The position numbers and the translations under genes are program-made. DNA of 35,235 nt from Acidobacteriota bacterium (GTDB lineage: Bacteria; Acidobacteriota; Blastocatellia; Pyrinomonadales; Pyrinomonadaceae), in the NCBI GenBank assembly GCA_025463135.1, contig JAOAPY010000009.1, positions 1-35,235 on the forward strand, written 5' to 3'. Numbering within the stretch: the stretch's first letter is position 1; the number at the start of each line of letters is the position of its first letter. The notes under the pieces are model-generated. The model saw only the letters and a program-made list of their open reading frames with translations. It searched no databases and was not told the origin of the DNA. This document shows positions 1 to 35,235 of this stretch, one piece after another.

Positions 1-7
1 CCCAAAA

Positions 8-122
8 GTGTTCACCTTCCCGTGAAATAGGTGTTCACCTTCCCGTGAAACAGGTGTTCATCATCGCGTGAAACAGGTGTTCAGCTTCCCGTGAAATGGG
101 TGTTCAACTTGGTGTGAAATAC
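8..122. repeat. Five tandem 23-bp repeats, each with an inverted repeat
   Basis: Five head-to-tail 23-bp units at 8-30, 31-53, 54-76, 77-99 and 100-122. The consensus begins GTGTTCACCTTCCCGTGAA and ends AYAG or similar. Units 1 and 2 differ at one base, and units 3-5 diverge mainly in the middle six bases. Every unit contains TTCA-N8-TGAA, and four of five contain a near-palindromic TTCAC/GTGAA pair, as expected for a dimeric protein site. The array may extend beyond the left edge. Two readings are possible: iterons of a replication or partition region, or the internally repeated terminus of an IS21-family element whose genes lie left of the window. I lean slightly to the IS21-type end, because such ends carry repeated TGTTCA-type blocks. 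There is no spacer, so it is not CRISPR. Confidence 0.85.
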
Positions 123-209
123 GCACCCGGATCAAGCTTGATCACATAAACACGTGAATGCCATGAAATAGTGGTCAGCAGAAGGCATCTGTCGCTGCCC
201 GCAAATTTA

Positions 210-3200
210 CTACTTGAGAAACCATGCGATGCGAGGATCACCGCTTGAGCCGTCTGGGTCGCTGAGTGAAGCCAGGAGGGTTTCGGTGGTCGGATTGGCC
301 AACCAGGCAAGCAGACCAAGTGGATCGCGCCTGTCTCCCAGAACAGCAGCCAACTGATCTGGATCGAGCAGAGGATCGCTCGGTTCGAGCAGTGTCAGGG
401 ATTTTTTTGACTCTTCAGACTGTGGATTTTCAAAGTACTTCATTGAATCGAAGAGAGATGCGCCTTCTCCTGTCTTTGTTGTCAAGACCGATTGCGTAAG
501 CCTCTCAGTAACAGCTTGTAGCGCTTCGATTGCGCGCCAGAAACTCTGTTCATCCTTATAGGTTTGACGATAAAACTCTCGGCGAAGGACGCCGCCGTAC
601 CTACCTTTCTTTCGAACTCCGGTATACACGTATTCCATTCTCTCGTCTGCGATTTTCAGCCAGGTCTCTTGATCGAATCCGTGCCGAAAACCTCGGTTCT
701 CCTCTGCATACCTTTTCATCAATTGCGCCGGCCAACCCTGGAGAGATTCAATTCTCGCTTGGAGAAGCGATCGATACTGTTCCGACCAACTTTCTTGCGA
801 CCCCTCATCGTCTTTTTTTCTTGCAAGCAGTCGCTCGGCCTCCAATGTGCTCAATTCTTGTAGCAACGGAAACGCTGGCGTGTTTCGCCTAAGAGGATCA
901 ATTCGCAAGGAACAAGAGCCGGGAAGCAGATTCTTAGCTTCACTAAGTGCTTCATCGGTCTCTAGAGCAACGATGTTAACTTGGTCGCCGTCAAAATCCG
1001 CTCCTAACACTTTTAGAATTCCGAGAGGTAGCCCGAAGACAGGTGTATCCGTTTCGTCAATGACTGGACGAAGAGCAATGAGTCCGCGCCGATGAAGCGT
1101 CGGATTGCGATTCACTAATACAATGTCTTTGCTTTGACTCGCTAAACCATCAAATAGTGTCTCAGCCACCCGCCTAGGAATCATTATTTGATCAATCCGT
1201 AAATCGGGCCTTGGAACGATCACGGCCCTAGCCGAGCGTGTGAGTCTTCGCCCAAGCACTTCTCGACGAAGAAAAGCATGGACTCCGAGGTGTTGGTCAA
1301 GAATGACCGCGACACATCTCTCAACATCTTTTCTGTAAGGCTTTCCGAATGCCAAAGCAACGAGGAGAGAGCGATAAGCCTTAGTTAACTCATGAGTAGC
1401 CGAGGTACCTTCCGGCCTAAGCCAAGGGGGTAATACATATAACTTCTCAATTAGTCGGTCCTTGCCTTCAAGATTGATTGTTATAGCTTTATCGAGTTGA
1501 ATGAAACCAAGACCACCTTTCTTTGAGGCAAATGCCTCATTGTCATTCAACAGGTCCCAAGCGTCTTTTAACTCTCCATAGTTACCACAGTGGATGGAAA
1601 AATCTTCTGGCTCAGAAGCTTGGACCAGACTTCCCGTTTCGATCTTTGCATCAATAACGGAGAGATAACGATTGAGCGCACGCGTCGCCAACTTTCGATG
1701 ATCCCCGCCTCCAACCTTGGCTTCCCAATACATCCAACTCGCCGTGGAGCGTTCTGGCGAAAGAAGTTCCTGAGCAATCGCCGACGCCCCATGAGCCATT
1801 AGCGCCCAGAACTCCATCTCGCCATAGCGCTGACCTCGCACCTCGTGGTTATGAACTCCGCGGACTCTGCATCGGTCAATGGCGTCTTGAGGCTGCCGCA
1901 TGACGAAAATGGTGCCGGAATGAGGTAATTCAATGTCGCTACTGCTAGATGCTTCACAAAACTGTCCCATCGCACTGCGTCGTGCTACTCCCACTGGCGA
2001 AAGGACGATCTCAGCACGTTGTTCGCCCTCAACGATCGGTAGATCGTCGTGGTTATCGTCGACGATTCTACTAACTACTCCTTTAATCCCGTGCCTTGTG
2101 GAAAGTTTGTCCCCCACCGAAACATCCGGATTAACCTCAACGACGAAAGTAATCGCCTCGCGCCACTTGAGGACCTTATTGGCGCCCCTTGGGTTATCGA
2201 TTAATTCCCCGTAAAGAAACTCCAGTCCTTCCGCACCTGGGCCTTGCAGATCAAGAATGCTGTGACGCTCAATTTCAAGTATGGTTCCGCCGATGGGCGC
2301 CACAGAGTTGGACAAACCGATTTCAAGCCACCCGTCGTGCAAGTCCTGATGCCAACGCTCACCAATCTCTTCAACTTCGTGGGAGCGAAAACCTAGCGCA
2401 AAAAGATCAATGAAGGCTTTGGCAAGTCGCCTACCTGGCTCAACAACATCATTGGGTGCAACATCCAACTCAACTCGAGAAACAATTGCGGGAATCAACA
2501 TCCGCCACTTTCTTTCTTCCCAACGCTTCCTTAGCTGTCTCGCGGCCGTTTGAGAAAGAACGATAGCATCTTCGTGAGTCCAGCCTTTGCAAGTAGAGAA
2601 GGCAACCCGCAGGTCTCTACCTGGAGGGTACCAACCGGCTCCTTCGATACTATCGTGTGGAGGACGGAGAGGGTCTGCGAGTGAGGCTTCGATATCCACG
2701 GCTCTACTCTGGAGTGAGGCTCCCAACATTAGACGCCTTGGCTCATTGTGAAAAGGATGCGGTATCAGCGAGGCGGAAGGTCCGAACACGGAACCGCTGA
2801 GGTTTTCGATTAGCACTCCATCATCACCAATTAGCCAGCCGTCCGATAAATACCGCGTTAAACCCGCGCGTTCATTCTCAGGAGTGTGAATCGGGTCAAG
2901 ACCCCTTCCCTCGACGGGCCACCTTAACGCGTCAGGGAAGTTCTTGACTCTTCGGGCAGGTCTTCGGCCATTTGTAGACCACACTTCTCCCTTCTTTTCG
3001 TCGATCCGAATCGTCTCGACTCGCCGGTCCAAAACCCTGGGGCGTGCGAGAAGCGAATCATCGGAACTGAGCGGCACCAACCACGACACGAGGGCTCGCT
3101 GGATTGCGACCGACAGTCTCTCTTTCGACACATTGGTTGGAAGAGTATTCTTAATCCAATCTAGGGCTTGATCTGCCCGAAGCAATCTTGTCCAGCCGAC

Positions 3201-4019
3201 GACCTTCGTCGCCTTCTCGCCGGCCTGCTGTTCTCCTGAGTTGCTAGATTTCTTCTTCCTATGAGTACGCTCTAGGACCGTGGTCCAATGACCGCCATCC
3301 CGCAGGTGCAGCGTTGCGTTACTGTCCGATGATCGGTTTGTTGCCCTCTTCTCCGCCTTAAAATAAGCGCGCAGGTAAGGCAATAAACAAGGTTGTTGAC
3401 CGCGTCGAAAAAACCCAAGATCATCCGGGAGGTCGACCATCCGAACTTGGATTGGCCGGAGAGAGTCAGCCAGGGTACGGGGCATTGATGCGGCGCTTTC
3501 CGGCGTTTCAACCAGCATCAACGTGGGTTTTAAGCCCTCCTCAGTAAGAATATTCCTGAGTGCTTCATGTATCGATTTCCTCTCAAGTCTTTGACGATAG
3601 AAACTCATGAGATCTTCGATGACCACTAAGCAATCTTTGCCAAGACTTGTTACGTGTTCCAGTAAAGCGGCTGGCGTTGGAGTATCTCTCCCAATAACCT
3701 TCCACTCCTCACAAGCAGAATCGAAACGAAGTCTTTTGAGCATGGAAAAATGAAACACTGACCAGTGGCTACCGAGGGCGAACGTTTCAAGCTCGTTCAA
3801 CACATACCTTTTGTCACGTGTTGATACGAGGTAGGCGCTCGTCTGATCAAGTCTTTCGTCAGACTGAATTGAGTCGGACAACACGTTCAGCAGCGCCTCG
3901 TCGCTGAGGCCATGGGAAGTAACCCACCTTAGATAGAGCGCTGCATTTTGAAGTTGGTTCGAGTTCATCGGTGGAAGCCTAATTGGTTTCTCGCAACACG
4001 TGTTACGTTTTTCTGACAC
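210..4019 (-). CDS. Compact single-chain (fused beta-beta') DNA-directed RNA polymerase
   Basis: 1269 aa combining both catalytic subunits of a multisubunit-type RNA polymerase. Beta-like signatures in order: DPIHTPENERAGL (about 376-388, cf. PIETPEGPNIGL); SLIP then LMLGASLQSRAV (417-441, cf. LMGANMQRQAV); RVAF..KGWTHEDAIVLS (471-489, with the E-D pair at 483-484); GDKLSTRHGIKGVVSRI (636-652, lysines 638 and 646); GQRYGEMEFWAL (729-740). Beta'-like signatures follow: YVLPPWLRP (861-869); LRREVLGRRLTRSARAVI (917-934); NRNPTLHRRG (970-979); GADFDGD (1006-1012, metal-binding Asp 1008, 1010, 1012); a bridge-helix-like stretch ending GGVLRRE (about 1131-1150); a trigger-loop-like TERLTQSVLTTKTG (1171-1184). 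Residues 1-360 resemble nothing I recognise. Housekeeping beta plus beta' total about 2,700 aa, so this is a minimal enzyme. The start is GTG at 4019, overlapping the upstream gene by 17 nt; ATG at 3968 is an alternative. Fold identification is near certain; its role is inferred. Confidence 0.93.
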   Translation of the reverse strand: MSEKRNTCCEKPIRLPPMNSNQLQNAALYLRWVTSHGLSDEALLNVLSDSIQSDERLDQTSAYLVSTRDKRYVLNELETFALGSHWSVFHFSMLKRLRFDSACEEWKVIGRDTPTPAALLEHVTSLGKDCLVVIEDLMSFYRQRLERKSIHEALRNILTEEGLKPTLMLVETPESAASMPRTLADSLRPIQVRMVDLPDDLGFFRRGQQPCLLPYLRAYFKAEKRATNRSSDSNATLHLRDGGHWTTVLERTHRKKKSSNSGEQQAGEKATKVVGWTRLLRADQALDWIKNTLPTNVSKERLSVAIQRALVSWLVPLSSDDSLLARPRVLDRRVETIRIDEKKGEVWSTNGRRPARRVKNFPDALRWPVEGRGLDPIHTPENERAGLTRYLSDGWLIGDDGVLIENLSGSVFGPSASLIPHPFHNEPRRLMLGASLQSRAVDIEASLADPLRPPHDSIEGAGWYPPGRDLRVAFSTCKGWTHEDAIVLSQTAARQLRKRWEERKWRMLIPAIVSRVELDVAPNDVVEPGRRLAKAFIDLFALGFRSHEVEEIGERWHQDLHDGWLEIGLSNSVAPIGGTILEIERHSILDLQGPGAEGLEFLYGELIDNPRGANKVLKWREAITFVVEVNPDVSVGDKLSTRHGIKGVVSRIVDDNHDDLPIVEGEQRAEIVLSPVGVARRSAMGQFCEASSSSDIELPHSGTIFVMRQPQDAIDRCRVRGVHNHEVRGQRYGEMEFWALMAHGASAIAQELLSPERSTASWMYWEAKVGGGDHRKLATRALNRYLSVIDAKIETGSLVQASEPEDFSIHCGNYGELKDAWDLLNDNEAFASKKGGLGFIQLDKAITINLEGKDRLIEKLYVLPPWLRPEGTSATHELTKAYRSLLVALAFGKPYRKDVERCVAVILDQHLGVHAFLRREVLGRRLTRSARAVIVPRPDLRIDQIMIPRRVAETLFDGLASQSKDIVLVNRNPTLHRRGLIALRPVIDETDTPVFGLPLGILKVLGADFDGDQVNIVALETDEALSEAKNLLPGSCSLRIDPLRRNTPAFPLLQELSTLEAERLLARKKDDEGSQESWSEQYRSLLQARIESLQGWPAQLMKRYAEENRGFRHGFDQETWLKIADERMEYVYTGVRKKGRYGGVLRREFYRQTYKDEQSFWRAIEALQAVTERLTQSVLTTKTGEGASLFDSMKYFENPQSEESKKSLTLLEPSDPLLDPDQLAAVLGDRRDPLGLLAWLANPTTETLLASLSDPDGSSGDPRIAWFLK

Positions 4020-4767
4020 GTGATCGCGCTGTGGTTTCCGAATGCTTCACCGCTTTCCAGTGCGCGCGTGTCCAATCCTCTCCAGCAAGTTCGTTGCCCC
4101 CTTCACCCGACTCCTGCAACGTCTTCTGACGAAGGGCACCGGCCCGTGTAGCTCGCCTTCCTGTCGTTGCATGGTTAATCAGAGCCTGCGGAGTGACTAC
4201 ATCGCCATTAGGTAGCAAGATGGCAAAAGACTTTGCGGAGGCGCCAACTTTCTCAAACCTCATCTTTAGCAATTGATAACTTGTTCCTGACGATAAGGTT
4301 CCGGCTACAACAAGCTTAAGAAGTTTGCGCTCTGATTCGATCGCTGGGATATGGCGCCAGTCTCCGGGTTTTACAAGGTCGGTACGGGTGTCGCGGATAT
4401 GCCGAGCCACGGCGGACGCAATCAAGTGACTGAGATTCGAACTTGAATCATCACGGCTGTCCAATCGATGCACATTTAACGACGAGTCAATGAGATATCG
4501 AACGGGAGGACTGGTTCGGCGGGCTAACTGCTTCTCAAGAGGGAGAGCAGAAGACCATTCCAGGTCGAAACTATGCTCGACAGATTCGCCCGTTAGGATG
4601 GCTTCACTGTTAGCACGGTCATCAATTTCATCAGTGAAGTCTTCATCCAGTTCTTCAATGTCTTCTTCATCGCCGAGTTGAATTTGAGCAAATTGCTCCT
4701 GAAGGAGTGAAGTTATTTGCCTCGCGCCCTGGGATGTACGGGTGCCGCGTTTAAGTCGTTGGCTCAT
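4003..4767 (-). CDS. Unknown acidic protein, candidate partner of the single-chain RNA polymerase
   Basis: 254 aa, no family recognised. The N-terminus is basic (MSQRLKRGTR), followed by a predicted helix and a strongly acidic stretch (about 33-50, rich in D and E). The middle is a mixed region (about 85-190) with a likely folded core around KLLKLVVAGTLSSGTSYQLLKMRF and LLPNGDVVTPQALINHA. The tail is basic and Arg-rich, ending SRVRKT. It is the first gene of the minus-strand unit, and its 3' end overlaps the polymerase start by 17 nt, so the two are very likely co-translated. By analogy with other small polymerases that work with a dedicated accessory protein, it could be a promoter-specificity, clamp or processivity factor. 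It shows no recognisable sigma, Gre or NusG motif. The gene is real by length and arrangement; the function is a guess. Confidence 0.8.
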   Translation of the reverse strand: MSQRLKRGTRTSQGARQITSLLQEQFAQIQLGDEEDIEELDEDFTDEIDDRANSEAILTGESVEHSFDLEWSSALPLEKQLARRTSPPVRYLIDSSLNVHRLDSRDDSSSNLSHLIASAVARHIRDTRTDLVKPGDWRHIPAIESERKLLKLVVAGTLSSGTSYQLLKMRFEKVGASAKSFAILLPNGDVVTPQALINHATTGRRATRAGALRQKTLQESGEGGNELAGEDWTRAHWKAVKHSETTARSRVRKT

Positions 4768-5291
4768 ATTTCGTTTGAGTGATGTCGAGAGGCCGCGTGA
4801 AGTTCTTGAACCAAATGGACAATTCCACCTAAATCTGAATGCTCATCGCTGCTGAGGGCGAAGACCTACGGAATTTCTTTGGCAATTCAGTTTCCGAAGC
4901 GATCGCCACTTCGGATTTCACGAGAGGAGGGCTTTTTAGCACAATATTATCAGGAGTCGCAAACAAATTGAGCGCGTTGCGTTCGCAGTGCCGCTACTTA
5001 AGGTAGCAGTTAGCTCGACAGGGTGCCGTCTTGGCTTCCTCCTCTGTGATCTCCAGCGAGAGCAAAGACCTCTTTCCCGCCGAAAAATCATACCTGAAAG
5101 ATTCACCAATCTATTGATAGATAGTGGCTTAGTGGCTTAGTTAATTGGTCGGCGCAGCGCGGGCTAGTGTGACTACGCGAGATTGCTCAAGTTTTCATAC
5201 CTCTTTTGTTCAGTGTCACAACGCGCATCACGTTTACCCAACAAAGGTGGTTTGCAATGCGAATCTAAATCGGTTGACGGGGTGAACTGGA
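4768..5291. promoter_or_regulatory. Divergent intergenic region between polymerase unit and rightward operon
   Basis: About 520 bp separating the minus-strand polymerase unit from the rightward genes. It must hold promoters for both directions, but no convincing sigma-70 -35/-10 pair was picked out by eye. It contains a short tandem (AGTGGCTT twice near 5123-5138) and the first copy of an 18-bp repeat at 5227-5244. A minus-strand open frame of 37 codons (GTG 4942 to stop 4829) reads as plausible protein but lacks a clear ribosome site, so it is not called. Nothing else was seen. Confidence 0.5.
5227..5258 (+). promoter_or_regulatory. Candidate promoter/operator, copy 1 of an 18-bp repeat
   Basis: ATCACGTTTACCCAACAA (5227-5244), followed after 5 nt by GTTTG (5250-5254). 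It ends 47 nt before the ATG of the 58-aa gene at 5292. The same arrangement recurs at 5584-5611 before the lipoprotein gene with 17 of 18 bases identical and the GTTTG at the same spacing. The repetition is seen directly; a promoter or operator role is inferred from position. Confidence 0.45.
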
Positions 5292-5468
5292 ATGGCTTCA
5301 AAACAGTTTTGGAAAAGAAATCGAAAACTTTGCCTTAATTGCCAAGATCGTCAAGCGCGTTTCCGCTTTCGCGGCGTCGTCAAATGGGATTCGGATCACA
5401 CGTTGTGTTTCCGATGCTTCCGGTCTTTATCGGACCGAGTATCTGCCCGGCGTCTTCCGCAGTTTTGA
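5292..5468 (+). CDS. Small Cys4 zinc-finger-like basic protein (58 aa)
   Basis: ATG at 5292 to TGA at 5466-5468, 58 aa, very basic. Two CxxC pairs, C14-x2-C17 and C39-x2-C42, are separated by 21 residues rich in Arg and aromatics, as in a treble-clef or zinc-ribbon knuckle. The purine-rich GACGGGGTGAACTGGA just upstream can serve as a weak ribosome site. It is the first rightward gene opposite the polymerase unit, with the 18-bp repeat 47 nt upstream. It most likely binds zinc and perhaps nucleic acid. The composition and paired cysteines make chance unlikely, but no named family is assigned. It could be a regulator of the divergent region. Confidence 0.65.
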   Translation: MASKQFWKRNRKLCLNCQDRQARFRFRGVVKWDSDHTLCFRCFRSLSDRVSARRLPQF

Positions 5469-5495
5469 CTTGGATCTAGGAATCCGCCATTCGCT

Positions 5496-5612
5496 ATGGC
5501 AGGTAGCACTACTGATACCGATGGCCATGAAACAACGAAGCTGCGCTTTACGATTCGGATCGAATTCACCTCGATTAGGAATGATCACGTTTACCCGACA
5601 AGAACCGTTTGA
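5496..5612 (+). CDS. Possible 38-aa small ORF
   Basis: ATG 5496 to TGA 5610-5612, 38 aa beginning MAGSTTDTDGHETTKL. There is no ribosome site at a good distance, and its last third overlaps the second copy of the 18-bp repeat. It may be a leader peptide or simply an open frame in a leader region. Weak support. Confidence 0.25.
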   Translation: MAGSTTDTDGHETTKLRFTIRIEFTSIRNDHVYPTRTV

Positions 5613-5615
5613 ACT
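5584..5615 (+). promoter_or_regulatory. Candidate promoter/operator, copy 2 of an 18-bp repeat
   Basis: ATCACGTTTACCCGACAA (5584-5601), then 5 nt, then GTTTG (5607-5611). It ends 45 nt before the ATG of the VWA-type lipoprotein gene at 5647. It matches copy 1 at 17 of 18 positions plus the downstream GTTTG. A weaker relative (TACCAAACAA then GTTTTG, 6541-6559) lies 25 nt before the next gene at 6576. Confidence 0.45.
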
Positions 5616-5646
5616 AAATCCTACGATAGAGGAGAAACACAAACCC

Positions 5647-6480
5647 ATGACTAACATGAACTCAAAACTGACCGGTTCAACTGCGCTGACTTTGCTGCTT
5701 CTCATATCGCTTGCGATGGTTGGATGTAAGCAATCTGGAACTCACGACGCAGAACAGGTGCGTGGTGATAAACCCATAACACCATCTACCTCACAGCCTT
5801 GTCAGCAATCCATTGTGAAGATTGCACTGCTTCAGGATAAGAGTGGAAGTACAGGTCAGACGAGGACGCCGCAGATTAGTATGGAGCATATCGATCTTCT
5901 CGTGAATCTAATACGTCCATGTGGAGGGGAGATAGGCTTCGGCTTGATAAACGAACAGAGCAACAGTTCTCTCCACCGGTTGCGTATCGAAGTTCCGCCA
6001 AGCGGCGCTCCGAAAGAACCAGACAAGAACGGGAATCCGTTTCAAGTGCAGCGAGAGATGGCGGAATACCGCAAGGCAAAGGTTAAGTTTGACGAGAGCG
6101 TACAGGCATTCGAATCTGAAACGGATCGTCGCATAGCAACGTTCAAGTCGCAGATTAGTTCACTACTGGATGCTCCCGCAACCGCGCCCAGATCCGATTT
6201 CTTCGGCGGAATTCAGCGGGCCAACCTGTTCCTCTCCGAGAATAGCGCCGCATGGCCTTCGCCCCCGCATCAGATCCTGTTGATCGTTGGAGATGGACTC
6301 GACAACGTGCACAGCAAACACGAAGCATTGCAGAAAGCGACCCGGCTAATATTGATCAACGGCAGCGCGTCGGTTGGTTCCCTGACGTCACTGAGTCCAA
6401 CGAGATTTGAGAACATTGAATCCGCGATTCAATTTTTAATCGCTTCAGAGAGACAGACGTCCGTGCCCCGTTCGTTGTGA
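5647..6480 (+). CDS. VWA-type lipoprotein
   Basis: 277 aa from ATG 5647; the frame is open further upstream, but GAGGAG at about 5629-5634 and the signal peptide favour this start. A type II signal peptide (hydrophobic 14-25) ends in a lipobox AMVGC with Cys27 as lipidation site. The mature part has a von Willebrand A-like start, IALLQDKSGST, where D64, S66 and S68 fit a MIDAS metal site. A later strand ILLIVGDGLDNV supplies another acidic residue. Between them is a charged insert rich in Glu and Lys (about 120-170). It is predicted to be outer-membrane or periplasmic and to bind a partner through the metal site. It is first of a run with the 4-TM protein, the 290-aa protein and the AAA+ ATPase, so an ATPase/VWA partnership (as in MoxR-VWA systems) is plausible but inferred. 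Confidence 0.8.
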   Translation: MTNMNSKLTGSTALTLLLLISLAMVGCKQSGTHDAEQVRGDKPITPSTSQPCQQSIVKIALLQDKSGSTGQTRTPQISMEHIDLLVNLIRPCGGEIGFGLINEQSNSSLHRLRIEVPPSGAPKEPDKNGNPFQVQREMAEYRKAKVKFDESVQAFESETDRRIATFKSQISSLLDAPATAPRSDFFGGIQRANLFLSENSAAWPSPPHQILLIVGDGLDNVHSKHEALQKATRLILINGSASVGSLTSLSPTRFENIESAIQFLIASERQTSVPRSL

Positions 6481-6575
6481 CGCGCCGCTGGTCTGTGGCT
6501 CATCAGGTAGACCGACGCTCCCCCTAGGCCAGCTCAGTGATACCAAACAAATTGTTTTGAAGGAGATCAGAAAAG

Positions 6576-7685
6576 ATGCCAACACAAATTGTTCGCGAAA
6601 CGCGTGATGGACGCAAAAACCGGATTGAAAATCAGCGCGCAGATGAACAAAGTCGGAAGGGAATCTCAATTCTTCTCAATCAACTCCACGAGGCTGCGAG
6701 TAAGACAAGACGGCTCGAAAGCCTCCGCAAGACGAAGGAGGAGGAGAAGGCGAAGCTGGCCACCGATAACATAGACGAAGCTGGATTCACAGCGCACGAG
6801 AAAGTGCAGGCCAAACTATTCCTCTGTGTTTATCCGGCTGCCTGGCTTTTTGAATTTCTCTTTTTGGGCGCGCTCGCAGAATTCCTGATGAGTCTTGGGC
6901 TCTACGACATGCCACGAGGGGTCATTTTGCTGGGCAGGTTTCTTATCCCAACGGCTATCTTAGTAGCGGATGCGTACTTCGGCGCCCAATTAGTTGCCTC
7001 GCGCGAAGTGGCATTTGAAAAACGTGAAAGCGCCGGCAAATACCTATGGGCGGTCGCTTGTATCTGTTGGGTATTCTTATTGGCCGGTGTTGCTGGATAC
7101 ACCTGCTATGTAAAGCTCGCAACCCAGGAGACTTTCTCATGGGGAGACATGTGGCTCCCGCTTATTCTAGCAGCGCTTAGTCTATGTTTTCACTGTGCAA
7201 TAGTCTTCGGCGGAGAGAGGCTGCGCAATGCGAAAGCCTATCTGTCCTACTCACGGGCTCATACCAAACTTGAGCAATCTATCCAGCAATCAACAGCGGG
7301 CTATGACCGAGCGAGAGCCGCCGTTAGCCAAGTTTACCGTGACTATACTGACGCATTGGAGCTTTACAACAACCGTAATACCCATGCGCCGGTCGGCGCA
7401 GGTCCTTTTGACCAAGAGGTAGTGAGAATAGTCAACGAGATTTTCGGCCCCGTTATCCTTCCACCTCCCGCACAAAATAGTACTGAGCATATTCCTCCTC
7501 CGGTGCGACCGTCTGCAGATGGCGCCGCAACGAACAACGCCGAATCTACGGCAACTGATCCGGCGGAACCCTTTAGAGTCCAGGAAGAGCGTGCCACGAA
7601 CGGCAATCATGGAAATCCATTTGACGGATTTCACTTGGACGTTGACGGAAGAATTAGGGACGCCGAGAGCGAAGTTACAGCCTAA
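6576..7685 (+). CDS. Four-TM membrane protein with flanking coiled coils, unknown function
   Basis: 369 aa, preceded by GAAGGAGAT at good spacing before ATG 6576. The N-terminal ~75 residues are charged and helical (LLNQLHEAASKTRRLESLRK and a Lys/Glu-rich run), probably a coiled coil. Four hydrophobic segments follow: about 84-112, 117-143, 155-180 and 188-210. A second helical stretch (about 215-265) is followed by a proline-rich, low-complexity tail. The layout is reminiscent of DUF4407-like four-TM proteins, but I do not claim membership. It sits between the lipoprotein and the 290-aa gene in a tight rightward run, so it may anchor a complex in the inner membrane. Confidence 0.75.
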   Translation: MPTQIVRETRDGRKNRIENQRADEQSRKGISILLNQLHEAASKTRRLESLRKTKEEEKAKLATDNIDEAGFTAHEKVQAKLFLCVYPAAWLFEFLFLGALAEFLMSLGLYDMPRGVILLGRFLIPTAILVADAYFGAQLVASREVAFEKRESAGKYLWAVACICWVFLLAGVAGYTCYVKLATQETFSWGDMWLPLILAALSLCFHCAIVFGGERLRNAKAYLSYSRAHTKLEQSIQQSTAGYDRARAAVSQVYRDYTDALELYNNRNTHAPVGAGPFDQEVVRIVNEIFGPVILPPPAQNSTEHIPPPVRPSADGAATNNAESTATDPAEPFRVQEERATNGNHGNPFDGFHLDVDGRIRDAESEVTA

Positions 7686-7716
7686 AGACAGAATACTGAA
7701 CAGGAAGGTGAGTTCC

Positions 7717-8589
7717 ATGAGCACAATCTCCACAAGACCCAAAGTCAAATCAGTCGTGAACGCCAGGGTTATGGCGAACGTTCGCAGCATTGCGGAAGTA
7801 CTGAACTCGATGACATCAGCGCGAACGGGCAGGAATACAGTTCAGCAGCGAGTGCAAACTCCCCAGAAGTTCTCATCGTTAGCATCAACCGCTTCATTGC
7901 TGGCCTCCGCAAATCGGCTGCAACAAAAGAGATTTCATCAACTATTGAATCAGAAGGTCTCTCAGGAAGCAGCTCTGAGAGCCTCAACATTTGAACTGAT
8001 TACTCAAATGCCATTTGCCGTCGGTAACTCGGCAACGATGAAGACCCGCTTAAAGGCGTTTTCAATGGCGAACTCAGCGCAAGAGGTTATAAGCGCCAGG
8101 ACGCTGCTTATGAAAGAGATCGCCGTACAGCACAATAGCGTCCTCACAAATACGCTGACGGTGGCTTGTGCAAATGCATTCAAGAAAATCGGCTTCGATT
8201 CTGTGCAGGTGTTACCGACAATTAATGCCAAAGCCCGCTTGGTAGCCAGTAATCCAAGCGGCAAAACGTTGGTAGCTGAGATAGCACCCGATGAGCAATT
8301 CGACCTCTCGATATCGACTGAGATTGTGAGCGGTTGTGATAGTACTACGCCCGCGATCTTGGATGCTTTTGATAAGGCGCTCGAAGAGGAAGGTGTTCGG
8401 GCCGCTAAGGCAGTTCGTAAAGAGACTGGGGGCGTTTGCGAACTAGACACCGCCCGTGACGTGCTCTCCTTCGTGCGACGGAAAGCCTCGCCCCAAGACT
8501 CCGTGGCTGGACCACAATCCTCTGACGCTGCGCTGCGCCGAAGTCAACGCCTTAACGACAAAAGAACACGCAACATAACCAAGCGCTGA
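7717..8589 (+). CDS. Unknown 290-aa protein in the AAA/VWA operon
   Basis: 290 aa from ATG 7717, with AGGAAGG at 7702-7708 placed 8 nt upstream; the frame is open further upstream but would overlap the preceding gene. The first ~150 residues are Ala/Ser/Gln-rich and predicted helical, likely rod-like. A compact alpha/beta region follows (about 155-255) with strands around VQVLPTINAKARLVASN and LVAEIAPDEQFDLSIS, then a helix ILDAFDKALEEEGV. The tail is basic (RRSQRLNDKRTRNITKR). No family recognised. Gap to the previous gene is 31 nt and to the ATPase gene 103 nt. Its place beside an AAA+ ATPase suggests a substrate or adaptor, inferred from context only. Confidence 0.7.
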   Translation: MSTISTRPKVKSVVNARVMANVRSIAEVLNSMTSARTGRNTVQQRVQTPQKFSSLASTASLLASANRLQQKRFHQLLNQKVSQEAALRASTFELITQMPFAVGNSATMKTRLKAFSMANSAQEVISARTLLMKEIAVQHNSVLTNTLTVACANAFKKIGFDSVQVLPTINAKARLVASNPSGKTLVAEIAPDEQFDLSISTEIVSGCDSTTPAILDAFDKALEEEGVRAAKAVRKETGGVCELDTARDVLSFVRRKASPQDSVAGPQSSDAALRRSQRLNDKRTRNITKR

Positions 8590-8692
8590 GGCGGAAAGCA
8601 CTCAGTCCTCTTTTGGCTGCCAACACTCTGTGGCTAACCAATTCCCATCTTGAATCTTGCCTAAATCGAACAGCTTAAGGAGCTACATTTTC

Positions 8693-10465
8693 ATGGAACC
8701 AATGAATCGCATATTCGAGAAGTACGAAGACGGCTACGCCGCTTTGTTATTAACCGGACGCTCAATTCATGATCTCGTTGTTGACCCATCGGACAAGAAA
8801 CTTAGAACTCTCTTGGAAGCCCTTAGACGAAGTTGCCGGGACAGATATGGGATGGTTCTCCTGCGATATTCGATGGCTGGTGGACTGGACTATGACAAAA
8901 GCCGAATCAGCGATGAGTGCGACCAGCGAACAATCGAGAAGGTATTGCAAGTTCATGGCTTGGCGAAAATCCCTCAAGACCAAAACGAAGCAGTGCGCGT
9001 GCTGCGGGGGATCTACTCCTTGTCGCGAACGCCAGTTGACGACCTAAAGTGGGCGGACGGTAAGACCATGCGGTTCTGCGCTCTTTTTGAGTTCGGCGAA
9101 CACCTAACCCCTGGAGAACTCTCCAACGGCACACAAACCGATGCGCAACTCGTCGCTATTGAATTGGCACACCTGCTTGGACATAACCTTGCACTCCGTT
9201 CGAGCGGCAACCTCGTAATGTTTCATGGCCGCGATGGTCTCATCGACGATCTTGTCGGAAGCGCATTGCATCATGTTCGCATTCCGCAACCAGACGCTGA
9301 CGAAAAGAAGGCGTTTCTTACTTCTGCCCAGGCCGTCTACGCCAACGCGAAGTTTGAGTCCACTCTGACAGATGAAGGCATTGCGAATCTAACGCGCAAT
9401 ACGCCCAATAGAGGCTTCGAGGCTCGAATCCGGGCGTCGCATCGCAGTGGGCAAGTCATCACCGCTGGCGAGCTGGCGGAGCAGAAGAACCATGATGTCG
9501 AACAACTCTCAGAACGTACTCTAACTGTGCTCGATACGACCCGAGTTAATGACCTTCGACTGTGTGGCGTGAACATCTCGAAGCCACGTGAAGTGCTCGA
9601 AAGCTATGCGGACGGATTGCTGCACGGCGACTCAAACCTGCCCTTGAATATCTTGCTTGTGGGACCTCCAGGAACGGGAAAAACTGACCTCGCCGTTCTG
9701 ACTGCACATCGGGCAAAGACAGCGGCGTATCAGATGCATAGCCCGAAAGGTGGCATTGTTGGAGAGACCGAACGGAAGGTGCGACTTCAGTGGTGTGCAT
9801 TAAATGAATGGGGCGGCATCGCATTTTCAGATGAAATAACTGAAGCCCTGCCGCTTCAAAGAAGTGAGTTCGATGGCGACTCCGGCGCCAGCCGGGCGGT
9901 CACGGCAACTCTCCTCACTGAATTATCGAATGAGTCGGCCCGTGGACGACGGCTCTTGATAGCGACAACGAATTGTCCGTGGCGAATGGGGGCCGCCATG
10001 CGATCTCGGTTCACGCTAATACCTGTTCTGCACCCGTTGCAGAATGACTTCCCAGGCATTGTAATCTCCACTGCAAAGCGGATTGTTTCGGACCTGGAGT
10101 TAGATCCCGCCGACCAGAAGATTCAGGATGCGGCAAGAGTGTTCTACGAAAAAGGAGCAAACCCGCGCCATGTGAGGTCCCAACTGAGCAATGCCCTATA
10201 CATCAAGGGCGTAATGAATTCAGATACCGTCCTGTTCGCGGCAAATGACCTTTGTCCGACTAGTGACATGCCGTACACGATTTACTCCGATTTATGGGCC
10301 GTCAAGGCGTGTACCTCCCATTATTTCCTCCCGTGGGGTGAAGGACCATCAGATTATGCCTTCCCTCCACATCTGGCTGACCTTGTGGATCGCGCTACTG
10401 GACACGTTGACGGTGAAGCGTTGGACAAGAAGTTAGAGGAGTACAGCAACTATGCAAACGTTTGA
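8693..10465 (+). CDS. Tandem AAA+ ATPase with a degenerate first domain
   Basis: 590 aa from ATG 8693, chosen because AAGGAG lies 10 nt upstream; a TTG at 8657 would add 12 residues. Domain 1 (about 10-270) keeps the overall AAA layout, with a Walker-B-like strand FCALFEFGEHL, a sensor-like strand SSGNLVMFHGR and a lid start HHVRIPQPDADEKKAFL, but lacks a P-loop. Domain 2 is complete: Walker A GPPGTGKT (324-331), Walker B IAFSDEI (376-382), sensor 1 IATTN (423-427) and an Arg-finger-like RSRF (437-440). The protein is therefore expected to hydrolyse ATP with one of two rings. It belongs to a run with a VWA-type lipoprotein and a membrane protein. Its last 14 nt overlap the aminotransferase gene, so the two are translationally coupled. 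Confidence 0.85.
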   Translation: MEPMNRIFEKYEDGYAALLLTGRSIHDLVVDPSDKKLRTLLEALRRSCRDRYGMVLLRYSMAGGLDYDKSRISDECDQRTIEKVLQVHGLAKIPQDQNEAVRVLRGIYSLSRTPVDDLKWADGKTMRFCALFEFGEHLTPGELSNGTQTDAQLVAIELAHLLGHNLALRSSGNLVMFHGRDGLIDDLVGSALHHVRIPQPDADEKKAFLTSAQAVYANAKFESTLTDEGIANLTRNTPNRGFEARIRASHRSGQVITAGELAEQKNHDVEQLSERTLTVLDTTRVNDLRLCGVNISKPREVLESYADGLLHGDSNLPLNILLVGPPGTGKTDLAVLTAHRAKTAAYQMHSPKGGIVGETERKVRLQWCALNEWGGIAFSDEITEALPLQRSEFDGDSGASRAVTATLLTELSNESARGRRLLIATTNCPWRMGAAMRSRFTLIPVLHPLQNDFPGIVISTAKRIVSDLELDPADQKIQDAARVFYEKGANPRHVRSQLSNALYIKGVMNSDTVLFAANDLCPTSDMPYTIYSDLWAVKACTSHYFLPWGEGPSDYAFPPHLADLVDRATGHVDGEALDKKLEEYSNYANV

Positions 10466-11546
10466 TCCGATAGTCGAAGCAGGTAAGAGGGGAGTCCGCC
10501 AGTACTTGAAATCCGTGGCCTCGTCCCCGCTCGCCATACAGGAGCATTATTGCGGAGCTGCTGGCCCGGTTGCCGATCTCGAAACTAAACTACGACAGTT
10601 TTACGGAATGAAGCATGCTCTCTGCGTCAGTAATGCCACGACAGGACTTTTTGCGTTAGCTCTTGCGGCAGAATTAAGACGCAGCGAGTTCGTCACCACC
10701 CCATTCACCTATGGAGCTACCTTAGCAGGCTGGCTCATGCTGAATAATCGCCCATTGTTTGCTGACATTGATCCGGTTACTCTTGCGGTTGAGGTCAACT
10801 CCGCGCGACGCGTTATCACTTCAAAAACAAAAGCGATTTTGGCTGTCGACATTTTTGGTATCCCGTCCGATACGAAGGAATTGCGTCGCCTAGCAGATGA
10901 CTACGGTATCTGGTATTTCGCCGACGCTTCGCAGAGCTTAGGAGCAAGTCGTCAAGGTTTTCAAGCAAGCAGTCTCGCAGATGCGTTGGTCGTATCCTTT
11001 ACCGCGAACAAACCTCTTAGTGCTGGCGAAGGGGGTGCGATTCTCACCAATAACACTGGACTCTATGAAAAGCTTATTTGGGCCACGCAACACCCTGCGC
11101 GACACCGGCGCGAGCTTGGATTGGACTTGGACAATGAATTTGCGTTTAACGGCCGTATTGCCCCCACCTCAGCTGCCTGGGCTGCCTCAGCTTTTGAAGC
11201 ATCAATGCGAAAGGTCAAGCAGCATCAGGTTGAGTGCTTGCGTATCATCGAAAATCTAAACGACATCGGTTTCACGGCGCCTATAGATTTTGAAAAGAAC
11301 TCAATCCTGCCTTCGTTTTTCCGTCTCACAGCGGCGTGGAAGCCGAAAGCGAAAGAAGAACCATTACTAAGGGAATTGCGCAGACGCTCCTTCCATTTGA
11401 TCATTGAACCTTCCCCGGTACGAATCATCTACCGCCAACCAGCTTTCAAGTCACAATACCCGCGCTTCGCGGGAACAGCACCTTCTTGTCGCAGTGCCGA
11501 ACAACAGTCCAAGCGGCGCTTTTGCTTAACCGCTCTTCCAAGCTGA
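10452..11546 (+). CDS. DegT/DnrJ/EryC1-type PLP-dependent aminotransferase
   Basis: 364 aa, sugar-aminotransferase fold. Near residue 57 is ALCVSNATTGL, the small-residue turn before the substrate loop. TTPFTYGATLAGWL (about 82-95) aligns with the usual FxATA region. FADASQSLGA (156-165) holds Asp158, the PLP-pyridine contact, and SFTANKPLSAGEGGAI (182-197) holds Lys187, the expected Schiff-base lysine. The C-terminus is slightly short, ending after a segment equivalent to the usual AE..R.LSLP block. Such enzymes aminate nucleotide-linked keto-sugars in surface glycan or antibiotic pathways. No other sugar gene is nearby, so the substrate is unknown. The start overlaps the AAA+ gene by 14 nt. 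An amino-sugar or protein-modification role in this operon would be unusual. Confidence 0.88.
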   Translation: MQTFDPIVEAGKRGVRQYLKSVASSPLAIQEHYCGAAGPVADLETKLRQFYGMKHALCVSNATTGLFALALAAELRRSEFVTTPFTYGATLAGWLMLNNRPLFADIDPVTLAVEVNSARRVITSKTKAILAVDIFGIPSDTKELRRLADDYGIWYFADASQSLGASRQGFQASSLADALVVSFTANKPLSAGEGGAILTNNTGLYEKLIWATQHPARHRRELGLDLDNEFAFNGRIAPTSAAWAASAFEASMRKVKQHQVECLRIIENLNDIGFTAPIDFEKNSILPSFFRLTAAWKPKAKEEPLLRELRRRSFHLIIEPSPVRIIYRQPAFKSQYPRFAGTAPSCRSAEQQSKRRFCLTALPS

Positions 11547-11791
11547 TTTGAGTGCTCGGCTCTGCTCGATTTCTTAGCTGCCTTGGCAAGTGTCCTGGCC
11601 AGTAGCGACTAAGGTCACGAGCAGTGTCGCATTGGCTATCGCTTCTACCTTCATCAACGCTAACAAAAGACAAAGCCGAATGACCGCCTAAGTGTTGGTC
11701 TGGTCCCTTGCGCTGTCATGAGTCGCCCTCTTTGCTCTTTAGCGCAGATAAAATCTGGGATTGCAAATCATCGATTACGAGGAGAACAAAA

Positions 11792-12151
11792 ATGTCCCTA
11801 CTGTGGGCTCTCTTGCCGGATGAATTCATGCCTTTGGCGATCGCAGGCATTGGTCTTGCGGTCATTCTGGGCTTCTTACGTTTGCGCAAAGCTGCGGCGT
11901 TGATCGGAGGAATTTGCTTACTGCTCATTAGTGGACCGTTCTTCGATGCCATTTTTGACTCGCTTCCAACCTGGATATTCCTGCTGATGCTTCCAATTGC
12001 TGCCATCCTAGTAATTCGCTGGCTTGTACGTCTGGTGATCGGAGAGCGCGCGGCAGACCATCTGGTGGGTAGCCTAGCGGCAGACTTATGTCGGGGGCTT
12101 ATCTTGCTTCCATTCCGCCTGCTGGGATTCCTGTTTAAAAGAAATAACTAA
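11792..12151 (+). CDS. Small three-TM membrane protein
   Basis: 119 aa from ATG 11792, with GAGGAG about 9 nt upstream; the longer open frame starts without a ribosome site. Three hydrophobic segments (about 10-28, 33-52 and 61-84), then an amphipathic C-terminal part ending in a basic FLFKRNN. No family recognised. The 245-bp gap before it (11547-11791) shows no gene, and a promoter may lie there. It is followed after 31 nt by the Arg-rich lipoprotein and then the large ATPase, so the three probably form a transcription unit, perhaps with the AAA+ run upstream. Confidence 0.7.
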   Translation: MSLLWALLPDEFMPLAIAGIGLAVILGFLRLRKAAALIGGICLLLISGPFFDAIFDSLPTWIFLLMLPIAAILVIRWLVRLVIGERAADHLVGSLAADLCRGLILLPFRLLGFLFKRNN

Positions 12152-12182
12152 CTCTACTGACACTCCACGGAGGATGTTCGAG

Positions 12183-12806
12183 ATGAGATTCTTCAAAGCC
12201 TGTATGGTCTCTTCGTTGCTGTTTCTAATGTTTGGTGCCTCTGGATGCGCGTCGGCCGGGAAGTCAGCGGCTCGAAGGCTATTGCGAGTCGAGGCTCGCG
12301 CGATCGAGCGTCAATCGGCTAGACAAGTGAAGCGTCAGGCCGGGCGCTCAATTGAGCGTCAAGCTGGGCGATCGTCTGAGCGGCAGGCATTTCGCGAAGC
12401 CGAGCGGAAATCCGCTCGTTCAGCGGAGACTAACATTACTCGCACGCTGGATCGTGATCTTGCACGCGATCGTGCAACGACAGCCCGACGTCTTTCGCGA
12501 GAGGCGACCGCCTTCAGATACACATCTAAAGCGCAAGCAAGAAGAGAGTTGAAGTCCGGCATTCCTGCTGGAAGTCACTTCACATCGAAGGCAGGACCAG
12601 GAAGACCGCTTGGGGCAAGCTCGGCGCGTGCCCGTTACGGCTTGCCTCGCACTCCTGAAGTACGTGAGACCGTGCGGTTGCAAAAGGGGTCGATGATAAA
12701 GCGTAACCGAGCTATCGGTGGCGCGAGGGGTGTTGGCGAAATCACGAGCAGCGGAAAAACAAATCGCATGGCGATCAGAAAAGTACTGCCATTGAAACAA
12801 AACTAA
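12183..12806 (+). CDS. Arg-rich repetitive lipoprotein
   Basis: 207 aa. GGAGG at 12169-12173 directly touches an ATG at 12174, so the in-frame ATG at 12183, 9 nt away, is preferred. A signal peptide ends in the lipobox GASGC. The mature region (about 30-110) is built of imperfect short repeats around the pattern ERQAGRS / ARS(A/I)ER, extremely rich in Arg, Ala, Ser and Gln and likely one long helix. The C-terminal half is basic with little predicted structure (SGIPAGSHFTSKAGPGRP). High positive charge suggests contact with nucleic acid, membrane or acidic polymer, but no family is recognised. The stop codon overlaps the next start as TAATG, indicating coupling to the VirD4-like ATPase. Confidence 0.75.
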   Translation: MRFFKACMVSSLLFLMFGASGCASAGKSAARRLLRVEARAIERQSARQVKRQAGRSIERQAGRSSERQAFREAERKSARSAETNITRTLDRDLARDRATTARRLSREATAFRYTSKAQARRELKSGIPAGSHFTSKAGPGRPLGASSARARYGLPRTPEVRETVRLQKGSMIKRNRAIGGARGVGEITSSGKTNRMAIRKVLPLKQN

Positions 12807-15316
12807 TGACAATTATTTCAACTTCTCGTCGCGCTGGCCAGACGGGTGAAGGTTTCCAATTGGAATCCCAACAATGCCCACTTCCTTCTATGCCGATTGC
12901 TGAATCAGTTCCTGCTCCCGAGGTGATCACCGAGGTTGAGCGTCTCTCTCCATGCGAAGCCGAGAGTATCCCTGCGATTTTTGTCCGAGAGCGCGAACCA
13001 GGATGTTTTGAGGCCGTTTCAGCGATCGAGCTCTTAGGGATCGCGTGGAATTCGCGCAGAACTCCTAATGAGGATAATGAAGAACGCGACAATGCATCCC
13101 AGTCGTTCGATAGAGTTCTCCGAAGTTTGTTAGCCTCTCTCAGTTTTCATCAGCGATTAGAATTTGTTTACGAGGTGTGTCAAGGCCTAAACGGCGCGCC
13201 AGCCCTTGACTGGAGAGTTGTGAGCCGCATTCATTCGAACAACTCTAGCGGAGCTATTAAGCAATCGGAGTTGTTCTGGCGTAGTGCAGGCTTTGTCACA
13301 GCCGACCTTGGGTTTTCCTTGCGATTCAGGCCGACAACCGCAGAGGAAAAACTCATTGACGAAACTAGCCGATCTTTGACAGCGTCGATTTCTCCATCTG
13401 GCATCTCAATCTCGCCAACATCTTCTCGAATGGGCTTTGTTCGCAATCTGGGCGCATCCGATCAACCCCTGCTCGTTCCATATGCCCCCGGAAAGCGAAC
13501 CGGCGCCATTAGTTCTCTACTCAACGTCCAACACTCGCTAGAACTCGTATTGTCATTTGAGCGCTTCAAGTTGTTTGAAGATGAGCGGCGCGAAATCGCG
13601 CAAGCTCTCGCGTGGTTGCGCGAGGGCTCGCCTAAGAAGATCATGTACTCGGAAGAAGTCACAATCGAACAAGCAGATCTTCTCAGTTCGCTGGATAAGA
13701 ACGTGGAAAACTGGTGCTGCAACCCGAGAGGATACCGAGTCCTTTGCGAGGTCAAGTCAAATGACTCTCTTCCGATAGCATTGCTGCACAGAATCGGCGC
13801 TGAGGTTTTCTCTGGCCGGCCATTCTCCATTAACTTTGATCAAGGGTTTGATTCTGACCACAGCGCGAAACCGGTCTCCCGTCAGTTAGATCTTCGCAGT
13901 TGTTTTAATGACTTCGCAGAGTTGCCATCGGTGTTTCCAAGCCTTACATCTTTAAGGCATCACGGAGTGAATCGTGTCTATCCATTGCCCAATCTTGCGT
14001 TGCCGGACACAGGCGCGCTGATTGGTAGGGTCGATTATGGTTGGGTAGAGCGCGACGTCCGGTTAAGAGATGCGGACCGTGGCACGCATTTGGCGATCTT
14101 GGGATGTACTGGGACGGGGAAATCCACTTTGATGTACTCGCTGATCAAACACTCGATCGAAAATGACGATGGCGTCATTCTGTTGGATCCCCACGGACAC
14201 CTCTATCGCCAGGCTCTTGAAAGCGTGCCCTCTCGCCGGGCAAAAGACGTAGTGCTGATCGATTTCACAGACTTTGAGCATGCCGTTGGGATTAATTTCC
14301 TCGAAACGAGTGGTCCACATAAACAAATGCTGACGAACTTCGTTTCGAACGAAATGATCAAGATCTTCGATCGGTTGTATGACCTACGCCAGACTGGTGG
14401 CCCGATGTTTGAGCAGTACATGCGTAGCGCACTCATGCTTCTGATGGAAAGTGAGTTTGAGGGAGGAACCTTAGTTGAAGTTCCATTGTTATTTCAGGAC
14501 AGCGAATTCAGATCATACTTAATCGAGCATTGTGGAAACCCATACGTTACGACATTTTGGACTCAACAAGCCGAAAAGGCTTGCGGTGAGATTTCACTCG
14601 CGAACATGGCGCCTTACATAACATCGAAACTGAACCAATTCACAAACAATGCGCTGGTACGGGCTGTAATCGGGCAGTCTAAGAGTACAGTTAACTTCCA
14701 GGAGATCCTTGATGACCGCAAGATTCTGTTAGTCAATTTGTCAAAGGGTTTGCTGTCACAATTAGACGCGCAACTGCTCGGAATGTTGATTATGGGCAAG
14801 TTATTTGCGGCTGCGATGGAAAGAGCCGCATCGAGTGATCCCTCTCGCAAAACATTCATGTTCGTTGATGAGTTCGGCAATTTTGCGACGGATACTGCTG
14901 CATATATGTTGAGTGAGTCACGCAAGTTTGGCCTCAGTCTGACCATGGCATTTCAGAATTTGGCTCAACTGAATGCGCAGGATGGAAAGCAGAACCTGCT
15001 TGAGTCTCTATTGGGTAACGTGGGTTCATTAGCGTTGTTTCGAGTCGGACCAATGGATGCCGATAAGCTGGCATCCTATACACGCCCTGATTTTGCTGCC
15101 GAGGATTTGCAGGACCTTCCGAATCATCATGCTGTCGCTAGACTGCTAATCGACAATCAGCCGTGCCGTCCATTTGTCTTTAAGACAGTGCCGCTGCTGA
15201 GCACTGCAAACGTTGGGCGGACGCAACGGATCATCAAGGCATCCCGAGCAAAGTACACGCGTCCAGTTACGCATGTAGAGCAGGAGATTCTAAAGCGGCG
15301 AACTAGGGTCGTGTAG
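12806..15316 (+). CDS. VirD4/TraD-like (type IV coupling-type) ATPase
   Basis: 836 aa. The first ~400 residues are not recognised. The C-terminal motor has Walker A GCTGTGKST (433-441), a strand VILLDPHG (457-464), and Walker B FMFVDEFGNFAT (684-695). The segment SRKFGLSLTMAFQNLAQL then matches the Q-motif region of VirD4/TraD/TrwB coupling proteins (QARKxG..L..A.Q). It therefore probably pumps DNA or protein substrates as a hexamer. No N-terminal transmembrane helices are visible, unlike classical membrane-anchored coupling proteins, so it may be soluble or recruited by the small membrane and lipoprotein products encoded just upstream (TAATG overlap). No relaxase or other type IV secretion gene was seen in the window. 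Alternative: a HerA/FtsK-type translocase. Confidence 0.85.
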   Translation: MTIISTSRRAGQTGEGFQLESQQCPLPSMPIAESVPAPEVITEVERLSPCEAESIPAIFVREREPGCFEAVSAIELLGIAWNSRRTPNEDNEERDNASQSFDRVLRSLLASLSFHQRLEFVYEVCQGLNGAPALDWRVVSRIHSNNSSGAIKQSELFWRSAGFVTADLGFSLRFRPTTAEEKLIDETSRSLTASISPSGISISPTSSRMGFVRNLGASDQPLLVPYAPGKRTGAISSLLNVQHSLELVLSFERFKLFEDERREIAQALAWLREGSPKKIMYSEEVTIEQADLLSSLDKNVENWCCNPRGYRVLCEVKSNDSLPIALLHRIGAEVFSGRPFSINFDQGFDSDHSAKPVSRQLDLRSCFNDFAELPSVFPSLTSLRHHGVNRVYPLPNLALPDTGALIGRVDYGWVERDVRLRDADRGTHLAILGCTGTGKSTLMYSLIKHSIENDDGVILLDPHGHLYRQALESVPSRRAKDVVLIDFTDFEHAVGINFLETSGPHKQMLTNFVSNEMIKIFDRLYDLRQTGGPMFEQYMRSALMLLMESEFEGGTLVEVPLLFQDSEFRSYLIEHCGNPYVTTFWTQQAEKACGEISLANMAPYITSKLNQFTNNALVRAVIGQSKSTVNFQEILDDRKILLVNLSKGLLSQLDAQLLGMLIMGKLFAAAMERAASSDPSRKTFMFVDEFGNFATDTAAYMLSESRKFGLSLTMAFQNLAQLNAQDGKQNLLESLLGNVGSLALFRVGPMDADKLASYTRPDFAAEDLQDLPNHHAVARLLIDNQPCRPFVFKTVPLLSTANVGRTQRIIKASRAKYTRPVTHVEQEILKRRTRVV

Positions 15317-15635
15317 TTAAGTCCTAATGTGGTGTTGCTCTCTCGCAGGGACTACCGATAGCAAGTTCGCTACTCACAGCAGCATAATAATGGATCTGCG
15401 CCTTGACCGTTCACTCCATGCCTGTTCATTGTACGAGCATCGTGTAATTGCTCGGCCAGTTAAACTATCAGTGAATCCGAGTCAAAACGCTAAATATTGC
15501 GAGAACTTCGCGTAGCACGGCGTGCTGAAAAATACATATAGCATCGCGCCGCTCTTATCCGCCAATCCGGCACGTCTTGTGCAATAGAAGGAATCGCGGA
15601 TACGAAAACTTCAAACCTCCGAAGGAGATTAGGGA
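15317..15635. other. Non-coding gap after the coupling-type ATPase
   Basis: About 320 bp with no convincing gene; a 62-codon open frame at 15327 lacks a ribosome site and protein-like composition. It contains a perfect 13-bp palindrome AGCACG-G-CGTGCT at 15514-15526, a possible operator. No T-run follows, so it is not a standard terminator. CCGAAGGAGA at the right end serves the DUF4258 gene. Confidence 0.4.
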
Positions 15636-15983
15636 ATGAGCAAACTTCGAATGAGTGCACATGCCTGGAAGAGATTGTCGCAGAGGAATCTAACGCTAAG
15701 TGATTTGTTGATAGCCATCGACCGTGGGCAAAGAATCTATAGGGCGCACGCGTGTTTCTATTTTCTCGGGTTGAGAAACTTGCCTCCGGGTGCAGAGCCT
15801 GCGTTGCAGCGACTTGTGGGAACAACGGTGGTTGTCGAGAACAATGAAATAGTAACGGCATATCGGAACAAGCATGCTGCGGCGAAAATAAGACGGAAGG
15901 CGAAGCGCTTTCACGGCGAAGTCATGAGAGGCCGGCGAATGATTTCAATTGGCGTAAAAGTTGCAGTGGCGGCCCGAGCGTGA
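15636..15983 (+). CDS. DUF4258-like protein
   Basis: 115 aa from ATG 15636, with AAGGAG about 9 nt upstream. The opening MSAHAWKRLSQRNLTLSDLLIAIDRG matches the DUF4258 pattern, in which a His and a basic Arg/Lys pair precede a helix. A strand set around YFLGLRNL and TTVVVENNEIVTAYRN follows. The tail is very basic (KIRRKAKR). DUF4258 proteins are small and often found on mobile DNA and beside toxin-antitoxin-like genes; a RelE-like nuclease fold has been suggested for relatives. No partner antitoxin was identified here. The family assignment is from motif memory and moderately secure. Confidence 0.65.
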   Translation: MSKLRMSAHAWKRLSQRNLTLSDLLIAIDRGQRIYRAHACFYFLGLRNLPPGAEPALQRLVGTTVVVENNEIVTAYRNKHAAAKIRRKAKRFHGEVMRGRRMISIGVKVAVAARA

Positions 15984-16058
15984 AGCGCGATCAGCATTCG
16001 AAGGAGTATGTCAATCTATACACAAGAGACAAAACGAGAGAGGAAAGAAGAAAACACT

Positions 16059-16190
16059 ATGTCAGATAAGGAAACTCCGGTGGCGGGCTATGGTCATTGT
16101 CATTCATGTGATTGTAAGGGATACATTAGTAAGCATGATGGCTCACATGAATGCAAAAATTGTGATCATCATTATAAACGCCACAATTGA
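16059..16190 (+). CDS. 43-aa Cys/His-rich zinc-knuckle-like protein
   Basis: 43 aa from ATG 16059 with AGGAAAGAAG upstream; a TTG/ATG 17 codons earlier is possible but less likely. Two CxxC pairs, C14-x2-C17 (plus C19) and C32-x2-C35, are followed by a His-rich end (HHYKRHN), a likely single zinc ribbon. It lies between the DUF4258 and deformylase genes on the same strand. Function unknown. Confidence 0.6.
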   Translation: MSDKETPVAGYGHCHSCDCKGYISKHDGSHECKNCDHHYKRHN

Positions 16191-16228
16191 GGAGTGAACA
16201 AGGCGAGGTATCAGATTGAGAAGATGTT

Positions 16229-16822
16229 ATGAAACTAAAAATAGTTCAAGCCGGGGATCCGGTTCTGCGCCAACAGAGCCAATCTCTGTCGGCAGATGAG
16301 ATCAAGAGTGCATCGATTAGGCAACTGATTGATTTGATGCGAGAGACGATGCGGGATACGCCGGGCGTGGGGTTAGCGGCCCCTCAGGTTGGCACACCTA
16401 TACAGCTTGCGGTCATTGAGGATCGGCTCGAATACATGAAGGATCTTTCGGCGGAGCAGCTTAGAGAGCGCCAGAGATCTCCAGTTGACTTTCACGTCAT
16501 CATAAATCCGACGATTTCTATCCTAGGCGAAACATCAGCGGAATTCTTCGAAGGCTGCTTGAGTATAGCTGGCTTTGCTGCTCTCGTTCGTCGCGGCGTT
16601 AATGTTCGCGTTGACTGTCTCAATGAACAAGCGGAACCAGTTACCATCGAGGCGCAAGGTTGGTACGCTCGCATATTGCAGCATGAGATAGATCATCTAA
16701 CTGGCACGTTGTATGTGGACCGAATGGAAACGCGCTCGTTTATGACTGCGGAGAATCTGAATCGAGTGTGGAAGAGTCGAACCATTCGACAGGTGCGCTC
16801 TGCACTCGGTATCGATGTGTAG
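16229..16822 (+). CDS. def: Peptide deformylase
   Basis: 197 aa with all three deformylase motifs: [10 protein letters not shown] (46-55), EGCLSI (108-113) and QHEIDHL (151-157). The metal ligands are Cys110, His152 and His156, and Glu153 is the general base, so the enzyme should be active and remove the formyl group from nascent protein N-termini. It is longer than the usual ~170 aa, with an insert of about 20 residues (about 66-88, [20 protein letters not shown]) before the second motif. There is no methionyl-tRNA formyltransferase gene next to it, which is the usual chromosomal neighbour, so this is likely an extra copy carried by the accessory region. The ribosome site is weak (GAGAAG). 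The 229 bp that follow contain nothing recognised. Confidence 0.93.
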
Positions 16823-17051
16823 AATGCGAGCTGGTAAATGAGTACCATCGGATTGATCGCACAGTGGGGTTGAGGACGAGGCGAGGGTTGAGAATCAGGC
16901 TCCGAGTAGGACAATTAAAGCTGACCGACAGACTTGCAGGCATAAGTGGATTACAAATTAAACACCAGAGCCAAGAAATTCGTGTTTGCGAGCAAGTGAA
17001 GTGAAAAGAAATGGCGCATCCTAAAGGGCTATGAGGTTGGTAGTCTTGCAG

Positions 17052-17441
17052 CTATGGACCGTGGCGATGGGAGTCCGCTTCTGTTATGGTAACGCCAATG
17101 GGGTAACCGTAAACAACTTTCTCTCCAGGTTGTGGAACTTGGTCGATAATCAGTCCGGGCTGAAGGGGGAGATCGTAGCGGGTCGCCAGCAGTCGAATAT
17201 TCAAGTTAGAGGCGTGAAGTTTGGTTTGGGCGTCTTCATAACTCAATCCTTTTATCGCCGGTACTCTGGTTTGGGCTGGTCTTGACTGGCGCTCCTTTTT
17301 TACGTCCATGCTGAGTGCCGAGAGCATGATTGCCGGCAAGACGATGTAGACAATGAACGCTAAGGTCGCAAGGACTTTGATTAACCGTTTCTCGTTGCCT
17401 CGCATGCTGTAGCCAACGAGTACGCCAAGTATGAATCTCAT
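17052..17441 (-). CDS. Membrane-anchored single PASTA-domain protein
   Basis: 129 aa on the minus strand from ATG 17441, with GGAGAAG about 5 nt upstream. A short hydrophobic start and one clear transmembrane helix (about 22-44) are followed by a PASTA domain (about 58-124): VPAIKGLSYEDAQTKLHASNLN, then the strand IDQVPQPGEKVVYGYPIGVTIT. PASTA domains usually bind muropeptides or beta-lactams at the outer side of the membrane in Ser/Thr kinases and PBPs. Here no kinase domain is present, so it is a stand-alone PASTA protein, known in Acidobacteriota among others. It is divergent from the MntP-like gene. Role unknown, perhaps in envelope sensing. Confidence 0.8.
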   Translation of the reverse strand: MRFILGVLVGYSMRGNEKRLIKVLATLAFIVYIVLPAIMLSALSMDVKKERQSRPAQTRVPAIKGLSYEDAQTKLHASNLNIRLLATRYDLPLQPGLIIDQVPQPGEKVVYGYPIGVTITEADSHRHGP

Positions 17442-17531
17442 TCTTCTTCTCCTTTGATCCTCGTGGGGATCACCCGTAACGCCGTCCGCCCTTATTTACT
17501 CTGGTTGCTATTAGTTAGTTTGGTAATCAAG

Positions 17532-18344
17532 ATGACCTTTACTCGCTGGCTTGAATACTTCCTTTTGAACTTTTCGGCCGCTTGCGCCATCGCGCTGGAT
17601 GCGTGTCTCTTGGTTGTCTTGAAGTTTAAGGACTTTTCGAGGCCAACAGATGCGTTGAAGTGGGCAGGGGCCGTTGGATTGACTCATGTGCTGTTTCCAA
17701 TGATTGGCTTTGTCGGCGGATGGATCCTTATTGAGCGATTTCATTTTGCCGTAGCTATTTATGCGTTGGGTGCAGTTCTACTCGCTGTATTGCTCTGCAT
17801 AATAGTGCGAGAGGGCATTCAGTTAACAGCGGAAGCTCAGGACAAGACAGTTGCTGGCAGGCAGGTTTTTGCATTTTGGATCCCGGTATTTTATGTCTCC
17901 TTAGATGCCTTGTTATCTGGGCCCGGCAAGACAGTATTGATTGACAGGTATCCAAAGAATTTAGCCGTACTCTCCTTCTTCCTTGTTGGCTCATTTGTGG
18001 CGTTCCTTACTCTGTTGGCTGGTTTGGTTTCAAGGCGAATGCATATCAAATGGGTGGCACATCGGCTTACGACTATTACGGGTCTTGCCAAAGCCGTTTC
18101 ATTTGGAATAGTGGGAGAGATTGTTCTGTTTTCCTTCTTCTTGACGTGGTGCATTGCGGATGCCTTAGTGAATTATCCTCAACCACAGCATTTTGAAATT
18201 CCATTTCCCTTCATCCTTACTGCCGGATTGTTTGTCGGAGGGACAGTGTCGGCGATCTTCTTCAGGCAGATTTTCATAGCTCAATTGGCGAAAGCGTCAG
18301 CCTTACTTAACAACACTCACCGATTTGCTGAAACTCTCGACTAG
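17532..18344 (+). CDS. MntP/LysE-like multi-TM membrane protein
   Basis: About 270 aa from ATG 17532; TTG at 17454 would add 26 residues and no good ribosome site marks either. Six or more TM helices are arranged as two related halves. Half one has AIALDACLLVVLKF (Asp23) then GLTHVLFPMIGFVGGWIL; half two has FYVSLDALLSGPGK (Asp125). In MntP manganese exporters an Asp in each half and an FxLMPLxGW block mark the metal path, and the spacing here matches that plan. The sequence is otherwise divergent, so cation export is a reasonable guess but the ion is unknown. It is followed after 13 nt by a membrane-anchored ATPase gene, suggesting a two-gene unit. Confidence 0.6.
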   Translation: MTFTRWLEYFLLNFSAACAIALDACLLVVLKFKDFSRPTDALKWAGAVGLTHVLFPMIGFVGGWILIERFHFAVAIYALGAVLLAVLLCIIVREGIQLTAEAQDKTVAGRQVFAFWIPVFYVSLDALLSGPGKTVLIDRYPKNLAVLSFFLVGSFVAFLTLLAGLVSRRMHIKWVAHRLTTITGLAKAVSFGIVGEIVLFSFFLTWCIADALVNYPQPQHFEIPFPFILTAGLFVGGTVSAIFFRQIFIAQLAKASALLNNTHRFAETLD

Positions 18345-18357
18345 GGAGCGTTACCAA

Positions 18358-20025
18358 ATGCGAATAAGAAAACTTCACATTAAGAACTTAAAATCAATTG
18401 AGAACCTGGAGCTTAACTTTGATGAAGAGACAGAAGTTACGTTGCTGTATGGAAATAATGGTGTAGGTAAGACGACTATACTCGAGGCTATCTCGTTGAT
18501 AGGACATCTTTCCTCAATGCGAAGGATTGCCGTACCCGACGCCTTGAAGAAAGTTGCCGAGTCGAAATACGAACGCAATTCACTTTTTCTTGAAAGGCAC
18601 AACGCGCAGACCAATCTTCCTACCGAATCCAATGCCTTTGATATTCTTAAAACCAATCTTGCGGGCAGTCAGAATCTAGAATCATGGTTTGCTGATTTTA
18701 GAGAACCAGGTGCCGCGGCAATTTATTACGAGATTAAGCCAGAGAGGCCCCTGTTAAGCGATACCATATGTTTCTACATCTATTTCAAACAAAGCCCACA
18801 TTCCATTACTCAAGCTCTTTCAAAGAAATCGAGTGATGATATGGAGATGAATGACCTTTTTGCTGTTGTGTTTTCTGGCAGTAGAGACCCTGACAATGCA
18901 GGTAGCCATTGCAAAGACATTGACTGGCTCATCGAGCATTTCTACAAGAACACATCTCATTACGTAAAGGTAGATGGTGATGATGCTGGAGACACATCGC
19001 TCATCAGCAAGAAGCCGCCCATTGAAGACGCACACAGCATTGTAAGTTACATAAATACAGATCTAAATGATTTTGGTCGGAAGAACGACGTCCGCGAATC
19101 CGTAAAAGATATCCTTAGCGATTTTGGACCAGAGATGTTGGGCCGACTGGCTTTGCCATTCGATGGCGGAGATTCCGGGGGAGAATTCCATTTCAAGGAT
19201 GATCTAAATATCCTTCTGAGTGAGGTCATTAAGGACTACACAAGAGTTCCACAGTCAGAAGAGCAGCCTCTCTTCAAGATGACCGAAATATATTGTGCCA
19301 GGCCCTCTCCTTCTGCGCCCTACGAAGTTTCGCTCAAAGCCCAAAGGTTTGGAGAGGGTCCAGAACGACTTGATCACATGAGCGCGGGAGAAAACGAGTG
19401 TTTTTTTATTTTCATGCTTTTACTCGGTCTTCCGATTGGAAGTTCCATTGTTCTATTGGACGAACCCGATCTTCATTTGACTACTTATGCTAAAGAGTCC
19501 TTTTACAAACATGTGTTTAAGATTTTGCAAGATAAGAAGTGCCAGGTGATCATTTCTACGCACAGCCTATTTGCTTATTCAGCGCACAAGGCTTCAATTG
19601 AGATGCTCCTAATTAAACGAGAGGTAATAGATGGGGTTCCTCAGCATAGCGCAAAGTTTGATAATGAGTACTTTTACCGGCTGAACAGACACTATTGGAG
19701 AACCGCGCGCAGAGCTCTTGAAGTTATTGATCCGAAGAAGGTTCTCACTTACCGTTTGGGGATGTTGCGGGATACCTTAGAGGATAAGCAACGACGGTCT
19801 CCGGGAACGGTAGGGGTTCTGGGCAATCTATTTATTACGCTTATTCCTGTCTCCTTTCTGGCTCTTGCCGCGGTCATCAATGACGTCATTGAAAAATTTT
19901 TTGGACAGAGTTTATCGTCACACGGTCGTTGGATAGGAAATAACTTTAGGGTGTTCTATTTATTGATTATTGCGGTCGCTTTGTACTGGGTCGTCCGATT
20001 TTTGTTCAAGAGGAACTCTCGGTGA
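18358..20025 (+). CDS. SMC/ABC-type ATPase with two C-terminal TM helices
   Basis: 555 aa from ATG 18358, with AGGGAG 9 nt upstream. It starts like an AAA_15/AAA_21 or RecF-type ATPase: IKNLKSIENLELNF then Walker A GNNGVGKTT (32-40). The signature is SAGE (342-345), Walker B IVLLDEPDLHL (about 363-373) and the switch histidine lies in STHS (His402). Residues about 100-330 form the lid and insertion. The C-terminus carries two hydrophobic helices (about 492-515 and 531-551), a rare addition that would tether the ATPase to the membrane. Such single-gene SMC-type ATPases are frequent in phage-defence systems. With the MntP-like protein it could form a membrane effector pair. The region is visibly AT-richer than the window's right half. 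Confidence 0.85.
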   Translation: MRIRKLHIKNLKSIENLELNFDEETEVTLLYGNNGVGKTTILEAISLIGHLSSMRRIAVPDALKKVAESKYERNSLFLERHNAQTNLPTESNAFDILKTNLAGSQNLESWFADFREPGAAAIYYEIKPERPLLSDTICFYIYFKQSPHSITQALSKKSSDDMEMNDLFAVVFSGSRDPDNAGSHCKDIDWLIEHFYKNTSHYVKVDGDDAGDTSLISKKPPIEDAHSIVSYINTDLNDFGRKNDVRESVKDILSDFGPEMLGRLALPFDGGDSGGEFHFKDDLNILLSEVIKDYTRVPQSEEQPLFKMTEIYCARPSPSAPYEVSLKAQRFGEGPERLDHMSAGENECFFIFMLLLGLPIGSSIVLLDEPDLHLTTYAKESFYKHVFKILQDKKCQVIISTHSLFAYSAHKASIEMLLIKREVIDGVPQHSAKFDNEYFYRLNRHYWRTARRALEVIDPKKVLTYRLGMLRDTLEDKQRRSPGTVGVLGNLFITLIPVSFLALAAVINDVIEKFFGQSLSSHGRWIGNNFRVFYLLIIAVALYWVVRFLFKRNSR

Positions 20026-20373
20026 GATGGTCGCTCACATTCAAGCAAAGGCCCATATCTGGCCCATCATCTTATAGCCAAGTCTGAGTAAAACAAAAGA
20101 CTAACTCAGCGCATTATTTCTTGTCCACTTAGTGTCCAACGATAAGGCATTGGTCAACTCGGTGGGCCAGGTGAGAAATGAAAAGGAACGATGAAACCTC
20201 AGCATCTTTAGAATTCCTAAGAAAACGCGGAGAAGGGAAGTAGGCTTTCTTGGCCCCCCTTCGGCACCAATACCTCCTCATAAATATGGAAATAATAGAG
20301 TTGTGGGCGGCGCGGATCGCAAACCCTCCATTTCATATCGCGTGCCCTTTGCGCGCCTCACTGGGTTTGTGAG
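20026..20373. other. Gene-poor stretch at the right side of the island
   Basis: About 350 bp without a gene. A small GTGAG/CTCAC hairpin (20022-20038) overlaps the ATPase stop but has no T-run. No tRNA, att-like repeat or terminator was found by eye. Confidence 0.4.
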
Positions 20374-20716
20374 GTGCTGATTGAGCCCCGGATAGTGACG
20401 GCAGATAAATTAACTTCCTGGGATCTCGGTTTTTATCCCGATGATTTGTGGATCGAGGCGAAGCTTAAACCGACGTTAGCGGACTTACAAGAATGGGTAG
20501 GTCGGGGCGTAGCCGGAAGTTAAATCCGCGCTGCAAGAGCTTCAGCGGGCTAATATGGTGGCACTCGACAATGAGCCGTGGTCGATAAAACCATTACCGA
20601 TCCAGATCACGTCGAATGATGGTGAAGCCATTTTGGCCAAGGCCCTGTCGAGTCTTCTTAGCTTCATTGGGGCGATGCGGCGCAAGCAAACATGCGGAGG
20701 CATATCAGAAATGTGA
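20374..20716 (+). pseudogene. Frameshifted remnant of an unknown coding sequence
   Basis: Protein-like sequence is found in two consecutive frames. From GTG 20374 the first frame reads TADKLTSWDLGFYPDDLWIE and on to VGRG, then a stop at 20521. From about 20515 the next frame continues in the same style (SALQELQRANMVALDNEPW, then PIQITSNDGEAI and LLSFIGAMRR) to a stop at 20716. The two halves join naturally if one base is changed, so this looks like one gene broken by a frameshift. The original family is not recognised. Alternatively it is chance, but the composition argues against that. Confidence 0.5.
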
Positions 20717-20756
20717 TTGACTTGGCAAAGAACTCTTTGGCACTTGAATTTCGTAA

Positions 20757-21032
20757 ATCATCTCAGATCCAGTAGGCAGCGCTCACCGACTCTTGGCAGG
20801 AGTAGTATCAAAAAATGCGGGCATTGACGTGCCAGGGGAGCCTTCTTCAAGATACGTCTACAACTTGCGTGAAGGCATCCACACCCAAGCGAAGAAAAAG
20901 CTTTGGATATACACCCGAACTGCATTATTGTCGCTTGAGCCTGACCACGCCGTGGTTCAGATTGTGGCAGCACTCAGAGCAATGGTCGGTTGTCTTATGG
21001 CGGGCTTAAATAATAGTGCCGAAAACGATTGA
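20757..21032 (+). pseudogene. Possible degraded continuation or small ORF (79-92 aa)
   Basis: An open frame without a good start reads as protein-like, with RYVYNLREGIHTQAKKKLWI in the middle and a hydrophobic helix near the end. In another frame just upstream (about 20690-20770) a short protein-like stretch is broken by TAG codons. The whole 20374-21032 segment looks like decayed coding DNA. No family recognised. Confidence 0.3.
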
Positions 21033-21102
21033 GCGGCATAACGGTCAAAGAACTCTTTGCTCATAAGCAACGAACCTGCAGCCTGTTTAGGAGGAATGCC
21101 TT

Positions 21103-21426
21103 ATGAAATGGCTATACCTTATCATTGCGATTCTCGGCACGGTTCTGCCGCTGTCCCAATTCGTCCCCTTTCTGGCCGCTAATGGATTAGATCTGCCTTT
21201 GTTCAGTCGGCAACTCTTCCAGACCCATGTATCCGCTTTTTTCGCGATGGATGTTATCGTATCGTCGTTGGCGTTGTGGCTGTTTGTCTTCGCGGAAGGC
21301 CGGCGGCGTGGCATGACCAAGCTGTGGCTCTATGTTGTTTGTAGTCTGACAGTCGGGGTATCTATGGCTTTGCCGCTCTTTCTCTTCTTTCGCGAGCGTA
21401 AGATCAGCGCCAATAGCGCTCCTTAA
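21103..21426 (+). CDS. DUF2834 family membrane protein
   Basis: 107 aa from ATG 21103, with AGGAGG 8 nt upstream. Three hydrophobic helices (about 3-27, 43-66 and 74-96) and the family-like pattern MKWLYLIIAILGTVLPLSQF followed by FFAMDVIVSSLALWLFVFAEGRR fit DUF2834, a small integral membrane family of unknown function common in soil bacteria. It converges with the GNAT gene. This seems to be the first ordinary chromosomal gene to the right of the decayed region. Confidence 0.8.
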   Translation: MKWLYLIIAILGTVLPLSQFVPFLAANGLDLPLFSRQLFQTHVSAFFAMDVIVSSLALWLFVFAEGRRRGMTKLWLYVVCSLTVGVSMALPLFLFFRERKISANSAP

Positions 21427-21561
21427 TCGCATCTGCGCGCCTCATCGTCTGCGGCATCGCGTTCATTCGCATCAGCAGCTTTGTTTCGTTCCGGTCCGCA
21501 CCGTGCACGCGTCACTATCATGCCAAAAGCGTCCGCGGATAGGCGCACTCGAGCGCCACGC

Positions 21562-22143
21562 CTACATCTTCCCGGTCTTGAGAAAGCTTTTCCATATTGG
21601 CAACCAGTCCTCCCGGAAGACCGCCATGAGAACCTGGTTGTGGTACTCGCCGTTCGCGAAGACGTGCTGCCGCTGCACACCCTCGACTTTATAGCCGCAC
21701 TTCTTGTTATGGGCCACGCTCCGTTTGTTGAACTCGTAGACCGTGGCATGGATTTTACGGAGGTTGAGGGTCTGGAATGCATGGTGAAGCAGCAGCATTT
21801 TGGCTTCGCTCCCGTATCCCTTACTCCAGAACTGCTTCTCGCCGATGATGCATTCTGTCATAGCCAGCCGATTCTTCCAGTCGATCTTATGGAGGCCCAC
21901 CAGACCAATGGCGCGCCCGTTGTTGAGACAGATGATAAGACTCAGACGATCAGTCTGCTTATGGAGGCCCACCAACCATTCATCTGCCTGGATTTCATCG
22001 ACGGGCAGGTAGCGTTCGGAAGATAGCAAGCGCAGTTCCTGGTCGTTCCCCCACTTGAGGAACAGCGGAATATCCGCGCGACCCACCGGGCGCAAATACA
22101 GTCTCTTCCCTTTCAGAAACAGCGCATCATCCTGCCTCTTCAT
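21562..22143 (-). CDS. GNAT acetyltransferase (RimJ/RimL type)
   Basis: 193 aa from ATG 22143, with AGGAGG about 6 nt upstream. The opening LKGKRLYLRPVGRADIPLFLKW is the standard start of RimJ/RimL-like N-acetyltransferases. Acetyl-CoA-binding motif A lies around FWSKGYGSEAKMLLLHHAF (about 109-127), followed by motif B with RKIHATVYEFNKRSVAHNKK, where the N-R-S run is typical. The substrate may be a ribosomal-protein N-terminus, an amino acid or a small amine; sequence alone does not tell. It lies 137 bp downstream of mtnC on the same strand and could be the last gene of that unit. Confidence 0.88.
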   Translation of the reverse strand: MKRQDDALFLKGKRLYLRPVGRADIPLFLKWGNDQELRLLSSERYLPVDEIQADEWLVGLHKQTDRLSLIICLNNGRAIGLVGLHKIDWKNRLAMTECIIGEKQFWSKGYGSEAKMLLLHHAFQTLNLRKIHATVYEFNKRSVAHNKKCGYKVEGVQRQHVFANGEYHNQVLMAVFREDWLPIWKSFLKTGKM

Positions 22144-22280
22144 AGAAGCCTCCTGCTAGATAAGTCTTGACGAAATGCGTTGGATGTATGAGCGGAAAAA
22201 ACCTGCGGGCGTACGTGCAGCAGGGTCGCTGGAACGATTTGAGAATCGGCTACAGTTCTTTCAGGAGCATTTCGCTAAAG

Positions 22281-23030
22281 CTACTGCGAAAACAACTCAT
22301 CGAAACTGCGGATTGTCTGATGACCCGCTCCGATCTGTTGGGGGCGGTTCCCAGGGCGTAGGCACAATAACGTCTGCATACCCGCTGAGCGGGCTGCGTC
22401 GAGTTCCGCGGTCATGTCTGAAATGAATATGATTTCCGAGGCCGGACGCCCGAATGTTGTTTCAATGCGCCGATAACTTTCCGTGTCCCCTTTGGCGCCT
22501 ATTTCGGTATCAAAGTACCCACCAATCAACTTCGTTAGATCACCTGCCTCTGTATTCGCGAAAAGCAGCTTCTGCGCCAGCACACTGCCTGAAGAAAAAA
22601 TGCGTATGTCCCTCTTCTGCTTATTCCATCGCTCAAGCGCTACCGGCACATCCGAAAAGAGCCAACTGCGCAGTTCGCCTGTAAGATAGCCGCGTTGCCA
22701 GACTCTTGCCTGGATCGATTTCAAAGGGGTCGACTTCCGATCCAGATCCATCAACCAGTGGATATAAGACACTATAGACGCCAGTTGTTCTTCCCTGGAG
22801 TCGTCTCGTAGGGCAGGCTGCCTGATACCCTGTCTTTCGCCTGCTGCATATTCTTCGCGCAGTGAAGCCAGGTCGGCCCGAACACCTTCATCCGATAGAT
22901 GCTCGGCAAGGAAAGCGTGCACATGCACACGCGCATAGGGAAATAAGACATTATGGACAAAATCCATATGCGTAGTAGTGCCCTCAATATCCAAGAGGAT
23001 GCCGGTAATAGTGGTCTCTAGAAGCGGCAT
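22281..23030 (-). CDS. mtnC: Enolase-phosphatase E1 (methionine salvage)
   Basis: 249 aa, HAD superfamily. Motif I is ILLDIEGTT (Asp14 nucleophile, Glu16 general acid/base), the hallmark of MtnC. The cap region contains SIVSYIHWLMDLDRKSTPLK and QARVWQRGY, conserved in this family. Motif II is RIFSSGSVLAQKLLF and motif IV IIFISDMTAELDAA. It enolises 2,3-diketo-5-methylthiopentyl-1-phosphate and removes the phosphate to give acireductone, the substrate of MtnD encoded just upstream (39-nt gap). Length is normal. The gene order mtnB-mtnD-mtnC on one strand fits co-transcription. Confidence 0.95.
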   Translation of the reverse strand: MPLLETTITGILLDIEGTTTHMDFVHNVLFPYARVHVHAFLAEHLSDEGVRADLASLREEYAAGERQGIRQPALRDDSREEQLASIVSYIHWLMDLDRKSTPLKSIQARVWQRGYLTGELRSWLFSDVPVALERWNKQKRDIRIFSSGSVLAQKLLFANTEAGDLTKLIGGYFDTEIGAKGDTESYRRIETTFGRPASEIIFISDMTAELDAARSAGMQTLLCLRPGNRPQQIGAGHQTIRSFDELFSQ

Positions 23031-23069
23031 TTCATCACCAATGGAAAAGACGCAGGCTCGTGGCGCACT

Positions 23070-23633
23070 TCACAGTTTCTCCTGTGCAGGAAAATACGAG
23101 GCGCCCAGACAGACAGGCTGGTAGTTAGCGGACACCTGACTCTCTGTATAATGCGGGGTCCAACCAGTCGCGTCCTGGAACATTCGTATGGCACGAATCT
23201 CGCGATCAGCGCAGAGATCAAACCAATGCCACATTCCTCGCGGCACCCGAATCAAATCCCCTGCTTCCACTTCAATGGCCACCACAGGCTCCCGTTGCGC
23301 ATGAATGTGAAATATCCCACGGCCATCGGTGACGAAACGCACTTCATCCTCGTCATGCCAGTGCTCGCGGTTGAACTTTGACAACATTTCATCAAGCCCC
23401 GGCGTCCGTGGATTGACGGCTATTACATCCGCGGTAACGTAACCGCCCCGCATCTTTAGCCTATCAATTTCAGCCGCGTAGGCAGCCAGTATTTGCTCTG
23501 CCGGCGCGTTTTGCGGAACAGGATACGAGGTATCCCATCGCTCGTAATCAATTCCGATGGTCGAAAGATAATCAGTAATCTCTTTGGGATTACGTAGCGT
23601 GCGATTCTGGTCAGGGATGCTAACGACAGCCAT
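23070..23633 (-). CDS. mtnD: Acireductone dioxygenase
   Basis: 187 aa cupin from ATG 23633, with GGAG 7-8 nt upstream. The metal site is H91-x-H93-x3-E97 (HWHDEDE) plus His136 (MWHWFDL), all present. The beta-barrel strands around GRGIFHIHA and [15 protein letters not shown] are typical. With Fe it converts acireductone to 2-keto-4-methylthiobutyrate, the methionine precursor, and formate; with Ni it gives a CO-releasing off-pathway product. It sits between mtnB (34-nt gap) and mtnC. Confidence 0.95.
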
Positions 23634-23667
23634 ATGAATGCTCCACTATCGGAATTCCAGGAGTGCC

Positions 23668-24345
23668 TTAGTAAGAACCGCGCCCCGTAGCGTGGGCCGT
23701 TCGCCCCAAAACTTCCAGCAAAAACTCGAGGATTTCTACGTGGCGCTTTGCCTCGGCCACATCGCGGCCCCAGGTGTATAAGCCATGTCGCCGCAACAAA
23801 AATCCGTGTGGGCGAGGTTGTTCATTCAATTTTTGTGCGATTGATTCTGAAAGCGCCACCATATCCTGAGAGTTTTCGATGATCGGTATCCACTCGCCGT
23901 AGTCATGCGTAGAGACGCCTGCAAGACCTTTGAGCATCTCGAACCCCTCAATGCGTACTCCACCCTCGCGAGCCTGAATGTCGGAAACTATGTTGCTCCA
24001 GACCGAATGCGTGTGCAGCACCGCTCTTGCTCCGAGCGCATTCACAACCATCAAATGCAGCAGCGTTTCGGCTGAAGGGTGCCCGACCCCTGCAACGGCT
24101 TTTCCCTCGGCGTTAACTTGCAAAATGTGATCAGCTGCCAGCTGGCTCTTATCCACGCCGCTCGAGGTGATAGCGAGCCGTAAAGGGTTGCGACTGACCA
24201 CCGCGCTGAAATTCCCACTTGTTCCCAAGACCCAGCCGCGAGCATAGAAACTCCGCCCGATTTCAGAAAGCAGTGAGGCAAGCTCGTCGAACCTTGCGGG
24301 CCGCTCCCATACTTCTGAGTAGTTTTCTATCTTGGGCTCGATCAT
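23668..24345 (-). CDS. mtnB: Methylthioribulose-1-phosphate dehydratase
   Basis: 225 aa, class II aldolase/adducin fold. Conserved GTSGNFS (41-47), the zinc ligands in LHTHS (His111, His113) and LLRRHGLYTWG (His187) are all visible. It dehydrates methylthioribulose-1-phosphate to the diketone used by MtnC. It is first of the mtnB-mtnD-mtnC run. Aldolases such as FucA share the fold, but the neighbours settle the assignment. The preceding steps (mtnA, mtnP or mtnK) are not in the window. No SAM riboswitch was recognised upstream. Confidence 0.93.
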   Translation of the reverse strand: MIEPKIENYSEVWERPARFDELASLLSEIGRSFYARGWVLGTSGNFSAVVSRNPLRLAITSSGVDKSQLAADHILQVNAEGKAVAGVGHPSAETLLHLMVVNALGARAVLHTHSVWSNIVSDIQAREGGVRIEGFEMLKGLAGVSTHDYGEWIPIIENSQDMVALSESIAQKLNEQPRPHGFLLRRHGLYTWGRDVAEAKRHVEILEFLLEVLGRTAHATGRGSY

Positions 24346-24431
24346 ACGTGCAAGCTCAGGCGCGGTGTCAGGGTAAATAACGACGCCGGAGGTCAGCTAC
24401 TTCCCGCGTCAGCTCACTTGTTTCATTGCTG

Positions 24432-25790
24432 CTAACGGCTGACTAATTCTGGCAAAACAGCATCTGGCATACAATCGATTAATTCATCTTCGAGCAGCCT
24501 TAGACGCGAGTACAAATACCCAATGCCAACCATCACCAACGTGAGAAAGCCCAGGATCATAAAAAGGAAGCCGATTCCTCGTCCGGGGCCCGTCCCGATT
24601 ATTAGCCCGACACTAGAGGCCAGCGGACCCCCCTTCATGAGCAAAGGCTCGAATAGATAATCAGCAAGCGGCCCTGCAAGCAGGTACGCAAGCGGCAAAG
24701 TCGACCATGCAAGGACTCGCCGAGTGGCGAAAACTCTTCCTTGAAGTTCAGGCGGTATCTTACTCTGCCAGATTGCCTGGCTGCACCCGTTGATAAACGG
24801 ACGACTGAAATAGAAAATGAAGGCAGCCAAAGCAACGAGCTTGGCCGAAGGACTGACACCTGCCAGAACCAAGGAGAGTCCGCACACTATTTCGAAGGCA
24901 AAAACGCCGCGCACGCGACGACTGGGACCGCCCCATGCGCTCATCACCAGACTTCCTATAAGCAGGCCGCTCCCCCCAATGGAAAGCACTATGCCCAGAA
25001 CCGAGCTGGTAGCAAAGCTGAGAATTAGCGGCGCCGTAAGCACCATAAGGAAGCCGCCCAGAAAGTTTGTGAACGCAAAGAACAGCAACAGCCCAACCAG
25101 GCCGGGGCGCGCAAACAAGTATCTACAACCATAGCTGACCTCTCTTAACAAAGATTTCTTTGCCGTCGTTTCCTGACTTTTGAACGGCTGCGGAATTCTT
25201 ACGAGCGACAAAGTAACAAATGAAAAGATAAAGGTCACAAAATCTATCAGGAATATTCCCTGAAGCTGAATCCAGGCTATCAGCAATCCGCCTAGCAGCG
25301 GCGAGAAGAGCAGGCCCAGGGCTTCTCCTGTCGCAACTAGGCCGCTGCTCCTGCCAAAGTACTTCTTGGGAATGAGTAGCGTAATTGCAGCGCTGAATGC
25401 CAGCCATTGAAACGAGCTTAAAGCTGAATTAATAGTTAGTGCGATGCAGATGTGCCACAGAGAAAGATGGCCCAGGAGTTTAGCCAGGGCCATGCTCAAA
25501 ATGCTCGCCCCAGCTCCTAATTGGCACAAGATCAGGATCAGTCGGCGATCCAGGCGATCGACCAAAGCTCCTGCCAGGGGTGAGATCACAATCCCCGGCA
25601 ACCGATTACAAACAGCAATTATGGCTAATTGAGTTACGGATCTGGTCTGCTGGTAGGTCCATACGCCCAGCGCAAAGCCCGTGAGTCCTGATCCGATTAA
25701 TGAGATTACTTGCCCTAACCATACAAGCAGGAAGGACTGTACGTTGCTGGCTGAGCTTTGGCGCGGCACCTCAATAGTCGGGGCTTTCAT
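24432..25790 (-). CDS. MFS exporter (DHA3 / macrolide-efflux-like)
   Basis: 452 aa with about 12 TM helices. The start SFLLVWLGQVISLIGSGLTG and the loop between TM2 and TM3, PLAGALVDRLDRRLILIL, match the DHA3 group (MefA-like) of the major facilitator superfamily. Residues WQSKIPPELQGRVFATRRVL in the second half are also typical of this group. It probably exports a hydrophobic compound by proton exchange; the substrate is unknown. It precedes mtnB with an 86-nt gap on the same strand, so it could be co-transcribed, although no metabolic link is clear. No ribosome site stands out before ATG 25790. Confidence 0.88.
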   Translation of the reverse strand: MKAPTIEVPRQSSASNVQSFLLVWLGQVISLIGSGLTGFALGVWTYQQTRSVTQLAIIAVCNRLPGIVISPLAGALVDRLDRRLILILCQLGAGASILSMALAKLLGHLSLWHICIALTINSALSSFQWLAFSAAITLLIPKKYFGRSSGLVATGEALGLLFSPLLGGLLIAWIQLQGIFLIDFVTFIFSFVTLSLVRIPQPFKSQETTAKKSLLREVSYGCRYLFARPGLVGLLLFFAFTNFLGGFLMVLTAPLILSFATSSVLGIVLSIGGSGLLIGSLVMSAWGGPSRRVRGVFAFEIVCGLSLVLAGVSPSAKLVALAAFIFYFSRPFINGCSQAIWQSKIPPELQGRVFATRRVLAWSTLPLAYLLAGPLADYLFEPLLMKGGPLASSVGLIIGTGPGRGIGFLFMILGFLTLVMVGIGYLYSRLRLLEDELIDCMPDAVLPELVSR

Positions 25791-25894
25791 GACCGCAAAG
25801 AGGATCGGTAAGTGAACTGCCAGGAGCCACAGTTGGGATAGAAGATGATCTGACGGTCTGATTCATTTCGCTCTATTGCAATAACTCGATGAGT

Positions 25895-26272
25895 CTACTC
25901 GCCGGGTGCGGTCTTGGGCTCCGCCTCACCGCGATGGCAGGTGTAGCATGAGACATGCATCTTGCGGTCCGGGAAATCGTCGTTGATTTTCTGGATCAGC
26001 CTAATCATCCGGCGCGCGATTTCCTTTTTCGGATTGTCGTCGGCGGCGAAGGTGTCCTGTACATGGCAGTAATTGCACTGCACACCGAGCCCCGCCGTGA
26101 ACGTGCGCATGATCTGTTCCACATCCTCACGCGTAGTAACTTTCAGTACTTTCAGATTGGTCGGGTTCTGAAGCTCCCGGTTGGCCGTCTCTTCTTTCTT
26201 CTCCTGAGCATAAAGAGGAAGAAAGACAAACAACGCCGCGAACAGTAAGCATATTTGGATACCATATTTCAT
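25895..26272 (-). CDS. Small di-CxxCH cytochrome c-like protein
   Basis: 125 aa from ATG 26272, where AGGA lies 6 nt upstream and a signal peptide begins (MKYGIQICLLFAALFVFLPLYAQ). Upstream in-frame codons are unlikely to be used. Two haem-attachment motifs, CNYCH (66-70) and CYTCH (109-113), are spaced as in the reaction-centre-cytochrome-subunit-like family that is abundant in Acidobacteriota. It is probably periplasmic and dihaem. It is last in a run with the ankyrin, DUF1552 and DUF1592 proteins (48-nt gap), which suggests electron transfer with the cytochrome-like DUF1592 protein. Confidence 0.9.
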   Translation of the reverse strand: MKYGIQICLLFAALFVFLPLYAQEKKEETANRELQNPTNLKVLKVTTREDVEQIMRTFTAGLGVQCNYCHVQDTFAADDNPKKEIARRMIRLIQKINDDFPDRKMHVSCYTCHRGEAEPKTAPGE

Positions 26273-26320
26273 AGTTAGTCCTATACAAACCGCCGAGTGG
26301 ATACGGCACAAGCACCGCCT

Positions 26321-28159
26321 TCAGTTCCGGCCGCTTGAAGCAATCGGCGGGTCGGTTAGATAAACCGCCGACTGGAATTTCAGTGCCGCAGCAAAACTAT
26401 TTAGAGCATCTTTGCCGGCCTGCCCAGCCGCAGAGAGTGGCTTGGCCGCGACCACGCACTTGTCCGAGCGGCAATTGTGCGAGTTTGGAGAGCCTAATTT
26501 CTCGAGAAGCGCCACTGTCTCAGGGTGTGGCAAACCAAATCGCCAGGGCCCATTAGCCATGTCCGCCGGTGAATCGCCTGCCTTGCTCTTGACGGCAACC
26601 TTGGCACCCTTCTCTACAAGATAAGAGACCATCTCATTGTTTCCGATGTAAGCTGCGCCGTGCAGCGGCGTATAACCGCGACCGTCCACCGCATTCACAT
26701 CATTACCAAGTTCGACGCAATACTTGACTGCTTCGCTTGGCGGAACCGGGGCGTTGACGCTCCAGTTAGACGCCCAACCGACTCCCGCCGCGGCCATCAG
26801 TGGCGTGTTTCCTGACTTTGTGGCGATTTTAGGATCGGCGCCGCGCTCTATCAAAAGACGCATGGCAGCAATGTCGCTGGATTGCGCAGCCCGCCAGAAC
26901 GGCGTCGCTCCTACCGGGTCCACCCACGTCGGATCGCTAAACAAGGAGCGGAACCACGGCTTCACTCCCAGCCGGGTGTTCGCGTTTGCTCCGTGCTTGA
27001 GAAGGGCTTTCATCAAATCGAGATAACCAATCTTATCCTGCTCGGTGCTGGGCTGCGGATACGACGCGTGCGGCGCCCATTGCACATCGATGGTTGCGTA
27101 CAAAGCGGTAAGACCTGTCAGAGTAGCCAGGTTGGGATCGGCGCCGCGATCGAGCAGATCCTTGCCGAGATCCAGATGACCGTTAACGATCGCCATCACG
27201 AGCGGGCTGAACTTATCTGAATTAGCCTGGTTGATGGCGGCGCCTCCCTCAACCAGTGCGAGGGCGGCATCCAGGTGGCCTTCCCGAGCGGCGTAAAGCA
27301 ACGCGGTCATGCCACCGACGAACTCAGGTCCCACTCGCATCGGCGGCGATAGTCGGACGACTTCTCCACGTGGTTTGCCGAGGAGGAACTGCGCGGACTG
27401 GAAGCCGAGCGCGCGACTGAGAAGCTGCAAATCCGACTTCGCTGCTTCGGTGGCAGCCTTGGCATTGGCCGCTTCCATCGCCTTCTTTTCAGTTCCCTCA
27501 ATTTCCGCAGGCTTTGCACCTTCTTTATCGCTCTTGCCTGCGGGCGGTTGATAAAAGGGGTGCCCATCCCGGTCAAACCTGACCTTATCCATCTCGCGCG
27601 TGGCCGTGGCGACATTCGCGTCCGCACCGCGCGCCAACAGTACCTTAACCACTGCGGCGCGATTGAGCGCGGCCGCGAACATCAAGGCCGTCTGCCCATG
27701 CGCACCTTCCTTCGCGTTCACGTCTGCCCCCTGGTCAAGCAGCACTTTCACGGCATCCGCGTTGCCCGAGGATGCTGCCAACATGAGCGCGGTGGTCCCG
27801 TTCGCATTGACCGAGTTCGGAGCAGCACCGGCTTTCAGCAACACTTTCAACGCGGCCGGATTACCGTTGGTACAGGCGATCAACAGCGGTGTGGTGGCAC
27901 CCACTCGGGTCACGGCTTGTACGTTAGCGCCCGCGGCAAGCAGCAGTTCCATCATCTCCAGGTCGTCCCGAAATGCCGCCCAGTGCAACGCCGTCATGCC
28001 ATCACCCTGGGCCACATTCACATCGACCCTTCGCTTCAGCAGGGAACGTACCGCATCGCGGTCGCCATGCATCGCCGCATCGGCAAGACGGGTGTCCGCG
28101 GGCACGGACGCCAGCAGAACTGTAGCCAGTAGTCCGCCGAGAAGCGTCTGGCTGAACAT
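26321..28159 (-). CDS. Secreted ankyrin-repeat protein
   Basis: 612 aa with an N-terminal signal peptide (MFSQTLLGGLLATVLLASVPA). At least ten ankyrin repeats of about 33 residues run through it in blocks, for example DGMTALHWAAFRDDLEMMELLLAAGANV and similar G-x-T-x-L/A-A-x-x-x-G units. A linker at about 185-260 breaks the array and is rich in Ala and Lys. The C-terminus holds a CRSDKC pair. Ankyrin arrays bind proteins. It is encoded between the DUF1552 and cytochrome genes with 47-48 nt gaps and is probably part of the same periplasmic system, as is common in Acidobacteriota and Planctomycetota. Confidence 0.92.
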   Translation of the reverse strand: MFSQTLLGGLLATVLLASVPADTRLADAAMHGDRDAVRSLLKRRVDVNVAQGDGMTALHWAAFRDDLEMMELLLAAGANVQAVTRVGATTPLLIACTNGNPAALKVLLKAGAAPNSVNANGTTALMLAASSGNADAVKVLLDQGADVNAKEGAHGQTALMFAAALNRAAVVKVLLARGADANVATATREMDKVRFDRDGHPFYQPPAGKSDKEGAKPAEIEGTEKKAMEAANAKAATEAAKSDLQLLSRALGFQSAQFLLGKPRGEVVRLSPPMRVGPEFVGGMTALLYAAREGHLDAALALVEGGAAINQANSDKFSPLVMAIVNGHLDLGKDLLDRGADPNLATLTGLTALYATIDVQWAPHASYPQPSTEQDKIGYLDLMKALLKHGANANTRLGVKPWFRSLFSDPTWVDPVGATPFWRAAQSSDIAAMRLLIERGADPKIATKSGNTPLMAAAGVGWASNWSVNAPVPPSEAVKYCVELGNDVNAVDGRGYTPLHGAAYIGNNEMVSYLVEKGAKVAVKSKAGDSPADMANGPWRFGLPHPETVALLEKLGSPNSHNCRSDKCVVAAKPLSAAGQAGKDALNSFAAALKFQSAVYLTDPPIASSGRN

Positions 28160-28206
28160 CTATGTTTCCTCCCGCTCCGATAGGACCAGTGCTTTGGCCT
28201 CTGCTG

Positions 28207-29580
28207 CTAAAAGGTAAGCTCGCTTGTGCTGTCCCCAAAGCTCCGTACATTTACTCCGAGCTTATGCAGCATGGTGAGCAGAACATTGGACATGGGCGTC
28301 CCATCGGGGCATCGCAGGTGGAGATTGCCCTTCAAAGCGCCGTTGGCGTGGCCAGCCAGGAACAGGGGCAATCGCTTGTGGTTATGAACATTTCCGTCAC
28401 CCATCGGACTGCCGTAGAGGACCATTGAATGATCCAGTAGGTGGCCGTCGCCGTCGGGCGTGTTCTTTAACTTCTCTAAAAAGTAAGGAATAAGGCTGAC
28501 GTGGTAGCGGTTGAGTTTGGCGAAATCCGCGACTCTCGCGGGATCCTCTCCATGGTGCGAACAGGGATGAAATGGAGTCTTCACGCCGCTCTCGGGGAAC
28601 ACGCGCTCGCTAACATCGCGGCTCATCTTGAATGTGGAGACGCGCGTCGTATCGGTCATGAACGCCAGGACCTGCAGATCCAACATCAGCTTGACGTGCT
28701 CCTCATATGAATCGGGCACGCCCCGGGGAGCGGTCGGCAACTGCCTCGGTGCGCCGCTGGAATTGTATTTCTCAATTCTCTGGATACGGCGCTCGATTTC
28801 GCGCACGTTCTCGAGATACGAGTTGAGCCGGTTGCGGTCGCTCGGGCCCAGGTTCTTTTGCAGCCGAGCCACGTCTTGAGAAATCCAATCGAGAATGCTG
28901 CGATTGATCATTTGCCGCGCATGCCGCTCCGTCGGTGTCGCCCCGTCGCCGAACAAGTTCTCAAAAGCCATGCGGGGATCCTGCGTCATGGGCAGGGGAG
29001 TAGTCGGGGACGCCCAACTGATGGTGTCCGCGTACAAGCAAGCATATGCGTAGTCACACGCGCCCGAGGCGTCCACCCTCTCAATACAGAGCTGGAGCGA
29101 TGGCAGCGGCGTCTCGTTGCCGAACTGCTGCGCATAGAGTTGATCCATGGACGTGCCTACGAAGTAGTCGGAACCCAGGGTCATCTTCGGATGAGCGGCG
29201 GTCAGGTAAACGGCGCTTGAGCGAAAATGGTCGGCGCCTTCCTCAGCCGGAGAAAAGGCCGTGGCCGGGTGCAGGTCGGTATAGGTAATGACAGTGACGT
29301 ACTCTCGATACGGCTCGAGGGGCTCAAGACTTTGGCTGAACTCGAAATCAGGACCGACCTTCTCCGGCGCCCAGTAATGCTTGCTTGTGCCTTGCCCGGT
29401 GCTGCCCGCCGCTCCATGCACCATCTCTATACAACACAGGCGGCAAGGGGGAGCCGCTGCCGTTTTGCTCAACAGGGTCTGCGCGGGCACCATCGCGTCC
29501 AGCAGCGGCAACGCCAGAGCCGCGCCCATCCCTCGTAAGACCTCACGCCGGTGAATATGCTTTTTGGTAATGAACTGCAT
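28207..29580 (-). CDS. DUF1552 protein with Tat-type signal
   Basis: 457 aa. The N-terminus HRREVLRGMGAALALPLLDA has a twin-arginine motif followed by a hydrophobic stretch, so folded export is likely. The body matches DUF1552, for example FKMSRDVSERVFPESGVKTPFHPCSHHGEDP and LVLYGSPMGDGNVHNHKRLP-like segments near the end. DUF1552 genes are nearly always paired with DUF1592/DUF1587 cytochrome-like proteins, as here, where the DUF1592 gene ends 12 nt upstream. The function is unknown; a periplasmic hydrolytic or oxidative role with its partner has been assumed from context. Confidence 0.93.
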   Translation of the reverse strand: MQFITKKHIHRREVLRGMGAALALPLLDAMVPAQTLLSKTAAAPPCRLCCIEMVHGAAGSTGQGTSKHYWAPEKVGPDFEFSQSLEPLEPYREYVTVITYTDLHPATAFSPAEEGADHFRSSAVYLTAAHPKMTLGSDYFVGTSMDQLYAQQFGNETPLPSLQLCIERVDASGACDYAYACLYADTISWASPTTPLPMTQDPRMAFENLFGDGATPTERHARQMINRSILDWISQDVARLQKNLGPSDRNRLNSYLENVREIERRIQRIEKYNSSGAPRQLPTAPRGVPDSYEEHVKLMLDLQVLAFMTDTTRVSTFKMSRDVSERVFPESGVKTPFHPCSHHGEDPARVADFAKLNRYHVSLIPYFLEKLKNTPDGDGHLLDHSMVLYGSPMGDGNVHNHKRLPLFLAGHANGALKGNLHLRCPDGTPMSNVLLTMLHKLGVNVRSFGDSTSELTF

Positions 29581-29592
29581 CCCCTACCTTCC

Positions 29593-31998
29593 TCACCGTC
29601 GCCGTTCAGCCGCGGCGACATCAGTCCTTTTGGGCTGGGTCTCTTCCGCCCTTCTCATCTGAAAGGGCGCGCTCCCGACGATCCCGAGAACGAAGGATGA
29701 AAAACGATAATTATCGACCGCCGCCTTACGATTGAGCGAGCGGACAACTGGCATGTCGCGGTAATCCAGAATGCGGCCAAGCCCATACGCCAGGAGTTTT
29801 TCGGTAAACGCTACGAGGAACTCATCCCCACGCGCCAACAGCGCCTGGCGAAGACTGGCGGGGCCGTCCAACCTGGTTCCGTCGAGCATCTGTCCTGACG
29901 GATCGATTCGGAAGCCACTATCGTTGGTGCGCCACACACCAACGGCGTCGAAGTTTTCCAGCGCGAGCCCGATCGGGTCCATCAATCGATGACATCCAGC
30001 GCAAGCGGGATTCTTGCGGTGCTGCTCCATCCGTTCACGAACCGATAGCGGCTTCGCAATGTGGCCGGTCCGCGCTTCGGAGTTTTCCGGCAGAGCAGGC
30101 ACATTCGGCGGCGGCGGCGGCGGCGGTGTGCCGAGCAGCACCTCCATCACGTACTTCCCACGCTTCACAGGAGACGTCCGGTTAGTCAGTGAAGTGAGCA
30201 TCAAAATGCCTGCCTGACCCAGCAACCCCTTGCGATTCTCATCGGTGACTGCGACGCGTCGGAATCGACTCCCCATTACATTTGGAATCGAATAGTGATG
30301 CGCCAGTCGTTCGTCTACATAGGTGTAATCTGCCGTCAGCAGATCGAACACAGAGCGATCCTCGCGCATCACGCTTTCGAACAAGAGCTCGGTTTCTCGC
30401 CGCATTGACTGTGCGAGAGTCTTATCGTAATTCGGATAAAGGAGAAGATCCGGATTCGCGTTCTCGAGATTTTGGAGATTCAGCCACTGGGCTGCAAAGT
30501 TGGTTGCCAGCGTCTGAGAACGTTGATCCGCAAGCATGCGGCGGACCTCGCGCTCGAGCACCGCCGGATCTTTAAGCTTGCCCTGGCTCGCGATGGCAAT
30601 CAACCGATCGTCGGGTGCGCTGCTCCAGAGGAAATACGACAAGCGGGACGCCAGTTCCAAATCCGTAATGCGATAGTTCTTCCCCGACCCGCCAGCGGAC
30701 GGGTTGCGCTCGAAGCGGAAAACAAACTCCGGGCTGGAGAGGATTGCCTGGAGGGCAGTTCGGATTCCCGAATCGAAGTTGCCTTCATTGCGGCCTGTCT
30801 CGTAGAACCCAAGCAGCGCTGCTATGTCTCCATGAGTGACGGGTCTTCGATACGCCCGGCGCGCTAGTGCGGCAACGATCTTACTTGCGCAGGGCACCTC
30901 GTCAGCACGCGACCTCGGCCGGCAGGTAAAGATTTTGCGCCGGCTGGGAGTATCACTGACCCCGCTTACCTGGGTAGGTCCGGTGATTGAAAGCTCACGC
31001 AGGTGTGCCAACGTGGTAGTTCCAGGTACGGCGCCTACGGTTAGATCCACAAGGGTCTGCTCGACCAGCCGGAACTCGTCCTCAATTGGCCCGTCGAACT
31101 TCTCAACAAAGGAGGCCGATATCTGCTGCGGCCCCGCCTTGATTTTGATAGGCGGTGTCTTGATACCTTCGGGCGTAATCATCGGATCGATGTCGAGAAG
31201 CGCCTTCCTCTCCATGTTCACGGCGATTTCGACTTGCTGGCCCTTTCCCTGATTGATGCCGAAGAGGGGACCGACGGGGTGGTGATAGAAACAGAGCTTG
31301 AAGACATAGTCGCCATCGGCCGGAAAATCATGTGCTACCCCGATTCCTCCGCGCGTCCCGAAGGGCGTCCCTTCCAGGTGACGCGCTTGCGAAACCACGC
31401 GCGGAATTGAGTACGTCGATGTGATCGAAGGCGTGGAGGGATCACCGACCGCCTGGCGGCTGATCTTGCCCGCCGCGCGGATGTACGCTTCCATGAGTGC
31501 CGGCGAAACGGTGAGGACATCCGACATGTTGTCGAAGCCGTGGCTCATATTATCTGGCGGGAGAAGCGCGGACACGTCTATCCGCACATCCAGCAGGTCG
31601 CGGATTGAGTTGGCATATTCGGTTCGATTGAGCCTGTGCAAGGCCGGACTGCCGGGATTCGGTTGGGCGGCGGCAGCTTCGTCGATACCTCGTTCCAGTT
31701 CCGAAGCGAACGCCTTGGCGGCGGCAACATTTGGGTGCGGCATGCCCGGGGGAGGCATCAGGCCACTGCGCAGCTTGCGGATCATTTTTTCCGCCAACTC
31801 GGCGTGTTGGTCGATTTGCGCCAGATTCAACTGCGAGAGAGTCATACCTCCCGCCTTTACCTGGTCGTTGTGACAGGAAGTGCAATACTGATCGAGGAAA
31901 TCCCGTTTCGGTGCCGCGGATGGATAAGTGCTGCTCAGCTGCCAGCAGGCCACGAAAGTAAGGATCACGCAGGCACTGGTAATGATTCTTTTACTCAT
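29593..31998 (-). CDS. DUF1587/1592/1588/1585 cytochrome-like protein
   Basis: 801 aa with a signal anchor. A PSCyt1-like haem motif CTSCH (39-43) is followed by DUF1587 (about 118-185, LHRLNRTEYANSIRDLLDV), a carbohydrate-binding-like segment, DUF1595 (about 375-435, KIVAALARRAYRRPVTHGDI), DUF1592 (about 445-575), DUF1588 with CAGCH as second haem-type motif (about 675), and DUF1585 at the C-terminus. A seven-proline run (PPPPPPP) in DUF1588 explains the GGC-rich stretch near 30,110. It is probably a periplasmic dihaem oxidoreductase or scaffold paired with DUF1552. The operon runs DUF1592, DUF1552, ankyrin, cytochrome. Confidence 0.95.
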   Translation of the reverse strand: MSKRIITSACVILTFVACWQLSSTYPSAAPKRDFLDQYCTSCHNDQVKAGGMTLSQLNLAQIDQHAELAEKMIRKLRSGLMPPPGMPHPNVAAAKAFASELERGIDEAAAAQPNPGSPALHRLNRTEYANSIRDLLDVRIDVSALLPPDNMSHGFDNMSDVLTVSPALMEAYIRAAGKISRQAVGDPSTPSITSTYSIPRVVSQARHLEGTPFGTRGGIGVAHDFPADGDYVFKLCFYHHPVGPLFGINQGKGQQVEIAVNMERKALLDIDPMITPEGIKTPPIKIKAGPQQISASFVEKFDGPIEDEFRLVEQTLVDLTVGAVPGTTTLAHLRELSITGPTQVSGVSDTPSRRKIFTCRPRSRADEVPCASKIVAALARRAYRRPVTHGDIAALLGFYETGRNEGNFDSGIRTALQAILSSPEFVFRFERNPSAGGSGKNYRITDLELASRLSYFLWSSAPDDRLIAIASQGKLKDPAVLEREVRRMLADQRSQTLATNFAAQWLNLQNLENANPDLLLYPNYDKTLAQSMRRETELLFESVMREDRSVFDLLTADYTYVDERLAHHYSIPNVMGSRFRRVAVTDENRKGLLGQAGILMLTSLTNRTSPVKRGKYVMEVLLGTPPPPPPPNVPALPENSEARTGHIAKPLSVRERMEQHRKNPACAGCHRLMDPIGLALENFDAVGVWRTNDSGFRIDPSGQMLDGTRLDGPASLRQALLARGDEFLVAFTEKLLAYGLGRILDYRDMPVVRSLNRKAAVDNYRFSSFVLGIVGSAPFQMRRAEETQPKRTDVAAAERRR

Positions 31999-32095
31999 GT
32001 CATCCCTTCCTCAGATACCAGCAAACCGGATACGTGTGTATGCTCAAATTTGTATGCCCTGAAAAGGTTCGCGGGCTCCCTGCGAGCCTGGGACT

Positions 32096-34525
32096 TCATT
32101 CGTAGCGCAAGGCCACAATCGGGTCGATCTTCATGGCGCGCCTGGCGGGAATGTAGATGGCTAGCACCGCCACGGCGACTAGTGCGACGGGAACTCCTAA
32201 GAACGTGGCTGCGTCGTTGGCCGTCACTCCGTAGATGACGGAGGCCAACAAGCGGCTGAGTCCCCACGCGAGCGTCAGCCCGATGGCGAGGCCGCCGGCT
32301 ATGGGCCACATGCCTCGACGAAACATCCAGGTGAGTACATTTTGCCGTTGTGCGCCCAGCGCGATGCGGATCCCGATCTCACGAGTCTGCGCCGAAACCA
32401 GGTGAGCCATCACGCCATAGACGCCGATCGCAGATAGGGCAAGAGCGAGCAGGCCAAAGACACCCATAAGAGCGGCCATGTAGTTCAGGCCGATGGCACT
32501 GTTATAGATCGAGCTTTCCATGCTGCGTACGTCGGTGATTGGTTGCTCACGATCAATGTCACGGATCGCGGCCGTCACGCTCGGGGCGACGACCATAGGA
32601 TTGCCATCGGTCCGCACAGCAATGTCCATCCGGAGTGCGTCTGCCTGCTGGTAGGGTATGTAGAGGGCGGCCCGTGGTTCCTTATCATAGGGACTGTGAA
32701 TCATGTCGCCTACGACACCGACAATCGTGAGCCACGGACTCTTCGAATCCGCGCCACCCATGCGGATGTGTTTGCCGAGAGGGGATTCGTTCTTCCACCA
32801 ACGCACGGCGAGGCGCTCGCTGATGAGGGCTACTTTCGGCGCGTCGCGGCCGTCGCCTTCCGTCAGCAGACGCCCGTCGCGCAGCCGGACGTGAAGGGTT
32901 TCGAAATACGAAGCGCTGGCCGCTTGGTACATAGCCCGGGGCTTGTCATCGGGCTCCACCACCCTCCCTTCGATGGTGAACACGCCGCTTTCGGAATGGC
33001 CGCTGTAAGGGAGCGCTGTGACTGCAGCGGCGGAGCGGACACCGGGAAGTGCGCTGATGCGGTTCAGCACTTCCCGATAGTAGCCCGAGATCTGATGAGG
33101 TTCCGGATATTTGTTACCGGTGATCGCCAAACGAAGGCTCAGCAAGGTGGAGGGCTCAATTCTCGCGCCGGTGTCCACCTGCGCGCGGAAACCCCGCACC
33201 ATCAGTCCGGCTCCTACCAGCAGCACCACGGCAAGCGTAATCTCGGACGCTACGAGCATGTTGCGCAACAGGTGCCGCGATGCGCCCGACGAACCCCCTC
33301 GGCCCCCCTCCTTGAGTACCCCGGTGATGTTCGGGCGCGAACATTGCCAGGCAGGCACCACGCCGGCCAGGATGCCGCTCAAGACCGCGGCCACAAGTGT
33401 AAAGGTCACCACGCGTTTATCGAGTTGTATGTCATTCCAACCATAAACGAATCTGACGAGTTCGGGGGGCATGCCTCCTTTAATCATGTTCATGCTCCAC
33501 TTCGCAACGAGGAGACCTAGAGCAGCGCCCGGCATGGAGAGCAGCACGCTTTCCATAATCATCTGAGAGATCACCCGCCAACGCGAGGCACCAAGCGCGA
33601 TCCGCAGCGCCACTTCACGGAGTCGTCCCTGAGCGCGCGCGAGTTGCAGATTGGCTATGTTGATGCAGGCGATTAGCAGTACGAAAAGCACGGAGCTCAA
33701 CAGCATGACAAGGTATTGCTCTCTCTGGTAGTTCACCAGGAAGCGGTAAGCTGGCTGGACTACGAAGCGTCGATTCTTATTCGTATCCTGATACGTTGTT
33801 TCGAGGCGCGCGCCGATATTCTCAAATTCGGCGGAAGCCTGCGCAGTGTTGTGTCCTGGCCTGAGCCGGGCAAGTCCCGTCAGCATATTCGAAAGGCGCG
33901 AGGAGCGATCCGCGGGAGTGAGGGCGTTGGGGATCCAGACCTCTGTAGCCAGCGGAAAGTCGAAACTTCCGGGCATAACTCCGATCACCACAAAGTTTTT
34001 GCCATCCAGCCGGATGGTCTTCCCGATGATGCCGGGATCGGCGCCAAAGCGATTCTTCCAAAGGCGGCTGCTGAGAACAACTTCAAGGTCGCGGCCGGCT
34101 TGATCTTCGCCAGTCTCGAAGGCGCGGCCCAACGCGGGTTTGACACCCACTGTGTCAAAGAAATTGGCGCTCACAAGAGCCTTCACAACACCCTCTGCCT
34201 GGCCGTCTGAGCTGATGATATTTGCCAGCCCGCCCTGCCAGCTGGAGATGTTCTCTAACGTCGTACTGTCGCGTCGGATGTCTTCAAAATCGGCTGGAGT
34301 CAGGCTGATCCAATCGTTAGCGCCACCCTGGCCTCGCTCCACCACCATTACCAGGGTTTCCAGTTGCGGCAAAGCAACGGGTTTCCAGAGCATAGCGTCG
34401 CAGATACTATAGACGGCGCTGGTCACACCTATTCCGATCGCCAGGGTCAGCACCGAGATCACCGAGAAGCCCGGGGATTTGCGCAGTGCGCGCACGCCGA
34501 AACGGATGTCATTCCAAAGGTTCAT
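32096..34525 (-). CDS. ADOP-family permease (duplicated FtsX/MacB type)
   Basis: 809 aa. It opens with LWNDIRFGVRALRKSPGFSV and LTLAIGIGVTSAVYS, characteristic of the acidobacterial duplicated orphan permease (ADOP). TM1 is followed by a MacB periplasmic domain (about 50-260), an FtsX permease core with three TMs (about 275-400), a fourth segment and second periplasmic domain (about 420-670), and a final FtsX core (about 685-800) ending in PARRAMKIDPIVALRYE. No ATPase gene is adjacent, as usual for this family. It is thought to work as a mechanotransmission-type exporter with a separately encoded ATPase. The substrate is unknown. Confidence 0.95.
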   Translation of the reverse strand: MNLWNDIRFGVRALRKSPGFSVISVLTLAIGIGVTSAVYSICDAMLWKPVALPQLETLVMVVERGQGGANDWISLTPADFEDIRRDSTTLENISSWQGGLANIISSDGQAEGVVKALVSANFFDTVGVKPALGRAFETGEDQAGRDLEVVLSSRLWKNRFGADPGIIGKTIRLDGKNFVVIGVMPGSFDFPLATEVWIPNALTPADRSSRLSNMLTGLARLRPGHNTAQASAEFENIGARLETTYQDTNKNRRFVVQPAYRFLVNYQREQYLVMLLSSVLFVLLIACINIANLQLARAQGRLREVALRIALGASRWRVISQMIMESVLLSMPGAALGLLVAKWSMNMIKGGMPPELVRFVYGWNDIQLDKRVVTFTLVAAVLSGILAGVVPAWQCSRPNITGVLKEGGRGGSSGASRHLLRNMLVASEITLAVVLLVGAGLMVRGFRAQVDTGARIEPSTLLSLRLAITGNKYPEPHQISGYYREVLNRISALPGVRSAAAVTALPYSGHSESGVFTIEGRVVEPDDKPRAMYQAASASYFETLHVRLRDGRLLTEGDGRDAPKVALISERLAVRWWKNESPLGKHIRMGGADSKSPWLTIVGVVGDMIHSPYDKEPRAALYIPYQQADALRMDIAVRTDGNPMVVAPSVTAAIRDIDREQPITDVRSMESSIYNSAIGLNYMAALMGVFGLLALALSAIGVYGVMAHLVSAQTREIGIRIALGAQRQNVLTWMFRRGMWPIAGGLAIGLTLAWGLSRLLASVIYGVTANDAATFLGVPVALVAVAVLAIYIPARRAMKIDPIVALRYE

Positions 34526-34582
34526 GGAGTTGCCCTCACTGGTTAATAGGTGCAGAGCCCAGGTAACTGTGTGACTAGTGAT

Positions 34583-35235
34583 CTACTGATCAGCGGCTAG
34601 CTTGAGCGATGTCGCGGCCGGGGCGGCGTTCGTGTTTCCCGACAGGATCACATTTTGCGCAACCTCGCGGCAGCGACTGATGACGCTGTCGAGGTTGTCA
34701 CCTGTAGCCAGCACGTGCGCGAAACGCGTTAGCCAGTCAGTTGCCTGCGTCCAGTTGGGAGTCGCTATGATCCCTTCCTCATTAACGTACAAGTCCTGGC
34801 ACAGCGGCGCCGTCAGCTCACGGTCCACCTTGACTGCCGTTACTTCCGCCAGCGGGACTTCAGGGACCATCCAAAAGATCCCGCATGACCGGCGCGGTAC
34901 AAACGAAAAGTCCACCTTGCGCTCGGCCAGCGCTTCACACAGAGCACCCGTTGGACTCCGCGCGGTGCTGTACTCGACCAATTCCATGATCCGATCACCC
35001 GCAGGTCGGAGGTGGCCCTCGACTAACGCGATTCGTTCATCAGGAGTAATGATGAACTCCCAGTGACTCACGCAGTATCTGACGCCCAACTGCTCCAATA
35101 ATTGCTCAACGGCACCCTCCAGCGCCGGCCTCAAACGCTCGGGAAAAGATTCGGCGGGGAAGAGCTGACCCGTTTCAATGAAGTTTGGCCCAAGCCACTT
35201 CTGGGTAATTCCCACCGGATAATGTTGCCCCTCAA
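34583..35235 (-). CDS. ATP-grasp domain protein, 5' part cut by the window edge
   Basis: The frame is open to the right edge (residues EGQHYPVGITQKWLGPNF are readable), so the gene starts outside the window and the visible 216 residues are its C-terminal part. GITQKWLGPNFIETGQLFPA and WEFIITPDERIALVEGHLRPAGDRIMELVE match the ATP-binding and metal-binding part of ATP-grasp carboxylate-amine ligases (the E.H.RPAG.. run). The last ~90 residues resemble the C-terminal subdomain of this group. The ligase product is unknown. It lies 57 nt upstream of the ADOP permease on the same strand and may be co-transcribed. Confidence 0.8.
   Translation of the reverse strand, partial: EGQHYPVGITQKWLGPNFIETGQLFPAESFPERLRPALEGAVEQLLEQLGVRYCVSHWEFIITPDERIALVEGHLRPAGDRIMELVEYSTARSPTGALCEALAERKVDFSFVPRRSCGIFWMVPEVPLAEVTAVKVDRELTAPLCQDLYVNEEGIIATPNWTQATDWLTRFAHVLATGDNLDSVISRCREVAQNVILSGNTNAAPAATSLKLAADQ

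Follow-up and report, generated by a model that had tools for sequence, protein, structure and literature searches.

The window that we analysed is a stretch of 35,235 nucleotides in which five genes follow one another on the plus strand. They encode a VWA-fold lipoprotein, a four-transmembrane (four-TM) protein, a 290-residue protein that we call X, a classical AAA ATPase and a DegT-type enzyme. An earlier sequence-only reading had placed the first four in order on one strand, and this is borne out, but the module it drew ends one gene too soon. The DegT gene, which shares 14 nt with the end of the ATPase gene, was left out, so that the block is VWA-TM4-X-AAA-DegT. Because this five-gene order recurs in eight genomes, whose copies we refer to as the core copies, it is not due to chance.

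The five gene products and their neighbours

The first gene (5647-6480, plus strand) encodes 277 residues with a lipobox-like MVGC, whose Cys27 lies at 5725-5727, and a MIDAS motif, DKSGS (5836-5850), which does begin at D64 as had been claimed. Pfam recognizes the protein only below cut-off (VWA_2, 15.9 versus 27 bits). An AlphaFold2 model (mean pLDDT 76.8) compares with solved VWA domains at VIA Z 13-15 and places a long helical insertion at about 6037-6171; the model thus confirms, as a predicted structure, a VWA fold with such an insertion. Relatives were found by leave-one-out profile in L007, L008, L009, L011 and L024 (E 4e-29 or better) and out of sample in L068 and L069. DxSxS or DxTxS is present in all 10 genes at the VWA position, eight of them core, and the lipobox cysteine in nine; the exception, from Arthrobacter, has a hydrophobic N-terminus without a cysteine. 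With the cysteine in 8 of 8 core copies, the protein is still predicted to be a lipoprotein outside the inner membrane.

The second gene (6576-7685, plus strand) supplies the membrane protein expected between lipoprotein and ATPase, as its product has four hydrophobic segments. The K/R counts of its loops in the window (4,1,4,1,5) suggest an N-in/C-in topology; those of the L024 copy (2,1,1,2,4) leave the topology of that copy undecided. The predicted outer loops are short, at 15 and 19 residues. This is the least conserved part of the cassette (13-31% identity). The C-terminal peptide RIRDAESEV (7650-7676) recurs in clearly recognizable variant form in five further copies; in L008 and L011 it is degenerate, and the diverged L012 and L025 lack it.

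Protein X (7717-8589, plus strand) has a core of helix, four strands and helix at about 8077-8388. It aligns with DUF1257 and then DUF2997, in the same order, at an hhalign probability of 6-11%. When a profile of the eight core copies was scored against 505 likely genes, DUF1257/DUF2997 proteins took ranks 1, 2, 20, 23, 58, 88, 111 and 212 (Mann-Whitney p 2e-5). A first profile had included L012 and L025, and the enrichment was kept in the core-only rerun; across profile versions p ran from 2e-5 to 2e-6, with five of the nine DUF proteins coming from one genome. Compared protein by protein the likeness was not significant (best E 3.2 with the core-only profile, 0.51 with the profile also holding L012 and L025), and Pfam DUF1257 and DUF2997 matched none of six X proteins at E up to 10. 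AAA genes adjoin DUF1257 in L015, L016, L017 and L019. Judged on these alignments, X may bear a weak resemblance to DUF1257/DUF2997, the partners beside Ycf46-type ATPases. We assign X no fold because no Foldseek E value fell under 0.001; the best PDB matches, the spermine synthase N-domain (VIA Z 10) and KA1 domains, were rejected as an identity for X. DUF1257 and DUF2997 are not listed among the fold matches, which excludes nothing.

The ATPase (8693-10465, plus strand; 590 residues) had been described as a tandem AAA+ protein. Two halves are indeed present, but the N-half is degenerate and without a Walker A; only the C-half is of the active type, with the single Walker A (residues 324-331; 9662-9685), and there is a Walker B at 9818-9835. 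The best family is Pfam AAA (PF00004; 2.9e-14 at residues 320-441). AAA_5 reached just 0.0014, under its cut-off, and the best NCBIfam models, CDC48 and PAN, were also under theirs. As the Pfam and NCBIfam matches point to a classical AAA, we reject the MoxR reading. A hydropathy scan found no transmembrane segment in the core-copy ATPases, in keeping with a cytoplasmic protein. In sum, the lipoprotein, the membrane protein and the linkage survive from the earlier interpretation and the comparison with MoxR does not. A profile that included the two diverged copies matched CDC48-like PDB chains at 1e-40; without them, no PDB chain was matched at that threshold.

Most standalone AAA relatives align over profile positions 5-549 of 592 with E of about 1e-50, and PspA adjoins at least 8 of 23 such loci; in this count L041 is the query's own, and in L049, L052 and L057 PspA is cut at the edge and under the Pfam cut-off. 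Ravi et al. (2024, PMC11237479) describe a PspA-associated AAA+ family with two AAA+ domains, the N-terminal one inactive, and propose a membrane remodelling function. By its sequence, the cassette ATPase belongs to the classical AAA family of this PspA-partner type, with a predicted inactive N-half. In a tree that sampled 15 of the 23 standalone AAAs and, of the four Ycf46-type AAAs, a single one with three left out, the cassette AAAs form one group (support 83/74; core seven 100/100). A phmmer search with one query, run on 978 ORFs from 16 stretches (cassettes and controls), found no PspA near the cassettes; its sole hit was weak (7e-9) and lay about 19 kb away from the cassette of G017.

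The fifth gene (10452-11546, plus strand; Pfam PF01041, 4.4e-52) encodes what is, from sequence, a DegT/DnrJ/EryC1/StrS-type PLP aminotransferase. Its Lys187 (11010-11012), which we take to be the catalytic lysine position, is invariant in seven aligned sequences. All 11 loci whose contig runs on past the AAA gene have a DegT gene next, including the diverged L012, L025 and L070, and the 14-nt overlap seen in the window recurs in L010, L024 and L068.

After it lies a gene for a small membrane protein (11708-12151, plus strand; start uncertain, ATG possible at 11792), which the earlier reading likewise left out. BLAST finds relatives, also placed behind DegT, in L008 (1.6e-21) and L010 (2.7e-7), and leave-one-out searches find weaker ones in L011 (2e-4) and L024 (4e-5); the leave-one-out profile recovers L008, L011, L024 and the window copy and misses L010. 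A 210-residue protein (12174-12806, plus strand), whose L008 relative occupies the corresponding place, is an optional neighbour. A VirD4/HerA-like, T4CP-like ATPase (12806-15316, plus strand) is a frequent but not constant one: such genes occur near five of eight core copies, namely in the window, L010, L011, L008 (in pieces) and L068 (diverged, and accompanied by a Replic_Relax gene). The VirD4 family of the window has nine matches in the eight cassette genomes; five of these matches, in four genomes, are at the cassette. L007, L009 and L024 have no VirD4-like neighbour and their genomes no match at 1e-10; in G803 a close relative lies on a different contig from the cassette. GC3 is 0.46-0.56 in the island versus 0.66-0.71 in genes from 26 kb on. 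A fused RNA polymerase gene was considered as part of the system and rejected because other genomes contradict it, six of seven showing only a short match in an rpoB-sized frame and the seventh none.

Conservation, distribution and mobility of the cassette

The complete order is found in seven genomes (the window, L007, L008, L009, L011, L024 and L068) and, split over two contigs (L069 and L010), in an eighth, G063. The hosts are Acidobacteriota, Calothrix and a Deltaproteobacterium. Scattered genes in relatives had been named beforehand as a refutation; the relatives' genomes do not show this, as all five genes share their order there, and the proposed linkage is upheld. Leave-one-out profiles find all five genes in 6 of 6 training loci, the weakest score being that of the L011 four-TM protein (8.8e-7). 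Two loci that were never in training also scored well: L068 (VWA 1.5e-70, TM4 4.4e-60, X 2.2e-68, DegT 1.8e-147) and L069 (X 6.6e-49, VWA 4.7e-59, TM4 1.1e-15). Protein distances among the five products correlate over seven loci, with r between 0.47 and 0.92, and the Mantel test gives p below 0.05 for 8 of the 10 pairs.

Two diverged loci, on an Arthrobacter plasmid and in G164, share the ATPase-DegT pair, and their other genes match by position but insecurely by sequence. As L012 and L025 were in the training sets, their direct profile scores are circular and we used leave-one-out profiles instead. These miss the VWA and X proteins of L012 and the X protein of L025, whose VWA protein they find at no better than 2e-4; the four-TM profile has no match in either locus. 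As a control, the VWA, four-TM, X and DegT profiles were run around the 23 standalone AAA loci (20 with flanks of about 1.5 kb) and found nothing at 0.01, the only hits being L022/L025, a diverged cassette.

The cassette is rare, patchy and horizontally moved. We reject a phage origin, as the ATPase has no relative at 1e-8 in 50,697 phage records. In viral contigs a single-protein search found no ATPase relative, and a search with the ATPase alignment (A4) found 64; scanned at 1e-4, all 64 lacked VWA, four-TM, X and small-membrane-protein hits, and one (L109) had a partial DegT hit. X alone gave 38 pattern matches in viral contigs and no relative. Plasmids gave two distant ATPase hits at 1e-8, one adjoining a DegT gene (pZXY24) and the other not. 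We found no published description of the cassette in the open-access PMC literature, which is weak evidence of absence.

A model for the cassette and its alternatives

We propose, with slightly less than even confidence, that this mobile five-gene operon encodes an ATP-driven, membrane-anchored remodelling complex that protects or maintains its carrier element. The earlier reading of the cassette as a trans-envelope machine is plausible, although the loops that the four-TM protein offers on the outer side are short. The ATPase, presumably a hexamer with an inactive N-half and an active C-half, would team with X as an adaptor at the membrane. Together they may grip and pull their presumed substrate, the tail that the four-TM protein extends into the cytoplasm, probably docking on its C-terminal peptide. 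Vps4 grips the tails of ESCRT-III in an analogous way. On the outside, the VWA lipoprotein, with its metal site of MIDAS type and its long helical arm, may bind an envelope or ligand target. Signalling would run from there to the four-TM protein, with the lipoprotein setting its state as a sensor or gate.

We infer the role of the PLP enzyme and the purpose of the cassette as follows. The co-translated aminotransferase may make or consume an aminated metabolite, probably a sugar or cyclitol, which could serve as a ligand or an envelope modification. The purpose would most likely be protection or maintenance of the carrying element, in envelope stress, superinfection or defence. A bolder version, which we think improbable at present, would make the cassette an undescribed class of mobile-element-borne, ESCRT/Vps4-like trans-envelope machine. 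In this version a classical AAA motor and a Ycf35-like adaptor would pull the tail of a membrane channel or latch that the MIDAS lipoprotein controls from the outer side, its state set by the aminated product of the PLP enzyme, for defence or DNA exchange.

Among the alternatives, an anti-phage or anti-plasmid conflict system survives best, and we consider it possible though unlikely. The VWA protein would sense infection at the envelope, the AAA, X and four-TM proteins would depolarize or remodel the membrane, and DegT would make a signal or modified metabolite. The rarity, patchiness and horizontal movement of the cassette are in line with this, as is an AriA/PtuA-type AAA_15/AAA_21 ATPase within the window (18325-20025). 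Defence genes occur no more than about 8 kb away from three of eight core copies, although these neighbours were picked by eye, without a random-locus baseline: Cas3 (best model Cas3e) and a WYL regulator at L007, a class II pAgo cut at the fetched edge at L068, and Cas6 at L069. However, Pfam, NCBIfam and PADLOC assign no toxin or nuclease family to the five genes. PADLOC at E 0.1 matches just the ATPase (IetA and TRIP13 models, about 3e-6, in the AAA domain) and X (one match, 0.03) and leaves the VWA, four-TM and DegT proteins without a match; the ATPase matches are generic to AAA proteins, and no convincing known defence system emerges.

Somewhat less likely again is an accessory role in the transfer of conjugative or mobilizable elements, in which the complex would open or prepare the envelope for the VirD4/HerA-like DNA pump. 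The frequency of that gene at the cassette (five of eight core copies; five of nine family matches) and a TrwC-type relaxase on the Arthrobacter plasmid would fit. Yet the three core copies without such a neighbour and the G803 relative on another contig do not, no relaxase or VirB4 was found among 11 window proteins searched in Pfam, and the link to VirD4 may reflect merely shared transport on mobile elements. We think it very unlikely that the AAA and VWA proteins are a chaperone pair that matures DegT as a client in an amino-sugar pathway, in the manner of a MoxR/VWA activase: the constant and often overlapping DegT gene and the neighbours on the Arthrobacter plasmid (myo-inositol-1-phosphate synthase, sulfur- and sugar-related genes) would agree with this, but the ATPase does not belong to the MoxR clade, the predicted place of the VWA protein is across the membrane from the enzyme, and no sugar-nucleotide pathway was recognized near other cassettes when neighbours were read by eye rather than systematically.

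Relation to known systems

The cassette takes an AAA family about which little is understood (PspA partners, together with the Ycf46 type) into a compact and mobile unit of five genes. Its clear inside and outside parts offer a tractable handle on what such ATPases grip, and it is unusual for an AAA/VWA envelope operon to have a PLP metabolic enzyme as a constant component. Should the cassette serve to defend or spread the element that carries it, it would represent a new type of conflict or transfer system acting at the envelope. Its range so far covers acidobacteria, one cyanobacterium and one deltaproteobacterium, and a diverged form occurs on a plasmid of an actinobacterium.

MoxR AAA+/VWA systems include Bat and RavA-ViaA. 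They have in common with the cassette an AAA ATPase and a VWA protein with a DxS/TxS metal motif, but the cassette ATPase is a classical AAA. Another group, the vWA-MoxR ternary conflict systems, reportedly has VWA and AAA proteins in one operon. The terms DegT, aminotransferase, Ycf46, DUF1257 and DUF2997 do not occur in the main text of Kaur et al. (2020, PMC7159879).

The cassette ATPase is homologous over nearly its full length to the PspA-partner AAA+ proteins, with their inactive N-terminal AAA copy, as given in PMC11237479. It differs in forming its own group in the tree and in its surroundings, where no adjoining PspA was seen and a VWA lipoprotein, a four-TM protein, X and a PLP enzyme are found instead.

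The membrane-remodelling system of FtsZl1 (Tubulin_2) and VWA proteins is, according to Makarova and Koonin (2010, PMC2875224), a multi-gene membrane system, often with an exported VWA protein. The cassette differs from it, as no tubulin-like, OmpA or GTPase gene was recognized among 10 window proteins scanned. One locus, L071, does have an AAA of the cassette ATPase's family with a Tubulin_2 protein and a VWA protein next to it.

Loci of the Ycf46 type also invite comparison. Ycf46 is the name for the AAA type adjoining DUF1257 (Ycf35) and DUF2997. No membrane or VWA gene was recognized in the few kb around these loci, which sets them apart, and the likeness of X to the DUF proteins is weak. 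As in the cassette, however, an AAA protein with a long N-terminal part stands beside small partners.

Five linked genes

Four genes in order on the plus strand, as claimed by the sequence-only reading, were borne out by the ORF listing and the raw sequence, but a fifth, encoding an aminotransferase, had gone unseen and the module is therefore larger than that reading had it. The first gene (start ATG at 5647) encodes a 277-residue VWA-fold lipoprotein with a lipobox cysteine at position 27 and a DKSGS motif from D64. Its AlphaFold2 model, built from a 4-sequence alignment (mean pLDDT 76.8), gave 16 Foldseek matches at or below 0.001, with VWA domains, integrin I domains or TFIIH/PIC chains, and VIA Z values of 13-15 across 155-179 residues among the rows listed; the model also contains a 45-residue helix insertion.

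The second gene (6576-7685, plus strand) encodes a protein with four hydrophobic segments, and its loop charges suggest that both termini are cytoplasmic. The C-terminal motif, RIRDAESEV in the window, recurs in five other copies as RIRDAEDEV, NIRDAEREV, RVQDEEDEV, RIRQADAEV and RVRTAEREV. The tails of loci L008 and L011 retain the final acidic-E-V part alone, and the motif is absent from the diverged loci L012 (on the Arthrobacter plasmid pZXY24) and L025 (in genome G164). The third gene, X (7717-8589, plus strand), had no Pfam match at E 1, no NCBIfam match at 0.1 and weak PHROG matches, the best at 0.0055. It is followed by the AAA ATPase (8693-10465, plus strand) and by the DegT/DnrJ/EryC1/StrS aminotransferase (10452-11546, plus strand; PF01041, 4.4e-52), whose start falls within the final 14 nt of the ATPase gene. 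This 14-nt overlap is common to the window, L010, L024 and L068; the two genes overlap in L008 and L011 as well, to an extent that varies with the start codon chosen, and do not overlap in L007. Lys187 of the aminotransferase, which we take to be the catalytic lysine of its family, is invariant across seven aligned relatives. The aminotransferase gene lies 3' of the ATPase in 11 of 11 loci where the contig continues (the window, L007, L008, L009, L010, L011, L012, L024, L025, L068 and L070).

Gene maps drawn from per-gene profiles showed the five-gene order intact in the window, L007, L008, L009, L011, L024 and L068. The cassette of genome G063 lies on two contigs, its ATPase gene broken between the end of L069 and the start of L010. 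Because six mapped loci had trained the profiles (L068 and L069 lay outside the training set), a leave-one-out search was run. It recovered five of five genes in each of the six loci, the weakest being the four-TM gene of L011 (8.8e-7). The ATPase and aminotransferase of L012 and L025 were secure (1e-49 or better) and the VWA gene of L025 was recovered at 2e-4; the VWA and X genes of L012 and the X gene of L025 were not recovered, and were assigned from position and by eye. The four-TM profile did not recognize the membrane protein in that position of either locus. On whether the genes lie scattered and unlinked in relatives, the result came out for linkage, as the core copies keep the five-gene order.

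Distribution, neighbours and transfer

A genome-contig scan with the ATPase, seeded by patterns, found at least four relatives, two of them in acidobacterial MAGs, one in Calothrix parasitica and one in a Deltaproteobacterium. Whole-genome searching found the ATPase at 1e-15 in 2 of 60 related genomes (the window genome and G017). It was present at 1e-40 in 3 of 396 genomes of the window phylum (the window genome and G087, core; G164, diverged), and at 1e-50 in 16 of 162 of the window class: four core (G000, G017, G763 and G803) and 12 with standalone AAAs. Eight of 292 genomes of the Calothrix phylum carried it at 1e-30, one of them core, as did 4 of 345 of the Deltaproteobacterial phylum at 1e-50 (G063, core; two with standalone AAAs; and G898, with AAA and DegT alone at a contig start). 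Genome G763, the source of L007, was entered once in these counts; as it belongs to the window's own family, the host of L007 is an acidobacterium.

When the five proteins were compared by their identity matrices across seven loci, 10 of 10 pairs correlated positively (r 0.47-0.92), with exact Mantel p < 0.05 in eight; both exceptions include the four-TM protein. A maximum-likelihood tree built from 26 AAA proteins (10 cassette, 15 standalone and one Ycf46-type) put the cassette proteins in one group (83/74), including a core seven (100/100); the program cautioned that L012, a long row, might be misplaced. The Calothrix copy sits within the acidobacterial copies (91/92), and L011, though of the window's own family, lies outside the other six core proteins. 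In the window, GC3 is 0.46-0.56 in twelve measured genes from 213 to 20022 and 0.66-0.71 in four genes from 26324 on; three in between have 0.73, 0.55 and 0.57. Taken together, linked inheritance, the AAA tree and GC3 point to movement of the cassette by horizontal transfer. The low-GC island also holds an ORF resembling peptide deformylase by eye (16229-16822, plus strand) and an AAA_15/AAA_21 ATPase, AriA/PtuA-like by PADLOC, whose C-terminal end looks hydrophobic by eye (18325-20025, plus strand).

The diverged Arthrobacter copy sits on a plasmid of 64 kb, typed as mobilizable and carrying a MOBF relaxase. The window, L010, L011, L008 (in pieces) and L068 each have a VirD4/HerA-like gene close to the cassette; that of L068 is diverged (2.7e-9) and accompanied by a Replic_Relax gene. 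L007, L009 and L024 have none close by. The window VirD4 family has nine matches across the eight cassette genomes, five of them at the cassette, in four genomes. Three copies have defence genes nearby (Cas3 in L007, class II pAgo in L068 and Cas6 in L069), a count without a baseline, picked up on reading neighbourhoods.

Other neighbours differ between copies. Divergent from the window cassette (210-4019, minus strand) is a 1269-residue single chain in which RNA polymerase beta C-terminal (Rpb2_6) and beta-prime catalytic (Rpb1_2) parts are fused, with DFDGD at 1008 and an adjoining gene at 4003-4767 (minus strand). It had no plasmid match at 1e-8 and no phage match at 1e-5, has weak relatives in six viral contigs, and finds short rpoB-size matches at most in other cassette genomes. 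Large proteins that by eye contain receiver-like stretches are encoded upstream of the cassette in L007 (308-6200) and L024 (13452-16935); those of 619 and 667 residues had no Pfam match at 0.01. In L010 (4815-5657; no Pfam match) and L070 (3125-4318), the cassette or AAA-DegT pair is followed by secreted-looking proteins whose C-terminal parts are similar by eye. Beside the diverged cassette of pZXY24 (L012, 1-7876) are genes for myo-inositol-1-phosphate synthase, adenylylsulfate kinase, a sulfotransferase and, by eye, a nucleotidyltransferase-like protein.

Protein X and a proposed model

The AlphaFold2 model of X (pLDDT 71.8) shows a long helix, then four strands, then a helix. In hhalign, X columns 144-181 paired with DUF1257 (probability 6%) and columns 203-226, following the DUF1257 part, with DUF2997 (11%). 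Among 2291 distinct ORFs, a first X ranking placed nine DUF1257/DUF2997 proteins, five of them from one genome, at 1, 6, 11, 20, 24, 53, 254, 277 and 529 (p 2e-6). A core-only profile placed the nine at 4, 5, 36, 46, 57, 167, 297, 391 and 796 of 2294 ORFs (p 9e-6), and among 505 likely genes eight of them ranked at 1, 2, 20, 23, 58, 88, 111 and 212 (p 2e-5). No DUF1257/DUF2997 protein gave a significant single E-value with X, and the L015 protein, with no Pfam match, was assigned to DUF2997 by eye. DUF1257 genes adjoin AAA genes in L015, L016, L017 and L019, and L014 shows the cyanobacterial DUF2997-ycf35-fed7 cluster listed in the review PMC4284462. X is probably a distant relative of DUF1257/DUF2997, rather than a member.

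We propose a membrane-anchored AAA machine as the most economical model. The ATPase and X would sit at the inner membrane face, the four-TM protein would be both anchor and substrate of the machine, and the VWA lipoprotein would act outside as a sensor or clamp. The aminotransferase may feed or use up a metabolite. Linkage of the genes, the folds, the motifs and mobility are what the data show; we infer all protein contacts in this model, as well as what the tail does, which substrate the aminotransferase takes and what the cassette is for, with defence and transfer both candidates.

The ATPase family and known systems

The cassette ATPase matches Pfam AAA (2.9e-14) and has one Walker A, at 324-331, with none in residues 1-300. 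An 8-row AAA profile matched VCP/CDC48 chains at up to 6e-48, and no chain matched a 6-row profile at 1e-40. Standalone relatives mostly align with the cassette ATPase over nearly its full length. PspA adjoins them at L039 (phmmer) and at L040, L041, L045, L049, L051, L052 and L057 (Pfam; those of L049, L052 and L057 run off the fetched stretch and fall below the curated cut-off), and so lies beside at least 8 of 23 standalone loci. The comparison with MoxR-VWA systems drawn in the sequence-only reading is wrong, as the match is to classical AAA and the relatives are of the PspA-partner type.

A different gene set (L071, 4813-17998) combines a 505-residue protein, an AAA of the same family, a 466-residue protein, a 995-residue exported VWA protein and a Tubulin_2 protein. 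The 505-residue protein, upstream of the AAA, has an X-like C-terminus by eye (E 3.7 and 11), and the arrangement recalls the FtsZl1/VWA system as outlined in PMC2875224.

No description of the cassette was found among the open-access papers that the searches listed. Ravi et al. (2024; PMC11237479) describe a partner of PspA that has two AAA+ domains, of which the N-terminal is inactive, and the full-length relatives beside PspA fit that two-domain partner. The cassette is built on a known, poorly understood AAA family, of which it is a previously unseen variation.
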